A stretch of 64,000 nt of DNA, taken from contig JACPYP010000018.1 of assembly GCA_016195985.1 (NCBI GenBank), positions 1 to 64,000 on the forward strand, given 5' to 3'. Positions 1 to 64,000 of the stretch are shown here, piece after piece (within the stretch, counting starts at the first letter, position 1; every line of letters begins with the position of its first letter). Made by a program: the position numbers and the translations under genes. The notes beneath the pieces were generated by a model, which did no database searches, had not been told where the DNA came from, and saw only the letters and a program-made list of their open reading frames with translations. The stretch is from Acidobacteriota bacterium (lineage in GTDB: Bacteria; Acidobacteriota; Holophagae; Holophagales; Holophagaceae).

Positions 1-2
1 AG

Positions 3-116
3 CACGCTTCCCGCGTTGTTAGCGACTGGATTCACTTCTATAACCACCAGCGGCCTCACCAGGCCCTCGGCATGAAGACGCCTCGCCAAACCTACCTGCT
101 TAATACCCAACCTTGA
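3..116 (+). mobile_element. IS3-family transposase, C-terminal tail (partial)
   Basis: The frame opens at the window edge and ends in TGA at 114-116, giving 37 residues. It contains the stretch WIHFYNHQRPHQALG followed by KTP, which is the typical end of the DDE integrase domain of IS3-group transposases (Y-N-x-x-R-P-H-x-x-L). Everything upstream lies outside the window, so it cannot be said whether the copy is intact. No terminal inverted repeat was identified just downstream. Its presence next to AT-richer genes supports a mobile or recently acquired segment at the left edge. Confidence 0.8.
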
Positions 117-476
117 GCAGCTTTTGCTAGGTCAGTACACAGAACCCTTCCCATCCTTTGGAAACTCGCCATTGGGCTGGTCACGGTGCTCATCTGCTGG
201 AGTGCATTTGTTCTCTCAACAAATTTGGTAAACAGATTCAACTCTTCAATGGGTGTCACTTCAAGCCAAGCTCGATAAATTCCACATATCCTAATTACTC
301 CATGTCCAGCGGCCTAACCTTTCACTCGACTAGGACTCCGCCTGCATTCCCTTTCGCTCTCTCAGCATTTCGATATCTCGGCTCTGCTCATCGTCTCGGT
401 GCAGTAGGCCCATTCCTTCGTCAGAGGCATTCAAAACTGTTTCAGCACAAAATGAATAGAGTCATTGAGGAGAATC
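117..476. other. Intergenic stretch after the transposase tail, no convincing gene
   Basis: About 360 bases with no frame of convincing protein character. The one open frame across it (158-553, plus) has no recognisable motif and overlaps the better-supported exported protein that follows. The ribosome binding site of that next gene (gaggag, 467-472) is at the right end. Confidence 0.5.
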
Positions 477-1286
477 ATGAAATCCGTGAAATATTTTGGG
501 ATCGCCTTTTCATTTGTTTGTTTCACAGTAAATGCCATTCCCCAATCTCATGAGACAAATCTGCAGATCCAAGAAGTAGCTGAAAAGCAATTATTGTTTG
601 ACAAAATAAATGAACAGTTCACATTCCATGCAAAATTCAAATCCACGTTCCTTGATTCCAATGGCAAGCCATTAAAACAAATTACCGAACAAGATTTAGA
701 TGTCATACCAGATCATGGCGGGTACATAATGAGGCGTTTATCAGTCAATGGCAAACCTCTTAGGGCTGAATTCGCCAGCAAAGAAAACAATCAAGTCCAT
801 TCAGTTATTCAAGACCGAGAATCAAAAAAGGATATATCCAGAAGAATGCCATTGGTTAGCGATGTAATTCTTTTGTCTCAAATCACACGGGTTGAGACAT
901 CAGCAAATGGTAACAACGACATTGTGATTTTTAAGTACAAGCCACGAAGTGGCGTATTCTCTGCGAACAGAAATGCGCGCCTTATTGCGGCAAGTGAAGG
1001 CGAGATTCATGTAGATGCCATGTCAGCCCAAATAATCAAATTCCAGGGGAAACTAGTAAGAGCTATGCTGTCTGACCCAGAATCACCGACAAATCTGCCA
1101 GTAGGCTCTACATTTAAATTTGAAAATACTCCCCTTAAGGATGGTGTATGGGTTCCGCAAAAAGATACTATTTGTACTCCTGTCGGTTCCATATTTAATA
1201 GGCGATTTATTGAGCGCGTTACTGTATTCTCTGATTGCCAGAAATTTGAAATCTCAGGAGAGAAAATTGAACGTCTACCACAATAG
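477..1286 (+). CDS. Exported protein of unknown function
   Basis: A protein of 269 residues that I do not recognise at family level. Residues 1-20 form a signal peptide (basic MKSVK, hydrophobic core, cleavage near VNA-IPQS). The C-terminal half has the layout of acidobacterial exported proteins of LolA-like fold: a segment about residue 180 (GEIHVDAMSAQIIKFQGKL) and a late DGVWVPQ motif. ATG 477 is preferred over TTG 465 because gaggag at 467-472 sits 4 bases upstream of it. Codon use is clearly AT-richer than the window average, as in its two downstream neighbours, consistent with acquisition. Function unknown; an envelope role is only suggested by the signal peptide. Confidence 0.7.
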   Translation: MKSVKYFGIAFSFVCFTVNAIPQSHETNLQIQEVAEKQLLFDKINEQFTFHAKFKSTFLDSNGKPLKQITEQDLDVIPDHGGYIMRRLSVNGKPLRAEFASKENNQVHSVIQDRESKKDISRRMPLVSDVILLSQITRVETSANGNNDIVIFKYKPRSGVFSANRNARLIAASEGEIHVDAMSAQIIKFQGKLVRAMLSDPESPTNLPVGSTFKFENTPLKDGVWVPQKDTICTPVGSIFNRRFIERVTVFSDCQKFEISGEKIERLPQ

Positions 1287-1433
1287 ACCTAAGCCTGCGC
1301 TCAACTCAGACCCTATCGCTGCACACTAATATCCTCAAACACCGCAGCGTCTGTGTCCCGCCACAATAGAGCCGGTTAGCTTCGTTTGTTAGGCTCTGCG
1401 GACCTACACTAATACCTCACTCGGAGGATGATC

Positions 1434-1811
1434 GTGAAGCACGTAATCAAACTCGCTGATGGCAGGAATGAACCAATCAAAGACCTCGACGGTGCAACGA
1501 GAATCGTTTTGGTCGATAAGGAGACCACCAACTCAAATGACATTACATTTGCGTATTGCAAATTCGAGGCAAAAACCTCAACTCACAAAAAACACACGCA
1601 TGGGGCCGCCGAAGAGGTCATATACATTCTCTCTGGAAAAGGAATCAGTGGTCTAGATGACACTGAAGTCACCATGAATCAAGGCGACACAATGTTTATT
1701 CCCCGTGGCGCTGTCCATTGGTTCTACAACCCATTCGACGAGCCAGTCGAAATGCTATTCATGTACACAAGGCCATCCCTTCAATCAGCGGGGTACCGCG
1801 TCGTGGAGTAA
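1434..1811 (+). CDS. Single-domain cupin protein
   Basis: A small beta-barrel protein of 125 residues of the cupin_2 type. The first cupin motif is visible as H-K-K-H-T-H...E (THKKHTHGAAEEV) and the second as GDTMFIPRGAVHWFYN; together these histidines and the glutamate would bind a metal. ATG 1428 overlaps the ribosome binding site itself; GTG 1434 lies 6 bases after ggagg (1423-1427) and is the more credible start. The substrate cannot be read from the sequence; such proteins include sugar isomerases, dioxygenases and simple binding proteins. It is followed 3 bases later by a frameshifted small gene. Confidence 0.75.
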   Translation: MKHVIKLADGRNEPIKDLDGATRIVLVDKETTNSNDITFAYCKFEAKTSTHKKHTHGAAEEVIYILSGKGISGLDDTEVTMNQGDTMFIPRGAVHWFYNPFDEPVEMLFMYTRPSLQSAGYRVVE

Positions 1812-1814
1812 AAG

Positions 1815-2086
1815 ATGCTCCCCTTGGTTCTGCTGGCCATTGTTGTTGGAACGACCATCCTTGTCGTGAAAAGTGATAAGGCGTCAATTCGAAGAGCCAT
1901 CGAAGAAAAGGGTGGTGAGTTGATCGATATCGCACCACTTATGACTTCATTTTCCGGAACTTCAAATACGAGGTGGCATTCAGAACAAAGGACGGAAGAG
2001 ATGTGAAGGAGACATGCCGTGTTTCTTTCTTCCTCGGAGTGATTTGGGCTGACGAAGACTCGTTTCTAAAATGGCTTGTGCCGTGA
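1815..2086 (+). pseudogene. Small membrane-anchored protein, frameshifted
   Basis: The frame from ATG 1815 gives one N-terminal membrane segment (LPLVLLAIVVGTTILVV) followed by IRRAIEEKGGELIDI and stops at 2006. A second frame takes over around 1930-1950 and continues with KYEVAFRTKDGRDVKETC and SFFLGVIWADED to a TGA at 2084-2086. Read together they make a plausible short protein with a membrane anchor and a beta-rich soluble part, a layout seen in many small uncharacterised bacterial proteins (x-EKGG-x near the anchor, then a beta-rich part). One base lost or gained would explain the break. It could be a real lesion or a sequencing error. Confidence 0.5.
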
Positions 2087-2244
2087 CCCACGCTGTCTTT
2101 GGTCGGACCAGAAACTCATTCATGCCTTTTTCAATGGTTTTCAAAAATAGGGAGATGCTGTCACCAGGCCCTCGGGCAGCTTAGAAGGCTGCTGCCCCAT
2201 CCCCCTGAGCCATGGCTGCGCAGGGGATCGTCTACCGGGTTCGC

Positions 2245-3093
2245 TCAGAAGTGGACCTGCACCTGCAGCATGGGGGCGGTGACGCGTTTGTTGGTGGCTG
2301 GGGCGGGGGCGTCGTTGTTGGGGACGCCGAATTTGTTGTTCCAGTACTCGAGGCCTGCGCCGGCGTAGACCTTCTTCTTGGCGCCGAAGAGGGGGCTCAC
2401 GTCGACCATGAGGAAGAGGTTGGCCAGGGTTTCGGGCTTGGTGTCGGCGCCGAAGCCGTCCTTGCCCTTGGGGCCTTCGTAGTTGGCGTAGCCCTTGAAC
2501 TCTGCGTCCACGGAACCCAGCTGGAAGGGCAGGCCCCAGGCGGCGGAGAGGTAGTAGGTGGTCTTGTAGTCCACGGCCTTGCCCACGATGCCGTTCTGGT
2601 TCTGCTCGTGGCAGGCCCAGAGGCCCAGGTCGAAGAAGCCGCTGGGCGTTTTCAGGTTGAGGGTGGGGCCGAAGACGAGGAAGCGCTTCTTGGAGGCGAA
2701 GGCGTTGTCCTTGGCGTTGAAGTCGAAGCCGGCGGTGAAGGAAAGGTCGCGCACGGGGCCGAAGGACAGGTCCTTGCCGCTCAGCTTGCCGAGGCTGAGG
2801 GCGCCGCGGTAGGCCACGTAGACTTCGTTGGCGCCGGTCCTGCCGTTGGCGGCGGGATCGTTCTTGTCGGACATGAGCATGTCCACGTTGAAGAAGGTTG
2901 ATCCGTAGGCCCAGCCGCTGGCGTGGCCGAGCTGGAGGATGTCCTTCCGCAGGGTGCCGTCGATGCCGGGCTCCCGGAACTGGCTGCTGGTGCGGTAGCC
3001 GATGAGGGTGTCGCTCCAATCCGAGGCTGCCAGGGGCAGGGCCACGAGGGCGAGCAGGGCCCGCATGAGGAAAGTTGGGGCCAGCTTGGTCAT
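2245..3093 (-). CDS. Tsx-like nucleoside-specific outer membrane channel
   Basis: An outer membrane beta-barrel of 282 residues. It begins with a signal peptide (residues 1-23, LMRALLALVALPLAAS) and ends in VQVHF, the terminal phenylalanine pattern recognised by the BAM machinery. Strands alternate hydrophobic residues throughout, with the SDTLIGYRTSSQFREPG opening typical of Tsx/OmpK-like channels. The start has GGAG nine bases upstream. It lies 14 bases downstream of an NCS2 purine permease and in the same operon as a uracil-type permease, which makes passage of nucleosides or nucleobases across the outer membrane the natural role. Family assignment is by overall pattern and context. Confidence 0.65.
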   Translation of the reverse strand: MTKLAPTFLMRALLALVALPLAASDWSDTLIGYRTSSQFREPGIDGTLRKDILQLGHASGWAYGSTFFNVDMLMSDKNDPAANGRTGANEVYVAYRGALSLGKLSGKDLSFGPVRDLSFTAGFDFNAKDNAFASKKRFLVFGPTLNLKTPSGFFDLGLWACHEQNQNGIVGKAVDYKTTYYLSAAWGLPFQLGSVDAEFKGYANYEGPKGKDGFGADTKPETLANLFLMVDVSPLFGAKKKVYAGAGLEYWNNKFGVPNNDAPAPATNKRVTAPMLQVQVHF

Positions 3094-3107
3094 GGGAAGC
3101 TCCGGGG

Positions 3108-4526
3108 TTAGGCCGAAAGGAAGAGCAGCTTGAGCAGGAAGACGGCGGAGAGAGCCAGGACGATGCCGTTGATCTCCCTGAAGCGGCCCGTGGCCGCCTT
3201 CAGCACGGTGTGGGCGATCATGCCCAGGGCGATGCCGTTGACGATGGAGAAGGTGAAGGGCATGACGATCACCGCCAGGTAGGCGGGGACGGCGTCGGTG
3301 ATGTCGTCGAAATGGATCTCTCTGATCTCGGACAGCATGAAGAAGCCGATCATCATCAGCGCCGGCGCGGTGGCCTGCAGGGGCACCATGAGGAAGAGGG
3401 GCGAGAGGAAGAGGGCCAGGGCCAGCCAGCCCGCCGCCACCAGGGCCGTGAGGCCGGTGCGCCCGCCTTCGGCCACGCCTGAGGCGCTCTCGATGTAGGC
3501 GGTGATGGCCGTGGTGCCGAACATGGAGGCGAAGGTGGTGCCCACGGCATCGGCCATGAAGGCCTTCGATGCGCCGGGAAAGCGGCCTTCCTTGTCCAGC
3601 AGCTTGCCCTGGGCGCCGATGCCCATGAGTGTGCCGATGGTGTCAAACATGTCCACGAACAGCAGGGTGAACAGGATGATGAAGATGTTCACCATGCCGC
3701 CCATGGATTTGGTCCAGCTCCAGTCGTACTGGAACAGCTTCGGCCAGGCGGGCAGCTGGAAGAGGGCGCCCTTGGGCAGGTGGGTGAAGCCGCCGCCCAG
3801 GGATACGGGCAGCAGGCCCGCCAGGGTGATGGCCAGGATGCCCAGGAGGATGGCGCCCTTCACGCGCCGGGCCACCAGCACGGCGATGAGGAAGAGGCCC
3901 ACCACGCTCCAGAAAGCGGGCGTCAGGTGGCCGTGGTCGAAGAATTTTGCGATGAAGAGGTTGTTGACGTCGTGCAGGCCGAAGAGGGCGGACGGATCCT
4001 GCTTCAGCACCGGGAACACCGCGTCCGCGTCGAACTTCAGGCCCACCTGGGTGACGCCGGAATCCACGAAGCCGATGATGGCGATGAAGAGGCCGATGCC
4101 CACGGAGATGCCCTTCTTCAGCGAGAAGGGGATGGCGTCCATGAAGGCTTCCCGCACCTTCATGGCGCTGAGGAAGATGAAGACGATGCCTTCCAGCAGC
4201 AGGGCCGTGAGCGCCACCTGGATGGTGTAGCCCATGCCGCCCTGGTTGGCGGGCGCGCACACCGTGAAGGCGAAGAAGGCCGACAGGCCGATGCCCGAGG
4301 CGAAGGCGATGGGCAGGTTCGCGTAGAAGGCGCCGATGAGGGTGGAGAGGATGGCGCAGACCAGGAAGGCCGTGAAGCCCTGCGCCGGGGCGATGCCCGC
4401 CACCTTGAGGAAGGCGTTGGGGATCAGCGAGATCACGTAGGCCATGGAGATGAACGTGGTGGTGCCGGCCAGCACCTCCGTGGCCACCGTGGTGCCCTTG
4501 GCCTTCAAATGGAAGAACCGTTCCAT
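3108..4526 (-). CDS. NCS2 purine permease, AzgA/PbuG type
   Basis: A polytopic inner membrane transporter of 472 residues with about 12-14 hydrophobic segments. The N-terminus (FHLKAKGTTVATEVLAGTTTF then ISMAYVI) is the signature opening of the AzgA/PbuG branch of NCS2 proteins, which take up adenine, guanine or hypoxanthine by proton symport. Other family landmarks are LFVDMFDTIGTLMG near residue 290 and the TAYIESASGVAEGGRTGLT block about 350. It is 21 bases downstream of a UraA-type permease and 14 bases before a Tsx-like porin gene, forming a nucleobase uptake operon. Which purine is carried cannot be decided. Confidence 0.85.
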   Translation of the reverse strand: MERFFHLKAKGTTVATEVLAGTTTFISMAYVISLIPNAFLKVAGIAPAQGFTAFLVCAILSTLIGAFYANLPIAFASGIGLSAFFAFTVCAPANQGGMGYTIQVALTALLLEGIVFIFLSAMKVREAFMDAIPFSLKKGISVGIGLFIAIIGFVDSGVTQVGLKFDADAVFPVLKQDPSALFGLHDVNNLFIAKFFDHGHLTPAFWSVVGLFLIAVLVARRVKGAILLGILAITLAGLLPVSLGGGFTHLPKGALFQLPAWPKLFQYDWSWTKSMGGMVNIFIILFTLLFVDMFDTIGTLMGIGAQGKLLDKEGRFPGASKAFMADAVGTTFASMFGTTAITAYIESASGVAEGGRTGLTALVAAGWLALALFLSPLFLMVPLQATAPALMMIGFFMLSEIREIHFDDITDAVPAYLAVIVMPFTFSIVNGIALGMIAHTVLKAATGRFREINGIVLALSAVFLLKLLFLSA

Positions 4527-4547
4527 GCCGTCCTCCGGGAAAGGGGT

Positions 4548-5828
4548 TTACTGCTGCGGTTCAGAGTCGTGGCTGAGGCCCAGGCGGTCGAAGGCCCAGA
4601 AGAGCAGGCTCAGCGCGATGGCCACCACGGTGCCCAGGGCCATGCCCTTCAATTCCACGGCCCCCAGCTTCACGGCGGCCCCGCTGATGCCGCTGATGAG
4701 CACCACGGAGGTGAGGATGAGGTTGCGGGACTGGGTGTAGTCCACCTTCTTCTCGATGAGCATGCGGATGCCCGCCGCGGCGATGACGCCGAAGAGCAGG
4801 ATGCAGACGCCGCCCATGACGGGCACGGGGATGCTGCGGATGAGGGCCGCGAGCTTGCCCGAGAAGGAGACCAGGATGGCGATGCAGGCCGTGCCGCCGA
4901 TCACCCACACGCTGTAGACCTTGGTGATGGCCATGACGCCGATGTTCTCGCCGTAGGTGGTGTTGGGCGTGGCGCCCGCCAGGCCGGACAGCACGTTGGA
5001 GAGGCCGTCGCCCAGCAGGGAGCGGTGCAGGCCGGGATCCTTCATCAAGTCCTTGCCCACGATGTTGCCCGTCACCACCAGGTGGCCCACGTGCTCGGCC
5101 AGCACCACCAGGGCCGCGGGCAGGATGAGGAGGATGGCCTGTAGGTTGTAGGTGGGCGCGTACAGGGTGGGCGCCTGGAACCAGGGCGCCGCGCGGACCG
5201 CGTGAAGGTCCACCACGCCCAGGCCCAGGGACAGCAGGTAGCCCGCGATGACGCCCAGCAGCACGGGAATCACGGCCAGGAAGCCCCGCAGCAGCACGGA
5301 AGCGAGAATGGTCACTGCGAGGGTGGAAAGGGAGACCACCAGCGCAAAGCGCAGGGGCATGCCCAGCACGGCGGGACCCGCCGTGAGGCCCGCCATGTTG
5401 GTGGCCACGGGGGCCAGCTCCAGGCCGATGATGGCCACGATGGCGCCCATGGCCGCCGGAGGGAAGATGATGTCGATCCAGCGCGTGCCCGCGAATCGGA
5501 CCACTTGCGAGAGGGCGATGAAGACGAGGCCGAAGGCGATGAAGCCTCCCTGGGCGGCGGAATAGCTGAGACCCGCCGCCAGCACGGCGAAGACCGGCGA
5601 GAGGAAGGCGAAGCTCGATCCGAGGTACGCCGGAATCCGCCCCTTGGCCACCACCAGGTAGATCAGGGTGCCGATGCCGTTCATGAGGAGGCAGGTGGCC
5701 GGGTTCACCTTGAACAGGAACGGCACCAGCACTGTGGCGCCGAACATGGCGAACAGATGCTGGAGGCTCAGGGGGAGGGTCTGCACCAGGGGCAGGCGCT
5801 CGTCGACGTCGATGGTGCGGCGCAACAT
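4548..5828 (-). CDS. Uracil/xanthine NCS2 permease, UraA type
   Basis: A transporter of 426 residues opening with VDERLPLVQTLPLSLQHLF and MFGATVLVP, typical of the UraA/PyrP uracil permeases. The conserved NCS2 motif appears as NTTYGENIGVMAITKVYS about residue 280-300, with the glutamate that contacts the base in UraA and the conserved N-x-x-Y-x-E-N core. First gene of the three-gene uptake operon (UraA type, AzgA type, Tsx type). A 151-base leader separates it from the DoxX-like pseudogene upstream; I see no convincing pyrimidine or purine riboswitch there. Uracil is the likeliest substrate; xanthine or uric acid is the alternative. Confidence 0.85.
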   Translation of the reverse strand: MLRRTIDVDERLPLVQTLPLSLQHLFAMFGATVLVPFLFKVNPATCLLMNGIGTLIYLVVAKGRIPAYLGSSFAFLSPVFAVLAAGLSYSAAQGGFIAFGLVFIALSQVVRFAGTRWIDIIFPPAAMGAIVAIIGLELAPVATNMAGLTAGPAVLGMPLRFALVVSLSTLAVTILASVLLRGFLAVIPVLLGVIAGYLLSLGLGVVDLHAVRAAPWFQAPTLYAPTYNLQAILLILPAALVVLAEHVGHLVVTGNIVGKDLMKDPGLHRSLLGDGLSNVLSGLAGATPNTTYGENIGVMAITKVYSVWVIGGTACIAILVSFSGKLAALIRSIPVPVMGGVCILLFGVIAAAGIRMLIEKKVDYTQSRNLILTSVVLISGISGAAVKLGAVELKGMALGTVVAIALSLLFWAFDRLGLSHDSEPQQ

Positions 5829-5979
5829 GGGGACCTCGCGGGGAAGGATCCGGGCAGCCTGACGGAAGGGCCTGAGTGTGCGCTGTCAGGATCGATCCCA
5901 GGATTTTCCCACGGGGGTGCCTGGGCGGGCATCACATCCGCGATGCGTCTGGTGGCGGGGCGCCGGAGCGCCAGAGCCG

Positions 5980-6270
5980 CTATTTCCGCAGGGGGATGAG
6001 GGCGCGGATCCGCAGGTCGCGGAAGAAGAGGCCGCCCCAGACGGCCATGCCCGCCAGGACCGCGCCGTAGAAGGGTTCCCCCGCGCGCACATGGGTGGCC
6101 GTGGCGCCGCCCAGGTAGCCCGTGAGGAGGATGGCGCCGAGCACGGAGGTGCGCGGGATGAGGGGAGATGGCCGTGCAGGCCAGTTCCACCAGCCCGATG
6201 GGCGTCACGGTTACGGGTGGGTAGCCGAGCTTGGCGAAGCCCTCCACCACCGGGGCTCCTTGGTTGAGGG
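5980..6270 (-). pseudogene. DoxX-like membrane protein, truncated and frameshifted
   Basis: On the minus strand, one frame encodes EGFAKLGYPPVTVTPIGLVELACTA, then a shift within about 10 bases near position 6165 leads into LIPRTSVLGAILLTGYLGG followed by ATATHVRAGEPFYGAVLAG and a stop at 5980-5982. Joined, this matches the middle and end of the DoxX-like four-helix membrane family, with the hallmark GYLGGATATHVR block. The first transmembrane helix and start codon are missing. A small deletion at the junction plus the lost N-terminus make it a dead gene, lying between the XylR-like gene and the permease operon with no obvious partner. Confidence 0.65.
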
Positions 6271-6388
6271 GTGGAACCAGGGAGGAGCAGGGAGAGGCCG
6301 CCGGCTTCAACCCGTCCTGCCGAGGCCCTGTCCGGCCAGGGTTTTGCCCTCAAAAATACATCAAAAAGAATCTATGGCCTGGGGGAAT

Positions 6389-7648
6389 TCAGTCGCCGGA
6401 CGGGGGGACCGCCTGGGGGCCCTCCGAAGCCTTGAGGGCGACCTCGCGGCGGTACTCCGCCGGGGATTTGCCTAGGTGGGCCTTGAAGATGGCGCCCAGG
6501 TACTCACGATGTTTGAAGCCGGAACGCTCGGCCACCTCCACCAGGGGCAGGTCCGTTTCGGCCAGGAGGCGCCGCGCGTGGTTCAGGCGGACCTGGATGA
6601 TCTCCTGCTGGATGGAGCGCCCGGTCTCGGTGCGGAAGCGGCGCTGCAGCACGCTGCGGGAGGTGGGGATGCGGGCGATGAGGGTGGCGGCGGACAGGCC
6701 CGTGCAGGCCTGGTCGCGGATGATGCGCAGGGCCGTGGCCACCTGCCGGTCCGGCGTGGCCAGCACGTCCGAGGAGGCGCGGACGATGACGCCGTGGGGC
6801 TCGATCCGCTCGGGCTGGGTGGGGGCGGGCTCGCCCCGGAGGAGGCGGTCCAGCAGCTCGGCGGCCTTGTAGCCCACCTGGCGGTGGCAGGCCTCCACCG
6901 AAGAAAGCGCCGGATTGCAGACCTCGCAGAGGGTCTCGTCGTTGTCGACGCTGACCACGGCCACATCGTCGGGCACCAGGATGCGGGCCCGGCGGCAGGC
7001 CTCCAGCAGGTGGTGGCCCAGCTGGTCGCTGGCCACCATGATGCCGATGGGCTTGGGCAGCTGGGCCAGCCAGCGGGCCAGGGCCTCCAGCTGGGTCTCC
7101 CAGGGCGTTTGGTCCATGAGCTGGCGCGGCACCTCGAAACAGGGGATCTGGTCCGGGACGCCGGGCAGGGAGAGGCGGAACCCCTCCCGCCTCTGCTCGG
7201 ACCAGTTCTCCGCCTGGATGCCCAGGAAGGCGAAGTGATGGAAGCCCCGCTCGATGAGGTGGGAGGCCGCCAGCCCGGCGATGCGCCGGTCGTCCACGTG
7301 CACCAGGGGCAGGCCCGTGCCGGGCACCAGCCCCAGCACGTCGACCACCGGAAGGCCCGTGGCCTGCACCGCCTCGGCGATGGTGGCATCCTGGACCCGC
7401 ACGATGATGCCGTCCCCCTGCCAATGGCGGAGCCAGGCCGGCAAACCCTCGGCCAGGCTGCGGGGCTCGTGGTAGAGCGCCCAGGGGCCGTGGTGGCGCG
7501 CGTACTTGGCGATGCCGCACAGGATGTCCCGCCCCGAGGCCAGGGACGTCTCCACCAGCAGGGCGATGCGGGGCGTCTTCGCCGGCATCAGCTCCGGAGC
7601 GGGGGGAACCGGCTCCGGGCTGGCGGGTCGACGGCGGCTGCCGCTCAT
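6389..7648 (-). CDS. XylR-like transcriptional regulator (sugar-binding domain plus AraC helix-turn-helix)
   Basis: A regulator of 419 residues. Residues 30-290 form a LacI-type periplasmic-binding fold (IALLVETSLASGRDILCGI, later GIMVASDQLGHHLLEA and VAVVSVDNDE), the layout of E. coli XylR. The last 110 residues are an AraC-type DNA-binding domain with two helix-turn-helix motifs, including LVEVAERSGFKHREYLGAIFK. ATG 7648 is chosen because it overlaps the TGA of the beta-galactosidase gene (ATGA), implying translational coupling. Family knowledge says such proteins activate transcription when a sugar binds the N-terminal domain; galactose or a galactoside is inferred from the neighbouring GH42 gene. 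The proteins of this type usually bind tandem repeats near the -35 element; none was located. Confidence 0.85.
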   Translation of the reverse strand: MSGSRRRPASPEPVPPAPELMPAKTPRIALLVETSLASGRDILCGIAKYARHHGPWALYHEPRSLAEGLPAWLRHWQGDGIIVRVQDATIAEAVQATGLPVVDVLGLVPGTGLPLVHVDDRRIAGLAASHLIERGFHHFAFLGIQAENWSEQRREGFRLSLPGVPDQIPCFEVPRQLMDQTPWETQLEALARWLAQLPKPIGIMVASDQLGHHLLEACRRARILVPDDVAVVSVDNDETLCEVCNPALSSVEACHRQVGYKAAELLDRLLRGEPAPTQPERIEPHGVIVRASSDVLATPDRQVATALRIIRDQACTGLSAATLIARIPTSRSVLQRRFRTETGRSIQQEIIQVRLNHARRLLAETDLPLVEVAERSGFKHREYLGAIFKAHLGKSPAEYRREVALKASEGPQAVPPSGD

Positions 7649-9768
7649 TGAGGTCCGGCCGAGGAAGGGGTGCCTTCCTTCCACACCAGCACCTGGGCCG
7701 GTTCGAGGGGATTCTGACCCAGCAGGACGCGGCTTCCGGCGGGGACGGGAAGCGCCGCCGCGCTGCCGGCATAGTTCACGCCCACGAAGAAGCCGTCCCG
7801 CCACTCCACGTAGACGCCCTTGGGCAGATCCTCGATGGGGACGCCCGCCGCCTGGTAGACGCCCCGAACCAGGCTGCGCTCGAGGGCGCCGTCCAGGGTT
7901 TCCACCCCGATGTAGGTGACGCTGCCCTTGCCCAGGGGCCGGGTGATGGCGGCGGCCGCGCCGGCGTAGAAGGCCTGAGCGTAGGCGGCCAGGGAGAGGG
8001 TGCCCTCGGCGGGGCGGAGGAGGTCGCCCCAGACGCGCCAGGCATGGGCCTGGCCTTGAGCCGTGACGCTCCCCGTGACGGCGCCGGGAAGGGTGTCGAA
8101 GCCCTGGAGGCGGGCGCCGATGAGGCTGTCCAGGCGGCCGCCCAGGGGCGCTTCGGGGAAGTGGCTCAGCTCATTCTTCTGGGCGCTGCGGCAGGTGAGG
8201 ATGAGGTGGCCGCCGCCTTCGGCATAGCGCCGCCACTTCTCGATGAGCTGAGGGCTGGCCAGCTGGTAGGCGGGCGCCACCAGGAAGGGGTAGGCGCTGA
8301 AATCGTCGGTTTCGCGGACGAAATCCATGGGCGCCCCGGTGGATTTCACGGCGGAGGCGTAGAGGCTGCGATGCCTCCAGGTGGACCAGCCCTCGCTCTG
8401 TTTCTGCGCTTCGAGATCCCAGAAATTGTCGTGGCTCCAGAGCAGCGCGGTGCGGCGGGCGGCGAGTTTCGGGGGCAGGGCCGCCGAGGGATCGAATTCG
8501 GCCTTCAGCTTGCGCAGCTCCTGCATGGCCTGGATGAATTCCGAGCCGCCCTGGCTGGGCGTGAGGCCATCGAGGCCCACGATGCCCTCGTGGTACATCT
8601 CGCTGCCGAAGCGCGGCTGGCGGTAGCGGTAGGTGCAGACGAGGGAGCTGCCGCCGCCGAAGGCGTGCCAGATCCACATGCGGACGGCGCCTGGGGCGGG
8701 CTTGGGATTGGTGGGGGCCCAGTTCACCTGGCCGGGCTGAAGCTCCATGACGCCGGTGGTTCCGGCGATGGGCCGGAAGTAGTCCAGGGCCTCCGCCATG
8801 CGGTAGGGGTTCCCCTGGCGGAAGGTCTGGCCCCCGAGGGCATTGCTGCCCGACACGGGGTAGTAGGTGAAGGTGGGGAAGTCGATGGCCGTGGTCCGGC
8901 GCGGATCGCTGCCCTGGGTGACATTGGTGTAGTTGGTGGTGATCCACTGGGAGGGCAGGCAGTGGCGCTTGAGGATGGTGGCCTGGCGGTCCAGGAAGGC
9001 CGCCTGGGTGTCGGCGGTGAAACGCTGGAAATCCAGCAGGGCGTGGGGGCTGGGCCTGTCCTCCCCGGCGATGGCGGAGGGCGGGCGCACCTCGCTGAAG
9101 GCCGCGTAGCGGAGGCTCCAGAAGCTGCCGCCCCAGACCTCGTTCAGCTTGTCCACGGTGCCGTAGCGCTGCTTCAGCCAGCGCTGGAAGGCGGACCGCG
9201 CCGAGGGGCTGAAATCCGGCTCGGCGCCGGGCTCGTTGTCCACCTGCCAGCCCCAGATGCGGGCGTCGCGGCCGTAGCGCTTGGCCAGGGCCGTGACGAC
9301 GCGGTCGACATAGGCGTGGAAGCGGGCGTTGGAAAGGGACCCGTTGGCCCGGGTGCCGTGCTCGCGGCGCCGCCCGTCCTGGCCCACCAGGTAGATGTCC
9401 GGGTGCTTTTCGCCCATCCAGGCCGGAGGGGCCGGGGAGGGGGTGCAGAGGATGACCTTGAGGCCCGCGGCGTGGGCTTCGGCGATGGCCGCGTCCAGCC
9501 AGGCGAAGTCGAAGTGTCCTTCCCGGGGTTCCAGGTAGGTCCAGGCGAACTCCGCGAAGTGCGTGAAGTCGAAGCCCAGCTTGCGGATGTTCTGCAGGTC
9601 CCGCGCCCACTGCCCGCGGGGCCACTGCTCCGGGTAGTAGTAGACCCCCACGGGCATGAGGTCCGCCTTGGGGAAGAAGGCCTTCGGCGCGGAGGCTTGC
9701 TGGGCCGCGCAGGGCCAGCCCAGGAGGGCCGAAAGCAGGGCGGTGAGGGCGCGCTGGGGATTCCGCAT
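7645..9768 (-). CDS. Exported GH42 beta-galactosidase
   Basis: A glycoside hydrolase of 707 residues. Residues 1-22 look like a signal peptide (LTALLSALLGWPCAAQ), so the enzyme probably acts in the periplasm or outside, unusual for GH42. The TIM barrel starts with GVYYYPEQWP (residue 41). The acid/base is E179 in WQVDNEPG and the nucleophile E342 in GVMELQPGQVNW, both at the expected family positions. The trimerisation-like domain and beta-sandwich follow. The start ATG 9768 follows the gcvPB-like stop by one base (TGACATG), with GAGG upstream. It hydrolyses beta-galactosides to galactose, feeding the galactose cluster 10 kb away. Fourth gene of an operon otherwise made of dehydrogenase and PLP-enzyme genes. 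Confidence 0.9.
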   Translation of the reverse strand: MRNPQRALTALLSALLGWPCAAQQASAPKAFFPKADLMPVGVYYYPEQWPRGQWARDLQNIRKLGFDFTHFAEFAWTYLEPREGHFDFAWLDAAIAEAHAAGLKVILCTPSPAPPAWMGEKHPDIYLVGQDGRRREHGTRANGSLSNARFHAYVDRVVTALAKRYGRDARIWGWQVDNEPGAEPDFSPSARSAFQRWLKQRYGTVDKLNEVWGGSFWSLRYAAFSEVRPPSAIAGEDRPSPHALLDFQRFTADTQAAFLDRQATILKRHCLPSQWITTNYTNVTQGSDPRRTTAIDFPTFTYYPVSGSNALGGQTFRQGNPYRMAEALDYFRPIAGTTGVMELQPGQVNWAPTNPKPAPGAVRMWIWHAFGGGSSLVCTYRYRQPRFGSEMYHEGIVGLDGLTPSQGGSEFIQAMQELRKLKAEFDPSAALPPKLAARRTALLWSHDNFWDLEAQKQSEGWSTWRHRSLYASAVKSTGAPMDFVRETDDFSAYPFLVAPAYQLASPQLIEKWRRYAEGGGHLILTCRSAQKNELSHFPEAPLGGRLDSLIGARLQGFDTLPGAVTGSVTAQGQAHAWRVWGDLLRPAEGTLSLAAYAQAFYAGAAAAITRPLGKGSVTYIGVETLDGALERSLVRGVYQAAGVPIEDLPKGVYVEWRDGFFVGVNYAGSAAALPVPAGSRVLLGQNPLEPAQVLVWKEGTPSSAGPQ

Positions 9769-9769
9769 G

Positions 9770-11359
9770 TCAGGCCTCGGGAAGGTGCTTCCGCTGATAG
9801 AGGCGCCAGGTGATGGCCCAGCGCTTCGGATCGTCGAAATCATCGTGATGGATGTGGTGGCAGACGCTCCGGTGGGGCGCCGTCTTAACGGTACCCGGGT
9901 CGCCGTAAGCCTCCCTGGAGATCTGCTCCAGAACCCCCACGTACTCGTCCAGCTCCTCCCGGGAATAGGATTCCGTGGGCTCGATGGTGAAGGGCTGGGG
10001 CACGATGAAGGGGTGGTGGCTGCTCCAGAGGTGCATGCCGTAGTCCGCCATGCGCACGGCGATGTCCTCCGTGGTCACGCCCGTGTCCCGGTGGAGCTGC
10101 TCCCAGCTGTAGCGCACCTGCTCGATGCGGCGCCGGCCCGCGGCATAGGGGGCGGAGGCGCCCTTGATCCGGGTGATCTTCTTCAGCAGGTAGTTGTTGT
10201 TGAGGACGGCGATCTCGGCGGCCTCCTTGATGCCCTCGGCCCCCAGGGCGCGGATCCACGCGTAGGCCCGCAGCTGCACCTGGGCCGTGCCCCAGAAGGC
10301 GCGCAGCTTGCCGATGGAATGGGGGAGGTCGAAGTCCAGGCGGTAGCGGCACCCCTCCCCCTCCTCCCCCTCCGCCTTGACCACCACGGGCTTGGGCAGG
10401 AAGGGGCGCAGCTTCTGCACCACGCCCAGGGCGCCGCCCGCGGGACCGCCGCAGCCGTGGGGCGTGCTGAAGGTCTTGTGCAGGTTGAAGAAGCAGAGGT
10501 CGAAGCCCGCTTCCTTGGCGCGGGTGATGCCCATGATGCCGTTGAGGTTGGCCTGGTCGTAGCCGCAGAGCCCACCTGCCTCGTGGACCAGGCGCGTGAA
10601 TGCCTGGATCTGCGGGTTGAAGATGCCGGTGTCCTCCGGATTCGTGATGAGCAGGCCCGCCGTGCGCGGGCCCACGGCTTTCTTCAGATCCTCCACCGTG
10701 GGCAGGCCGTCTTCGCCCTGCATGAGGGTGATGACCTTGTAGCCTTTCACGGCGGCGGCGGCGGCATCCGACGGGTGGCTGAAGATGGTGGTGATGATCT
10801 CGTCGCGGTGGGCCTCGCCGCGGGAGGCGTGGTAGGCCTGGATGATGGAGACCATGCCGAGAATGGCGGCGGATCCCGAGGCGGGCTGCATGCTGAAGGC
10901 ATCCAGGCCCGAGATCTCGCGCAGGTAGAGGTCCAGCTCGTGCATGATCCGCAGGATGCCCTGCACGGTGCGCTCGTCCTGCAGGGGGTGCAGCCGCGCC
11001 ATCTTGGGGCTGGAGGCCAGCACGTCGTTGATCTTGGGGCTGTACTTCATGGTGCAGGTGCCCTGGCCGATGTCGACGGTGAAATCCGCGCCCAGGGTCT
11101 GCTGGGAGAGGCGCAGGAAGTGCTTGAGCACGCGCATCTGGCCCACTTCGGGCAGTGCCGGGGCCTGGGCGCGGAGCAGTGGGGCGGGCAGGGCCGCGAG
11201 GCCCGGAACGGCGGCGGCGACGCCCTGCTCGGCCGGGGCCACGGCCACCCCCACCTCGCCCGGCTTGTGCAGCTCGAAGATCAGTTCCTCGTCCCACTTG
11301 GCCTGGTGGAACGCGGTGCGGACTTTCAGGGGCCGCTCCAGGGAGTGTTGGCTGGCCAT
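9770..11359 (-). CDS. gcvPB: GcvPB-like PLP decarboxylase subunit (divergent glycine dehydrogenase family)
   Basis: A fold-type I PLP protein of 529 residues, longer than the usual 475-490 of GcvPB. Conserved are GTCTMKYSPKIN (residues about 98-110), HPLQDE, and the PLP lysine in FFNLHKTFSTPHG. Several hallmark positions differ: the family's HGTNPASA block reads SHPSDAAAAA here, the D-G-A-N motif reads DQANLNG, the expected Q-P-(N/A)-x-G stretch reads QPASGSAAIL, and the glycine-rich loop after the lysine reads GCGGPAGGALG. It is coupled to gcvPA-like gene upstream (TGACATG). The pair should form an alpha2beta2 decarboxylase. No gcvT or gcvH is nearby, so a substrate other than glycine is possible; that is inference. 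Confidence 0.75.
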   Translation of the reverse strand: MASQHSLERPLKVRTAFHQAKWDEELIFELHKPGEVGVAVAPAEQGVAAAVPGLAALPAPLLRAQAPALPEVGQMRVLKHFLRLSQQTLGADFTVDIGQGTCTMKYSPKINDVLASSPKMARLHPLQDERTVQGILRIMHELDLYLREISGLDAFSMQPASGSAAILGMVSIIQAYHASRGEAHRDEIITTIFSHPSDAAAAAVKGYKVITLMQGEDGLPTVEDLKKAVGPRTAGLLITNPEDTGIFNPQIQAFTRLVHEAGGLCGYDQANLNGIMGITRAKEAGFDLCFFNLHKTFSTPHGCGGPAGGALGVVQKLRPFLPKPVVVKAEGEEGEGCRYRLDFDLPHSIGKLRAFWGTAQVQLRAYAWIRALGAEGIKEAAEIAVLNNNYLLKKITRIKGASAPYAAGRRRIEQVRYSWEQLHRDTGVTTEDIAVRMADYGMHLWSSHHPFIVPQPFTIEPTESYSREELDEYVGVLEQISREAYGDPGTVKTAPHRSVCHHIHHDDFDDPKRWAITWRLYQRKHLPEA

Positions 11360-11360
11360 G

Positions 11361-12764
11361 TCAGTTCCCTCCCAGAATGGCGCGGAGCGCGGCGATGGTG
11401 CGGTCGATGTCCTCCTGGCTCACCAGCTCGGTGACGGCCCACAGGGCGCTCTGGCCCAGGCCCGGGAATTCGGTGGACAGATCCTTGCCGCCGAAGATGT
11501 GTTCCTTCAGCAGGGCCTCGTTGATTTCGGCGACGGTCCGGCCCGTGCTGCTGAAATCGACGAGCAGCTCCTTGTAGAAGGGCGCGTCCAGGGCCGGCGC
11601 CTTCACGCCGGGGAGGGCGCCGAGCGCCTGCGCCAGGTACTGGGCCTTTTGAAGGATGTGCAGGCCGAGATCCCGCATGCCCACGGGGCCCATGAGCGAG
11701 AGGTAGACCGCCGCGGCGATGCCGTGCAGGGCGGAGGCGGTGCCGACGAATTCCTTGCCCTGCTCGCGGTGGGCGAAGGAGGTGCGGTCGTAGGCCACGT
11801 CGCCGAAACCGTACTCGCCGGGAACGTCGGTCCGGCTGATGCCGAAGAGGCGGCTCGGGTACTCCATGACGAGCTTTTCCTCGTCGCGGGTGGCGATGAA
11901 GCCGCCCATGCCGCCGCCGAAGTGCATGTGGTTGCCCAGGGTGTGGATGTCGCCGCAGACGATGTCCGCCCCGTACTGGCTGGGCGGGGCGAGGATGCCC
12001 AGGGCGTTGGGATCGGTGCCCACCACCAGGAGGCTGCCGTTCCCGTGGGCCAGGTCGGCGATGGCTTGGCCCTGGGTCTCCAGGCAGCCCAGGTAGCCCG
12101 GGTTCTCGAAGTAGACGGCGGCCACCTGGCCGGTGAGCTGGGCCTTGAGGTGCGCGAGGTCCAGCTGCCCGGTCTTCAAGTCCCAGGCCAGTAGCTCCAG
12201 CTGCATCACCGGCTCGCAGTAGTTGCGGATGGCCGCCAGGCGGTCGGGGCTGATGCTGCCCGCCACCAGGGCCACCGGGCGGCCGGTGTAGCGGCCTGCC
12301 ATGCGCAGGGAGGTGGCAGCCGCCTGAAACCAATCGAAGGTGGGGACGTTGCAGATGTCCATGTCCAGCAGCTCGGCCATGAGGCTTTCGTACTCCCAGA
12401 GGGCCTGGAACCGGCCGAAGTCCTCGTAGGGCTCTCCCGCGTAGGCCGTGAGGAACTCGCTGCGGCGCGTGATCTCGTCGCAGATGGCGGGCACGTAGTG
12501 GTTGTAGCAGCCGGCCCCCAGGAAGCTGACAGCCTCTTCGCAGGAGGTGTTCTTCGCCAGCATCCGCTCGATGGTGCGCTTGAGCTGGGCTTCGGCGGGG
12601 ATGGCCTCCGGCAGGTTCAGCTTGCCGCGGAAGCGCAGGGCTTCGGGAATGTCTCCGTACAGGTCGTCCATGCTGCCGGCGCCCACGGCGGCCAGCATGG
12701 CGGCCTTCACGCCGGGTTCGGAATTGGGGATGTAGGGGTGGGCCCTCCGGGCCTGGACCGTCAT
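11361..12764 (-). CDS. gcvPA: GcvPA-like PLP decarboxylase subunit (divergent)
   Basis: A protein of 467 residues in the GcvPA family. The N-terminus keeps the family plan: HPYIPNSEPGVKAAMLAAVG, DLYGDIPEALRF, SFLGAGCYNHYVPAI and a SRxEFxTAY-like RRSEFLTAY. The following Y-Q-P-E-(I/V)-S-Q-G hallmark is replaced by GEPYEDFGRFQAL, and the late T-R-E-Q-H-I-R-R-x-K-A-T-S-N-I-C block reads FAHREQGKEFVGTASALHG. The loop expected as P-F-G-x-P-x-x-x-G-G-P reads TLGNHMHFGGGMGG. ATG 12764 is preferred, with GGAG upstream, 35 bases after the SDR stop. These substitutions fall in the active-site half contributed by PA, which suggests altered substrate choice. Confidence 0.75.
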   Translation of the reverse strand: MTVQARRAHPYIPNSEPGVKAAMLAAVGAGSMDDLYGDIPEALRFRGKLNLPEAIPAEAQLKRTIERMLAKNTSCEEAVSFLGAGCYNHYVPAICDEITRRSEFLTAYAGEPYEDFGRFQALWEYESLMAELLDMDICNVPTFDWFQAAATSLRMAGRYTGRPVALVAGSISPDRLAAIRNYCEPVMQLELLAWDLKTGQLDLAHLKAQLTGQVAAVYFENPGYLGCLETQGQAIADLAHGNGSLLVVGTDPNALGILAPPSQYGADIVCGDIHTLGNHMHFGGGMGGFIATRDEEKLVMEYPSRLFGISRTDVPGEYGFGDVAYDRTSFAHREQGKEFVGTASALHGIAAAVYLSLMGPVGMRDLGLHILQKAQYLAQALGALPGVKAPALDAPFYKELLVDFSSTGRTVAEINEALLKEHIFGGKDLSTEFPGLGQSALWAVTELVSQEDIDRTIAALRAILGGN

Positions 12765-12799
12765 GGTGACTCCATGGGGGATGCGTGTGGGAGCGGCGT

Positions 12800-13591
12800 C
12801 TAGGCGATGCCGCCGCCGTCGACGACGACGTGGGTGCCCGTCACCCATGCGGACAGGCCCGACGCGAGAAAGAGCACCGTGTTGGCCACGTCCTGAGGGG
12901 TGCCTACGCGGTGGAGGGGGCGGGCCGCCGCCTCCTCCATGAACCGGGTTTCGTCCTCGCCCAGCTGGGCGCATTCGCTGCGCAGCATGGGCGTGTCGAT
13001 GTCGCCGGGGCAGACGGCGTTGACGCGGATGCGGTGCTTGCCGAAGTCGATGGCCATGGCGCGGGTCATGTTCCAGACGCCGCCCTTGGCCGCGCAGTAG
13101 GAGAGCGCGTCGGGGCCGCCCTTGAGGGCCCAGCCCGAGCCGGTGTTGATGATGCTGCCGCCCCGCCCGCCCTGGATCATGAAGGGCGCCACGTGGCGCG
13201 TGAGCAGGTAGACGCCCTTGAGCATCACGCCCAGGGCCAGATCCCACTCGGCTTCGAGAAGGTCGAGGGCGTTCTTCCGGATGGCCACGCCCGCGTTGTT
13301 GAACAGGATGTCGATGCGCCCGAAGCGGGCCATGGCGGCCTCGGCGGCGGCCTTGCAGTCGGCTTCCAGGCGCACGTCGCAGCGCTGGAAGGCGGCGCGG
13401 CCCCCGGCGGCCTCGATGAGGCGCACCGTTTCCTGGCCTCCGGCCTCCTGGATGTCGAGGACCAGCACCGCGGCGCCGGCCTCCGCCAGGCGCAGGGCGG
13501 TGCCCCGGCCGATGCCCGAGGCGGCGCCCGTGACCAGGGCCACCTGGCCCTCCAGGGAAAGCAGGTCGGAGAGGGCGGGGGCCAGCGGCAT
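12800..13591 (-). CDS. SDR-family oxidoreductase
   Basis: A classical short-chain dehydrogenase/reductase of 263 residues. The cofactor motif TGAASGIG is at about residue 21-28, followed by an acidic D at the end of beta2 (VLVLDIQEA), which favours NAD(H) over NADP(H). NNAGVA is present near residue 98, and the catalytic tetrad appears as N, S (INTGSGWA), Y and K in SYCAAKGG. The end VTGTHVVVDGG is typical. It is the first gene of the operon that carries the GcvPA/GcvPB-like pair, GH42 and XylR-like genes, and it faces a divergent GntR regulator. The substrate is unknown; a hydroxy-acid, amino alcohol or sugar are all possible. Confidence 0.85.
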   Translation of the reverse strand: MPLAPALSDLLSLEGQVALVTGAASGIGRGTALRLAEAGAAVLVLDIQEAGGQETVRLIEAAGGRAAFQRCDVRLEADCKAAAEAAMARFGRIDILFNNAGVAIRKNALDLLEAEWDLALGVMLKGVYLLTRHVAPFMIQGGRGGSIINTGSGWALKGGPDALSYCAAKGGVWNMTRAMAIDFGKHRIRVNAVCPGDIDTPMLRSECAQLGEDETRFMEEAAARPLHRVGTPQDVANTVLFLASGLSAWVTGTHVVVDGGGIA

Positions 13592-13801
13592 CGGGAACCT
13601 CGGGGGCAGGTGGGCTTGGGGTACTGAAGTATCAATACCCTATCATTGGTATATCAGTTTCTGAAAACAGCTCAATAGAATTTTTATGAAAATCAATGAA
13701 TGGGCCAATGTTCCATAAATCAGAAGGATAAGTCGGAAGATCTCCGTGATATACCCTTGTATGGCAGGCGTTGGCGCCAGGCCTTTTCCGGATGTTCGAA
13801 C
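13592..13801. promoter_or_regulatory. Divergent control region between the SDR operon and the GntR gene
   Basis: An AT-rich 210-base gap in otherwise GC-rich DNA. The nonamer GGTATATCA (13649-13657) recurs as its exact reverse complement TGATATACC (13747-13755). Around the first copy there is a further inverted element, aatacc (13635-13640) and ggtata (13649-13654), separated by 8 bases. Such short spaced palindromes are typical GntR/FCD operators, so autoregulation plus control of the SDR operon is likely. The assignment is by position and symmetry only. Confidence 0.5.
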
Positions 13802-14506
13802 ATGCCCTCCAAGTCCCGCTCCACGCAGCCATCCCGGACCCGCATCGCGGCGGGTCCCTCCTCTGAGGCGGGCCAAAGCCTGGCGGAACAGGCCTACCAG
13901 CAGCTGGAGGAGATGATCGTCACCCTGGAGCTGGCGCCCGGTTCGGTGCTTTCCGAAGCCAGCCTCAGCGCCCTCATGGGCATCGGGCGCACGCCCATCC
14001 GCGAGGCCCTCAAGCGGCTGGAGATCCAGCGGCTGGTGGCCAGCGTGCCCCGTCGCGGGTTGCTGGTGCGCGAGATGAATGTGGCTGAGCACTTCGCGCT
14101 GCTGGAAGTGATGCGGCCCCTGGACCGCCTGCTGGCCACCAAGGCGGCGCGCTGGGCCACGGACGAGCAGCGCGCCGCCCTGCGGGAGGCCGCCAAGGGG
14201 ATGCTCGGGGCGGCGAAGAAGGGCGACAAGCACAGCTACCTGCTCTGCGACCAGGCCTGCGATCAGATCGTGACCGCCGCGGCCCACAATCCCTTCGCCG
14301 TGGACGCGCTGTCGCCGCTCTATTCGCACTGCCGCCGCATCTGGTGCTCGTACAGCCGGCCGGCGGACCTGCTCCTCTCCGCCGAGAAGCATGCCCGCCT
14401 CATGGAAGCCGTGGCCAGCGGCGACGAGGAAGCCGCGGGGCGCGCGTCCGACGCCCTGCTGGACTTCCTCGAAGCGTTCACCCGTTCCGTGGTCGGGGTG
14501 ATTTAG
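13802..14506 (+). CDS. GntR-family regulator, FCD (FadR) subfamily
   Basis: A regulator of 234 residues from ATG 13802; longer in-frame starts up to 13700 add a segment without family character. The N-terminal winged helix is clear: QAYQQLEEMIVTLELAPGS, then LSEASLSALMGIGRTPIREAL and KRLEIQRLV, matching the GntR signature. The C-terminal all-helical FCD domain follows, with the metal-type positions D, H and H seen around LLCDQACDQIV and AEKHARLM. It is transcribed away from the SDR/gcvP-like operon, and two inverted copies of a nonamer lie in between. These proteins usually repress catabolic operons and are released by a carboxylate or amino-acid substrate, which fits the enzyme pair opposite. 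Confidence 0.85.
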   Translation: MPSKSRSTQPSRTRIAAGPSSEAGQSLAEQAYQQLEEMIVTLELAPGSVLSEASLSALMGIGRTPIREALKRLEIQRLVASVPRRGLLVREMNVAEHFALLEVMRPLDRLLATKAARWATDEQRAALREAAKGMLGAAKKGDKHSYLLCDQACDQIVTAAAHNPFAVDALSPLYSHCRRIWCSYSRPADLLLSAEKHARLMEAVASGDEEAAGRASDALLDFLEAFTRSVVGVI

Positions 14507-14556
14507 AGGTCGTAACAAAACCCCACGTCGTATCGTCGGGTTTTGTCACGACCTCT
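14505..14556 (+). terminator. Long near-perfect inverted repeat at the end of the GntR gene
   Basis: Arms 14505-14523 and 14538-14556 are 19 bases each with a single mismatch (14514 against 14547), separated by 14 bases. The left arm starts inside the TAG stop codon. There is no T run, so it may act as a terminator through hairpin strength alone, as an RNA stabiliser, or be a mobile-repeat remnant. Confidence 0.55.
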
Positions 14557-14560
14557 TAGG

Positions 14561-14602
14561 AGCCCGTCCAAGTCATGGGTGGGGGCTGCACTGGGACGGG
14601 CT
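14561..14602 (-). terminator. Hairpin terminator of the outer membrane protein gene
   Basis: Arms AGCCCGTCC (14561-14569) and GGACGGGCT (14594-14602) pair perfectly over 9 bases just past the TAG of the minus-strand gene ending at 14604. Together with the neighbouring 19-base inverted repeat it separates two convergent genes. No long T tract is visible. Confidence 0.5.
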
Positions 14603-14603
14603 T

Positions 14604-15200
14604 CTAGAACGAATACCGGACCCCGGCCTGGAACCAGCTGGGATTGAGGAACTGGCTGCCGGAGGGCCCGGGGCCCAGTTCCGCCCACTGGAAGGCGCCC
14701 ACGACCGACAGGCGGGGCGTCGCCCGGTACTCCAGGTCGGCCCGGGTGCCGAGCTTGACGCCCTTCACGTACTGGCCGCCTCCCTGGCCCAGAAGGTCCG
14801 AGGCCAGGTGGTGGCGGTTGGCCGAAAGCCCGAGATAGAGGCGGAGATTCTCGGCCAGGTCGAAGCGCATGGCGCCGTAGACCTGGTACGTGGTCAGGGC
14901 CGGGCCCTTGAGGTTGAGATCGGCCTGGGGATCGCCGTTGGCGTCGAGGCCCAGGCCGCGGCTGTGGGAGCCGTCCGAGAACTTCGACACGGCAAGGCCC
15001 ACCCGGAAGGGCAGGGACTGGGCCGGGGAATCCCAGGCGCCGTCAAGGGAGACGCCGGTGTTGGAGCCGGTCACCTCCTTCAGGGCGGCGGTGCCGCTGG
15101 CCAGGTTCAGGGAGGCGGAGAAGGCGCCGCTCTCCTGGGCGGCCAAGGGCAGGCATCCGGCGGCGAGGGCGAGAAGGACGGGACGGAAGGATCGGAACAT
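14604..15200 (-). CDS. Small outer membrane beta-barrel-like protein
   Basis: A protein of 198 residues not assigned to a named family. A signal peptide covers residues 1-21 (LLALAAGCLPLAAQ). The rest is made of short amphipathic strands separated by G, N, D and S-rich turns, and the chain ends in FQAGVRYSF, the terminal phenylalanine typical of outer membrane barrels. It lies 12 bases after the TonB-dependent receptor gene and in the same operon. An eight-strand barrel that accompanies the receptor, perhaps in substrate capture or structural support, is the simplest reading. Confidence 0.6.
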   Translation of the reverse strand: MFRSFRPVLLALAAGCLPLAAQESGAFSASLNLASGTAALKEVTGSNTGVSLDGAWDSPAQSLPFRVGLAVSKFSDGSHSRGLGLDANGDPQADLNLKGPALTTYQVYGAMRFDLAENLRLYLGLSANRHHLASDLLGQGGGQYVKGVKLGTRADLEYRATPRLSVVGAFQWAELGPGPSGSQFLNPSWFQAGVRYSF

Positions 15201-15212
15201 GGTCAGTCCTCT

Positions 15213-18200
15213 CTAGAAGCGGAAGCCGCAGCTGAATTTCGCCGAGCGGCCGGCGGTGTAGTAGGAGGAGCCGGTGACGTGGGAGGTGCCCCAGTAGGCC
15301 GGGTTCTTCATGAAGAGCTGGGTGCGCCCGTTGGAAGAGTCGTTGGTGAAGCTGCCGTAGGTGGAGAAGGGCATGGTCACGTTGAAGATGTTGGCGATGC
15401 TGGCGTCGCCGATGAAGTGGACGTTGGCGAAGCTCAGGGGCACGTCCCAGGTGGCTTTGAAGTCCACGTTGTAGGTGTCGTTGAAGGTGTAGGCGCCCAG
15501 GGCCGAGTAGTACTGGCGGTAGACCGCGTCGGGCGACACGCCCAGGTTGGGGTAGCTCGCGTTGAGATCCGTGCCCCACTTGGTCTGATCGATGGCGGCG
15601 TAGTTCCGGGCGCTCCAGGGCTTGCCGCTGTCGTAGCTGGCCATGAGGGCCAGGGTCATGCGGCCGTTCTTCCCCAGGGGCAAGACATGCAGCAGGGCCA
15701 GGCGGGCCTTCTGGCTCTGGTTGTTGGCCAGGGTGCCGGAGGCGCCGTAGTCCGCGGGGCTCAGGCCCATGTTCTTGAGCACGATGGGATTCCACATGAT
15801 CGTGCCCATGGTGGGATCGTTGTTGCGCCACCCGCCCCAGGCGATGTCGCCGTCGTCGTTGTTGCCCGTGAGGCGGCTGTAAGTGTAGTTGCCCTGCACG
15901 CTCCAGCGGGGGCCCAGGTTCTTGACGAATTCCACCTCCACGGCCTTGTACTCGCGCTGGAGGTCACTGCTGTTGTCGTAGCGTCGGGTGATGTCCTGCA
16001 TGGCGGGCAGGCCGGAGCGCGAGGGATCCTGCACGGTGATGACGTAGGGATCCGCGAAATCCCAGCGCTGGGCCCACATGTCCAGCCACTGGCGGTAGAC
16101 CAGCGTGACGCCCACCCGGGACTGGTCCGCGTAGCCGCGCTTGTAGCCGAGGGTGAACTCCTGGGTGCGCGGGGGGCGCAGGTCCGAGGCCAGGACGTTG
16201 CGGGTGGACTGGTCCACGAAGGACACCACGCGGTTGTAGTTCTTCAGGTCCACCAGGGTCTGGTAGTCCACGAAGCGCACCACCTGCCCTGGTGCGCCGG
16301 CGCCGAGCTCAGCGGCATTGGCGCTCCAGCCGCGGTCCACTTCGACGGTGGTCTTCTTGCCGGTGAACTGGCCGAAGAGGGCCTGGTTGAAGTTCCCGGC
16401 GTTGTTGGCCGCGGTGAAGGTGAGCAGGTGGGTGCTGTCGCCCTTGGGATCCCAGCGGAAGATGAAGGAGTAGGTGGGATCCGTGGATTTGGCCATGGTG
16501 CGGCCATCCACGTCCGTGGCCTTGTTGGTGTCGATGCGCAGGCCGGCGCCCACCATGATGTTGGGGTTGATGGTCCAGGTCTCGTTGGCGTAGGCGCCCA
16601 CCTGGTTGCAGTGGGCCCGGCCCTTGGGCCCCAGGGCCTGGCGCACGAAGGGGGCGGCGCCGTAGCTGTGGCCGTCATCCGGGGAGTGGTAGACGTAGTA
16701 GTCCGACGGGTTGTTGGGGTAGTTGACCGTGGGGAAGAGGTAGCCCCGGGTCTGGGGGTTGTAGTAGGCGCCGCCGACATCGAAGCGCAGGCTGCGCTTG
16801 CCCCAGTCCTCGCCGTTGTCCGTGTAGCTGTCGAAGTACTCGAAGCCCAGATCGATGTCGTGGGAACCGGCGGCCTGGGGCGCCAGGTTGAGGTTCAGAG
16901 CGGCGCTGACGTTGCCGTGCACTTCGGGGCTCGCGCCCAGGGCGAAGCCGAAGGGCAGGCCGAAGCCCTGCAGACCGTTGTCCGGAGCGCCCGCCTGGCC
17001 CACCTGGACGTAGACGCCTTCCTGCCCGCCGTAGGCCGGATCGCCCGTGTCCTGGCCCCAGGTGGTCTTGCTGGTGGTGTAGCGGCCTTCCAGGAAGGCC
17101 ATGGGGCTGAGGATGCCTTTGTAGTTGAGGCTGGCCATCTGGTACTTGTTGTAGCGGCTGCCCAGGGAGGCGAGGCTCAGGGCCTGGCCGGAGGCGTCAT
17201 CGTTGGAGTAGACCTGCTTCTGGTCCACGAAGCTCAGCTCCAGGATGTGGTCGTTGGTGACGGCGCCGGTGAGCTTGCCCTCGTAGTAGTGGGAATCGAA
17301 GGTCTCGGTGTAGTACTTGCCATTGTCGAATGTGGCGATCTGGTAGCCGTTGCCCGGCCCGGCGTTCAGCAGGGCGTCCACACCCGCCACGCCGGTCTGC
17401 ATGGGGGCGTTGGCCTCGTCCGGAAAGCGACCGAGGCTGTTGCTCCAGGCCTGGTTGGGCTTGAGGATGGTGCCCACGGCGAACCAAAGGCGGTCCTTGA
17501 GGATGGGTCCGCGCAGGGTGACGTTGTATTCCCGGTTGAGGGTGTCGGCCCACTTGGCGTCGGCGGTGGTGTCGGGGGTGCGGGCTTTCCAGTCGTCGCG
17601 GGAGAGCTTGACGCGCAGAGAGCCCTCGAAGGTGTTGCTGCCGCTCTTGGTGACGATGTTCACGGCGCCGCCCAGGGCGCGGCCGAAGCGCACGTTCACC
17701 TGGGAGGTGACCACCTGGGCGTCCTCGATGTTGTCGTCGATGGCCCAGGTGGCGCCCAGGCCGTTGGCGTAATCGTCCTTCACCTCCGCGCCGTTGACGC
17801 GGAAGTTGGTGTAGGTGGCCGCGCCGCCGCGGATGATGTACGAGCCGTCGATGCTGGAAGAGGTTCCGGCCGTCATGTCCAGGGCGCCGTAGAAATTCCG
17901 GTCCACCAGGGGCAGCTCGCCCATGGCCTCGGCGGAGAAGTTGGCGCCGGAGTTCACCTGGGTCTTGTCGATGACCGCGCCATGGGCGCTGATCACTTCC
18001 ACCACGGCGGACTTGATGGGCATGAGGGTGAGGTCGATGCGGACATTGCTGCCGATGCCCACGCGGATATCGCTGCGGTGGGTGGAATCGAAGCCTTCCT
18101 TGGTCACGGTCACCTTGAAGCTGCCGATGGGCAGCAGCGGGGCGCGCCACTCACCGTTCTTGTTGGTGAAGAGGATCCTGGGTCCAAAGAGGGCCGGGGA

Positions 18201-18350
18201 TTCGAGGGCGATCCTGGCCTCTGGGATGGCCTGGCCATCCTGGCCCTTGACCACGCCGTGGAGGATGGCGCTTTCCTGGGCCTGGACAGGGGCGCCGACC
18301 AGGAGGAAGAGGATGGAGCTGGAGATGGGGAACAGACGGTTGCGCAACAT
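15213..18350 (-). CDS. TonB-dependent receptor with carboxypeptidase-like N-terminal domain
   Basis: An outer membrane active transporter of 1045 residues. Order of parts: signal peptide (1-24, ending in VQAQES), a carboxypeptidase regulatory-like beta-sandwich (about 27-110, LHGVVKGQDGQAIPEARI), a plug domain (about 120-240, with YIIRGGAATYTNFRVNG and a GRALGGAVNIVTKSGSN segment), then a 22-strand barrel ending in AKFSCGFRF. This architecture is the large OmpA-related/Oar type common in Acidobacteriota. It sits between two small barrel-like proteins and is divergent from the galactoside operon, so import of an oligosaccharide or glycoconjugate is likely but unproven. No TonB box was pinpointed. 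Confidence 0.85.
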   Translation of the reverse strand: MLRNRLFPISSSILFLLVGAPVQAQESAILHGVVKGQDGQAIPEARIALESPALFGPRILFTNKNGEWRAPLLPIGSFKVTVTKEGFDSTHRSDIRVGIGSNVRIDLTLMPIKSAVVEVISAHGAVIDKTQVNSGANFSAEAMGELPLVDRNFYGALDMTAGTSSSIDGSYIIRGGAATYTNFRVNGAEVKDDYANGLGATWAIDDNIEDAQVVTSQVNVRFGRALGGAVNIVTKSGSNTFEGSLRVKLSRDDWKARTPDTTADAKWADTLNREYNVTLRGPILKDRLWFAVGTILKPNQAWSNSLGRFPDEANAPMQTGVAGVDALLNAGPGNGYQIATFDNGKYYTETFDSHYYEGKLTGAVTNDHILELSFVDQKQVYSNDDASGQALSLASLGSRYNKYQMASLNYKGILSPMAFLEGRYTTSKTTWGQDTGDPAYGGQEGVYVQVGQAGAPDNGLQGFGLPFGFALGASPEVHGNVSAALNLNLAPQAAGSHDIDLGFEYFDSYTDNGEDWGKRSLRFDVGGAYYNPQTRGYLFPTVNYPNNPSDYYVYHSPDDGHSYGAAPFVRQALGPKGRAHCNQVGAYANETWTINPNIMVGAGLRIDTNKATDVDGRTMAKSTDPTYSFIFRWDPKGDSTHLLTFTAANNAGNFNQALFGQFTGKKTTVEVDRGWSANAAELGAGAPGQVVRFVDYQTLVDLKNYNRVVSFVDQSTRNVLASDLRPPRTQEFTLGYKRGYADQSRVGVTLVYRQWLDMWAQRWDFADPYVITVQDPSRSGLPAMQDITRRYDNSSDLQREYKAVEVEFVKNLGPRWSVQGNYTYSRLTGNNDDGDIAWGGWRNNDPTMGTIMWNPIVLKNMGLSPADYGASGTLANNQSQKARLALLHVLPLGKNGRMTLALMASYDSGKPWSARNYAAIDQTKWGTDLNASYPNLGVSPDAVYRQYYSALGAYTFNDTYNVDFKATWDVPLSFANVHFIGDASIANIFNVTMPFSTYGSFTNDSSNGRTQLFMKNPAYWGTSHVTGSSYYTAGRSAKFSCGFRF

Positions 18351-18365
18351 GGTTTCTCCCTGGGC

Positions 18366-19091
18366 TCAGAAGCGGAAGCGGTAGCTGAACTCGATGGCCA
18401 GGCGCATCCGGGACTGCTCTTCCAGGTGGTCGCCCGCGTAGACGAGGTGGGAACCGGGCTTGGCGGGATCGCCAGACACCAGGAGGGCCCCGGGGGTGTG
18501 GCGGAAGTCGATGGCTTTGTAGGACAGGCCGACCAGATTCAGCTCCAGGGCTCCGTCGCGGTCCACGTCGTACTGGAGGCCGGCGAAGGGGCTCAGGCTC
18601 AGGGCGGACTTGGTGGGCACGCCGTTGTACGTGTCCTGGTAGCTGCGGCTGCTGTTGATGGTGTTGCCCACGTATTCCTGGGTGAACCGGCTGTTGCCCG
18701 CCTGCAGGCCGCCCTGGATGGACCAGCCGGAGCTGAGCGCGCGGATGGCGCTGAACCGCAGCACCAGGCCTTCCAGCTTGTTCTTGCGGACATCGGCGGA
18801 ACGCAGGGGATCGGGCGCTGTCTGGCCCGAAGCGGGGGCCTGCAGGTCGGCGCGGTAGGTGCGGCCGGGGGTGTAGAAATAGGCCAGCTCGCCGCGCAGG
18901 GCCAGGGAGCTTCCCAGCGCGTAGTCGCCGGAGACGCCCAGGCCCAGGAGGCTCGCGTTGAGGTTGTCCTGCTTGGCCGGGCTGTAGCCGGCCCTCAGGA
19001 CCAGGCCCAGCTGGATGGGCGGTTCGGCGCCAAAGGCCGGAAGGCTGAAGAGGCTGACGGCAAGGGTCAACCGATGGATGGGGCGGAGCAT
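18366..19091 (-). CDS. Outer membrane beta-barrel-like protein
   Basis: A protein of 241 residues. ATG 19091 is chosen because it starts a clear signal peptide (LTLAVSLFSLPAFGAEPP); the longer frame upstream is proline-rich and not protein-like. The mature chain is a series of amphipathic strands and ends in AIEFSYRFRF, the barrel-terminal aromatic. It precedes the TonB-dependent receptor by 15 bases and is the first gene of that operon. No named family is recognised; an accessory porin or sensor of the receptor system is plausible. Confidence 0.6.
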   Translation of the reverse strand: MLRPIHRLTLAVSLFSLPAFGAEPPIQLGLVLRAGYSPAKQDNLNASLLGLGVSGDYALGSSLALRGELAYFYTPGRTYRADLQAPASGQTAPDPLRSADVRKNKLEGLVLRFSAIRALSSGWSIQGGLQAGNSRFTQEYVGNTINSSRSYQDTYNGVPTKSALSLSPFAGLQYDVDRDGALELNLVGLSYKAIDFRHTPGALLVSGDPAKPGSHLVYAGDHLEEQSRMRLAIEFSYRFRF

Positions 19092-19520
19092 GGGGGCCAC
19101 CTTCAGGAATTTGGTTGGGGGGAGGGGGAAGGCCGTCGGGGCTCCGATCGGCAAGGAGGTAGAACTGGGGCCACCCCGTGGTTTCACGGGGCGGCCAGCC
19201 GTGGGAGCCGGTCCGTCGGAGGGCGGCCCTGGGCGGATCTGAGGGGAGGAGCGGACCGGGGGCGGTCCAGGTTCAGGGAGTGTTCGAAAGCGGGAAGCGG
19301 TGATCGGGTCTGAAGTCGAGGGGGCGGTGGAGCGGGCGGGCTGTGGGATTTCCAGAGAGAGCATAAGGTCCTGTGTGCGCACAGGACAGGAGGCTGTGGG
19401 TCAATCTTGGAAGGGATTCGGTCAACCCGTTCCGCTTTGGGGGGCCCCTGCGCATGATCGTTCTGGAGCAGCCCGGAGTGCCAGCGCCCGCGCGTCTCTG
19501 CGCGCCACAGGAGGGGAACC
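19092..19520. promoter_or_regulatory. Divergent control region with a spaced palindrome
   Basis: 429 bases separating the receptor operon (minus) from the galactoside operon (plus). The clearest feature is GTCCTGTG (19368-19375), a 4-base centre, and CACAGGAC (19380-19387), a perfect 8-base inverted repeat suited to a dimeric regulator. A TATGCT-like hexamer lies beside it on the minus strand. No gene is supported in this stretch. The ribosome binding site aggagggg just precedes ATG 19521. Confidence 0.45.
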
Positions 19521-21284
19521 ATGAGGCCAGCCATTTCCATCCGGAATCTCATGCTGGCGGGCCTCTGCTCGCTGGGTTCCGGCGGCGAATTCTCCGTGGA
19601 CCTGCGGCACACCTTTTTCAGCCGCCGCGAATCCTGGATCGCGCTCCATCCCACGGACCGGCCGGCGACGCTGCGCTACGTGTTCAGCCGCATGCTGGAG
19701 GAAAAGGGACCCTGGCTGGACCTGGGCTTCCTGGTGGAGGGAAGCCTCCGCCCCGCGGCCATCACGGCCACGGCCAGCCATGTGCAGGTGAGCGCCGGCG
19801 GGAGCGCGGCCCCCCGGGCGCAGGTCTACCTGGTGGGCCGTTTCGATGCCGTGATCGAGGCCTGGGGCATGGATCTCTCGTTGACCGGCGTGAAGACAGG
19901 CCTGGACCTGGGGAAGGCCGCCGAAGGGCCGGCCTCCCGCCTGGCCCTTTCGGCCGAGGGCTGGACGCTGGATGTCCAGGTGCTTCAAGGCCGCGCCGAA
20001 CGGGAGGGCCAGGCCTGGCGGCTCAGGGCCGAGAAGGGACGGCTGCGCGTGGTGTTCCGCATGCATCAGGGCGCGGCCGCAACCGCCGCCGCAGCTGGGC
20101 TGGCGCCGGACCCGGAGGCGGACATGGCCGCCATCGCGCGCGACTGGGAGGGGTTCCGGGCGAAGATGCCGGCTGTTCCTGCGGAGCGGACGGCCATGGC
20201 CGAGGCGGCCTGGTGGAACCTCTGGAGCCTCTACGCGCCGCCGGACACGAACTTCCCCACCCCGGCGGTGCTGGTGGCCAAGGCCGACATGAACGCGGTG
20301 TGGCCCTGGGACCACTGCTTCCCGGCGCTGGCGCTGGGGCGCACGGACCTGGACGCGGGGCTGGAGCAGTTCCTTCTGCCCTTCCTCAACGCGGACGAGC
20401 ACGGACAGCTGCCCGACGAGACGGCGCCGGATTTTATGTACCGGGGCGTCACCAAGCCGCCCATCCACGGCTGGGCGCTGATGAAGCTCATGGACTGGCA
20501 TCCCTTCAGCCAGGCCCAGCTGGAGCGGGTGTATCCGAAACTGGCGAAATGGACGGAATTCTGGTTCCGGCGCCGGGATTCCAACCACAACGGCATTCCC
20601 GAGTACGCGGGGGAGCACTCCGGCTGGGAAAGCGGGTGGGACAACGCCAGCGGCCTCGGCGACAAGAAGGCGGCCTATGAATCGCCGGATCTTCAGGCCT
20701 ACCTCGTGCTCCAGATGAAGGCCCTGGCCCGCGTGGCGCGGGAGTTGGGACGCCCCGCCGAGGCCGCGGATTGGGACCGGCGGGCCGAGGGGCATCTGAA
20801 GCTGCTCATGGCCCGCTTCTGGAACGGCCGCCATTTCGTGGTGCGCAAGGCGGGGCAGGAGGCTGCGGATCCCGAGCCCACCTCCTTGCTCAACCTCATG
20901 CCCCTGGTGCTGGGGGAACACCTGGACAAGGCCGTGTTCAACACACTGGCGAAGGAGCTGGAGGCCCGTTTCCTCACCCCCTACGGCCCCGCCACGGAGG
21001 ATCCCCAGAGCCCCCACTACCGTTCCGACGGCTACTGGCGCGGTCCCATCTGGGCGCCCACCACGTACCTGCTGGCCGATGGCCTGCGCCGGGGCGGACG
21101 ACCGGATCTCTCACGTCTGATTGCCAAAAGGTTTTGCGACATGGTGGCCAGGGCCGGAGGCCACTACGAGAACTACGACTCGCTTTCGGGCCAGGGCCTT
21201 CGCTGTCGCGGGTTTGCGTGGACATCCGCTGTTGACCTGCTGCTCATGCATGAGTACCTGCAGGGGCCGTTACCTCCGAAGTAA
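19521..21284 (+). CDS. Exported MGH1/GH63-like (alpha/alpha)6-barrel glycoside hydrolase
   Basis: A protein of 587 residues with a weak signal-like N-terminus. Residues 1-190 are a beta-rich N-domain; from about 220 the (alpha/alpha)6 barrel starts with AAWWNLWSLYAPP. Family landmarks are WPWDHCFPALALG, GVTKPPIHGWALM, HSGWESGWDNASG (general acid aspartate expected here) and SDGYWRGPIWAPTTYLLADGL near the end. These belong to the MGH1-like/GH63 clan, which removes alpha-linked glucose or mannose-type sugars. First gene of the galactoside operon, with aggagggg before ATG. Exact linkage and sugar are unknown; the context suggests it trims a galactose-containing oligosaccharide. Confidence 0.75.
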   Translation: MRPAISIRNLMLAGLCSLGSGGEFSVDLRHTFFSRRESWIALHPTDRPATLRYVFSRMLEEKGPWLDLGFLVEGSLRPAAITATASHVQVSAGGSAAPRAQVYLVGRFDAVIEAWGMDLSLTGVKTGLDLGKAAEGPASRLALSAEGWTLDVQVLQGRAEREGQAWRLRAEKGRLRVVFRMHQGAAATAAAAGLAPDPEADMAAIARDWEGFRAKMPAVPAERTAMAEAAWWNLWSLYAPPDTNFPTPAVLVAKADMNAVWPWDHCFPALALGRTDLDAGLEQFLLPFLNADEHGQLPDETAPDFMYRGVTKPPIHGWALMKLMDWHPFSQAQLERVYPKLAKWTEFWFRRRDSNHNGIPEYAGEHSGWESGWDNASGLGDKKAAYESPDLQAYLVLQMKALARVARELGRPAEAADWDRRAEGHLKLLMARFWNGRHFVVRKAGQEAADPEPTSLLNLMPLVLGEHLDKAVFNTLAKELEARFLTPYGPATEDPQSPHYRSDGYWRGPIWAPTTYLLADGLRRGGRPDLSRLIAKRFCDMVARAGGHYENYDSLSGQGLRCRGFAWTSAVDLLLMHEYLQGPLPPK

Positions 21285-21380
21285 TTGACCCGATTCCTTA
21301 CAAAATTGACCCGGGCCCTTCTGGGCCAGGGGCTCCAGGCACCCTATGCTGCTGTCCAGTTCCTTCCCCAGGTTCCGGGC

Positions 21381-22343
21381 ATGCCTTCTTCTGCGTTCAC
21401 AGACATCCTGTCGCTCGAAAACGAGCAGCTATCGGTCCAGCTCCGGCCCGGCCAGGGAGCGAAGCTGAGTTCCCTCCTGGACCGCCGGACGGGACGCGAA
21501 TGGCTGCTCCCCAGCCAGCTGCCCGGAGGGGCCTACCTTCCGCCCGTCTACGGCGATGATTTCAGCCATCACGACACCTCGGGCTTCGATGAGTGCTTCC
21601 CCACCGTGTCCGCCTGCCGGGCTCCGGAGGCTGACCTTTCCTGGCCCGATCATGGGGAACTCTGGTGCCGCCCCTGGGAGGTGGAGCGGCAGGGGGATGC
21701 GCTTCTGGCTCGGATCGAGGGCCAGGCCTGGCCCTACACCTTCAGCCGCCGGGTCAGATTGGAGGGCGACACCGTCTGCCTGGACTACACCCTGGACAAT
21801 CACGCGGACCGCCCCTTTCTGAACCTCTGGAGCGCCCATCCCCTGCTCAAGGTCAGCCCGGGGATGCGGCTGCAGCTGCCGGGCCGGCCCCGCGCGGCCC
21901 TCGTGAATGCGCCTTCGGACCCGGCTTTCGGAAGCCACGGCGAGCGGCGCCCTTGGCCCGAGCTGCTTCCGGGGGTGGATTTCTCCACGGTGCAGCCCCG
22001 GACTTCAGGCCGGGCCGTGAAGGTCTTTTTTCCCGAGGTGCCGGAAGGCGCCTGCGCGATCCTGGATCCCCGCAGCGGCGAGGCGCTGAGCTTCAGCTGG
22101 AATCCGGCGGAGCTGCCCCACCTGGGCCTCTGGCTTTGCTATGGGGGTTGGCCTGAGGACGGCCGCCCCGGCCACCTCACCGTGGCCCTGGAACCCTGCA
22201 CGGGCCTGCCGGACCGCCTGGACCAGGCCCGGGCGGGGGGCACCTGCGCCTCCCTGCCCCCTGGTGGGCGGGCTTCCTGGGGCCTGCGCCTCCGTTCGCA
22301 CCGCTTCCATCCACCGTCCTCTCCCCCTAGCGAGGCCCCATGA
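21381..22343 (+). CDS. Aldose 1-epimerase family protein
   Basis: A beta-sandwich protein of 320 residues from ATG 21381; the frame is open from 21285 but the first 32 codons lack family character. The opening LENEQLSVQLRPGQGAKLSSL and DRRTGREWL match the mutarotase family (galactose mutarotase-like), as do DECFPTVSAC, HGELW and NLWSAHPLLKV (histidines in the active-site groove). A glutamate expected as the base is in VALEPCTGLPD. It overlaps the symporter start by ATGA. In a pathway with galK, interconversion of beta- and alpha-galactose is the natural role, though the protein is a divergent member. Confidence 0.75.
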   Translation: MPSSAFTDILSLENEQLSVQLRPGQGAKLSSLLDRRTGREWLLPSQLPGGAYLPPVYGDDFSHHDTSGFDECFPTVSACRAPEADLSWPDHGELWCRPWEVERQGDALLARIEGQAWPYTFSRRVRLEGDTVCLDYTLDNHADRPFLNLWSAHPLLKVSPGMRLQLPGRPRAALVNAPSDPAFGSHGERRPWPELLPGVDFSTVQPRTSGRAVKVFFPEVPEGACAILDPRSGEALSFSWNPAELPHLGLWLCYGGWPEDGRPGHLTVALEPCTGLPDRLDQARAGGTCASLPPGGRASWGLRLRSHRFHPPSSPPSEAP

Positions 22344-24082
22344 GCCACCTACCGAGCATCCAGCTTGGCCCCATCGACTGGACGATCCTCGTCCTGTATT
22401 TCTCCTTCGTCGTGGGCATCGGCGTGGTGTTGAAGCGCGGCATGAAGAGCTCCTCGGACTTCTTCCTGTCGGGCCGCGCCATCCCTGCCTGGATCGCGGG
22501 CCTGGCCTTCCTCAGCGCCAACCTGGGCGCCCAGGAAGTCATGGGCATGGCGGCCTCGGGCGCCAAGTACGGCATGATGACCGCCCACTTCTACTGGGTG
22601 GGAGCCGTGCCCGCCATGGTCTTCGTGGGCATCTTCATGATGCCCTTCTACTACGGCTCCAAGGCCCGCAGCGTGCCGGAGTACCTGAAGCTGCGCTTCG
22701 ACGAGAAGACGCGCACCTTCAACGCCTTCAGCTTCGCCATCATGACGGTCTTCTCCAGCGGCATCTCGATGTACGCCATGGCCAAGCTGCTGAACCTGCT
22801 CCTGGGCTGGAACTTCGATCTGTCCCTGTGGGTGAGCGCCGCCATCGTGCTGGCCTACATCTTCCTGGGGGGGCTGACCTCCGCCATCTACAACGAGGTG
22901 ATGCAGTTCTTCCTCATCGTGCTGGGCTTCGCGCCCCTGGTGTTCCTGGGCCTGCGGGACTGCGGTGGCTGGTCGGGCCTGGTGCAGCGGCTGAACCTCG
23001 TGGCGGGCCAGAGCCACAACCTGCAGGGCCAGGCCTACGCGCCCGGCGCCTGGGTGAGCACTTGGCAGCACATGGGCGCCCCCGGCGCGAATCCCATGGG
23101 CGTGGAATGGTTCGGCATGGCCATGGGCCTGGGCTTCGTGCTTTCTTTCGGCTACTGGTGCACGGACTTCCTCGTGGTCCAGCGCGCCATGGTGGCGGAA
23201 AACGAGACGGCGGCCCGCCGGGTTCCCCTCATCGCGGCCGTGCCCAAGATGCTCTTCCCCTTCCTGGTGATCCTGCCAGGCATGATCGCCATCGGCCTCA
23301 CCTACAAGGCGGGCCAGAGCGGCTTCGCCCTGCCCGTGAAGGGCGGCGCCTTCGATTACGACATGACCATCCCCCTTATGCTCAAGCACTACTTCCCCAC
23401 GGGCATGCTGGGCCTGGGCCTGACGGCGCTCATGGCCTCCTTCATGAGCGGCATGGCGGGCAATGTCACGGCCTTCAACACGGTGTGGACCTACGACATC
23501 TACCAGAGCCACATCGCCAAGGATAAGAGCGACGCCCATTACCTCTGGATGGGCCGCATGGCCACGGTGGGCGGCATCCTGCTCTCCATCCTCACGGCCT
23601 ACATGGCGGTGCACTTCAACAACATCATGGACATGCTGCAGCTGATCTTCGCGTTCGTGAACGCGCCGCTCTTCGCCACCTTCCTGCTGGGCATGTTCTG
23701 GAAGCGCACCACGGGCCACGGCGCCTTCTTCGGCCTGCTGTCGGGCACGGCGGCGGCGGCGCTGCACCACGGCCTGAGCGCCCCCGTGGGCGCGGAAAGC
23801 CTCTTCAAGGGGGGCTGGCTGGGCCATGTGGCCCATGTCTACCCCAGCGAGATGGCCCAGAACTTCTGGACGGCCATCTGGTCTTGGAGCACCTGCTTCC
23901 TGGTCACCATCCTCATCAGCCTGATGACCACGCGCACCAAGAGCGACGGGGACCTTCGGGGCCTGGTCTACAGCCTCACCGAGCGCCATGGCGAGGGGCA
24001 CCTGCCCTGGTACCAGCGCCCCATCCACCTGGGCGCCCTCATTCTGGCCGCGGCCCTCGTCCTCAACCTTCTGTTCGCCTGA
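22340..24082 (+). CDS. Sodium:solute symporter (SSS family), sugar type
   Basis: An inner membrane symporter of 580 residues with about 14 hydrophobic segments. SSS hallmarks are LSGRAIPAWIAGLAFLSANLG-like (residues 46-65), GAQEVMGMAASGAKYG, and GYWCTDFLVVQRAM near residue 270. The branch resembles SGLT/vSGLT sodium-galactose transporters. It starts in the stop codon of the epimerase gene and is followed 9 bases later by a small two-helix protein and galK. Sodium-driven galactose uptake across the inner membrane is the inferred function. Confidence 0.9.
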   Translation: MSHLPSIQLGPIDWTILVLYFSFVVGIGVVLKRGMKSSSDFFLSGRAIPAWIAGLAFLSANLGAQEVMGMAASGAKYGMMTAHFYWVGAVPAMVFVGIFMMPFYYGSKARSVPEYLKLRFDEKTRTFNAFSFAIMTVFSSGISMYAMAKLLNLLLGWNFDLSLWVSAAIVLAYIFLGGLTSAIYNEVMQFFLIVLGFAPLVFLGLRDCGGWSGLVQRLNLVAGQSHNLQGQAYAPGAWVSTWQHMGAPGANPMGVEWFGMAMGLGFVLSFGYWCTDFLVVQRAMVAENETAARRVPLIAAVPKMLFPFLVILPGMIAIGLTYKAGQSGFALPVKGGAFDYDMTIPLMLKHYFPTGMLGLGLTALMASFMSGMAGNVTAFNTVWTYDIYQSHIAKDKSDAHYLWMGRMATVGGILLSILTAYMAVHFNNIMDMLQLIFAFVNAPLFATFLLGMFWKRTTGHGAFFGLLSGTAAAALHHGLSAPVGAESLFKGGWLGHVAHVYPSEMAQNFWTAIWSWSTCFLVTILISLMTTRTKSDGDLRGLVYSLTERHGEGHLPWYQRPIHLGALILAAALVLNLLFA

Positions 24083-24091
24083 GGAGCAGCC

Positions 24092-24310
24092 ATGACCTTC
24101 GACCTGCGTCTTCCCATCGGCCTCCTCTTCACGCTCCTGGGCCTCCTGTTGACCGTCTTCGGGCTGTTCTCGCCCCCGGAGTTGTACCAGCGCTCGCTCG
24201 GCACCAACATGAACCTCTGGTGGGGCCTGGCCATCCTGGCCTTCGGCGCCACCATGCTGGCCTTCGCCCTCCGCGCCCGGCGGGCTGCCTCCGCAGGAGG
24301 CCGCCCGTGA
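24092..24310 (+). CDS. Small two-helix membrane protein of the galactose operon
   Basis: A protein of 72 residues with two transmembrane helices (LPIGLLFTLLGLLLTVFGLF and WWGLAILAFGATMLAFAL) joined by a short loop with the sequence PELYQRSLGTNMN. GAGGAGC precedes the start. It is coupled to galK by GTGA. Small proteins of this type follow sugar symporter genes in several bacterial groups and are thought to be subunits or assembly factors; the role here is inferred only from position. Confidence 0.65.
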   Translation: MTFDLRLPIGLLFTLLGLLLTVFGLFSPPELYQRSLGTNMNLWWGLAILAFGATMLAFALRARRAASAGGRP

Positions 24311-25491
24311 CGGGGCCGGAGCAGCACCAGCGCATCCGCGGCGCCTTCAAGGCCGCCTTCGGTGAACCGGAACTCGTGGTGCGGGGTCCCGGCCGCGTGA
24401 ACCTCATCGGGGAGCACACCGACTTCAACATGGGTTTCGTCCTGCCGGCGGCCGTGGACAAGGCCATCTGGCTGGCCCTGCGCCCCAGGGAGGATGACCT
24501 TTGCCGCTTTCGCGCGGTGGATCTGGACGCCTCCTTCGAGACGCGCCTTCCGGAACTGGCCCCGTCGGACCTGCGCTGGCCCAACTACCTGCTGGGCGTG
24601 TACTCGGAGCTGGCGGCGGACGGCCACGGCCTCCGAGGCGTGGATTGTGTCTTCGGGGGGGATGTCCCCATCGGCAGCGGCATGTCCTCCTCGGCCGCCC
24701 TGGAGTGCGCCTTCGCTTTCGGGCTCAACGAGCTCTTCGGCCTGGGCTACGGACGCCAGGATCTGGCGCGCCTGGGCCAGAGGGCGGAGAACCGCTTCGT
24801 CGGGGTGAACTGCGGGATCATGGACCAGTTCGCCTCCGTCCTGGGCCAGTCCCGCCGCCTGATCCGCCTGGATTGCCGCGACCTCAGCCACCAGTTCATT
24901 CCCTTCGAGGATCCGGGCCTGCTGCTGGTCCTCTGCGACACCCGCGTCCGGCGCTCCCTGGCCACGGGCGGAGAGTACAACGCCCGGCGGGCCCAGTGCG
25001 AGGCCGGCGCCGCCAGCCTGCGGGCCCGTCACCCGGAGGTGCAGAGCCTGCGGGACGCGACCCTGGAGTTGCTGGAGGCCCATCGGGCGGAGCTGGATCC
25101 GCTCGTGTTCAAGCGCTGCGCCTACATCGTCCGCGAGAACCAGCGTGTGCTGGACGCTTGCCAATCCCTGGCGGCGGGGGACGTGGAGGCCTTCGGGCAG
25201 CGCATGAACGAAAGCCATGCGGGGCTGCGCGACGAGTACGAGGTGTCCTGCCCTGAGCTGGACCTTCTGGCCGCGCGGGCCCAATCCCTTCCGGGAGTAC
25301 TGGGCAGCCGCATGATGGGGGCCGGTTTCGGGGGCTGCACCATCAACTTGGTGCGAGAGGCGGAACTGGAGCGCTTCGAGGCCGGAATGGCCGAAGTCTA
25401 CCGCCGGGAGCTCCGGACCGAACCGCTGATCCACGTCTGCCGCCTGACCGGAGGCACCGAGATCGCCGAGGAAGGAGCCCTCCGTGTTTGA
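24307..25491 (+). CDS. galK: Galactokinase
   Basis: A GHMP kinase of 394 residues that phosphorylates galactose at C1, the first step of the Leloir pathway. The galactokinase signature is [15 protein letters not shown] (residues about 30-45), the ATP-binding GHMP motif is [13 protein letters not shown], and the catalytic aspartate is in [12 protein letters not shown]. The C-terminal [12 protein letters not shown] motif is intact. It starts at GTG 24307, overlapping the TGA of the small membrane protein, and its own end overlaps galT by 8 bases. Cytoplasmic. Confidence 0.95.
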
Positions 25492-26524
25492 CCGATCGCA
25501 CCGACGCCTGAACCTCCTGACCGGGGAACACGTGCTGGTCAGCCCGAACCGCACCCAGCGCCCCTGGCAGGGCAAGGTCGAGCGCGTGGAGGAAGCCCAG
25601 CGTCCGGCCTACGATCCCGGCTGCTACCTCTGCCCCGGCAATGCCCGGGCCGGCGGCCACCGCAATCCCGCCTACGAAAGCACCTTCGTCTTCGACAACG
25701 ATTTCGCGGCCCTTTCGCCGAAGGAAGCGGGGGGGGCGGAGGCGGCGCCGGCCGGGGGGCTGCTGCGCGCCGAACCCGTGAGCGGCACCTGCCGGGTGCT
25801 CTGCTTCAGCCCGCGCCACGACCTCAGCCTGCCCGAGATGAGCCTGCCGGAGCTGGAATCGGTGCTCGAGGCTTGGACGGCGGAAACCCGCGAGCTGAGC
25901 GCCCGCCCCGACATCCAGTGCGTGCAGGTCTTCGAGAACAAGGGCGAGCTCATGGGCTGCTCGAATCCTCATCCCCACAGCCAGATCTGGGCCACGGAAC
26001 ACCTGCCCAACGAATCCGCCAAGGAACTGGCCCAGCAGCGCGCTCATTTTGTGAAGCAGGGGAGGCCCCTCCTGCTGGATGTCCTGGACGAAGAACTGCG
26101 CCAGGGCGAGCGCATCGTGGTGGAGAACGAAGGTTTCGTGGCCCTGGTCCCCTTCTGGGCCCAGTGGCCTTTCGAGACGCTGATCCTGCCGCGGAGGCCG
26201 CTGCGAACCCTGCTGGATCTGGATGCCCGCGACCGCCGGCTGCTGGCGGACCTGCTCAAGCGGCTCACCACCCGCTACGACAACCTCTTCGAGATCAGTT
26301 TCCCCTACAGCATGGGCTTCCACCAGGCGCCCTTCGACGGGGATGCCCACGAGGAATGGCTGCTGCACATGCACTTCTATCCACCGCTGTTGCGCAGCGC
26401 CACGGTTCGGAAATTCATGGTGGGTTTCGAAATGCTGGGCATGCCCGGCCGCGACATCACGCCGGAACTGGCGGCGGCGCGGCTGCGCGAGATGTCCGAA
26501 CGGCACTACAAGCAGGATCGCTGA
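25484..26524 (+). CDS. galT: Galactose-1-phosphate uridylyltransferase
   Basis: A HIT-superfamily enzyme of 346 residues that exchanges UMP between UDP-glucose and galactose-1-phosphate. Motifs: [14 protein letters not shown] and R-P-W-Q-G at the N-terminus, zinc-type cysteines in [26 protein letters not shown] with the catalytic H-x-H, and the second half [11 protein letters not shown]. It starts with GTG 25484, which lies within the end of galK. The next gene begins 3 bases after the stop. Confidence 0.95.
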
Positions 26525-26527
26525 ATC

Positions 26528-28696
26528 ATGCCCGAGGGCCCCTCCCCGTTCCTGCGCCCCGTCTGGCTCTCCCTGTTTTCGCTGCTGTTGGGCGCGGCGG
26601 ACCGCTGGCAGCTGGATCCGAAGGTTCCCTCCATCAGCTGGGAAGCGGGGAAGGACCGGGGGGCGCACCAGGACCGCGTGGAGATGTCAGGCGCGCGAAC
26701 GGCGGCCATCCTCAGCTACGGCCGGGACGCGGGCGGTTTCCTGGTGCTGGAGCGCACCGTGGTGTGGCCGACGCTGCGAGTGGCGCCCAACGATACCCAC
26801 AGTTCTCTCATGGTGACGTTCGGCCCCCATAAGCCGCCGCTGGCCGTGAATGCCGGCCAGGCCCTGGAGGCCTGGCCGGCCACCCGCTTCGAGCCCCATT
26901 TTGAGCCCATGCTGCACGTGGAAGGCCGTCCCTGCCCGCAGGAGAAGCTGCTTCGGGTCCGCCACGGCCAGGGCCTGCTCGCTCTGGAAAGCGAACCGGC
27001 GCGAGGGTTGGTGCTGAAGCGGGAGCTGTTCCCCTCCGCGGCGGGCATGGGCCTGCTGGAGCGATGGGTGTTGCGCAATGCCCGGTCCAAGGCCGTGAAG
27101 GTGGCCGTGCCTCCTTTCCATGTCGGAACGCGGCTGCCCTACCGTTATGCCGAAAAAGGATTCATGGAGCCCGGCAAGCCCCTGCCGCCCGATCGGCTGC
27201 GCGAAGGAACCTACCTCCTGGACGTGGACACGGCGGGCCTTCCGGAACGCCTCCTCGCCCCAGGGAAGGAGGTCGCCTTGGCGGTGGCCTACACGGCCCG
27301 CCGGGAGGGCGACCCGGCGGTGCTCCTCCATCCGGATGCGGAACGCGCCGCGAGGCTGGCTCTGGCCCGCAGCACGCGGGACAGCCTGCGCTTCGAATGC
27401 CCGGATCCGGAGCTGGAGGCCCTCTTCGCCTTTTCCAAGCTGCGGGCCTGCGAAAGCATCATCGAAACGGCCCATGGCCCCATGCACGCGCCGGGCGGGG
27501 GTTCCTACTACGCGGCCATGTGGACCAACGACACGGTGGAGTACGTGGGGCCCTTCTATCCCTTTCTGGGCCACGCCAAGGGGAACGAGGCCACCCTCAA
27601 CGCCCTGAGCCACTACGCCCGCTACATGAACCCCGAATTCAAGCCCCTGCCCGTGAGCATCATCGCCGAGGGCACCGACACCTGGACCGTCCGCAGGCGC
27701 GGCGCGGACGGCACGCGGGTGCCCGCGGACCGGGGAGACGCCGCCATGATCGCCTTCGGCGGGTCGCGCTTTCTGCTGGCCCTCGGCGACAAGGCCGAAG
27801 CCCGGCGCCACTGGCCTCTGCTGAAGTGGTGCCTCGAGTACACGGAGCGGCGCAGGGGCCCCGAAGGCGTCATCGCCTCGGAATTCGATGAACTGGAGGG
27901 GCGCTTTTCCGCCGGAACCTGCAACCTCAACACGAACCTGCTGGCCTTCGGGGGCCTGCGCTCCGCCGCGGATCTCGCGGATGAACTGGGCGAAGCCGAG
28001 CTGGCCGCCACCTACCGCGCGCGGGCCCAGGCCCTGGGCGAGGCGGTGGAACGGTTTTTCGGCGCCGAGGTTCAAGGCTTTCACACCTACCGCTACCACG
28101 ATGGCCTCGACACCCTGAGGGCCTGGATCTGCATCCCCCTGGCCATGGGGCTGCGGACGCGCAGCGAAGGCACGCTCAAGGCGCTGTTCTCGCCCAAGCT
28201 GTGGACCTCCGAGGGCCTGCTCACGGCCCAGGACTCCACCACCTTCTGGGACCGGGCCACGCTCTATGCCCTGCGCGGCGCCTTCAATGCCGGGACCACG
28301 GACCTGGCCCTGGACCATCTGCGGCTCCTCACGCACAAGCGCCTCCTGGGCGAGCACGTGCCCTACGCGGTGGAGGCCTATCCGGAAGGGGAAGGCCGCC
28401 ACCTTTCCGCGGAAAGCGCCCTCTATGCCCGGGTGGTGACCGAAGGCCTCTTCGGCTTCACGCCCACGGGGTTCCGCCGCTTCACCCTCAGCCCGAGGCT
28501 GCCGAAGACCTGGCCCCGGATGAGCCTCCGCCGGGTGCGGGCCTTCGGCCAGACCTTCGATGTGGAGGTGAGCCGGGCCGGCGCCGGGCAGAGCCGCGTC
28601 GTCGTGCGGCAGGGCCGGCAGGTTCATGTCCGGCGCCTCCTGGGCGAGGGCGGGACGCTGACCCTCTGCCTTCCCATCCATCCGGAGCAACCATGA
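26528..28696 (+). CDS. Exported six-hairpin glycosidase-like protein
   Basis: A protein of 722 residues that I can place only by fold. It has a signal peptide (about 9-24, FLRPVWLSLFSLLLGAADRW), a beta-sandwich N-domain (about 40-290) and an (alpha/alpha)6 barrel from about 300. Barrel landmarks are ACESIIETAHGPMHAPGGG, MWTNDTVEYVGPFYPFLG, SIIAEGTDTWTVRR and SAESALYARVVTEGLFG. Acidic residues in the D-T-V-E and G-T-D-T segments are candidates for catalysis. It sits between galT and galE with ATGA coupling to galE, so it very likely acts on the same galactoside as the rest of the operon. CAZy family not assigned. Confidence 0.6.
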   Translation: MPEGPSPFLRPVWLSLFSLLLGAADRWQLDPKVPSISWEAGKDRGAHQDRVEMSGARTAAILSYGRDAGGFLVLERTVVWPTLRVAPNDTHSSLMVTFGPHKPPLAVNAGQALEAWPATRFEPHFEPMLHVEGRPCPQEKLLRVRHGQGLLALESEPARGLVLKRELFPSAAGMGLLERWVLRNARSKAVKVAVPPFHVGTRLPYRYAEKGFMEPGKPLPPDRLREGTYLLDVDTAGLPERLLAPGKEVALAVAYTARREGDPAVLLHPDAERAARLALARSTRDSLRFECPDPELEALFAFSKLRACESIIETAHGPMHAPGGGSYYAAMWTNDTVEYVGPFYPFLGHAKGNEATLNALSHYARYMNPEFKPLPVSIIAEGTDTWTVRRRGADGTRVPADRGDAAMIAFGGSRFLLALGDKAEARRHWPLLKWCLEYTERRRGPEGVIASEFDELEGRFSAGTCNLNTNLLAFGGLRSAADLADELGEAELAATYRARAQALGEAVERFFGAEVQGFHTYRYHDGLDTLRAWICIPLAMGLRTRSEGTLKALFSPKLWTSEGLLTAQDSTTFWDRATLYALRGAFNAGTTDLALDHLRLLTHKRLLGEHVPYAVEAYPEGEGRHLSAESALYARVVTEGLFGFTPTGFRRFTLSPRLPKTWPRMSLRRVRAFGQTFDVEVSRAGAGQSRVVVRQGRQVHVRRLLGEGGTLTLCLPIHPEQP

Positions 28697-29703
28697 TCCA
28701 GCACATTCTCGTCACCGGCGGCGCCGGTTTCATCGGCAGCCATACGGTGGATCTGCTCATCCGCGAAGGGTTCGCCGTCACGGTGCTGGACAGCCTGGAG
28801 AAGGGCCACCACGCGGCCATCCACCCCGATGCAACCTTCGTCCAGGGGGACTGCGGCGACGCGGCCCTGCTGGACGGGATCTTCGCCGGGCGGGCGGTGG
28901 ACGCCGTGCTCCACTTCGCCGCCTACATCGAAGCGGGCGAATCCATGCAGCGGCCGGAGCGCTTCTTCGTGAACAACACGGCCCGGCCGATGGTGCTGCT
29001 GGATGCCATGCTGCGGGCCGGCGTGAAGAAATTCGTCTTCAGCTCCACCGCGGCCACCTACGGCGAGCCGCAGTACACGCCCATCGACGAAGCCCATCCC
29101 CAGCAGCCCACCAACGCTTACGGCTACGCCAAGCTGCTGGTGGAAGGCGCCCTCGGCTGGATGCATCGGCTGAGGGGGCTGGACTACGCGGCGCTGCGCT
29201 ACTTCAACGCCGCGGGCTGTTCGGAGCGCCTGGGCGAGGATCACCATCCGGAAACCCACCTCATTCCCCTCATCCTCGATGTGGCGGCCGGCCGCAGGGC
29301 CTCCATCAAGCTCTTCGGCGAGGACTACCCCACCCCCGACGGCACCTGCATCCGCGACTACATCCATGTGGAAGACCTGGCGAGCGCCCACCTGCTGGCC
29401 CTGCGGGCCATTGATCAGCGCGGGGGCCAGGGCGCTCCGCTCATCTACAACCTGGGCAACGGCCAGGGCTACTCGGTGAGGGAGGTCATCGAGGTGGCCC
29501 GGAAGGTGACGGGGCACCCCATTCCCGTGGAGGCCGAACCCCGCCGCGCCGGGGATCCGGCAGTGCTCGTGGCCTCCAGCGACAAGATCCGCCGCGAGCT
29601 GGGCTGGGCGCCCCGCCACCCCAGCCTGGAAGCCATCGTGCAGAGCGCCTGGGATTGGCGCCAGCGTCATCCCGAAGGCTATGCCCAGGCGCCGCGGGCC
29701 TGA
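28693..29703 (+). CDS. galE: UDP-glucose 4-epimerase
   Basis: An extended SDR of 336 residues that interconverts UDP-galactose and UDP-glucose with bound NAD. Evidence: VTGGAGFIGSHTVDLL at the N-terminus (G-x-x-G-x-x-G), the D at the end of beta2 (VLDSLEKGH), S-S-T-A-A-T-YGEP, and the catalytic Y-x-x-x-K in NAYGYAKLLVE. DGTCIRDYIHVEDLA is the GalE-specific block. ATG 28693 overlaps the TGA of the preceding gene. Completes the Leloir set galK-galT-galE in one operon. Confidence 0.95.
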   Translation: MIQHILVTGGAGFIGSHTVDLLIREGFAVTVLDSLEKGHHAAIHPDATFVQGDCGDAALLDGIFAGRAVDAVLHFAAYIEAGESMQRPERFFVNNTARPMVLLDAMLRAGVKKFVFSSTAATYGEPQYTPIDEAHPQQPTNAYGYAKLLVEGALGWMHRLRGLDYAALRYFNAAGCSERLGEDHHPETHLIPLILDVAAGRRASIKLFGEDYPTPDGTCIRDYIHVEDLASAHLLALRAIDQRGGQGAPLIYNLGNGQGYSVREVIEVARKVTGHPIPVEAEPRRAGDPAVLVASSDKIRRELGWAPRHPSLEAIVQSAWDWRQRHPEGYAQAPRA

Positions 29704-29732
29704 TTCCGGTTTCCACGCGACAAGGAGTTCCC

Positions 29733-32024
29733 ATGGTCCCGTTCCTGCGCCGCAGCCTGCAAGCGATCCTGTTGCTCTTCGCCCTCCCCCTCGCCTCCGG
29801 AGAGGCGGTGCGCCTGGACGGCGGCTGGACCTTCAAGCCCGGGGACAACCCGGCCTGGGCCGCGCCAAGTCTGGCGGAGGGTGGCTGGAAGCCGATCAAG
29901 GTGGGCCTGGCCTGGCAGAAGCAGGGCTATGAGCAGCTCCAGGGCCATGCCTGGTACCGCCTGAGCTTCACGCTGCCGGAGCGGCTGCGGCAGGACGACC
30001 GCCTGAAGGAGGGTCTGCGGCTCAGCATCGGCCAGGTGGCGGATTTCGACGAATGCTACCTGAACGGCCAGAGGGTGGGCGCCAACGGCCAGGTGGCGCC
30101 GCCGGACTCGGCCCCGGATCCGGATTTCTGGAAGGCTGATGAGGGGTTGCCGGGGCGGCCGCGGGTCTACGTGCTGCGCCCCGATGATCCACGCCTCCGC
30201 TGGGGTCAGGTGAACGTTCTGGCGGTGCGGGTCTACATGGTGAGCGGCTGGGGCGGCCTCACGGGCGGGGAGCCCATGGAGGCCCGCATGATCGACCACG
30301 CGGATCTGACCAGCCTCGAACCGGCCCGGGAGCCTTTCGCGTTCGAGGGCGCCCGGCTCACGAAACGGGTGCTCCTGACCAACCGTTCCAGCCGATGGCA
30401 GCTGCGGGGCACCCTGGAGATCCAGGGGGCGGGCCTGCTTTCGGGCCAGCCGGTGCTGGCGCGCCGCCTGCAAGTCCGCGTGGCGCCGGGGGGCCATCAG
30501 GAGGTCCGCTTCGCAATCCCGCAGCGGGAGGAGGCCTGCCGCTTCACGTACCGCCTGAGGTTCCAGGAGGGCGGAGTGCCCATGGAGCGGATCGAAGAGA
30601 GCCCGTACCTGCTCACGCCCAAGACGCGGCGCGCCCCCCGCATCAATGGCCCGCAGGTTCTCGGCGCTCGGCCCGGAAATCCTTTCCTCTGGACCATTCC
30701 CGCCAGCGGCCAGCGGCCCCTGCGCTTCAAGGTCCAGGGGCTGCCTGGGGATCTGCGCCTGGACCCCGCCAGCGGAATGATCGAGGGGACGACGCCTCCG
30801 GCCGGGACCTACCCCCTTCGGATCCAGGCCAGCAATGCGCATGGTTCCGACACCCGCACGGTCGACCTGGTCGCCGGGCCCCGCCTCGCCCTGACGCCGC
30901 CCATGGGCTGGAACAGCTGGAACGCCTGGGGCCTCGCCGTGGATGAGGAGAAGGTGGTGGCCAGCGCCCGCACCTTCGTGGAGAAGGGGCTGAGAGACCA
31001 CGGGTGGAACTACGTCAACATCGACGACGGCTGGGAGATCCCCGAGAACAGCGCGGCCCCCAAGCGCGAGGCGGACGGCCGCATCCGCGTCAACGGCAAG
31101 TTCCCGGACATGGCCCGCCTGGGCCGGCGGATCCACGAGCAGGGCCTGCGCTTCGGCATCTACAGCTCCCCCGGCCCCGCCACCTGCGGCGGCTACACCG
31201 GCAGCTACGGGTTCGAGGCCCAGGACGCCGCCTCCTACGCCGCCTGGGGCGTGGATTATTTGAAGTACGACTGGTGCTCCTACAGCACGGTGGCCAAGAA
31301 CCTCACCTCGCTGGAAGAGCTGCAGAAGCCCTACCGGAAGATGGACCAGGCCCTGCGCCAGGTGAACCGGGACATCGTCTACAGCCTGTGCCAGTACGGC
31401 ATGGGAGACGTGTGGACCTGGGGCGAGGCCGCCGGCGGCCAGCTCTGGCGCACCACCTACGACATCGACGACACCTGGAAGAAACTCAGCGCCATCGGGT
31501 TCGCCCAGACCGCGAACGCCGCCTACGCAGGACCGGGCCACTGGAACGACCCGGACATGCTGGTGGTGGGCTGGGTGGGCTGGGGCCCGAGCCTGCATCC
31601 CAGCCGCCTCACCCCCGACGAGCAGTACACCCACCTCAGCCTCTGGTCCCTGCTGGCGGCGCCTCTCCTCATCGGCTGCGACCTGACCCGTCTCGACGCC
31701 TTCACGCTCAACCTGCTCACCAATGACGAGGTGCTGGCTGTGGACCAGGACCGCCTGGGCCGCCAGGCCACGCCGGTGATCCAGGAGGGATCCATCCAGG
31801 TGTGGGCCCGGGAGCTGTCGGATGGCGGCCTGGCCTTCGGCGTCTTCAACCTCGGAGAGACCGCCGCGACCTACCGCGTCGATCTGGCGAAGCTGGGGCT
31901 ACAGGGCTCCCCGCAGCTGCGGGACCTGTGGCGGCAAAAGGACCTGGGCCCCTCCGCAGGCGCTCACCCCGTGAGAGTCGCCCCCCACGGGGTGGTGCTG
32001 TTGAAGGCGTCCAGGGCGCGCTGA
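29733..32024 (+). CDS. Exported GH27 alpha-galactosidase with extra N-terminal domains
   Basis: A protein of 763 residues. ATG 29733 is preferred, with aaggag upstream and a signal peptide at 1-22 (SLQAILLLFALPLASG). Next comes a GH2-like jelly-roll sugar-binding domain (about 25-190), a linker sandwich, and a putative Ig (He_PIG-like) domain (about 300-385) ending at LTPPMGWNSWNAWG, which opens the GH27 barrel. The nucleophile aspartate is in YLKYDWCSY and the acid/base aspartate in GHWNDPDMLVVGW. A beta-sandwich C-domain follows. It releases terminal alpha-galactose in the periplasm or outside. Last gene of the operon; the RND operon converges 12 bases later. Confidence 0.9.
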   Translation: MVPFLRRSLQAILLLFALPLASGEAVRLDGGWTFKPGDNPAWAAPSLAEGGWKPIKVGLAWQKQGYEQLQGHAWYRLSFTLPERLRQDDRLKEGLRLSIGQVADFDECYLNGQRVGANGQVAPPDSAPDPDFWKADEGLPGRPRVYVLRPDDPRLRWGQVNVLAVRVYMVSGWGGLTGGEPMEARMIDHADLTSLEPAREPFAFEGARLTKRVLLTNRSSRWQLRGTLEIQGAGLLSGQPVLARRLQVRVAPGGHQEVRFAIPQREEACRFTYRLRFQEGGVPMERIEESPYLLTPKTRRAPRINGPQVLGARPGNPFLWTIPASGQRPLRFKVQGLPGDLRLDPASGMIEGTTPPAGTYPLRIQASNAHGSDTRTVDLVAGPRLALTPPMGWNSWNAWGLAVDEEKVVASARTFVEKGLRDHGWNYVNIDDGWEIPENSAAPKREADGRIRVNGKFPDMARLGRRIHEQGLRFGIYSSPGPATCGGYTGSYGFEAQDAASYAAWGVDYLKYDWCSYSTVAKNLTSLEELQKPYRKMDQALRQVNRDIVYSLCQYGMGDVWTWGEAAGGQLWRTTYDIDDTWKKLSAIGFAQTANAAYAGPGHWNDPDMLVVGWVGWGPSLHPSRLTPDEQYTHLSLWSLLAAPLLIGCDLTRLDAFTLNLLTNDEVLAVDQDRLGRQATPVIQEGSIQVWARELSDGGLAFGVFNLGETAATYRVDLAKLGLQGSPQLRDLWRQKDLGPSAGAHPVRVAPHGVVLLKASRAR

Positions 32025-32036
32025 CCCGCCGGGGCG

Positions 32037-35000
32037 TCAGGGGTTCACGACACCCTCCCCGCCCCTCGGCCTTCCCACCCAGGCGTAGAAACTGGGCAGG
32101 GCCAGCAGGGTGAAGAGGGTGCTGGTGACGAGACCGCCCACCATGACGATGGCGAGGGGACGCTCCAGCTCGCTGCCGCCCAGGCCCAGCAGCATGGGCA
32201 TCAGGCCGAGGATGGCGCTGCCTGCGGTCATGAGCTTGGGGCGCACGCGGCCGAGGCTGGCTTCCCTCAGCGCTTCCTCGAAGGGCAGGCCCGAGGCCAT
32301 GAGCTGCTTGGCCTGGGAGATGAGCACGAGGCTGTTCTGCACGGCCACGCCGAAGAGGCCGATCATTCCCACAATGGAGCTGATGTTCCAGGTTTCGCCC
32401 GCCAGCCACAGGGCGAAAAGACCTCCGGCGAAGGCATCGGGCAGGGTGAGCACCACCACCATGACCTCGCGCCAGCGGCGCAGGGCCAGATAGAGCAGGC
32501 CCACCACCAGGGCCAGGGCGACGCCGATGGCGAGCCTCAGCCGCTGCTGGGTTTCACGGGCCTCTTCGATTTTGCCGCCCAGCTTGACCACAGTGCCCTT
32601 GGGCAGATCCAGGCCCTTCATCGCCTGTTCGAGGCGGCTCGCGGTGCCGCCCAGATCGCCGCTGGTGCGGACGTTCAGGGCCAGGCGCCGTTGCGCGGAC
32701 TCGCGGCGGATCAGGCTGGGGGTGCTGGCCTCCTGGAAACGGGCCACCTGGCCCAAATCCACCACGCGGCCGTCCGCCAGCACCAGGGGCAGGCGCTTGA
32801 GGGATTCGGGGCTGATGCGGCCATCCTCGGGGAAGCGGACCACCCGCTCGATGCGCTGGGGGCCCTCGAAGCGCGGCGACGATTCCTGGCCCTGGAGGGC
32901 TGCCTTCAGCGTCTTTGCGATGAGGGTGCGGGGCACGTTCAGGCGGCGAAGGGCGTCCTCGTCAGGCACCACGATCCATTTCGGCAGAGCGCCTGCCCCT
33001 TCTGGCGTGAGGGAGGCCACACCGGGCACCTTGGCCAAGGCTTCTTGAAGGGCCGGCAGCCGCGCCTGGAGCGCAGCCAGATCGGGATGGAACAGCTTCA
33101 CCTGGATATCGGCGGGAGTGCCGCCGATGCCTTCGGCGATGCGCATCTGCATGGGGGTGGTCAGTTCCACGGGGAAGGGCAGATCCTCCATGCGCTCGGC
33201 GACCTCCTTTTGCATCAGCGGTGTCCGCCGGGTGCCGTCCAGCACTACCAGCACGTCGGAGATGGTATGGGGCATCGGATCTTCCGTGAGTTCCGAACGG
33301 CCCGTGCGGCGGTACACCGAGGCCACGCCAGGCAGGTCCGCCAGCTTCCGCTCCAGCTGGAAGTTGGCCTCGTCCACGGCGGCCAGGCTGGTCTCCGCGG
33401 GCAGGATGCTGTTGAGCAGCAGGGCCCCTTCGTCCAGCGCCGGCAGGAAATGGCTCCCCAGGTTCAGGGCCAGCCACAGGCTTGGGACGGTCAAGCCCAG
33501 AGCGAACACCCGCACGAGGGGGCCGTGGGTCATGGCCCAATCCAAGGCCGGACGGTAAACCTTCTTCAGGGCCCGCACCAGCCGGGGTTCCTCCAGGGTG
33601 GTCCCCGGGGGCAGGAAACGCTCCACCAGGGCGGGCACCAGGGTGAAGCTCAGCAGCAGGCTGAGGGTCATGGCGCTGGCGATGGCCAGGGCCAGGGGCG
33701 CGTAGAGCCGCCCGGCGAGACCGCCGAGGGCCAGAAGCGGAATGAAGACGGCCAGGATCACCAACACGGCCGTGAGGACGGGCAGGCCCACTTCGGCGGC
33801 GGCCCCGCTGAGGGCCATGCGGCGCGATTCCCCCAGTCCGCGGTGTTCGTGGAGACGGTGCGCGAGGTTCTCCACCATGATGACGGCGGCGTCCACCAGC
33901 AGGCCCACGGCGATGGCGAGGCCGCCCAGGGTCATGGCATTCAGGCCCAGGCCCGCGACCTTCAGGGGGATGGCCGCCCCGAGGGTGGCCAGGGGCAGCA
34001 CCACGATGACGATGAGGGCGGCCCGCAGGTTGCCGAGGAGCAGGACCAGGATGAGGGCTACGAAAACGCCGCCCAGCAGGAGCGCGAGGGTGACGCCATC
34101 CAGGGCATGGGTCACCAGGGCGCCTTGGTCGTACATCAGGGTGAGCTCCATGCCCTGGGGAAGGCTTTGGCGCAGCTCATCCAAGGCCTGGCGCGTGGCT
34201 TTTGCCACGGTCAAGGTTTCCGCTGAGGGCTGACGCACCACCCGCAGGCTCACATCCTCGTGGCCCTGGTGCCGCGCGAGGCCGCGCCTGAAGGCGGCGC
34301 CTTCGCGGACATCGGCGACGTCGCCCAGCAGGATGGTTCCCCGGGGCGTTTTCAGGGGCAGCTGCTTCACGGCCTCGGGCCCGGCCGCGAGGCTGCCCAC
34401 GGTGATGAACCAGCCCTTGTCCTGGATCTCCATGACGCCGGCGGCGCTGTCCTGGTGGCTGCCGTCCAGGGCCTCCAGGATCTGATCGAGGCTCACGCCC
34501 TGCAGGCGCATGCGTTCCGGCTGGACGACGACCTGGAGCTGGCGCTCCTCTCCCCCCAGCCGCTCCACCCGCGCCACGCCGGGCACGGCCTGCAGGCGGG
34601 GAATGAGCACCTGTTCTGCGTGATCCCGCAGGCGCATGGGATCCGTGGTGGGGCCTTCGAGCACGATCTCCATGATTTCCTGCAGCCGGCCGGCGGCGCT
34701 GGAGACCAGGGGGGCCTTGGTGCCTTCGGGGAAGCTGCCGAGGGTTCCGGCCAGCCTTTCGGCGACCAGCTGCCGGGCCCGCCAGGGATCGGTGCCGCCC
34801 TCGAAGGAGACCACGGTCTGCACCACTTCCGCCTGTACCGTGCTCACCACGCGCTTGACGCCCGGAAGGCCGCCGATGGCCTGTTCCACCGGCTGGGCCA
34901 CGGTGAGCTCCAGCTCCGTGGCGGCGCGGCCGGGGCTTTGAATGAGGAGGTTCAGGCTGGGCAGGGACAGATCGGGAAAGAGATCCCGCTTCAGGCTGGC

Positions 35001-35138
35001 GAAGCTGGCGAGGCCCGCGGCGCCCCATGCCAAGGCCAAGGCGAAAACCCAGCCTTTGCGGGGAAGCATCCAATCGAACCAGCGGCGGATCAGGCTCCGG
35101 CGCTGGTTCATGGTGGTCATCGAATCCTCAGTGGTCAT
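32037..35138 (-). CDS. RND efflux permease, heavy-metal (CusA/CzcA) type
   Basis: A trimeric inner membrane proton antiporter of 1033 residues with the expected 12 helices and two large periplasmic loops. The helix-4 motif reads AIAVGLLVDAAVIMVEN, closer to the monovalent CusA pattern than to the CzcA D-F-G-x-x-V-D pattern. Sequence elsewhere (QSPGRAATELELTVAQPVEQ, GLPGVKRVVS) follows the HME branch. ATG 35138 overlaps the adaptor gene; ATG 35120 with GAGGA upstream is an equally good start. Metal choice cannot be fixed: context is an ArsR-family sensor, outer membrane factor and His-rich adaptor. Confidence 0.85.
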   Translation of the reverse strand: MTTEDSMTTMNQRRSLIRRWFDWMLPRKGWVFALALAWGAAGLASFASLKRDLFPDLSLPSLNLLIQSPGRAATELELTVAQPVEQAIGGLPGVKRVVSTVQAEVVQTVVSFEGGTDPWRARQLVAERLAGTLGSFPEGTKAPLVSSAAGRLQEIMEIVLEGPTTDPMRLRDHAEQVLIPRLQAVPGVARVERLGGEERQLQVVVQPERMRLQGVSLDQILEALDGSHQDSAAGVMEIQDKGWFITVGSLAAGPEAVKQLPLKTPRGTILLGDVADVREGAAFRRGLARHQGHEDVSLRVVRQPSAETLTVAKATRQALDELRQSLPQGMELTLMYDQGALVTHALDGVTLALLLGGVFVALILVLLLGNLRAALIVIVVLPLATLGAAIPLKVAGLGLNAMTLGGLAIAVGLLVDAAVIMVENLAHRLHEHRGLGESRRMALSGAAAEVGLPVLTAVLVILAVFIPLLALGGLAGRLYAPLALAIASAMTLSLLLSFTLVPALVERFLPPGTTLEEPRLVRALKKVYRPALDWAMTHGPLVRVFALGLTVPSLWLALNLGSHFLPALDEGALLLNSILPAETSLAAVDEANFQLERKLADLPGVASVYRRTGRSELTEDPMPHTISDVLVVLDGTRRTPLMQKEVAERMEDLPFPVELTTPMQMRIAEGIGGTPADIQVKLFHPDLAALQARLPALQEALAKVPGVASLTPEGAGALPKWIVVPDEDALRRLNVPRTLIAKTLKAALQGQESSPRFEGPQRIERVVRFPEDGRISPESLKRLPLVLADGRVVDLGQVARFQEASTPSLIRRESAQRRLALNVRTSGDLGGTASRLEQAMKGLDLPKGTVVKLGGKIEEARETQQRLRLAIGVALALVVGLLYLALRRWREVMVVVLTLPDAFAGGLFALWLAGETWNISSIVGMIGLFGVAVQNSLVLISQAKQLMASGLPFEEALREASLGRVRPKLMTAGSAILGLMPMLLGLGGSELERPLAIVMVGGLVTSTLFTLLALPSFYAWVGRPRGGEGVVNP

Positions 35139-36258
35139 GGTCGTCTCCCCCGCTCTTGCGCTTGATCTGGAGTGACTTGAGCAGGTACGCGCCTTCCCCG
35201 GCCACGGCTTCGCCGGGCTTCACGCCGTCCAGCACCATCACGTCCGTGCCCAATTCGGGTCCGCGGCGCACGGGACGGAATTCCGCCGTTTCGCCGGCCT
35301 TCACGAAGACGCCCCAGACGCCTTCCACTTGCTGGAGGGCGCTCTGGGGCAGCACCACGGAGGTGGCCAACGGCACGTGGACTTCCAAAGGGGTGCCGGG
35401 CAGGGGCAGGGCGGCGCCCAGCAGGCGCAAACGGTAACTGAGGCGGCGCGTGTCGGCGCTGAGGGTCGCAGGCGCGCCCTCCAGACGCGCCTGCCAGCGC
35501 TGGCCATCGCTCTTGCGGACTTCGGTGAGGGCGCCGGGCCGCCAGTCCTGGGGGGCGGGCAGGGGCAGCTCCAGCCGTGCGATGGCGGCGGAAGCTGTCT
35601 GGAAGCGGCCCAGCTCCTGGCCCGCCTCGACCCCCTGTCCCAGCTGTACGGTGTATGTCGTGACGGAGCCCCCCTTGGGAGCGCGCAAGCTCAGCACGGC
35701 CCCCGCGGATTCGGGACTCAGGCCCCGGGCCTCCAGGGCCAACCGGGCAGCTTCCTCCTCGGCGCGGGCAGTGGAGGCCTCGCTTTCCGCGGCCTCCAAT
35801 TCCCGGCGGGAACCGGCCTGGGCCTGGAAGAGCCGCTGTTCCCGGGCCAGTTCGGCCCCGGTCCGTTCCCGCCTGGCCCGGGCGGACAGCCAGTCCGCCT
35901 TGAGCCGGGCCAGTTCCGGGCTCTGGATGGAAAGCAGCTCCGTGCCGGGCCCCACGCGCTGGCCGGGCGGCACCCGCACTGCGGAGATGATGCCCTTCAC
36001 GGGGCTGCTGAGGAGGGCCTGGGCGGACTCGTCGCCGATGGCCTCGGCGGGATACCAGGCACCCTCGGGCCTGGGTTCGGGCACCACCACGAAGTGAAGT
36101 CCCCGGATGTCCTTCAGGGGCAGCCGAGCGTCAAAGGTCTCGTGGCCCGCCTCTGTTCCGTGGGCTTCCTTGGTTTCAGCGGAGGCGCGGTTCCGCCCGC
36201 AGGCGGTGCCCGCCACGAGGGTGAGAGCAAGCAGGGAATGCTGAACCGGGCGGATCAT
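35128..36258 (-). CDS. RND periplasmic adaptor lipoprotein
   Basis: A membrane fusion protein of 376 residues from ATG 36258, which overlaps the outer membrane factor stop (ATGA). The lipobox LVAGTAC places the lipidated cysteine at residue 20. Then come a barrel-sandwich hybrid (SSPVKGIISAVRVPPGQRV), an alpha-helical hairpin rich in A, E and R (about 125-180), and beta-barrel domains. The C-terminus ends in GGDDHDH, a possible metal-binding tail that fits a metal efflux pump. It bridges the RND permease and outer membrane channel. Confidence 0.85.
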   Translation of the reverse strand: MIRPVQHSLLALTLVAGTACGRNRASAETKEAHGTEAGHETFDARLPLKDIRGLHFVVVPEPRPEGAWYPAEAIGDESAQALLSSPVKGIISAVRVPPGQRVGPGTELLSIQSPELARLKADWLSARARRERTGAELAREQRLFQAQAGSRRELEAAESEASTARAEEEAARLALEARGLSPESAGAVLSLRAPKGGSVTTYTVQLGQGVEAGQELGRFQTASAAIARLELPLPAPQDWRPGALTEVRKSDGQRWQARLEGAPATLSADTRRLSYRLRLLGAALPLPGTPLEVHVPLATSVVLPQSALQQVEGVWGVFVKAGETAEFRPVRRGPELGTDVMVLDGVKPGEAVAGEGAYLLKSLQIKRKSGGDDHDH

Positions 36259-37430
36259 GGGTTCGCTCCTTGTGTGAGGGCCTCGAGTTCGGCGCTGAGC
36301 AGATGGGCCGCCTGCAGGCGGCGGTAGGAGGCGGCTTGGGCTTCGAGGAGCTGGCGGCGGATGGGCAGGGCCTCGGAAGGCCGCTCGCGGCCCTCTTCCA
36401 GGCGGAGCTGGATGGCCTTGAGGGCAGGCGCGAAGCCGCGGAAAGGTTGTGGCGGCGCGGCCTCCCCGGCCCGGACCAGGGCAGATTGGAAGCGGGCGTC
36501 GAGGTTCAGCAGGGCGATATCCGTCTCGCGGGCCGCGACCTGGAGCGAGGCCTCCGTGTCGCGGCGGATGGCCTGGGTTTCCCCGGGGCGCGAAAAGCGG
36601 TAGGCGAGGCCGACCTTGCCGATGCGCTCCTCGCCTTCTCGGGCATAGGTGCCCCGAAGGCTCCAGCGGCTGGTGGCCAGGGCCTCCTGGTGGCGAAGGG
36701 CCTGCTGATCGAGATCCAGCCGGGTCTGGAGCGCCCGCCTCAGCGCACCGGTCTGAAACTGGGCGGGAAGCTCCGCGGCGGGAAGTGAGGACGGTTCCCC
36801 AGGATCCGTCAGGGGAACGGGCTGGGAGGGCACTTCCGCCAAGGACTGGAGGACGGCCCAGGCGCCCAGGCGCTGGCGCCGGGCCTCGTCCAGATCCGCC
36901 TGGGCCCTCAGGGCTTCGCCTTCGACCAGGCTCAGCTGAAAGGCGGGATCGGCTCCCGCTTCCAGGCGGGCCCGGGCCGCCTTCAGCCAATCCCGCACTG
37001 TGGCGAGATCCGCCTCGCGGAGCTGCAGCTGCCGCTCGGCCAGCCAGGCTTCGAGATAGGCCTGCCGCAGGCGGAACCGGTCCTCGATCCGGGTGGCCTC
37101 CCGCAGGGCGGGGTCCGCCTGCCCGAGGGCTGTCTCCAGCCGGTTGCGGACGCTGGGCGACAGGAAGAGGGGCAGGTCCAGATCCACTGATTGATCGTGG
37201 GTGCTGGGTGCTCCCGGCCGCGTGCGGGGGCCGGCGGAAGCGGCCAGGGCGGGCCCTTCCCGCAGGAGGCCCCGGCTGCTGGCCAGGGCCCGGTGCCGTT
37301 CGGCCAGCAGGGCTTCAGTGCGCAGTTGCCCGGGACTGGTTCGGGCCCGCTGGAGGATGCCGTCATAGGAAAGGGGCGGAGCCTGGGCCATGAGCAGGCC
37401 AGGCAGGGCCCCCAGGAGAAGGGGACGCAT
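36255..37430 (-). CDS. TolC-type outer membrane efflux channel
   Basis: A protein of 391 residues with a signal peptide (LLLGALPGLLMAQAPP) and two long alpha-helical coiled regions, as in outer membrane factors of metal RND pumps. The repeat of arginine-, alanine- and leucine-rich helices (ARLEAGADPAFQLSLVEGEA) is the usual OEP pattern. At 391 residues it is shorter than the usual 420-480 but has both halves. It leads into the adaptor gene through ATGA. Confidence 0.75.
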   Translation of the reverse strand: MRPLLLGALPGLLMAQAPPLSYDGILQRARTSPGQLRTEALLAERHRALASSRGLLREGPALAASAGPRTRPGAPSTHDQSVDLDLPLFLSPSVRNRLETALGQADPALREATRIEDRFRLRQAYLEAWLAERQLQLREADLATVRDWLKAARARLEAGADPAFQLSLVEGEALRAQADLDEARRQRLGAWAVLQSLAEVPSQPVPLTDPGEPSSLPAAELPAQFQTGALRRALQTRLDLDQQALRHQEALATSRWSLRGTYAREGEERIGKVGLAYRFSRPGETQAIRRDTEASLQVAARETDIALLNLDARFQSALVRAGEAAPPQPFRGFAPALKAIQLRLEEGRERPSEALPIRRQLLEAQAASYRRLQAAHLLSAELEALTQGANP

Positions 37431-37500
37431 GGGAACCTCGAAGGGAACGGAGAAGGCACGGCAGGGCGAGGCCTGGCCGCGATGCTAGGCGCTCAGGGCC

Positions 37501-37770
37501 TCAGGCCCGGGGCGGTTCCTTCTCGGGTTCGATGTCGAGGCTGACCAGGTCAGTGCTTTGCTCCGCCAGGAAGGCCGGATCCGGCAGGGGGTCGGGCGCT
37601 GGTGGCCGGGGCGCCTCGGGCACGGGCACGGTGCCGCAGCCGTCGGCGCAGAGGATGTGGCAGATGGGAGCGCAGTCGTCCCCGGGGCCTTCGGCGCACT
37701 GATCCAGGCTGGTGGCACCGAGGTAGACCGAAGCCAGGCAGAGCAGAAGGATGGCGACCCAGCGTCTCAT
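37501..37770 (-). CDS. Small exported cysteine-rich protein of the efflux operon
   Basis: A protein of 89 residues with a signal peptide (VAILLLCLASVYLGATS) and a cluster of five cysteines at residues 25-45 (DQCAEGPGDDCAPICHILCADGC), followed by a proline- and acid-rich tail. No named family. The start overlaps the ArsR stop (ATGA). Its position between sensor and pump and its thiol and acid content suggest a periplasmic metal-binding partner, which is inference. Confidence 0.55.
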   Translation of the reverse strand: MRRWVAILLLCLASVYLGATSLDQCAEGPGDDCAPICHILCADGCGTVPVPEAPRPPAPDPLPDPAFLAEQSTDLVSLDIEPEKEPPRA

Positions 37771-38141
37771 GGCTGGCCCGTTGAGGTCTGGCCGCGGGTT
37801 TCCTCATGGAGGCAGAGGGCGTGGTGCAACAGCCGGATCAGGCAGGGGTCCACGATGCGGTAGTGGATGTGGGTGCCGTGGCGGCGGGTGGTGAGGATGC
37901 CCAGATCCACCAGCCGCCGCAACTGGTTGGAAACGGCCTGGGGCTTCATGCCCACGGCCTCCGCGAGATCGCCCATGCAGGGATCGTCGAGCCGCACCAG
38001 CGCGTGAAGCAGGCGCAGCCGGGTGCCCGAAGCGAGCACGTCGAAGAGACTGGCCAGCTCCTTGGCCAGGGGTGCATCCAGCAGTGGACGCTCCAGCAGG
38101 GGCGCCTTGGGGGGGCAGGATGAGGGAGCAGATGCGGCCAT
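37767..38141 (-). CDS. ArsR/SmtB-family metal-responsive repressor
   Basis: A winged-helix repressor of 124 residues. The recognition helix is in EAVGMKPQAVSNQLRRLVDLG, and the wing is TTRRHGTHIHYRI. Candidate metal ligands are the cysteine in CMGDL (the alpha-3 position of ArsR/CmtR types) and the D, C, H and E of VDPCLIRLLHHALCLHEE (the alpha-5 position of SmtB types). ATG 38141 is favoured over 38216 because the promoter and operator lie between them. First gene of the five-gene efflux operon; it should repress it until the metal binds. Confidence 0.85.
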   Translation of the reverse strand: MAASAPSSCPPKAPLLERPLLDAPLAKELASLFDVLASGTRLRLLHALVRLDDPCMGDLAEAVGMKPQAVSNQLRRLVDLGILTTRRHGTHIHYRIVDPCLIRLLHHALCLHEETRGQTSTGQP

Positions 38142-38151
38142 CGGAGTCAGT

Positions 38152-38206
38152 ATTACACGGGTGGGTGTAATTGAGGGAATGTACGGAGAATTCTGACCGC
38201 TGGCAA
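38152..38206 (-). promoter_or_regulatory. Promoter and operator of the ArsR-RND operon
   Basis: On the minus strand: -35 TTGCCA (38206-38201), a 17-base spacer, -10 TACATT (38183-38178), then a perfect inverted repeat ATTACAC...GTGTAAT (arms 38171-38165 and 38158-38152, 6-base centre) over the expected transcription start. The repeat resembles ArsR/SmtB operators; repressor binding there would block initiation. Confidence 0.65.
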
Positions 38207-38288
38207 CCTCGCTCAATGCCTTGCCTACGAGTGGCCTGGATTGGGGAGATTGCAGGGGCCCGAACCGGCCCTCGTCCGCCTGCGGCGT

Positions 38289-38301
38289 CCTGGAATCACA
38301 A
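38289..38301 (+). repeat. Left attachment core of the island
   Basis: CCTGGAATCACAA, identical over 13 bases to 42340-42352 inside tRNA-His. Lies 61 bases outside the left copy of a second, 21-base repeat. Confidence 0.65.
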
Positions 38302-38361
38302 GAAAGGTATCGAAGCTACTGGACCTAGTCGTGGTGCGGGTTGGCGAGGGCGCTTATGGGG

Positions 38362-38382
38362 CTGCCCCACACATACACCACA
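38362..38382 (+). repeat. Left copy of a 21-base direct repeat inside the island
   Basis: CTGCCCCACA-C-ATACACCACA; the copy at 42160-42180 differs only at the middle base (A). The two copies lie just inside the att cores in the same orientation, as arm-type integrase sites or excisionase sites often do. Confidence 0.55.
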
Positions 38383-38494
38383 CAAGATGGTCCCTGGGCG
38401 TCCAGACGGGTAGCGAGTACCCCACCCTGGCCGCAGGGCTCTGGACCTGCCTTTCCCGCTTTCTACCCTCAGAACGTGAATCAAGGGGATGTCT

Positions 38495-38524
38495 TATTTT
38501 AGAAAACGGCTATTTTCTAAAATA
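38495..38524 (-). terminator. Palindrome downstream of rhuM
   Basis: Perfect 12-base arms TATTTTAGAAAA (38495-38506) and TTTTCTAAAATA (38513-38524) with a 6-base centre, 36 bases past the rhuM stop. AT-rich with a T-rich second arm, so it could act as a terminator for rhuM or as a protein-binding palindrome. Confidence 0.45.
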
Positions 38525-38559
38525 GGACTCCAGTCCGCCATGTGCCCACGGCGGAAATC

Positions 38560-39573
38560 CTATCCACGCCCCTCACCCTTCTTCTTGCCTGTCAGCCGCT
38601 TCACCTCTCGGTCGAAGTCCGAGACATATTCAGCGTCCTGATGGTCTCGGAAGACTTCATATTCATGCTCTGCCTTGAGTTTGGCTTCCAGGGCACTGAC
38701 CCGACCTTTGTCGTCCAGGACGGGGTAGCTTGAAAGTTCCAGGAAGCCGTCCAGGAACTTGGACCAGTCCTCCATCCTCATGAGAAGCCCCCGCTCGGCG
38801 CGGTTCTCGGCAAGGTCCAGGTAGGCCGAGACGATCCGGTTCAACTCCCGGATATGGGTCCCGGTCAGGTAGTTCTTGGCTACGGTGACATCGGACTTCA
38901 GGACCTTTCCGTGGGGGGCATGCTTCCAGGTGGTGAGGCCCATGTGGGGCTTGCTGGCATCCGCGAGGTGGCGGATGGTCTCCGCCGCCGTCATCCCCGT
39001 GATGGCCCAGTGGAGCTTGTTCTGGACCAGAGCGAAGAACGCCTTGGTGATCGGGGCATCCTTGTCGTAGTCCACGGCCAGGGCATAGATGTCCGTGATC
39101 TTCTGGTAGAAGCGCCGCTCGCTGGCCCGGATCTCCCGGATGCGTTCCAGCAGCTCGTCGAAGTAGTCCTTGCCGAAGAGCTTCGCGCCCTGCTTCAGGC
39201 GCTCGTCGTCCAAGACGAATCCCTTGACGATGAACTCCTTCAGAGTTCGGGTGGCCCAGATCCTGAACTGGGTGGCTTGGTAGCTGTTCACCCGGTAGCC
39301 CACGGCGATGATGGCGTCGAGGTTGTAGTAGCGGGTGCGGTAGCTTTTCCCGTCAGCGGCAGTTGTTTCCAAAATGGAAACAACTGAGTCCTCCGCTAAC
39401 TCCCCTGAATCGAAGATATTCTTCAGGTGCTTGGCGATGGCAGGCACCTGGACACCGAAGAGTTCCGCCAGGGTCTTCTGGGTCAGCCAGACCGTCTCCC
39501 CCTGAAAGAAGACATCCACGTTCACGGCCCCGTCGGGGGCCTTGTATAGAAGGAACTTGCCCTGAGAGTCCAT
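38560..39573 (-). CDS. rhuM: RhuM family protein
   Basis: A protein of 337 residues of the RhuM family, found in pathogenicity islands and mobile elements. The N-terminus (VNVDVFFQGETVWLTQKTLAELF) is a KilA-N/phage-antirepressor-like helix-turn-helix region, followed by the characteristic HLKNIFDSGEL, YYNLDAIIAVGYRVNS and QFRIWATRTLKEFIVKGF. A long helical C-terminal half with the sequence KLHWAITGMTAAE follows. RhuM was first noted in Salmonella SPI-3; its biochemical role is unknown. It lies 29 bases downstream of the ATPase gene on the same strand, so the two are probably co-transcribed. No sign of truncation. Confidence 0.85.
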   Translation of the reverse strand: MDSQGKFLLYKAPDGAVNVDVFFQGETVWLTQKTLAELFGVQVPAIAKHLKNIFDSGELAEDSVVSILETTAADGKSYRTRYYNLDAIIAVGYRVNSYQATQFRIWATRTLKEFIVKGFVLDDERLKQGAKLFGKDYFDELLERIREIRASERRFYQKITDIYALAVDYDKDAPITKAFFALVQNKLHWAITGMTAAETIRHLADASKPHMGLTTWKHAPHGKVLKSDVTVAKNYLTGTHIRELNRIVSAYLDLAENRAERGLLMRMEDWSKFLDGFLELSSYPVLDDKGRVSALEAKLKAEHEYEVFRDHQDAEYVSDFDREVKRLTGKKKGEGRG

Positions 39574-39602
39574 GGAGATCCTATGCGGGTGGGCCCTGAT
39601 CG

Positions 39603-41072
39603 CTAACTGTTCGTTCTCGTTTGGGTTTCTGTCTGCTCCGCCATGCCGGTGACGTAGGTGAAGACGTGGGCGGGGACCTTCATGAACCGGGTGGGGTGGT
39701 TGGCTAGGGTGGTGACGCCGAACTCCTGGTCGGACTTGGTGATGAGGTAGCCCCGGTCGATACCCTCGGTGGCGCAGAAGATGGCCAGACCGCTCTTGGC
39801 ATCCATGGGTGCGGACTCCCGATACTTCACCTCGAAGGGCACGACCTGATCCGGGGCCTTCAGGATCACGTCCACCTCGGGCCCGGTGACCTTGTCCCCT
39901 TTCGGCTGCCTCCAGTAGCAGACCTCCACGGGAAGGCGCATGTGATAGGCGATGATGTGCCGGAGCACCGTGCTCTCGACGATCATCCCCATCTCCAGGG
40001 GGTCCCGAAGCACCTGCTCCGACCTCATGAGGATGGCGTTCCGGATGGCAGCGTCCACTAGGTGAACCTTCTGCCGGGGCTTCAGGATCTGCTTGCCGCC
40101 CATGCCATACGGGTTCAACCGGTAGACCAGGTGGGCCTGCTCCAGTAGATCCAGGTGGTTGTTCACCGTCTGAGCGTTGACGCCCAGTTCGCTGGCGCAG
40201 GTCGAAGCCTGAAAGATGCCGCCGGTGTGGTAGCAGAGGTAGATGAACAGACGCTCCAACTCCTGGACGTTCCTCACGCCGAAGAGGGTGGTCATGTCCC
40301 GCTTCAGGACCCGGTCCACCACGTCTTCCCTGAGTAGCCGTTGGGCGAGGAACACATCGTCCAGTTTGGCCGTCTCCGGGAACCCCCCGAGCAGCAGGTA
40401 GCGCTGGAAGAGGGGAAGGAGTGGGCGTAGATCGCTTGCGATTTTCAACCGTGAAGGCGTGTCCAAGTCGAAGAGGGTTTTCGGGGACAGGCCCGCCGGA
40501 AGGTCGGGGGCGGCGTCCTCACGGATCCGGATGAACTCGTAGAAGGACAGGGTGGGGATCGGGACCGTGACCCATCGCCCGACCCCGCTCTCCGAGAGGG
40601 CCTTCTTGGCAGCGAGGGTGGCCGAGCCGGTAGCCAGGATGCGGTATTCGGGGTTCTGGTCCACCAACCCCTTCAAGCTCACGTCCCAGTCCGGACTGTA
40701 GTGGATCTCATCCAAGAGAAGAACGGTGGGGGCCCCGGCGGGGTGGATGTGCTCGTGGTAGAGCCGCAGGATCTCCAGGATGTTGGGGATCTTGAGCAGT
40801 GGGTGCTCCAGGCTCAAGTAGAGGATGGACTTAGGGTCCCGGCCCTCCTTGATGTAGTCCTGGGCGATCTGCTGGAGGATGACGCTCTTGCCGACCCGGC
40901 GGGGCCCGCTGAGCATGACCGCTCGCTGGAGCTTCGGGTGCTCCAAGAACTCCCGGCAGCGGTAGTAGGCGATCCGGCGGAATGGAGGGCTCGATGCAGG
41001 TCGGCCACCCCACCAAGGGTTGAAGCCGTTGAGGACGCCGAGGAGTTCGTCGGAGGAAAGGAATGTCGCCAT
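39603..41072 (-). CDS. AAA+ ATPase with DUF4143 C-terminal domain (COG1373-like)
   Basis: A protein of 489 residues. The Walker A is GPRRVGKS (residues 57-64) and the Walker B is VLLLDEIHY (117-125). The sensor region (ILATGSATLAA) and the family block LLLGGFPE follow, then a winged-helix region (SELGVNAQTVNNHLDLLEQ). The C-terminal DUF4143 part ends with a nuclease-like core: GPEVDVIL then VVPFEVKYRE, an E/D...ExK pattern of PD-(D/E)XK type. ATG 41072 is used because it starts the family N-terminus; the frame upstream is the antisense of the integrase gene. Such ATPases are common on mobile DNA and their biological role is unknown. Confidence 0.8.
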   Translation of the reverse strand: MATFLSSDELLGVLNGFNPWWGGRPASSPPFRRIAYYRCREFLEHPKLQRAVMLSGPRRVGKSVILQQIAQDYIKEGRDPKSILYLSLEHPLLKIPNILEILRLYHEHIHPAGAPTVLLLDEIHYSPDWDVSLKGLVDQNPEYRILATGSATLAAKKALSESGVGRWVTVPIPTLSFYEFIRIREDAAPDLPAGLSPKTLFDLDTPSRLKIASDLRPLLPLFQRYLLLGGFPETAKLDDVFLAQRLLREDVVDRVLKRDMTTLFGVRNVQELERLFIYLCYHTGGIFQASTCASELGVNAQTVNNHLDLLEQAHLVYRLNPYGMGGKQILKPRQKVHLVDAAIRNAILMRSEQVLRDPLEMGMIVESTVLRHIIAYHMRLPVEVCYWRQPKGDKVTGPEVDVILKAPDQVVPFEVKYRESAPMDAKSGLAIFCATEGIDRGYLITKSDQEFGVTTLANHPTRFMKVPAHVFTYVTGMAEQTETQTRTNS

Positions 41073-41077
41073 GGACC

Positions 41078-41093
41078 AAATGTTGAGACATTT
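41078..41093 (-). promoter_or_regulatory. Inverted repeat at the ATPase gene leader
   Basis: AAATGT-TGAG-ACATTT, a perfect 6-base inverted repeat 5 bases upstream of the ATPase start codon, in the position of its ribosome binding site. It could be an operator or an RNA hairpin limiting translation. Confidence 0.35.
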
Positions 41094-41267
41094 CCGGTAA
41101 ATATCAACAGTGTGGTGTGCATATTTTCCGTATTTATCCTGGATTGGGTTCGTTTGAGCTGAAAATCCCCGGTTTCGCCTCCTGGATCCGCACTGGGGTG
41201 CACTCCAGGATGTGAAAGCCCTACTAGGTGGTATGCAGGGGAAGACCCGGCAGTCACCGAGGGGTTC

Positions 41268-41912
41268 ATGGCGCAGTCGGGCTACAAGAACGGCTTGAAG
41301 AAGACCCACAAGGGCTTCTGGGCCTTCAAGATCCGGGTGGGCCGGAAGACCAAGATGGGGACCTTCGTGACCACCCGGCTGGAGACGGCGAAGAAGCTGC
41401 TGGACCAGACCCGGGACGACCTGCTCCGCCAGCAGGAGGGTCTGGAGATCAAGCTCACCGTGGGGGAGGCCATGGACTACTGGCTGGAGAGCCGCTATGG
41501 CAACGCCAAGCACCTGAACCGCGCCATCTACGCCTTCAACCGTGCCCGTCCGGTGCTTGGGCAGGTGCAGGTCCGCCGCCTCACCCAGGCGGACATCATC
41601 GCGTTCAAGCGCACCCTCCTCGAACCCGCTGATCCTGACTGGCGTCCGCTCGCGCCGACGACCGTGAACATCGCGCTGCGCTACCTGGCCGTGGCCATCA
41701 ACTGGGCCGTGAAGAACAAGAAGATCGCCGAGAACCCCCTGAAGCAGAAGCCCTACGAGCCCGTGCCGGAGGACAACCGACCCTTCCTTGTCCGGGACGA
41801 TGTGATCCCGTTCTTGATGAAGGTGGATGCCATCGGCAACGCGCACCACCAGGTACGACGTGCACACGATCAGCATCGCGGAGGCCACCTTCACCCAGAT
41901 TCAGACGGGTAG
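41268..41912 (+). pseudogene. Tyrosine integrase lacking its catalytic domain
   Basis: 214 codons from ATG 41268 with gagggg upstream. Residues 1-60 are the arm-binding beta-sheet domain (GFWAFKIRVGRKTKMGTFVTT) and 62-170 the SAM-like core-binding domain (TVGEAMDYWLESRYG, RRLTQADIIAFKRTLL, NIALRYLAVAINWAVKN). It breaks off near residue 190 after MKVDAIGNAHHQ, just where the R-H-R-Y catalytic domain should start; the rest of the frame is unrelated. No catalytic residues occur in other frames downstream, so this is a deletion, not a frameshift. It lies 400 bases from the tRNA-His att site. Confidence 0.85.
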
Positions 41913-42081
41913 GCCGGTGACCCTCCAGGGGCAGGGCTTCCCCGTTGAGGGCGTCATGGAGCAGGACGAGTGGTCCTTCAATTATGGAGCCCTGGGCGCC
42001 ATTCGCGTGGTGACCGACACAGGCCGAGACGTGTTCGCGGGTGGCCTCTGGGACGCTGAGGCGACCGTCCACCGGGACTGA
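41827..42081 (+). CDS. Short frame of unknown function fused after the integrase break
   Basis: 84 codons, or 73 from GTG 41860, overlapping the end of the integrase frame in another phase. From about TTRYDVHTISIAEATFTQ it reads like a real soluble protein (VEGVMEQDEWSFNYGALG, RVVTDTGRDVFAGGLWD) but matches no family I know. It may be the tail of a gene whose start was lost in the same deletion that removed the integrase catalytic domain. Confidence 0.35.
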   Translation: MPSATRTTRYDVHTISIAEATFTQIQTGRPVTLQGQGFPVEGVMEQDEWSFNYGALGAIRVVTDTGRDVFAGGLWDAEATVHRD

Positions 42082-42159
42082 AGGGGGTGACCGTGGGCGA
42101 GTCCGCCCATGCCCAGATCCACCACTGCTGCACCACCCCGGGTGGTGGGCTCTCTGGAA

Positions 42160-42180
42160 CTGCCCCACAAATACACCACA
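42160..42180 (+). repeat. Right copy of the 21-base direct repeat inside the island
   Basis: CTGCCCCACA-A-ATACACCACA, partner of 38362-38382 with one mismatch. It lies 159 bases inside the right att core. Confidence 0.55.
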
Positions 42181-42270
42181 ACGGACGGGGCTCGGTGCCA
42201 AACAAAGGACTTACTAGCATCCAGAAGCATGGAACTGCACCCAGTTGCGCCCGTGGTTCTGGACGTGAAA

Positions 42271-42301
42271 AAGCCCCGGAGACTGATCATCTGCGGGGCT
42301 T
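42271..42301 (-). terminator. Terminator of tRNA-His
   Basis: On the minus strand AAGCCCCG...CGGGGCTT (arms 42301-42294 and 42278-42271) followed by TTT, a rho-independent terminator starting 7 bases past the tRNA 3' end. It lies inside the island side of the att core, so the element itself supplied it. Confidence 0.75.
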
Positions 42302-42307
42302 CTGTTC

Positions 42308-42385
42308 TGGGGCGGCTGACCGGACTCGAACCGGCGACACCTGGAATCACAATCCAGTACTCTAACCAACTGAGCTACAGCCGCC
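42308..42385 (-). tRNA. tRNA-His (GTG)
   Basis: Reads as a full cloverleaf on the minus strand. The acceptor stem GCGGCTG pairs with CAGCCGC, with an extra 5' G opposite C73, the histidine identity element, and an encoded CCA. The anticodon stem-loop is CTGGA-TTGTGAT-TCCAG with anticodon GTG. The T-arm is GCCGG-TTCGAGT-CCGGT. A -10-like GATAAT lies 15 bases upstream (42405-42400). The att core of the adjacent island covers the anticodon loop and 3' strand of its stem, so the 3' half now comes from the element and remains functional. Confidence 0.95.
42340..42352 (+). repeat. Right attachment core of the island within tRNA-His
   Basis: CCTGGAATCACAA on the plus strand, i.e. the anticodon loop and 3' anticodon-stem strand of the tRNA; identical to 38289-38301. 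Confidence 0.65.
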
Positions 42386-42493
42386 GTTGGACCACTCAGA
42401 TTATCCTGGTCGGCCCGGGATGACCAGCGGGAACCTTCGGAGGACTGTGGTCATCGAACAGATACGCCGGGATTCCGGCACATGAGGAGTTCC

Positions 42494-43996
42494 ATGAATC
42501 ATCAGGTGAAACAGGTTCTAGGGTTGTCGGCCTTCGCGGCCGGGTGCATGGCTCTGGGCATGGGTCTCAGCCACGGTTGGGTGGCGGCGGCCCAGGAAGA
42601 AAAGCCCGTGGTGGTGGACGCGAAGGGGCTTGACCGCCTGCCGCCCATCGCCGAGGTGGCTGAAAAGCTGAACCCCACCGTGGTGGCCATCACCAACACC
42701 AGCTTCGTGAAGAACCGCCGGGCCTTCGATCACCCCTCCGTTGGCGGGCAGGATTTCTTCGATTTCTTCTTCGGCCCCGGCGGGCCTCAGCAGCGGCGGA
42801 CGCCCCGGGGCGGGGATGACGAGCAGCGCGCGGCCTCTTCGGGTTCCGGCGTGATCATCTCGGCCTCCGGCGAAATCCTCACGAACTACCACGTCATCGC
42901 CAGCATGGGCGGCGACAATACGCTTGAAGTCAAAACAAGTGATGGCAAGTCTTACAAGGCCACGGTGCTGGGCAAGGACAAGGAGCTCGATATTGCCCTC
43001 ATCAAGATCGATGCGGCCCACCTGCCCTTCGCCAAGCTGGGGGAATCGGATTCCCTGCGCATCGGCGAGTGGGTGGTGGCCATCGGCAACCCCTTCGGCC
43101 TGGAGCACACGGTCACCCAGGGCATCATCAGCGCCAAGGGACGCAAGCTTGATCCCGGCGTCAGCTCCTTCCTGCAGACAGATGCGGCCATCAACCGCGG
43201 CAATTCCGGCGGCCCGCTGCTGAACCTGCGGGGCGAGGTGGTGGGCATCAACACCGCCATCAACCCGGCCGGGCAGAACATCGGCTTCGCGGTGCCCATC
43301 AGCATGGTCAACCGTATTCTGAAGGATCTCCGCAGCGGCAAGCCCGTGAGCCGCGGCTACCTGGGCGTGACGCCCCAGGACCTGGACCAGGCCTATCAGG
43401 AGGCTCTGGGCGCCAAGCAGGGTGTGGTGGTCAGCGCCGTGGAGAAGGGCCAGGCCGGGGACAAGGCCGGCCTCCAGCGGCTGGATGTCATCAGCGCGGT
43501 GGATGGCCAGGCCGTCAATAGTCAGGATGAACTGGTGGCCGCTGTTTCTGGCCGCCGCGCGGGCGAGACCATCAAGCTCACGGTCCAGCGGGACGGCAAG
43601 ACCCTCACCCTGACCGCCACCCTGGGCGACCGCAAAGCCATTGACGACCAGCGCCGCCGCGAATCCGGCGAGGAGTCGGAGGATGAGCCCTCCGCCAAGC
43701 CCCAGGGCGAGGCCAAGACCGTGAACCTGGAGAAGACCTACGGCTTTACGGTGGAACTTGCGGATCCCAAGAACCGTCTCAAGGGCGTGGTGGTGACCAC
43801 CGTGGATCCCCGCTCCCCCGCCGCGGAGCGCGGCCTGGCGCCGGGCGTGATCATCACGGAAGTGGGCCGCCAGCCTGTGAACAACCTGGCGGAGTTCAAT
43901 GCCCAGGTGAAAAAGGCCGGAGGCCGCCCCCTGCTGCTCTTCGTCCAGACGCCGAATGGGAGCCAAAAGATCACCTTGGCCATTCCGCCCCGTTGA
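42494..43996 (+). CDS. Periplasmic serine protease/chaperone of the HtrA (DegP) family
   Basis: A protein of 500 residues. ATG 42494 is used because gaggag (42484-42489) overlaps the alternative ATG 42482. A signal or anchor segment covers residues 8-33. The trypsin-like domain has H133 (TNYHVI), D166 (DIALIKI) and S238 (GNSGGPL), all intact. Two PDZ domains follow (GYLGVTPQDLD and, after an E/D/S-rich linker, YGFTVELADPKN), as in DegP/MucD. It degrades or refolds damaged envelope proteins. It is monocistronic, between tRNA-His and a strong terminator. Confidence 0.95.
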   Translation: MNHQVKQVLGLSAFAAGCMALGMGLSHGWVAAAQEEKPVVVDAKGLDRLPPIAEVAEKLNPTVVAITNTSFVKNRRAFDHPSVGGQDFFDFFFGPGGPQQRRTPRGGDDEQRAASSGSGVIISASGEILTNYHVIASMGGDNTLEVKTSDGKSYKATVLGKDKELDIALIKIDAAHLPFAKLGESDSLRIGEWVVAIGNPFGLEHTVTQGIISAKGRKLDPGVSSFLQTDAAINRGNSGGPLLNLRGEVVGINTAINPAGQNIGFAVPISMVNRILKDLRSGKPVSRGYLGVTPQDLDQAYQEALGAKQGVVVSAVEKGQAGDKAGLQRLDVISAVDGQAVNSQDELVAAVSGRRAGETIKLTVQRDGKTLTLTATLGDRKAIDDQRRRESGEESEDEPSAKPQGEAKTVNLEKTYGFTVELADPKNRLKGVVVTTVDPRSPAAERGLAPGVIITEVGRQPVNNLAEFNAQVKKAGGRPLLLFVQTPNGSQKITLAIPPR

Positions 43997-44026
43997 ACGC
44001 CAAGCGGAAACGCTCAAGATGGCCAT

Positions 44027-44059
44027 GAAGGAAGCCCCGGGAATACCGGGGCTTCCTTC
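44027..44059 (+). terminator. Strong terminator after the HtrA gene
   Basis: Perfect 14-base arms GAAGGAAGCCCCGG (44027-44040) and CCGGGGCTTCCTTC (44046-44059) around GAATA, 30 bases past the stop. Shares the AAGCCCCGG core with terminators at 42271 and 53747. Confidence 0.85.
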
Positions 44060-44102
44060 ATTCCGCTAGACTTGGGGGTTCAACCCAGCCTAAGGACCAG
44101 CC

Positions 44103-45842
44103 ATGGGCCAACGCCTTCTCCTTGTGGACAGCGACCGGAGCTTCCTCAAAGAGCACCAAGTCAGCCTGGAAGCGGCCTTCGATCTGGAAGTGGCCTCCTC
44201 CCCCGAGGGGGTGCTGTCCCGGCTGGAAAGCGGTGATTTCGCCGCCATCTTCATCTGCGTGGAAGTGGCCGACAACAAGGGCTACGCCCTGTGCTCGTCC
44301 ATCCGGAAGAACGCCAAGCTGGATGCCGTGAAGATCGTCCTCATCAGCGGCAAGGCCACGGAAGAGGAATACCGTCGGCACCAGAGCCTCAAGGGGCGGG
44401 CGGATGTCTACCTCCACAAGCCCATCGCCCCCAGCGCCCTGGTGGCGGCCCTCACGCCGCTGGTGCCGGGCCGCGCCCTGGATCCCGACAATCCTTTCGG
44501 CGAGTTGGTGGATACGGAACTGGGTGATGACTGGCTGGACAGCCTGAAGTCCAACCTGGACAATCAGGCGGCGGCGCCGGTTTTCGGAGTGCGTCCTTCC
44601 TCGCCGGCCCAGACTGCCCGCTTGGACGCCGCTTCGGGAGACGTGCCGCCGGATTCCCGTCATATGAAGCTGCTGGAAGACCAGGTCGCCTCCCTGCACG
44701 AAGAAATGCGCCTCAAGGATCAGCGGCTGGCGACCACGGAACAGCGCCTTCAAAAGGCCGAGGCCGAAGCGCAACAGATCCAGCGCCAGCTGAATTCCGT
44801 CACCCTGAATTTGGATGAGCTGGAGCGCAGCAACCGGGAATCCGAAGCGCTGAAAACCCGCCTGGCGGAAACCGAGGCGGCGTTGAAGGCCCTGGAGGAA
44901 AGCCGTGGCCGCGAAGGCGAGAGCGCGGAGATGCTCAAGGCCCAGCTGAAAGAGGCGCTCACCGAGCGCACCGACCTCATCCTGCAGGTGGAATCGCTCA
45001 ATCACCAGGTGGGCGAGAAATCCCAGCGGGCCATCGAACTCCTCAAGGAGCGGGACCGCCTCCTCCGCGAGAACATGGATCTGGAACCCTTCCGGGCCAA
45101 GGCCAAGGACTTGGAGGAGGCGCTGGCTGCGAAGGGGCAGGAAATGGGCGAGGCCCTCGCCGCCAGGGACCGCGACCGGGAGGCCGTCCTGGCCCAGAAA
45201 GAGGAGGTGGCGGCGGCCCTCCGCCAGGATCTGGAAACCGCCCAGAGCGCCCAGAAACAGCTGAACACCACCATCGAAGGCATGGTGCAGCAGCAGACCA
45301 ACCTGGAGGCGCTCCACCAGTCGACCCTGCTGGAGTTGACCAACCAGGTGGAAAAGGTCCACCTCGCGCAGATGGAACTGGCCGGGCTGGAAGCCACCAT
45401 GCGGGGCCAGGGCCGTGATCTGGCGGAACTGGGCCTGAGGCTGAAGCAGGTGGAAGCGGAGCGCGATGCGGGCCGCGTGGAACTGGCGGACCGGGAACAG
45501 AAGCTGCTCGCCGGGCAGGAGGTCATCCATCAGCACCAGGAAGAGATCGTCCAGCTGTCCGCGCGGTTGAACACGGCCCGTCTGGATCTGGACGCCGCGA
45601 AGATCCAGCATGACGGAGAGCGGCTGGAGCTGATGAGCGGCCTCGATCAGAAGGACGCCGAGATCGGCCGCCTGCTGCGGACCCTGGGGGACCAGCAGGA
45701 GGCGCACGCCGCCCTCGACCGCGAGAAGCAGGCTGTCCACGGGCAGCTTGCCGAGCACAAGGACCGGCTTCAGAACCTGGATAGCCTGCTTCAGGACATC
45801 CAGGACAAACTGCGGCGCGGTTCGGATCTGGCCAGGGGCTGA
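44103..45842 (+). CDS. FrzS-like protein: degenerate receiver domain plus long coiled coil
   Basis: A protein of 579 residues. Residues 1-125 follow a response-regulator receiver fold (LLLVDSDRSFL, GYALCSSIRKN, VLISGKATEEEYRRHQSLKGRAD and YLHKP). The acidic pocket D9/D11 and the lysine are kept, but the phospho-acceptor aspartate position is Cys52 (IFICVEV). A linker (130-190) leads to about 370 residues of heptad-rich coiled coil full of E, Q, L and A. The closest known plan is Myxococcus FrzS, a gliding-motility polarity protein with a non-phosphorylated pseudo-receiver. A spatial or scaffold role is inferred. Confidence 0.7.
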   Translation: MGQRLLLVDSDRSFLKEHQVSLEAAFDLEVASSPEGVLSRLESGDFAAIFICVEVADNKGYALCSSIRKNAKLDAVKIVLISGKATEEEYRRHQSLKGRADVYLHKPIAPSALVAALTPLVPGRALDPDNPFGELVDTELGDDWLDSLKSNLDNQAAAPVFGVRPSSPAQTARLDAASGDVPPDSRHMKLLEDQVASLHEEMRLKDQRLATTEQRLQKAEAEAQQIQRQLNSVTLNLDELERSNRESEALKTRLAETEAALKALEESRGREGESAEMLKAQLKEALTERTDLILQVESLNHQVGEKSQRAIELLKERDRLLRENMDLEPFRAKAKDLEEALAAKGQEMGEALAARDRDREAVLAQKEEVAAALRQDLETAQSAQKQLNTTIEGMVQQQTNLEALHQSTLLELTNQVEKVHLAQMELAGLEATMRGQGRDLAELGLRLKQVEAERDAGRVELADREQKLLAGQEVIHQHQEEIVQLSARLNTARLDLDAAKIQHDGERLELMSGLDQKDAEIGRLLRTLGDQQEAHAALDREKQAVHGQLAEHKDRLQNLDSLLQDIQDKLRRGSDLARG

Positions 45843-45847
45843 TCGCC

Positions 45848-47158
45848 GTGACCCTCGCCGCGGCCCTCGTTTGCGCCGCCCTCGTCCTCCTCAGCGGTTT
45901 CTTCGTCATGGCGGAATTCGCCGCCGTGCGCGTGCGCCTGACCCAGCTGGAGGCCTTGGCGGATTCGGACCCCAGGGCCCACCGGGCCTTGGAGGTGCAC
46001 CGCGGCCTCTCGCACCACCTGTCGGCCATCCAGGCGGGCATCGTGCTTTGTGCGCTGGCCCTGGGCGCCGTGGGCGAAGAGCTGTTCAGCCACCCCTTCC
46101 GGGCCTTGTTCGGGTACCTGCCCTGGCCACGCCTGGTGCTGCCCTTCAGCACCGGCCTGGCCCTGCTCGTGATGACCACGCTCCACGTGGTGCTGGCGGA
46201 GCTGGTGCCTCGCAGCCTGGCCATCCGTTCGGCCCTGCCCTGGGCCCTGCGCACTGCCGGACCTCTGCTGGCCTGGTCGCGCCTGGTGCGGCCGCTCACC
46301 TGGGGCCTGACCAAGCTGAGCCACCTGGTGCTGGGGCTGTTCGGCGTCCGCCCCGATGCCGACGCGGAGGACCTGCTGCCTTCCGAATCCGAATTCCGCC
46401 GGATGCTGGAGCGCAGCCAGGCGGAGGGGCATCTGGAGCTGGACCGCAAGGAACTCATCGAGAACGTCTTCGATTTTAGCCGCCGCATGGTGAAAGAGAT
46501 CTCCGTGCCCCGGGCCCGGGTGGTCTGCTTCGACCTGACCCGCAACCTGGAGGAAAACCTGGTCCTGGCCCGCACCACCCCCCACACGCGCATCCCGCTT
46601 GTGGAAGGGGACCTTGATCGCGTGGTGGGCGTCATCCACCTCAAGGAGCTGCTCTGGGCCATGCAGGATCAGGATGGCGCCGTGGACCTGCGCGAACTGG
46701 CCCGGCCCGCTTTCTTCGTGCCGGAGATGAAGCCCATCCAGGGCCTCCTGCTGGAGTTCCAGCAGCGCAAGCAGCATCTGGCGCTGGTGGTGAATGAGCA
46801 CGGCGGCGTGGATGGGCTGGTGACGCTGGAGGACGTGCTTGAGGAACTGGTGGGCGAAATCCAGGACGAATTCGACCGCGAAGCCATCCAACTGCGCCGA
46901 ACCCGCGGCGGCGCCTGGCTGGCCCAGGGCAACGTGCTGCTGGAGCAGCTGGAAGACCACCTGAAGCTGAACCTCGTAACTGAGGCGGGCTCCGTGAGCC
47001 TGGGGGGCTTCTTCCAGGAGCAATTGGGCCGGGTGTTGCAGCCTGGCGACGAACTCCGGCTCCAGGGGTGGCGCATCCGCGTGCTGTCCATGCGCGGCCT
47101 GGCCCCTGGCCAATTCCTGTTGAAGTCCGTGCCGCCCGAACCCGTGGCTGATGCCTGA
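45848..47158 (+). CDS. CNNM/CorC-type membrane protein (DUF21, CBS pair, CorC_HlyC)
   Basis: A protein of 436 residues. The N-terminal DUF21 membrane domain has about four helices (LVCAALVLLSGFFVMAEFAAV, the hallmark F-x-x-x-E-x-A). Cytosolic CBS domains follow (MVKEISVPRARVVCFDL, RIPLVEGDLDRVVGVIHLKELL, NEHGGVDGLVTLEDVLEELVG) and a C-terminal CorC_HlyC domain (LEQLEDHLKLNL). Members are linked to magnesium or cobalt efflux. It starts at GTG 45848, 5 bases after the FrzS-like gene, and its end overlaps the next gene by 8 bases. Confidence 0.85.
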   Translation: MTLAAALVCAALVLLSGFFVMAEFAAVRVRLTQLEALADSDPRAHRALEVHRGLSHHLSAIQAGIVLCALALGAVGEELFSHPFRALFGYLPWPRLVLPFSTGLALLVMTTLHVVLAELVPRSLAIRSALPWALRTAGPLLAWSRLVRPLTWGLTKLSHLVLGLFGVRPDADAEDLLPSESEFRRMLERSQAEGHLELDRKELIENVFDFSRRMVKEISVPRARVVCFDLTRNLEENLVLARTTPHTRIPLVEGDLDRVVGVIHLKELLWAMQDQDGAVDLRELARPAFFVPEMKPIQGLLLEFQQRKQHLALVVNEHGGVDGLVTLEDVLEELVGEIQDEFDREAIQLRRTRGGAWLAQGNVLLEQLEDHLKLNLVTEAGSVSLGGFFQEQLGRVLQPGDELRLQGWRIRVLSMRGLAPGQFLLKSVPPEPVADA

Positions 47159-47996
47159 GCCGCTGGAGGGATTCCTGCTGGCCGCGGGCCTGGGCCTGCG
47201 CATGGGCCCCCTGAGCCGCTGCCTGCCCAAACCCGCCTGGACCTTGCGGGGGCTGCCCCTGCTGCAGTGGGGCGCGGAGGCCATGCGCCGCGCGGGCCTC
47301 GCCCGCCTGGGCTGCAATGCCCACCTTCATGTGGAGCGGCTCCGCGCCGTGGCCCAGGGCATCGAGGTCTGCGAGGAACTCCACCTTTTGGGCAGCGCGG
47401 GGGGGCTGCGGCACGCCCTGGGCCGGGTCGAATCCGAACTGCTCACCTGGAATGCTGATGTTTGGGCTGAGGCGGTGCCCTTCGCCCATCTGAGGGAGGC
47501 CCATCGACGCACCGGCGCCACCCTGAGCTGGCTGCTGGTGCCCCATCCCGGCGGTCCCTGGAATCCGGTGTGGATGGATGAGCGGGACCGCGTGCTGCCC
47601 AAGGGGGTGGCGGGACCCAAGGGCCCCTTCCACTTCACCGGGGCCGCCGCCTGGTCGCCGGAGGCTTTGGCCCTGCTGCCCGAAGGCTCCAGTGACGTGA
47701 ATGAGGGGCTGCGGCCCCGCCTGGCGGGCACGTTCGGGGGGCACCGGGGCGTGCTGGTGGAGCCCTTCGCCTGGCGGGAGGTGGGCACGCCCCAGGCCTT
47801 GATCGAAGCCGCCGCCGACCTGGCACCCGAACAAGAAGGCCGCCTGCCGGGCTGCTACCTGCATCCCGGGGCCCAGCCGGCGGGCCAGCTCAGCGGATGC
47901 GTCCTGGGCCCCGGGGCCGCCCCGCCGCCCGCCATCACGGATGCTGGCGCCCTCTGGTTCGAGGAGCATGGCAATCAGGTGCGGCTGCAGCTCTAG
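47151..47996 (+). CDS. Sugar-1-phosphate nucleotidyltransferase, MurU-like
   Basis: A protein of 281 residues with the nucleotidyltransferase signature (LLAAGLGLRMGPLSRCLPKP) at residues 10-29 and the metal-binding NADVW near 100. The sugar-binding half (HFTGAAAWSPEALALLPEG) follows, then a short C-terminal extension. It begins within the previous gene and is followed 89 bases later by an AmgK-like kinase. In Pseudomonas AmgK phosphorylates MurNAc and MurU then makes UDP-MurNAc, bypassing de novo synthesis (fosfomycin resistance). The same pairing here supports that role, by context. Confidence 0.7.
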   Translation: MPEPLEGFLLAAGLGLRMGPLSRCLPKPAWTLRGLPLLQWGAEAMRRAGLARLGCNAHLHVERLRAVAQGIEVCEELHLLGSAGGLRHALGRVESELLTWNADVWAEAVPFAHLREAHRRTGATLSWLLVPHPGGPWNPVWMDERDRVLPKGVAGPKGPFHFTGAAAWSPEALALLPEGSSDVNEGLRPRLAGTFGGHRGVLVEPFAWREVGTPQALIEAAADLAPEQEGRLPGCYLHPGAQPAGQLSGCVLGPGAAPPPAITDAGALWFEEHGNQVRLQL

Positions 47997-48085
47997 GACC
48001 AGATCCCGAAGGCGATTCTGGACGCCGCAGACCAACTCCCAGGAACCGCGTGCCCCAGGGAGCCTCCCGGGAGTACTCTGGACAG

Positions 48086-49069
48086 ATGGATCTCCGCCTG
48101 GATCGCGCCCTGGAGCGTTGGAACCTCTCTTCCCCCCAGCCCTTGGCCGGAGATGCAGGGGCCCGCCAGTACATCCGGGTGGCCCATCCCCAGCTGGGCA
48201 AGGCCCTGGTGGTGCTGCACCCCCTGGACGCGCCGGACCAGCCGGACGACAGCTACTTTGAATTCCGCGCTCTCCAGGCTTATCTGGACCCCTTGTTGCG
48301 GGTGCCCACCATTCTCCAGAGCGACGATGAAGACCGCTGCCTGCTGGTGGAGGATCTCGGCGACACCACGCTGGAGAGGCGTTTGGTGGAACATCCGGAA
48401 GAGGAGGTCGACTGGGCCCGGAAGGCCGGGTACCTCCTGGCCACGCTGGCGGGTCCCCTCACCCTGGGGGCGCCGGGCCATACCTTCTTCATGAACCGGG
48501 CCTTCGACCAGGCCAAGTTCGATTTCGAGTGGGGGTACTGCCGCCAGAACTTTTTCCAGGATTTCCTACAGAAGGAACCGCCCCGCTGGCTGGAACGGAT
48601 GATGGAAGAGGTGCATGCCAGCCTGGAGACCCGCGCCCGTTTCTTCGTCCACCGCGACTTCCACGTGCGCAACCTCATGGTCCACGGCGACCGCCTGGTG
48701 GCCATCGATTTCCAGGACGCCCGCCGGGGCGCCGCCACCTACGACCTGGCCAGCCTCCTTTACGACGCCTACTGGGACTGGTCCCGCGAGGCGGGCCGCG
48801 CCATGCTGGAGCCGCTGCAGCAGGAGCTGGGCTGGAGCCACGAGGCCCTGGCGGAGGAGTTGAACCTCAGCGCCCTGCAGCGCAGCCTGAAGGCCCTGGG
48901 GACCTTCGGCCACCAGCTGGTGCACAAGAAGAAGGCCCACTTCGCCTCCGCCGTGCCGCGCACCCTGCGGCACTTGAGGGGCCACTTCCAGCGCATGAAC
49001 CACCAGGACGGCGTCCTGGCCAGCGAGCACCTGCTGAGGCTCGCCGAGGATCGGCTGCTGAAGGGTTAG
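48086..49069 (+). CDS. AmgK-like sugar kinase (aminoglycoside phosphotransferase fold)
   Basis: A kinase of 327 residues. The N-lobe ends in LLVEDLGDTTLE; the catalytic loop is FVHRDFHVRNLMV (H-x-D-x-x-x-x-N) and the metal aspartate is in VAIDFQDARRGAATYDLASLL, which matches AmgK and the choline-kinase group closely. ATG 48086 fits the family start; the earlier frame lacks it. Together with the MurU-like gene it may form the anomeric MurNAc/GlcNAc salvage route of cell-wall recycling. Alternative: a different sugar kinase of the same fold. Confidence 0.7.
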   Translation: MDLRLDRALERWNLSSPQPLAGDAGARQYIRVAHPQLGKALVVLHPLDAPDQPDDSYFEFRALQAYLDPLLRVPTILQSDDEDRCLLVEDLGDTTLERRLVEHPEEEVDWARKAGYLLATLAGPLTLGAPGHTFFMNRAFDQAKFDFEWGYCRQNFFQDFLQKEPPRWLERMMEEVHASLETRARFFVHRDFHVRNLMVHGDRLVAIDFQDARRGAATYDLASLLYDAYWDWSREAGRAMLEPLQQELGWSHEALAEELNLSALQRSLKALGTFGHQLVHKKKAHFASAVPRTLRHLRGHFQRMNHQDGVLASEHLLRLAEDRLLKG

Positions 49070-49110
49070 CCTCCGGCCGCATGATGTGCAGCCAACTCCC
49101 AGGAGTTCCC

Positions 49111-49482
49111 ATGTCGAAGGCCGTGTCGCCAAAGCAGATTGCCGCCTCCCTCACGGAGCTATGGTCTCCGCGGGTGATCGGGGAAGTGGACGAGGCCTAC
49201 GTCAAGGTCGCGAAGGTCCAGGGCTCCCTGGCCTGGCACAGCCATGACGAGGAGGATGAGCTGTTCCTGGTGCTCAAGGGCCGTCTGCGCATCGAGATGG
49301 CGGAAGAGACGGTGGAACTGGGCGAGGGGGAGCTTTTCGTCGTGCCCAAGGGCGTCCGCCACAATCCGGTGGCGGAGGAGGAGTGCCAGCTCCTGCTCAT
49401 CGAGCGCAAATCCACCCGGCACACCGGGGATGTCACCACGGAAAGGACCCGGTCCCTGGCCGAGCAGTTGCGGCCCCTCTGA
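49111..49482 (+). CDS. Cupin protein
   Basis: A single-domain cupin of 123 residues with the first motif as SLAWHSHDEEDELFLVLKG (H-x-H...E) and the second as ELFVVPKGVRHNPVA. The start ATG 49111 has AGGAG five bases upstream, preferred over any earlier codon in the long open frame. Cupins of this class often bind a metal; function unknown. Convergent with the sirtuin gene 28 bases later. Confidence 0.75.
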   Translation: MSKAVSPKQIAASLTELWSPRVIGEVDEAYVKVAKVQGSLAWHSHDEEDELFLVLKGRLRIEMAEETVELGEGELFVVPKGVRHNPVAEEECQLLLIERKSTRHTGDVTTERTRSLAEQLRPL

Positions 49483-49510
49483 TCGCGTTTCGCCGGCCTT
49501 TCGCTTACAG

Positions 49511-50212
49511 CTAGGCCAGCAGTTCATCCACGAAGGCGGGCACCAGTTCGGTGGCCCCGCCGGTGCGTGCCTCTCCGAAGGCGCTGGCCACGAGGCTGGG
49601 CTCCAGGTTCAACTCCACGGTGCGGGCGGCGGGGCTGACGGCTTCCACGAAGCCCGCGGCGGGATAGACGTGGCCGCTGGTGCCGATGGCCAGGAAGAGG
49701 TTGCAGCGGTCCAGGGCCCGGTAGATCCGGTCCATCTCCAGGGGCATTTCGCCGAACCAGACGATGCGCGGGCGCAGGGGGCCCCGTCCGCAGGCGGGGC
49801 AGCGGCTGTCCTGGCCCATGTCACCGGGCCAATCCGCTTCGGCCCCGCAGGCCAGACACTGGGCCTTCAGCAGCTCGCCGTGCATGTGCAGCAGGTTCCG
49901 GGAACCGGCGCGGTCATGGAGATCGTCCACGTTCTGGGTGACCAGGAGGAAGTCCCCTTCCCAGGCCTCCTCGAGCCGCGCCAGGGCTCGGTGCGCGGCG
50001 TTGGGCTGCACGCTGGCGAGACTGCGGCGGCGTTCGTTGTAGAAGCGGTAGACGAGGCCGGGATTCCGCTGGAAGGCTTCGGGCGTGGCCACGTCCTCCA
50101 CGCGGTGGTTCTCCCAGAGGCCATCGGCGGCCCGGAAGGTGCGCAGGCCGCTTTCCGCGGAAATGCCCGCACCGGTGAGGATGACGATGCGGGCATTCCG
50201 GGCGGAGGTCAC
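49511..50212 (-). CDS. cobB: NAD-dependent protein deacylase (sirtuin, CobB type)
   Basis: A sirtuin of 233 residues. NAD-binding motifs are [17 protein letters not shown] and [12 protein letters not shown]; the catalytic histidine is in LHMHGELL; the zinc cysteines are in CLAC and [13 protein letters not shown] supplies the Tyr/Arg pair seen in class III sirtuins, which suggests desuccinylase as well as deacetylase activity. It starts with GTG 50212, 7 bases before the phosphatase gene begins on the same strand. Cytoplasmic. Confidence 0.9.
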
Positions 50213-50219
50213 CTTTGGC

Positions 50220-51854
50220 CTACTTCCGTGGCTCCAGGTCGAGCGCTTTCCCGTCCACGGGGCCGGGCTTGAGGCCGAGCTCCCGGGCCAGGGTGGGAGC
50301 CAGATCCACGGTGCGCACGGGTTCGCGGCGCTCGCCCCCCTTCCAGGGGCCCCAGAAGATGAGGGGCACGCGCCGGTCGTAGCCGTTCGGGGTGCCGTGG
50401 TTGGCGATGTAGTCGGCGGGCGGAGTGCCGATGATCACGTAGGGCTTCACGGCGACGAGGATGTCACCGCTGCGTTCGGGGTGGAAGCTGCGGCGAAGCA
50501 GCACGCGGAGGCTGCTGTCCCGGGGGCTGCCCGTGGCGGTGGGATCGGTGGCCTTCATGTCCGCGGCGGTGAAGGCGTCGGCCACCTCGGGGCGGGCCTT
50601 CAGCCAGGCCAGGACCTGGCGGATGACCTCGCCCCGGTCCAGATTCGCGGCCTTGATCACCGCTTCATCCAGGTACAGGTCGTTGGGCTCCGGCGCGCTG
50701 AGCAGCAGGTCGTGGTCCGCCTTGAAGGTGGTGCGCAGATCCGCCTGGAGGGCTGCCATGAAAGGTTCGATGGCCAGGCGCCGGGCGGGAAAGCCCTGAT
50801 CGGCCAAAGCCTCTGCGGCATCAATCCCGCCGTGATCGGCGCAGAGCACCACCCAGGCGTCCGGGTGCTGCTGGTGCAGACGGTCCAGGAGGCGTCCCAG
50901 GGTGCGGTCCAGACGGTGCATCTGATCGCGCATCTCGGTGCCGAGGTTGCCATAGCTGTGGCCGACGTAGTCCGTGGCCGAGAAGCTGATGGCCAGCAGA
51001 TCGGTGCTGGGACCGCGTCCCAGGCGCTCGCCCTCGATCAGGGCCTCGGCAGCCTCCAGCGTCACCGTGTCGAGGAAGGGCGACCGGCGGAACCGGGTGT
51101 CGAAGCCCTTGTCGAGGGGCATGCCTGCGCCGTGGATGAGGCGGGGCAGGGCGCCGTTGCGCACCGTGGTGGTGCCGAAGGTCCACTGGGCCGTGCGGCC
51201 TTCGGGCGTGGAAGGATCCTTGGCCCACAGCCAGCTGTTGGTGGTGAAGCGCGACGAAAGATCCTGGTCGTAGCGGACCAGCCACTCGGGCAGGCGCGTT
51301 CCGTAGGCCGTGGAGCTGGTGAATCCCGGGGCGCCGGTGAACCAGAAGGCCCCGGTGGGCTTGCGGCCTGCCATCAGGATGGCCGCGCGGTCCTTGCCGG
51401 ACACGGAAAAGACACGGCTGCCGGGCACCTGGGCCTGGAGCCAATCCCCCAGGGCCTCGCCGAGGAAGCGGACGTTGGAGGAGCTGGCCTGGCCGGAGGC
51501 ATGCAGGGCCTTGGCGGCTGGGTCCTCCACGCAGTAGACCATCCGGCCATCGGCGCGGTCCATCCAGCGGTTCTCCACGATGCCGGTGTTCGCGGGGAAG
51601 CGGCCCGAGAGCAGCACGGAATGGCCGGGGCCCGTCTCGGTGAAGCCGTGGTCGTGGTAGGCCTCGGTGAAGAAGACGCCCTCCTTCCGCAGCCGGGCCA
51701 GCCCCCCCGTCAGTTCGGGGCCGTAGGTCTGCATGAGCTCCGCGGAGAACTGGTCCACGGAAATGACCACCACCAGTTTGGGGCGCTTGGCGGGCCCGGG
51801 CGCAGCCGTGAGGGCCGGAACCAGCAACAGGGAAGCGAGGGCCGGGCGCCGCAT
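50220..51854 (-). CDS. PafA-like alkaline phosphatase / phosphodiesterase family protein
   Basis: A secreted or periplasmic metalloenzyme of 544 residues with a signal peptide ([14 protein letters not shown]). The metal aspartate is in [10 protein letters not shown] and the nucleophile threonine is in [13 protein letters not shown], followed by [13 protein letters not shown]. Further ligands come from [11 protein letters not shown] and CADHGGIDA, and from [15 protein letters not shown] near the end. This is the phosphate-irrepressible alkaline phosphatase pattern (nucleophile Thr). Its ATG overlaps the TGA of the barrel gene upstream. Confidence 0.85.
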
Positions 51855-52507
51855 CAGAAGGTCACCCCGGCGCCGAAGGTCCACATGCGTTCGAATTCCT
51901 GTCCGTTGCCCTGGGCGGTGAAGTAGGCGGCGAGGTCGGACACGCTGCTGAGTTTCACGGGGCGGTCCTTGGTGACGGGCTGCTGGTAGCTGGCCACCAC
52001 GTAGGGATGCACGACCACCGAGGGGATGCGCCAGCGGGCGCCCACGCGCAGCCAGGTCCGGCTCAGATCTTTGGCGCTGGAAGCTCCGGCGGTGTCCACG
52101 GTGTAGCGCTGGAAGCGCTGGATAAGGCCGATCTCGCCGGCGACGCCCACGAAGGGCACCCACACCTGGGCGTTCACATCCAGGCCCACGCCCTGCTGCT
52201 TGAGGGTGGTGCCTTGGGAGCCGCTGCCCTTGGCCAGGTTCCCGTCCGCCTTGAACTGGGAGTACTCCAGGCCGCCTTCCAGCTTCAGGAGCGGGCCGAT
52301 CTGGAAGAACTGGCGGTTGGCCGTGGCGATGAAGCCCTTGCCGGTGTCGAAGGTGCCGCCCACCAGCTGGCCGCTGCCGCTGAGCAGGGTCTGGGGCAGG
52401 CTCTGGCCCGTGGGGCGGGGCAGTTCCAGGCGCAGGTCCCACTGGGCGCAAAGGGGCAGGCTGACGAGGCAGAGGGGAAGGCAGAGGGGAAGGCAGGCAA
52501 GACGCAT
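51854..52507 (-). CDS. Small outer membrane beta-barrel-like protein
   Basis: A protein of 217 residues. ATG 52507 starts a signal peptide (LACLPLCLPLCLVSLPLCAQ). The mature part has alternating strands and ends in WTFGAGVTF, the barrel-terminal aromatic. No named family. Coupled to the phosphatase gene by ATGA; the two may function together at the envelope. Confidence 0.6.
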   Translation of the reverse strand: MRLACLPLCLPLCLVSLPLCAQWDLRLELPRPTGQSLPQTLLSGSGQLVGGTFDTGKGFIATANRQFFQIGPLLKLEGGLEYSQFKADGNLAKGSGSQGTTLKQQGVGLDVNAQVWVPFVGVAGEIGLIQRFQRYTVDTAGASSAKDLSRTWLRVGARWRIPSVVVHPYVVASYQQPVTKDRPVKLSSVSDLAAYFTAQGNGQEFERMWTFGAGVTF

Positions 52508-52568
52508 GAAGGCTCCAGCAGAACCTTCGATCATACCCCCGGGCCAGAGCGAGTCCGCGCGCGGAAAG

Positions 52569-53144
52569 TCACTTCCATTTGATGCTGCAGCCCCGGCTCG
52601 GGATCTGGTCCCGGGGAATGGGGCGCCCAGCCAGCAGGGCCTCGGTGGCCGACTCCAGGTCCCGCACGGTCACCTTGGCGGGATCCCTCCAGCTGTCGTC
52701 CATGCGGCCCCGGTAGACCAGCTTCCTGGTGCCATCGAAAAGGAAGAAGTCCGGCGTGCACACGGCACCGAAGGCCCTGGTCACGGTCTGCGGCGCGTCC
52801 TTCAGGTAGGCGAACGTGAAACCCTGGCCCTTGGCTTGGGCCTGCATATCCGCCAGGGATTCCTTCGCATGCGCGTCGACGTCGTTGGCGTTGATGCCGA
52901 ACACTGCGACCCGGCCTGCGTACCTGGCGGCATAGGTCTGGATGCGGGCCTGGGTGGCCATGACGTAGGGGCATTCCGTGCTGAGGAAGACGACCAGCAT
53001 CGGACCGCTGGCGGCCGGGCCGTGGGTCCTGCCGTCGGTGCCGGGCAGGTTGAAGGCAGGACACGGGTCGCCCAGCTTCAACGCGGGCGGGGCCTGGGCG
53101 ATCAGCGTTGAAGCGCACAGGAGCAGGGGCAGGAGCGGTCTCAT
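52569..53144 (-). CDS. Exported thioredoxin-like (redoxin) protein
   Basis: A protein of 191 residues with signal peptide (LLPLLLCASTLIAQ) and a thioredoxin/AhpC-TSA fold: DPCPAFNLPGTDG, VVFLSTECPYVMA, GAVCTPDFFLFD and YRGRMDDSW. The C-terminus is GCSIKWK. The active-site motif is S-T-E-C, so only the second cysteine of the CxxC is left, unlike its tandem neighbour. It is coupled to that paralogue by ATGA. Confidence 0.75.
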   Translation of the reverse strand: MRPLLPLLLCASTLIAQAPPALKLGDPCPAFNLPGTDGRTHGPAASGPMLVVFLSTECPYVMATQARIQTYAARYAGRVAVFGINANDVDAHAKESLADMQAQAKGQGFTFAYLKDAPQTVTRAFGAVCTPDFFLFDGTRKLVYRGRMDDSWRDPAKVTVRDLESATEALLAGRPIPRDQIPSRGCSIKWK

Positions 53145-53689
53145 CGGGACCTCCACTTGATGCTGCAACCCATGCTGGGATGTTGGGGATCCAGGGGGTC
53201 GCGGCCGGCAAGGGTTCCCTCGATGGCCTCCTTCAATTCGCGGCGGGAGACGCGGGAGGCGTCCTTCCAGTTGTCGTCCAGGCGGCCCCGGTAGACCAGG
53301 CGGCGGTGGGAATCGTAGAGGAAGTAGTCCGGCGTGCACACGGCGCCCATGGCCCGGGCGACGGCCTGCTCCTCGTCCCACAGGTAGGGGAAGGCATAGC
53401 CCTTCTCCCGGGCCCGGGCGCGCATGGCCTCGAAGCTGTCGTCGGGGTAGGCCACCGCATCGTTGGAATTGATGCCCACCACGGCGCAGCTTCCCGCGTA
53501 GGCCTTGGCGAGGTCGTTGAGGCGGTCGTCGATGGCCTGCACGTAGGGGCAGTGGTTGCACATGACCACCACCAGCAGGGCGGGCGTGTGGAAGTCGTGG
53601 AGCGACCAAAGCCGCCCGTCCACGCCGGGCAGGGTGAAGTCGGGGCAGGCCGTGCCGAGGGGAACCATGGTGGATTCCGTGAGTGCCAT
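53141..53689 (-). CDS. Thioredoxin-family protein, cytoplasmic paralogue
   Basis: A protein of 182 residues with no signal peptide. The redox motif is CNHCPYV (CxxC), then GAVCTPDYFLYD, YRGRLDDNWKD and the C-terminal MGCSIKW. It shares at least half its positions with the exported protein encoded immediately downstream, so the pair arose by duplication with later change of location and active site. First gene of that two-gene unit. Confidence 0.8.
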   Translation of the reverse strand: MALTESTMVPLGTACPDFTLPGVDGRLWSLHDFHTPALLVVVMCNHCPYVQAIDDRLNDLAKAYAGSCAVVGINSNDAVAYPDDSFEAMRARAREKGYAFPYLWDEEQAVARAMGAVCTPDYFLYDSHRRLVYRGRLDDNWKDASRVSRRELKEAIEGTLAGRDPLDPQHPSMGCSIKWRSR

Positions 53690-53746
53690 GGGGGCCTCCG
53701 GGAAGTGCCCCCAAGCATACGCCGGGGGGGCAGGCCCCGTGTCACG

Positions 53747-53774
53747 AAGAAGCCCCGGCGGACCGGGGCTTCTT
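53747..53774 (-). terminator. Terminator of the prolyl oligopeptidase gene
   Basis: Perfect 12-base arms AAGAAGCCCCGG and CCGGGGCTTCTT (53747-53758 and 53763-53774) with a 4-base loop, 18 bases past the stop at 53793. Same core as 42271 and 44027. Confidence 0.85.
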
Positions 53775-53792
53775 GGCGGGGCTAGCGGCGGG

Positions 53793-55895
53793 TTACTTGA
53801 GCTGCTGCCAGAGGAAGGTGAAGGCCAGGGCGTTCATCTGGGCGCTCTGGGCGTTGTTGGCGGCGCCGCCGTGGCCGCCCTCGATGTTCTCGAAGTAGCG
53901 CACGTCGAAGCCCAGATCCTTCATCTTGGCCATCATCTTGCGCGCGTGGCCGGGATGCACGCGGTCATCGCGGGTGGAGGTCATGAAGAGGGTCGGGGGG
54001 TATTTCTCCGTGGCCTTCACGTTCTGGTAGGGGGAGAAGGTCTGGATGTAGGCCCATTCTTCCGCCTTGTCGGGATCGCCGTACTCGGCCATCCAGGAGG
54101 CCCCGGCGAGCAGATGGGAGTAGCGCTTCATGTCCAGCAGGGGCACCTGGCAGACCACGGCGCCGAAGAGCTTGGGATACAGCGTGATCATGTTGCCCAT
54201 GAGCAGGCCGCCGTTGCTGCCGCCCTGGGTGCCCAGGTGCTTGGGCGCGGTGACTTTGCGGGCGATGAGATCCTCCGCCACGGCGGAGAAGTCTTCATAG
54301 GCGCGGTGGCGCTTTTCCTTCAGGGCCGCCTGGTGCCAGCGGGGGCCGTATTCGCCGCCGCCGCGGATGTTGGCCACCACGTAGACGCCGCCCTGGGTGA
54401 GCCAGGCGCGGCCGATGCCGGCGCTGTAGCCGGGCGTGAGGGACACCTCGAAGCCGCCGTAGCCGTAGAGCAGGGTGGGATTGGCGCCGTCGAGCTTGAG
54501 GCCCTTCTTGGCGATCTGGAAGTAGGGCACCTTGGTGCCGTCTTTGCTGGCGGCGAAGTGCTGAGTGACCTCAAGGCCGCTGGCGTGGAAGAAGGCGGGC
54601 AGCTCCTTCAGCTTGGAAGGCGCCTGGCCGATGGCGCCGTGCAGCAGGGTGGTGGGCGTGAGGTAGCCGCTGGTGACCATGAAGTAATCGTCGTTCTCAT
54701 CGGCATCCACGGCGCCCATGGAGACGGTGGCGTAGCCGGGGGCGCCGGGCAGGGCCTTGCGGGACCAGCCGTCCTTTCCAGGGGTGAGCACGGTCAGGGT
54801 GTTCTTCACGTCTTCGAGCACGTTGAGGATCAGGTGGTGGCGGGTCCAGCTGGAGCCCGCGAGGGAGGTGCGCGGCGTGGGCTCGAAGAGCACCGTGAGA
54901 TCGCGCTTGCCCTTCATGTAGTCGTCGAATTTCGCCACCAGCAGCGAGCCAGCGGCATAGGTCTTCCCGTTCACGATCCAGGCCGAGCGGGGCTCGATCA
55001 TCAGCCATTCGCGGTGCGGCCGGGCCGTGGCATCCTCGGGCACATCCACCTTCTGCAGCTTGCCGTCCTTGGCGCGGAGGAAGAGTTCGCCCCTGTAGAA
55101 GGCCGGGCTGCGGTAGACGAAGTGGCGCTCGAAGCCCTTGGTGTCGTCGTAGTAGGCGTTGACGGACATGTCCGTGGCCTTGCCCTCGTAGACCGGCCCG
55201 GCGGCGGACAGAGGCGTGCCGCGCTTCCAGAGCTTGACGATGCGGGGATAGCCGGAGGTGGTCATGGAGCCGGGGCCGAAATCCGTGGAGACATAGACGC
55301 TGTCCTTGTCGATCCAGGAGAGGCTGCCCTTGGATTCGGGCAGCTCGAAGCCGCCCTTCACGAAGGCGCGGGTGTCCAGGTCGAACTCGCGCACCACGCC
55401 CGCATCGGCGCCGCCGCGGGAGAGGTTCACCAGCACGTGGCGCCAGCCGCCGGCCTTGAGGATCTGGGCGCCATGCCAGACCCAGTTCTCCTTTTCGGCC
55501 TTGTTCAGCGCGTCGAGATCGAGAATGACGTCCCACTTGGGCTGGGGCTTGCGGTATTCCTCCAGCGTGGTGCGGCGCCAGACGCCCTGGGGGTTCTTTT
55601 CGTCCCGCCAGAAGTTGTAGTAGTAGGGTCCTGTCTTGTTGACGAAGGCGATGCGTTCCTTTGAATCCATGATCTTCAGAAGATCGGCCTTCAGGGCGGC
55701 GAAGCCCGGGGCCTCGGCCAGCTCCTTGCCGGATTCGGCGTTGCGCGCCTTGACCCAGTCCAGGGCCTTGGCGCCAGTGACCTCCTCCAGCCACAGGTAG
55801 GGATCTTCCGGTGCGGGAGCAGGCTTGGGCTCCTGGGCCGCAAGGGAACCGGCCATGCAGAAGCCGAGTGCGAGGGTGATCCAGAGGTGTTTCAT
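53793..55895 (-). CDS. Exported prolyl oligopeptidase (S9A)
   Basis: A serine peptidase of 700 residues with a signal peptide (WITLALGFCMAGSLAAQE). A beta-propeller covers about 40-440. The catalytic domain follows with GGEYGPRWH, the nucleophile S in GGSNGGLL, D in STRDDRVHPGH and H in EGGHGGAA. It hydrolyses proline-containing peptides outside the cytoplasm. ATG 55895 fits the signal peptide start. Monocistronic. Confidence 0.9.
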   Translation of the reverse strand: MKHLWITLALGFCMAGSLAAQEPKPAPAPEDPYLWLEEVTGAKALDWVKARNAESGKELAEAPGFAALKADLLKIMDSKERIAFVNKTGPYYYNFWRDEKNPQGVWRRTTLEEYRKPQPKWDVILDLDALNKAEKENWVWHGAQILKAGGWRHVLVNLSRGGADAGVVREFDLDTRAFVKGGFELPESKGSLSWIDKDSVYVSTDFGPGSMTTSGYPRIVKLWKRGTPLSAAGPVYEGKATDMSVNAYYDDTKGFERHFVYRSPAFYRGELFLRAKDGKLQKVDVPEDATARPHREWLMIEPRSAWIVNGKTYAAGSLLVAKFDDYMKGKRDLTVLFEPTPRTSLAGSSWTRHHLILNVLEDVKNTLTVLTPGKDGWSRKALPGAPGYATVSMGAVDADENDDYFMVTSGYLTPTTLLHGAIGQAPSKLKELPAFFHASGLEVTQHFAASKDGTKVPYFQIAKKGLKLDGANPTLLYGYGGFEVSLTPGYSAGIGRAWLTQGGVYVVANIRGGGEYGPRWHQAALKEKRHRAYEDFSAVAEDLIARKVTAPKHLGTQGGSNGGLLMGNMITLYPKLFGAVVCQVPLLDMKRYSHLLAGASWMAEYGDPDKAEEWAYIQTFSPYQNVKATEKYPPTLFMTSTRDDRVHPGHARKMMAKMKDLGFDVRYFENIEGGHGGAANNAQSAQMNALAFTFLWQQLK

Positions 55896-56085
55896 AGGCG
55901 CTCCGTGGCGGCCGGTTGGGAAAGACAGGTTGCGCGTCTGCGCAGGCGCTCCCAGCATAGCGGCCCTGGGGGCTTGGCGTTCGGCGGGCTACTTCCTTGA
56001 AAACAGGGGAGCTCGCCACCCGCCGTCATTTATTTGACTTGACCGGGAGGCCCCTGCATCTAGGCTAATTCCAACCAAGGAGTTT

Positions 56086-57516
56086 ATGACTCAGCTGCCG
56101 CGCCTTCACTGGTCCACCCTCGGGGACGACACCGGGGGGCTGGAGCATCGGTGGGCGGCCCTGTGGAATGTCAGCGTGGATCGTGGTACCGCGCCGGCTC
56201 TGGCCCCCAAGGATGTGGACCTGTGGGTGATCAGCGCCAAGGGCGCCTGGCCGCCGCCGGAGCTGAACCGCATGATGGCCGAGGTGGCCGCCCTGCCCAT
56301 CCTGTTGGGCCTGAAGCCGGATGCGGCGTCCATGGATCCCAAGGCCCTGTCGGAGTGGGGTTCCTTAGGCTCGGTGCGATGGGGCCTGCTGGGGCCCGAG
56401 CCCCCCATGCCGGGCCTCCGCCCCCGCTCGGGCACCACCACCCAGCTGAGTGCCTCCCAGGCCCTGGCTTTCGGCCTCGTCGGCACCAGCGTGGCCATGC
56501 AGGATGTGCTGGCCCGGGCCCGGGCCGCCGCCGCCACCCGCGCCACGGTGCTGCTGCTGGGGGAAAGCGGTACGGGCAAAGAGGTCATCGCCCGGGCCAT
56601 CCACCGCATGAGCGCGGACAGCGCCGAGGCCTTCGTGGCCGTCCATTGCGGCGCCATTCCCGAGAACCTGCTGGAATCCGAACTCTTCGGCTACAACAAG
56701 GGCGCCTTCACCGATGCCCGCAAGGACACCCCCGGCAAGTTCCGCGAGGCCCATGGCGGCACCATCTTCCTGGATGAAGTGGGCACCATGCCCCTGGGCG
56801 CCCAGGTTCGCCTGCTGCGGGTGCTGCAGGAACGGGAAGTGCAACCCCTGGGCGGCGGCGCGCCCGTGAAGGTGGAAGTGCGGGTGGTGACCGCCTCCAA
56901 CGTGGATCTCTGGAAAAAGGTACAGGAGGGCTCTTTCCGCGAGGATCTCTTCTACCGGCTGGAAGTGGTGCCCATCACCCTGCCGCCTCTGCGAGCCCGC
57001 CGGGAGGAGGTCCCCTTCCTGGCCCAGCATTTCCTCAATCGCAAAGCCCGCGAACACGGTCTCTATCCCAAGGCCCTGCACCCGTCCGTGGATCCCCTGC
57101 TCATGTCCCTGCCCTGGCCGGGCAACGTGCGCCAGTTGGAGAACGCCATCGAACGGGCCATCGTCTTGTCGGGCACCCGCCCCGTGCTGACCCGGGAGGA
57201 CTTCGCCTTTTTGGCGGAGCGCATGGGAGAGGCGCCATCGGCTGGAACTCCGGCCGTCCCCTTCGCGTCGGTGCCTGCGGAGGCTTTCGCCCCGGCGCCT
57301 GCCCAGGCCTTCGGCATGGATTTGCCCGCGGAAGGGCTGGATCTCAACCAGGTCGTGTCGGATATGGAAAAGACGCTCATGCTCCAAAGCCTGGCCATCA
57401 CCCGGGGCAACAAGAAGCGAGCCGCCGACCTGCTGGGCCTCAAGCGGACCACCTTCCTGGAAAAGATGAAGCGGCTCGATCTGGAAGATCCGGAAGCCGC
57501 CGAGACCGTCGAGTAG
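56086..57516 (+). CDS. Sigma-54-type transcriptional activator (NtrC family, orphan N-domain)
   Basis: A protein of 476 residues. Residues 1-120 are an N-terminal domain without a recognisable receiver or PAS fold. The AAA+ domain has Walker A GESGTGKE (159-166), Walker [10 protein letters not shown] and the arginine-finger region [12 protein letters not shown]. The sigma-54 contact loop reads GAFTDA (206-211) where GAFTGA is usual. A Fis-type helix-turn-helix ends the chain ([21 protein letters not shown]). RBS aaggag before ATG. Targets unknown; it may activate genes elsewhere. Confidence 0.85.
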
Positions 57517-57533
57517 CCCCGGCCGGAAAAGAA

Positions 57534-57559
57534 CGCGGGGGAACCCCCGTTCCCCCGCG
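57534..57559 (+). terminator. Terminator of the sigma-54-type activator gene
   Basis: Perfect 11-base arms CGCGGGGGAAC (57534-57544) and GTTCCCCCGCG (57549-57559), 18 bases past the stop. Confidence 0.75.
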
Positions 57560-57667
57560 GCATACCCCCCCAATGCTTCCCACTCACATGCGGGCGTCTG
57601 GCCGTCCGCACCCTCTACGTGCAGTCCATGGCGCGATGGTTCCCGGGGCGGGTGTTAATCTTGGCGA

Positions 57668-58537
57668 ATGGTACAGGCGACGCACCTGAGGTGGAAGCTG
57701 GAGGTCCCCGACCCCCAGGAGGAGGCGCTTTGCGCCTGGTTGGACGAGGAGGGCTCCTCGGCCTTCTACCGGGAAGCGGACCCGCCGCGGGCCTGTTTTG
57801 CCTATTTCCCGCCCGGCCAGGCCGTTCCCGACCCGGTGGGCCTGGGGCGCTTTCCCGGAGTGGTTCTGTTGGAAGCGGAGGCCTTCGGCGACGAGGACTG
57901 GCTGGCCAAGAGCCGGGAGGGCTTCGATTCCTTCAAGGTGGGCTCACGGTTCCACGTGCGGCCCCTCTGGGATGACAGGCCGGGCCCCGAAGGCCGCATC
58001 GACCTGGTGGTGAACCCGGGCCTGGCCTTCGGCACTGGCGGCCACGAAACCACCCGCCTTTGCATGGAACTGCTGGAGGAACTCGGCGCCGAAAAGCGTC
58101 TGGAAGGGCCCATCCTCGACATCGGGTCGGGCACGGGCATCCTCTCCCTGGCTGCCTTTCTGCTGGGCGGAAGGCAGATCTCGGCCTTCGACATCGATCC
58201 CGACTGCGGCCCGGCCATGGACGAGCTGATCCAGCTCAATGCCCACCTGCTCAAGGGCGCCAAGCCTTACGACAGCTTCGTGGGCACCCTGGACCACCCC
58301 CGGGTGGCCGGTCCTTATCCGGGCCTGCTGGCCAACATCCTGCTGGTGACCATTCAGGACCTGCTGCCGCGCATGGCCGAAGTGTCCGCCCCGGGCGGCT
58401 GGCTCATCGCCAGCGGCATCCTGGCTGAGTGCACCGACGAGGCCCTGGTCAGCCTGGCCGCCCAAGGATTCAGGCCCGACAAAGTGGTGAAGGAGGGCGA
58501 GTGGATCGCCATCCTGGCGACGCGGGTGGCAGCATGA
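57668..58537 (+). CDS. prmA: Ribosomal protein L11 methyltransferase
   Basis: A SAM-dependent methyltransferase of 289 residues. The N-terminal substrate-recognition domain (about 1-90) is followed by AFGTGGHETTRLCMELL, the PrmA-specific block, and the SAM motif ILDIGSGTGILSLAA with the acidic AFDIDPD. The motif N-P-P-Y region appears as LANILLVTIQDL, as in PrmA. It trimethylates ribosomal protein L11. Confidence 0.9.
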   Translation: MVQATHLRWKLEVPDPQEEALCAWLDEEGSSAFYREADPPRACFAYFPPGQAVPDPVGLGRFPGVVLLEAEAFGDEDWLAKSREGFDSFKVGSRFHVRPLWDDRPGPEGRIDLVVNPGLAFGTGGHETTRLCMELLEELGAEKRLEGPILDIGSGTGILSLAAFLLGGRQISAFDIDPDCGPAMDELIQLNAHLLKGAKPYDSFVGTLDHPRVAGPYPGLLANILLVTIQDLLPRMAEVSAPGGWLIASGILAECTDEALVSLAAQGFRPDKVVKEGEWIAILATRVAA

Positions 58538-58545
58538 ACGGACTT

Positions 58546-58648
58546 ACCACGGAGACCCAGAGGGCACCGGGAAAAGCGCACGGAGACTTGTTTCAGCCTC
58601 CGGTCCTTTCTCCGTGTCATGCCTTCGTGTCCTCCGTGTCTTCGTGGT
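58546..58648. repeat. Imperfect palindromic intergenic repeat
   Basis: The 118-base gap between prmA and murI is largely filled by an inverted set of CACGGAG/CTCCGTG words. Outer arms are ACCACGGAGAC (58546-58556) and GTCTTCGTGGT (58638-58648), 10 of 11 complementary; further copies lie near 58578-58586 and 58611-58617 and 58632-58639. Such sequences recur in many genomes as interspersed palindromes. Confidence 0.55.
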
Positions 58649-58655
58649 GGTCCTT

Positions 58656-59447
58656 ATGAATCGCTCTGACCGCCCCATCGGCGTCTTCGATTCCGGCATC
58701 GGCGGGCTCACCGTCATCCATGCCCTGCGCCAGTTCCTGCCCCAGGAAGATCTGGTCTACCTGGGGGACACGGCCCGCCTGCCCTACGGCAGCAAGAGCC
58801 ATCGCACCATCGAGCGCTATACCCTGCAGATGGGCGAGCTGCTCCAGCGCGCGGAACCCAAGCTCATCGTCATCGCATGCAACACGGCCAGCGCCCACGG
58901 ACTGCCAGCCCTGCAAGCCGTGAGCCCCTGCCCCGTCATCGGCGTCATCGAGCCTGGCGCCGAGGCCGCTGCCGAGCAGAGCGGGCCCGTGGGCGTCATC
59001 GGAACCCTGGCCACCGTGGGCAGCGCCGCCTACGACACGGCCATCCGCCGCCACGATCCGGATCGCGTCATCCACAGCGTGGCCTGCCCCCTGCTGGTGC
59101 CTCTGGCGGAAGAGGGCTGGTTCGACGATCCGGTCACCGACACCATTTGCCGCCGCTACTTGAATCAGCTGCCTTTCGAAGTGAAGACCGTGGTGCTGGG
59201 CTGCACCCACTACCCGACGCTCATGACCAGCCTGGAGCGCAGCCGCCCCGGCACCCACTGGATCGACAGCGGCCGCGTCACCGCCAAGGCCGTGGACCGC
59301 CTTCTCCAAGGCCACCTGGGCTACCGCACTGCCAGCGCCCGTGGCGCCCTGCGGGTGCAGCTCACGGATGCCAGCAGCCGCCTGAAGGAAGTGGGCAGCC
59401 GGTTTCTGGAAGAGGTGCTGGGCGAGGTGGAAGTGGTCGAGATCTAG
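58656..59447 (+). CDS. murI: Glutamate racemase
   Basis: A cofactor-independent racemase of 263 residues that makes D-glutamate for peptidoglycan. FDSGIGGLTV opens the chain; the two catalytic cysteines are C75 in ACNTAS and C183 in GCTHYP, each with the expected context. ATG 58656 is used because the frame upstream runs into the intergenic repeat. Ribosome binding site weak. Confidence 0.95.
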   Translation: MNRSDRPIGVFDSGIGGLTVIHALRQFLPQEDLVYLGDTARLPYGSKSHRTIERYTLQMGELLQRAEPKLIVIACNTASAHGLPALQAVSPCPVIGVIEPGAEAAAEQSGPVGVIGTLATVGSAAYDTAIRRHDPDRVIHSVACPLLVPLAEEGWFDDPVTDTICRRYLNQLPFEVKTVVLGCTHYPTLMTSLERSRPGTHWIDSGRVTAKAVDRLLQGHLGYRTASARGALRVQLTDASSRLKEVGSRFLEEVLGEVEVVEI

Positions 59448-59466
59448 CTGGACGGGAGAGATGGGC

Positions 59467-60099
59467 ATGAAGAGTTGGATGGCAATCCTGCTGCTTGCGG
59501 TATTCCTGGGCTGTGCGAGACCCGCCTATGACTGGAGGAGTCCCGCGGGAGCCCTCCCGCCGGTCATTCTCCGAGTGGAGGTGGATCCGAAGGTTCCCGA
59601 TCGCGAGGCCATCCAGCGCATCTACCCGCCCATCATCCAGGCTTACTTGGCCGATTGGTTGCCCATGGTATCTGAAACGCCTTCGACTCCGGCGGAGGCG
59701 ATCTATCTCAATCTGTACATCAGCTGCCAGTGTGAAGGCGCCTTCATCAGAAACGCCAACGGAACCATGAAACTCCTGGAGATCTTCGATAAGGATGCTC
59801 GGAGGGACAAGGCGCCGGATCCGGACCATGTGCAGACCCAACGTCTGGGCTACCAGGTCGATGACATGCAAGGATCCCTGTCTATCCACGCACCCCAAAC
59901 CTGGAAGCAGCCCTACAAGAGCCTGTTCTTGAAGACCTTTGTCGCGCATTACATGGATCCCCTCTCCAATGACGCGCGGCTCGTCCGTTCCAATGTCCAA
60001 GCGGAACAGGCCCGAGGGCTGGCCCGGTGGATGGTGGCGGACCTCCAGCAAGTGGGCCTGGCCTCGAAGGCTCCGGTGCTGAAGACCTCAGCCCCGTGA
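59467..60099 (+). CDS. Lipoprotein of unknown function
   Basis: A protein of 210 residues. The lipobox is LAVFLGC, giving a lipidated cysteine about residue 16. ATG 59467 is preferred over 59461 because gggagag (59454-59460) abuts the latter. The rest is mixed alpha/beta with a CQCEG segment and no family recognised. Its 3' end overlaps the convergent histidine kinase gene by 12 bases. Confidence 0.65.
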   Translation: MKSWMAILLLAVFLGCARPAYDWRSPAGALPPVILRVEVDPKVPDREAIQRIYPPIIQAYLADWLPMVSETPSTPAEAIYLNLYISCQCEGAFIRNANGTMKLLEIFDKDARRDKAPDPDHVQTQRLGYQVDDMQGSLSIHAPQTWKQPYKSLFLKTFVAHYMDPLSNDARLVRSNVQAEQARGLARWMVADLQQVGLASKAPVLKTSAP

Positions 60100-61713
60100 A
60101 GCTCCTGGAAGGGTGAACACCACGCAGGTGCCCTGCCCCTCGGTGCTCTCGATGCGGATGTCGCCGCCGTGGCCCCGCACGATTTCCCTGCAGATGCTGA
60201 GGCCCAGGCCCGTTCCCTTGCCTTCGGGCTTGGTGGTGAACATGGGGCGGAAGACCTTGCTGAGCAAATCGGCTGGAATGCCCTGGCCCGAATCCTGGAA
60301 GCGGAATTCCCACCAGAGGCCTCCGGGAGTGCTGTCCTCGGAGAGCCGCGCGCTGAGACGGACGGTGCCGCCTTCGGGCATGGCGTCCACCGCGTTGTTC
60401 ATGAGGTTGAGGAAGAGCTGCTCCATCTGCTTGCGGTCCACGTCCAGGCTGCAGTTCGGGGGGGCCTCGGCCAGCACGTGGATGCCGTGGGCGGTCAGGG
60501 CGGGGGTCCACAGCTGCTGGAGGTCCCGCAGCAGGTGGCTCAGGGATTGGACTTCGCGGTGCAGCTGGGGGCGGCGGGTGAGGTCGAGCAGGCGGCGCAC
60601 GATGTCGCCCACCCGCTTGATCTGGCCGCCGATGACCCCCAGCCGTTCGCGGGTCTTGTCGGGCAGGTCCTTCTGGGCGTCGAGCAACTGGAGGTGCCCC
60701 GTCACGAGGTTCAGCGGCGTGCCCACCTCGTGGGCGAAGGTGGCCGTGAGTTGCCCGGCCACCGCCAGCCTTTCCTGGGCGCTCAGTTCTTCCCGCAGCA
60801 GGGCGTTGCGCTCCACCAGGGCCGCCAGTTCGTCATTCTTGGCCTGCAACTCGAAAAGGGCCGCGTCAATGCGGCCCTGCAGGTTGGTGTTCAGGCCCCG
60901 GATCTCCCGGATGAGGGTCTCCCTCTCCTGGGCGGCCTGTTCCAGCTGCGCAGCCATGTCGTTGAAGCGGCCCGCGATGAGGCCCAGTTCATCGCTGCGG
61001 CGGACCGGAGCCCGGGCCCCCGCCTCGCCCTGTTCCAAGCGCTGCATGGTGAGCGCCAGCCCCTCGATGGGATCGCTAATGAGCACCCGCAAGATGAGCC
61101 AGAGCAGGATGAACTCGCCCAGCAGCACCCCGGGAAGGGTGCGGACGGTCTTGTTGAAGTTGTTGCTCCATACCACCTCCCAGCGCTCCAGGTCGCAGTA
61201 GGCGCGGATGAGGCCGATGGGCGGCTGGTTGGGCCGGTGGGTGTGGATGGGCAGGTAGACCTTCCAGGCCCGGCCTCCGGTGTTCAGGTCCACCAGCTCC
61301 GCTTGGGGTCCCGGCAGAGACAGGTATGAGCCGATTTCAGGCCCCCAATCCACCGTTTTCTCGTCGCCTGAGGAGCGCACCATGTCCACTTCGCTGCCCT
61401 TGCCCAGGCGCTTGAAGACATCGATCTGGAAGATGCTGCGGTCGGGGCCGGCGATGCTTTCCAGCAACTGGTCCAGCTTGTCCGGATTGCTGAAAGTGGG
61501 ATCCCGCTCGATGATGTCGGTCTCCACGGTGCCCGCGGCTTCGATGGTGAGCTTCCGGGAATAATTCTCCAGTTCCCGCCGGCTGTTCCGGGTGATGTTA
61601 TAGGCCACGGCCACGGTGAGGACACTGGTGACCAGGCCCAGCAGCACGAAGAGCTTGGCGTGGAGGCTGCGCAGCCAGGCCAAGGGGCGGATCCGCATGC
61701 GCCAGAAACTCAT
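60088..61713 (-). CDS. Membrane sensor histidine kinase
   Basis: A kinase of 541 residues with two transmembrane segments (about 20-40 and 195-213) flanking a periplasmic sensor of about 150 residues. A HAMP domain (LISDPIEGLALTMQRL) and a coiled coil follow. The HisKA phospho-acceptor is H328 in ATFAHEVGTPLN and the HATPase_c has NLMNNAVDAMP, DSGQGIP and GTGLGLSICREIV. Second gene of an operon with a CHAD protein. No response regulator lies nearby, so its partner is encoded elsewhere. Confidence 0.9.
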   Translation of the reverse strand: MSFWRMRIRPLAWLRSLHAKLFVLLGLVTSVLTVAVAYNITRNSRRELENYSRKLTIEAAGTVETDIIERDPTFSNPDKLDQLLESIAGPDRSIFQIDVFKRLGKGSEVDMVRSSGDEKTVDWGPEIGSYLSLPGPQAELVDLNTGGRAWKVYLPIHTHRPNQPPIGLIRAYCDLERWEVVWSNNFNKTVRTLPGVLLGEFILLWLILRVLISDPIEGLALTMQRLEQGEAGARAPVRRSDELGLIAGRFNDMAAQLEQAAQERETLIREIRGLNTNLQGRIDAALFELQAKNDELAALVERNALLREELSAQERLAVAGQLTATFAHEVGTPLNLVTGHLQLLDAQKDLPDKTRERLGVIGGQIKRVGDIVRRLLDLTRRPQLHREVQSLSHLLRDLQQLWTPALTAHGIHVLAEAPPNCSLDVDRKQMEQLFLNLMNNAVDAMPEGGTVRLSARLSEDSTPGGLWWEFRFQDSGQGIPADLLSKVFRPMFTTKPEGKGTGLGLSICREIVRGHGGDIRIESTEGQGTCVVFTLPGASRG

Positions 61714-62621
61714 GGCAGGGATCCATCCAGGGGCGGCAGCCCCAGGGACGGGCGGGCCAGGCGGGCGAAGGCGGGGGGATCTTGGGCCTGTGAGAGGGCC
61801 GCGAAGCGATCAAAGGCCAGGCGGCGGTTTTCAGCCACGTACCCCAGGAGGTCGAGCACGCCACCGCAGAGGGTCGCCCGGTCCCGCAGGCGCAAATCAG
61901 CCTCAGCCTGCCAGAGGAGGGCCTCCAGGGCGGCCAGGTCATGGTGATCGCCCAGGGCGGTCTGGAGGGCGCGCAGGCCTTTCAGGAGGGTCTCCGGCGA
62001 TTCGGAGAAGGCGCTTTCCAGGGCCTCCACCGCGTAGCGCAGTTTTTTGATGCGGACCCGCGCCTTATGCATGGCCGCGGCATCCTCGTGGGCGGCAAGG
62101 CCGGCGAGGCCGCCCAAGGCCGAGGCAGCGCGCGGTTCCAGGCAGGCCCAGGCGGCCTCCTGGAGGGAGGTGGCCTGGAAGGGGTTCTGCAGCGCGGGCA
62201 CCTCCAGCAGGCGGCGCAGGTCGGGCAGGCGGAGGCGGTCCAGCTCCTTCTCCATGCTGCGCCGGGCCTTGGCGCGCCCCCGGTCCACCTGCTCCAGCAG
62301 GTGTTCGATGACTGCTGCCTCGGTGGTGGTGCGGGCATTGAGGTGATGGCTCCGCAGAAATTGCGAATGCACATCCAGTTCCCGGGGAAGCCCCAGGGTG
62401 TCCACGAGGTCTTTCAATGCCCTTCGCCGTTTCTTGTGCTCGGGGTAGGCTTCGGGGTCCACCAGGTCCAGCACGGCGCCCAGCCGGCGGGCGGAAACGC
62501 GGACCTGGTGCAGCTGTTCCTCGTCTTCGGCCCAGCCCTTGGCCCCCAGCAGTTCCTGCAGGCGGGCCAGGCGGACCTCAAGGGCGTGGTGGAGCAGGAT
62601 CGCCAACTCGGCTGGATGCAT
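61710..62621 (-). CDS. CHAD-domain protein
   Basis: A protein of 303 residues made of helices rich in H, R and K: HQVRVSARRLGAVL and HKARVRIKKLRYAVEAL are the two half-repeats that define the conserved histidine alpha-helical domain. CHAD domains bind inorganic polyphosphate. The end overlaps the kinase gene through ATGA, implying co-expression. A link between polyphosphate and the kinase is possible but unproven. Confidence 0.85.
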   Translation of the reverse strand: MHPAELAILLHHALEVRLARLQELLGAKGWAEDEEQLHQVRVSARRLGAVLDLVDPEAYPEHKKRRRALKDLVDTLGLPRELDVHSQFLRSHHLNARTTTEAAVIEHLLEQVDRGRAKARRSMEKELDRLRLPDLRRLLEVPALQNPFQATSLQEAAWACLEPRAASALGGLAGLAAHEDAAAMHKARVRIKKLRYAVEALESAFSESPETLLKGLRALQTALGDHHDLAALEALLWQAEADLRLRDRATLCGGVLDLLGYVAENRRLAFDRFAALSQAQDPPAFARLARPSLGLPPLDGSLP

Positions 62622-62678
62622 CCCATGATTTTAGACACATTCCGCGAAAGCGAAAAAATGGCGTAAACTGGGGAGACC

Positions 62679-64000
62679 ATGGAACACATTCACATCAAAG
62701 GCGCGAGGGAGCACAACCTCAAGAATTTCGACCTCTCCCTGCCGCGCAACCAGCTGGTGGTGATCACGGGGCTCTCGGGTTCGGGCAAGTCGAGCCTGGC
62801 CTTCGACACGCTGTACGCCGAGGGCCAGCGGCGCTATGTCGAAAGCCTGTCGGCCTACGCGCGACAGTTCCTCGATCAGATGGAGAAGCCCGATGTGGAC
62901 AGCATCGAGGGCCTGTCTCCGGCCATTTCCATCGAGCAGAAGACCACCAGCCGGAACCCCCGCTCCACCGTGGCCACGGTGACGGAGATCTACGACTATC
63001 TGCGCCTGCTCTTCGCCCGCATCGGCAAGCCCACCTGCGTGGCTTGCGGCGAGGCCATCGCCAGCCAGACCATCCAGGAGATGACGGACCAGATTCTCTC
63101 CAGGCCCGAGGGCACCAAGCTGCAGTTGCTGGCTCCCGTGGTGCGGGGCCGCAAGGGCGAGTACAAGAAGCTCCTGCAGGACCTCATGAAACGGGGATAC
63201 ATCCGGGCCCGGGTCAACGGCACGATGCTCGATCTCACGGAGGGCATCCCCGATCTGGACAAGCAGAAGAAACACACGCTGGAAGTGGTCATCGACCGGC
63301 TGAAGGTGAGTCCGTCCATCCAGTCGCGCCTGGCCGACAGCCTGGAGATCGCCTGCAACCTGGCCGAGGGCTCGGCTCTGGTCCAGTTGGATGAAAAGGA
63401 AACGCTGTTTTCCAGCAAGCTCGCTTGCAATAACCCGAAATGCTCGCATTTCGGGTTGGGGCTGCCGGAGCTGGAGCCCCGCTCCTTCTCCTTCAACAGC
63501 CCCTACGGGGCCTGCCCCACCTGCGACGGCCTGGGCTTCAAGCGGCAGTTCGCCGAAGAGCTGATCATCCCCAACCCGTCCCTTTCCATCAATGAGGGCG
63601 CCATCCAAGCCAGCGGCTGGAAGAGCGTGGGCGAGGACGGCTGGCGCTCCCAGCTCATGGAACAACTCTCCAAGAAGATGAAGTTCAGCCTCGACATGCC
63701 GTGGAAGAAGCTGCCCGCCGACATCCGCCGCCTGCTGCTGCACGGCACCGAAAAGGAAATGCGCTTCACCTACGAGAGCAAGCGCAACCGCTACGATTTC
63801 GTCCATCACTTCGAAGGCATCATCGGCAACCTGGACCGCCGCTACCGCGAGACCACCAGCGAAGAGATCCAGGCGGAAATGGAGCAGTCCATGCGCATCA
63901 TCCCCTGCGAGGAATGCGGGGGACAGCGCCTGAGGCCCGAAGTGCTGGCGGTCTATGTGGCGGGTCTGAACATTGCCCAGGTGGTGGCCAAGAGCGTGCG
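62679..64000 (+). CDS. uvrA: Excinuclease ABC subunit A (5' part)
   Basis: The first 440 codons of UvrA; it runs off the window. GGGGAG lies 4 bases upstream of ATG 62679. The first ATPase has Walker [10 protein letters not shown] at residues 31-39; [15 protein letters not shown] and [17 protein letters not shown] are family-typical. The first zinc-finger pair is C250-NNPK-C255 instead of the usual CxxC, with the partners in GACPTC near 280. This change coincides with two palindromes in the DNA (63415-63457). UvrA recognises damaged DNA in nucleotide-excision repair. Confidence 0.95.
63415..63457 (+). repeat. Two tandem palindromes inside uvrA
   Basis: GCAAGC-TC-GCTTGC (63415-63428) and, three bases on, arms AACCCGAAATGC (63432-63443) and GCATTTCGGGTT (63446-63457) around the same TC centre. 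Both are perfect. They encode the zinc-finger stretch [16 protein letters not shown] (residues 246-261), which is about five residues longer than in E. coli UvrA. Confidence 0.7.

Follow-up and report, generated by a model that had tools for sequence, protein, structure and literature searches.

A GcvPA/GcvPB-like pair from Geothrix falls on a branch apart from canonical glycine dehydrogenase and may act on an amino acid other than glycine

Two adjacent genes in a 64,000-nucleotide stretch of Geothrix DNA (the window) encode a GcvPA/GcvPB-like pair with an intact pyridoxal phosphate (PLP) core, in which residues characteristic of glycine dehydrogenase have been replaced. The pair and its relatives are referred to here as the N-clade, comprising 20 analysed loci; 12 of these are in Acidobacteriota genomes and 8 on plasmids, whose hosts are Rhodobacterales, Sphingomonas, Rhodococcus and a haloarchaeon. 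That the pair does not carry out ordinary glycine cleavage is well supported, and decarboxylation of another amino acid is a plausible role, rather better than an even chance. The favoured reading, a little better than even, is of a distinct subfamily of the P-protein fold, an H-protein-independent PLP enzyme most likely acting as a non-glycine decarboxylase that would release a free product. The decarboxylase assignment is borrowed from the parent family, and independence from lipoate is presumed. The features of the pair are listed below.

11361–12764, minus strand: GcvPA-like subunit (PA), 467 aa; matches Pfam GDC-P, NF001696 and 1WYT_A; N-clade in the PA tree
12399–12434, minus strand: PA block EPYEDFGRFQAL replacing YQPEISQG; Thermus Tyr98 deleted in 20/20 N-clade members
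11742–11786, minus strand: PA block RTSFAHREQGKEFVG replacing REQHIRRxKATSNIC; Arg311 (human R373) lost in 20/20
9770–11359, minus strand: GcvPB-like subunit (PB), 529 aa, PLP-bearing; matches NF003346 and 1WYT_B; N-clade in the PB tree
10751–10780, minus strand: PB block SHPSDAAAAA (canonical SAHGTNPASA); His kept, Gly replaced by Pro in 18/19
10547–10558, minus strand: PB block DQAN (canonical DGAN); Asp and both Asn kept, Gly replaced by Gln, His, Ser or Ala clade-wide
10475–10477, minus strand: codon of the PLP lysine, PB K295 (Thermus K266); conserved in 19/19 N-clade and 28/28 canonical sequences

Two homologous P-protein-fold subunits are thus present, with the PLP lysine in PB. PB scored 564 bits against the NF003346 equivalog model (cut-off 441) and PA 463 bits against NF001696 (cut-off 364); these NCBI models name the pair GcvPA/GcvPB and do not separate the paralogue branch. 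Matches to the Thermus thermophilus two-subunit P-protein (1WYT/1WYU/1WYV), which has the same fold, paired subunits and PA-PB order, were obtained at E=1e-91 (PB, 1WYT_B) and E=2e-63 (PA, 1WYT_A), and as judged from sequence homology the fold of the pair is settled. The halves of single-chain GLDC/GcvP (human 6I33, Synechocystis 4LGL/4LHC) are homologous to PA and PB and are more distant from the window pair (E=5e-31 for the PA half, E=2e-51 or better for the PB half); unlike the pair, GLDC/GcvP is a single chain with canonical motifs and is glycine-specific.

PB carries GTCTMKY, SHPSDAAAAA (residues 194–203), YDQAN (267–271) and FNLHKTFSTPHG with K295, whilst PA has AGEPYEDFGRFQAL where canonical sequences have TPYQPEISQG. 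The initial annotation of this DNA had described the PLP lysine and TCTMKY block as intact and the HGTNPASA, DGAN and YQPEISQG blocks as replaced (the first two by SHPSDAAAAA and DQAN), and the translated sequences bear this out at the positions listed. It had also described the late TREQHIRR-KATSNIC block of PA as gone; however, PA residues 327–341 (RTSFAHREQGKEFVG) align to TREQHIRRxKATSNIC with no gap, indicating that this block was rewritten rather than deleted. Both window genes are intact and under purifying selection, with dN/dS of 0.13–0.19 between the Geothrix copies of the pair.

The host is a Geothrix species with a genome of 4.26 Mb that is 98% complete. A canonical PA/PB pair is present on contig C8 of this genome and GcvH and GcvT on contig C18, and since a complete canonical glycine-cleavage system is encoded elsewhere, the window pair is an extra paralogue and not the glycine dehydrogenase of its host. 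This also rules the pair out as the sole P-protein of the genome. The single close relative in a scan of the genome collection was an 85%-identical match in Geothrix limicola, which together with a same-genus search is the basis for placing the host in Geothrix. The window pair was present in 3 of 47 Geothrix genomes, and nearly all other Geothrix genomes checked had a canonical P-protein only, about 33–35% identical to window PA. Canonical P-protein and GcvH were found in 12 of the 13 N-clade Acidobacteriota genomes, the exception being an 81%-complete genome. No gcvT or gcvH gene was detected at any N-clade locus or in the window by a search that finds them in canonical controls, in agreement with the earlier remark that these partners are absent here. 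The initial annotation had named a missing canonical GcvPAB together with rescue of glycine cleavage by the pair, or close homologues within verified gcv operons, as points that would speak against a new function; the canonical P-protein is retained in those 12 genomes and none of the 20 N-clade loci is a gcv operon.

Relatives were sampled from whole Acidobacteriota genomes (a sample of 396) and from a plasmid collection, genes at unannotated loci being called with a home-made script. A PA at least 52% identical to window PA was present in 13 of the 396 genomes, and the next Acidobacteriota matches were canonical-like, with no more than 38% identity. One of the 13 was in pieces and was not used for the trees. 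Eight more PA relatives, at 39–47% identity, came from the plasmid collection, in Gemmobacter, Sphingomonas, Paracoccus, two Rhodococcus, Roseicitreum, Antarctobacter and the haloarchaeon Natronosalvus. In maximum likelihood trees the 20 N-clade PA sequences were split from 28 canonical ones with an SH-aLRT of 100, and the 19 N-clade PB sequences were split from 28 canonical ones with the same support; the trees are unrooted quick searches that do not distinguish a sister branch from one derived from canonical proteins. The proposed separation from canonical gcvPAB was therefore recovered for both subunits, and the N-clade is a group of its own in both trees with clade-specific residues, apart from Thermus-type GcvPA/GcvPB and without gcvT or gcvH neighbours. 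Within it two sub-branches are apparent, the Acidobacteriota proteins having YDQAN and HKTFxxPH and the plasmid proteins mostly YDHAN or YDSAN and HKTFGAPK, and on the basis of these motif differences the substrates of the two may differ.

The PLP lysine and its surrounding core are common to Thermus GcvPA/GcvPB and the N-clade. In Thermus numbering, taken from HMMER alignments, the positions identical in N-clade and canonical proteins are PB C74, T75, K77, H94, H166, D239, N242, N244, H265, K266 and T267. In contrast, a series of positions with little or no variation among canonical proteins is replaced clade-wide. In PA these are Y98, E101 (kept in one member), S129, E139, Q308, R311, A315, S317 and N318. 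In PB they are S73, E136, G167, T214, E219, Y237, G240, A245, Y333, A353, H375, P402 and A413, with changes relative to Thermus that include G167P, T214D, E219N, Y333W, A353N, H375E, P402W and A413P. The hallmark motifs YQPE.SQG, HG.NPA and DGAN and PB His375 are replaced in the window and in 20 PA and 19 PB relatives. The altered motifs had been taken as nearly invariant in glycine dehydrogenase, and they are indeed identical in 28/28 canonical sequences (a few in 25–27/28). As the replacements are shared by relatives from very different organisms and dN/dS is low, they are clade-wide changes and not the product of chance or decay. The N-clade also has invariant residues of its own, D243, N248, W368, N388, R411, E413 and W445 in PB and D115, P141, R154 and H279 in PA, as would be expected of a conserved function.

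Active-site positions and predicted H-protein contacts were mapped from human GLDC (PMC7259800) together with Thermus numbering. Human Y161 and Y164 are listed as active-site residues, and R373 is predicted to form a salt bridge with the H-protein and is mutated in nonketotic hyperglycinemia (PMC7259800); in the alignment made here they correspond to PA Y95, Y98 and R311, respectively. I310 is replaced alongside the loss of R311, and because the map of H-protein contacts comes from a docking model, the loss of R311 provides moderate evidence for a changed H-protein contact. At PA K314, another contact in the docking model, the window has Gln and 10 of the 20 N-clade members still have Lys.

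At or near N-clade loci an SDR and/or an ATP-NAD-kinase-family gene was found, the window having an SDR. Orthologues of the window SDR (54–95% identity) are found next to the pair or in its vicinity at seven further N-clade Acidobacteriota loci, as the suggested co-occurrence with SDR genes would have it; the accompanying suggestion for GntR genes holds for the three Geothrix genomes, in which synteny with an adjoining GntR gene was observed. An ATP-NAD-kinase-family (AcoX-like) gene adjoins the pair at seven of the eight plasmid loci and at four Acidobacteriota loci, and for the remaining plasmid locus it lies elsewhere on the plasmid; the GGDGT motif is intact in the kinase-family genes near the pair. 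The kinase is present in 8 of the 396 Acidobacteriota genomes, five of which also have the pair (0.3 expected; hypergeometric 9e-7, with genome relatedness ignored). Two different queries found no such gene in the Geothrix host genome, so only part of the family has the kinase as a partner. SDRs are common, and the informative partners are therefore the kinase and the orthologous acidobacterial SDR. Relatives of the kinase adjoin a HisC/CobD-type PLP enzyme, an assignment that falls below both cut-offs, in Peptoclostridium and in one acidobacterium, neither of which has the pair near the kinase; this points to a common pathway for kinase and PLP enzyme. This pairing of the kinase family with a PLP enzyme recurs, although CobD/HisC-type enzymes belong to another PLP subfamily than the N-clade. 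The kinase fold, together with class III aminotransferases nearby, had raised the possibility of sphingoid-base or amino-alcohol pathways, which was dropped because those aminotransferases match different subfamilies.

Beyond the SDR and the kinase, neighbours differ by lineage and a single common pathway could not be drawn from them. In Gemmobacter and Rhodococcus they include an amino-acid permease, an M20 deacylase, an AMP-binding ligase and a copper amine oxidase, which fit the breakdown of an amino acid to an amine, and in Acidobacteriota an alpha-fucosidase, GH2, an MGH1-like GH and GH20. A wider proposal, put forward tentatively, is that a new lipoate-free PLP family on the P-protein fold would operate with the kinase and SDR in a hitherto undescribed pathway degrading a hydroxylated or phosphorylated amino acid, encoded on plasmids and chromosomes in bacteria and a haloarchaeon and passing under the name glycine dehydrogenase.

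Given the conserved PLP anchor, the two-subunit enzyme has very probably retained the ability to form an external aldimine with an amino acid or a similar substrate. With the YQPE motif, PB His375 and the Arg311 contact gone, transfer of an aminomethyl group to lipoyl-GcvH is improbable, and the enzyme would probably free an amine after decarboxylation or break another C-alpha bond. The favoured reading takes the first of these courses: the aminomethyl group would no longer be passed to a lipoylated H-protein, and an amino acid other than glycine would be decarboxylated with release of a free product. In hosts other than Geothrix the ATP-NAD-kinase-family enzyme apparently would act in the same pathway. 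The passing of the NCBI equivalog models, the lineage-specific neighbours, the lack of the kinase in Geothrix, the origin of the H-protein contacts in a docking model, the Lys at K314 in 10/20 members and the borrowing of the decarboxylase assignment from the parent family count against this reading.

A possible but unlikely alternative is that the PLP scaffold supports other chemistry at C-alpha or C-beta, namely retro-aldol cleavage, beta- or gamma-elimination (for example from an amino acid phosphorylated by the kinase) or transamination. The rebuilt positions (PA 98–104 and 306–319; PB T214, H375 and P402) could change the choice of bond, and the kinase family beside a HisC/CobD-type PLP enzyme hints at a phosphorylated substrate or product. 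However, Geothrix is without the kinase and a search for a residue diagnostic of another reaction found none. It is improbable that the pair is a glycine dehydrogenase isozyme that still cleaves glycine, relying on GcvH and GcvT from other parts of the genome. Passing the NCBIfam equivalog cut-offs, an identity of at least 39% to canonical PB, the intact PLP core and the presence of H and T in the genome would be consistent with such an isozyme, but residues invariant in canonical proteins, including R311 in 20/20, are lost across a deep separate branch whose Acidobacteriota genomes keep a canonical copy in 12 of 13 cases and whose loci never include gcvT or gcvH. Still less probable is that the product is received by a lipoyl domain outside GcvH, for example in an E2 from a 2-oxoacid or acetoin-type dehydrogenase. 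At one locus (L054) the pair and kinase precede an SDR, E1-alpha, E1-beta and a lipoyl E2, but this arrangement is confined to that locus, and adjoining the other loci examined no lipoyl protein could be recognised. The loss of many canonical motifs might point to a duplicate that is decaying or non-catalytic, but this can be rejected, as the dN/dS of 0.13–0.19, the PLP core in all members and the clade-specific invariant residues speak against it.

To our knowledge, no role other than that of glycine decarboxylase in glycine cleavage is known for P-protein. In the open-access literature no description of such a P-protein relative and no link to AcoX/ATP-NAD kinase was found. The pair marks a widely distributed P-protein branch with a rebuilt substrate side that is automatically named GcvPA/GcvPB. 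A sister branch that shares the PLP anchor and has such a substrate side would represent a natural repurposing of the fold, and a set of genes annotated in this way would then be wrongly assigned where glycine and one-carbon metabolism are modelled. The list of residues and the compact G. limicola operon make the question directly testable.

In the window the pair lies within a tight run on the minus strand of SDR, GcvPA-like, GcvPB-like and GH42 genes, surrounded by the following features.

12800–13591, minus strand: SDR oxidoreductase, first gene of the run; orthologues at seven other Acidobacteriota loci
7645–9768, minus strand: GH42 beta-galactosidase with a signal-like N-terminus; ATG one base after the PB stop
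6389–7588, minus strand: XylR-like LacI/AraC regulator downstream of GH42, conserved in three Geothrix; putative operon member
13802–14506, plus strand: divergent GntR/FCD regulator, start could be 13700; synteny in three Geothrix
13647–13656, no strand assigned: putative operator-like site TGATATACCA / TGGTATATCA (consensus TGGTATACCA), conserved in three Geothrix
13747–13756, no strand assigned: second putative operator-like site TGATATACCC, 100 bp from the first

The GH42 gene occurs in the same 3 of 47 Geothrix genomes as the pair. The 210-base divergent region contains the two copies of the near-palindrome, both exact in G. limicola, one exact in a further Geothrix genome (G020), and off by one and by two letters in the window; exact TGGTATACCA was absent from all other collected loci, copies of the same regions aside. 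The divergent GntR regulator probably controls the operon through these two sites. No glycine riboswitch was found in the window. The four genes are presumably co-transcribed and would form an inducible catabolic operon, in which release of the substrate or its precursor from a galactoside would fall to the secreted GH42, and the target of the SDR would be a hydroxyl group on the substrate or product. Any proposal for the substrate, such as a hydroxylated amino acid that might come from glycosylated peptides, is no more than a guess. The kinase partner, the coupling to GH42, the operator sites and the wide taxonomic spread are features beyond those of the initial annotation. A Leloir/alpha-galactosidase island lies beside the operon at 19.5–32 kb.

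An AcoX-like ATP-NAD-kinase-family gene directly adjoins that for a HisC/CobD-type PLP enzyme in comparison loci from Peptoclostridium (L042:8031-10107) and an acidobacterium (L091:5461-7532). The two PLP enzymes share 44% identity, and in this setting the AcoX-like gene possibly encodes an amino-acid or amino-alcohol kinase. In L054, a locus of the N-clade of GcvPA/GcvPB look-alikes, one protein matched neither Pfam nor NCBIfam:

L054:14149-15762 (+), protein of about 540 aa, with the N-clade pair and kinase on one side and SDR-E1-E2 genes on the other

Canonical-like gcvPA/gcvPB pairs were observed on plasmids of Deinococcus sp. QL22 (L058) and Natrinema (L060), with no gcvT or gcvH within about 4 kb.

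The window additionally contains a galactose island and a row of transport genes:

19521-32024 (+), galactose island with an MGH1-like glycoside hydrolase, an aldose-epimerase-like protein, an SSF symporter, galK, galT, galE and a GH27 alpha-galactosidase
26528-28696 (+), 722-aa protein flanked by galT and galE
2245-5828 (-), consecutive genes for a Tsx-like channel, an NCS2-type permease and a uracil permease

Neither the aldose-epimerase-like protein, named by eye, nor the 722-aa protein gave a Pfam match. The transport row is partly kept next to the GcvPA/GcvPB-like pair in three Geothrix genomes.
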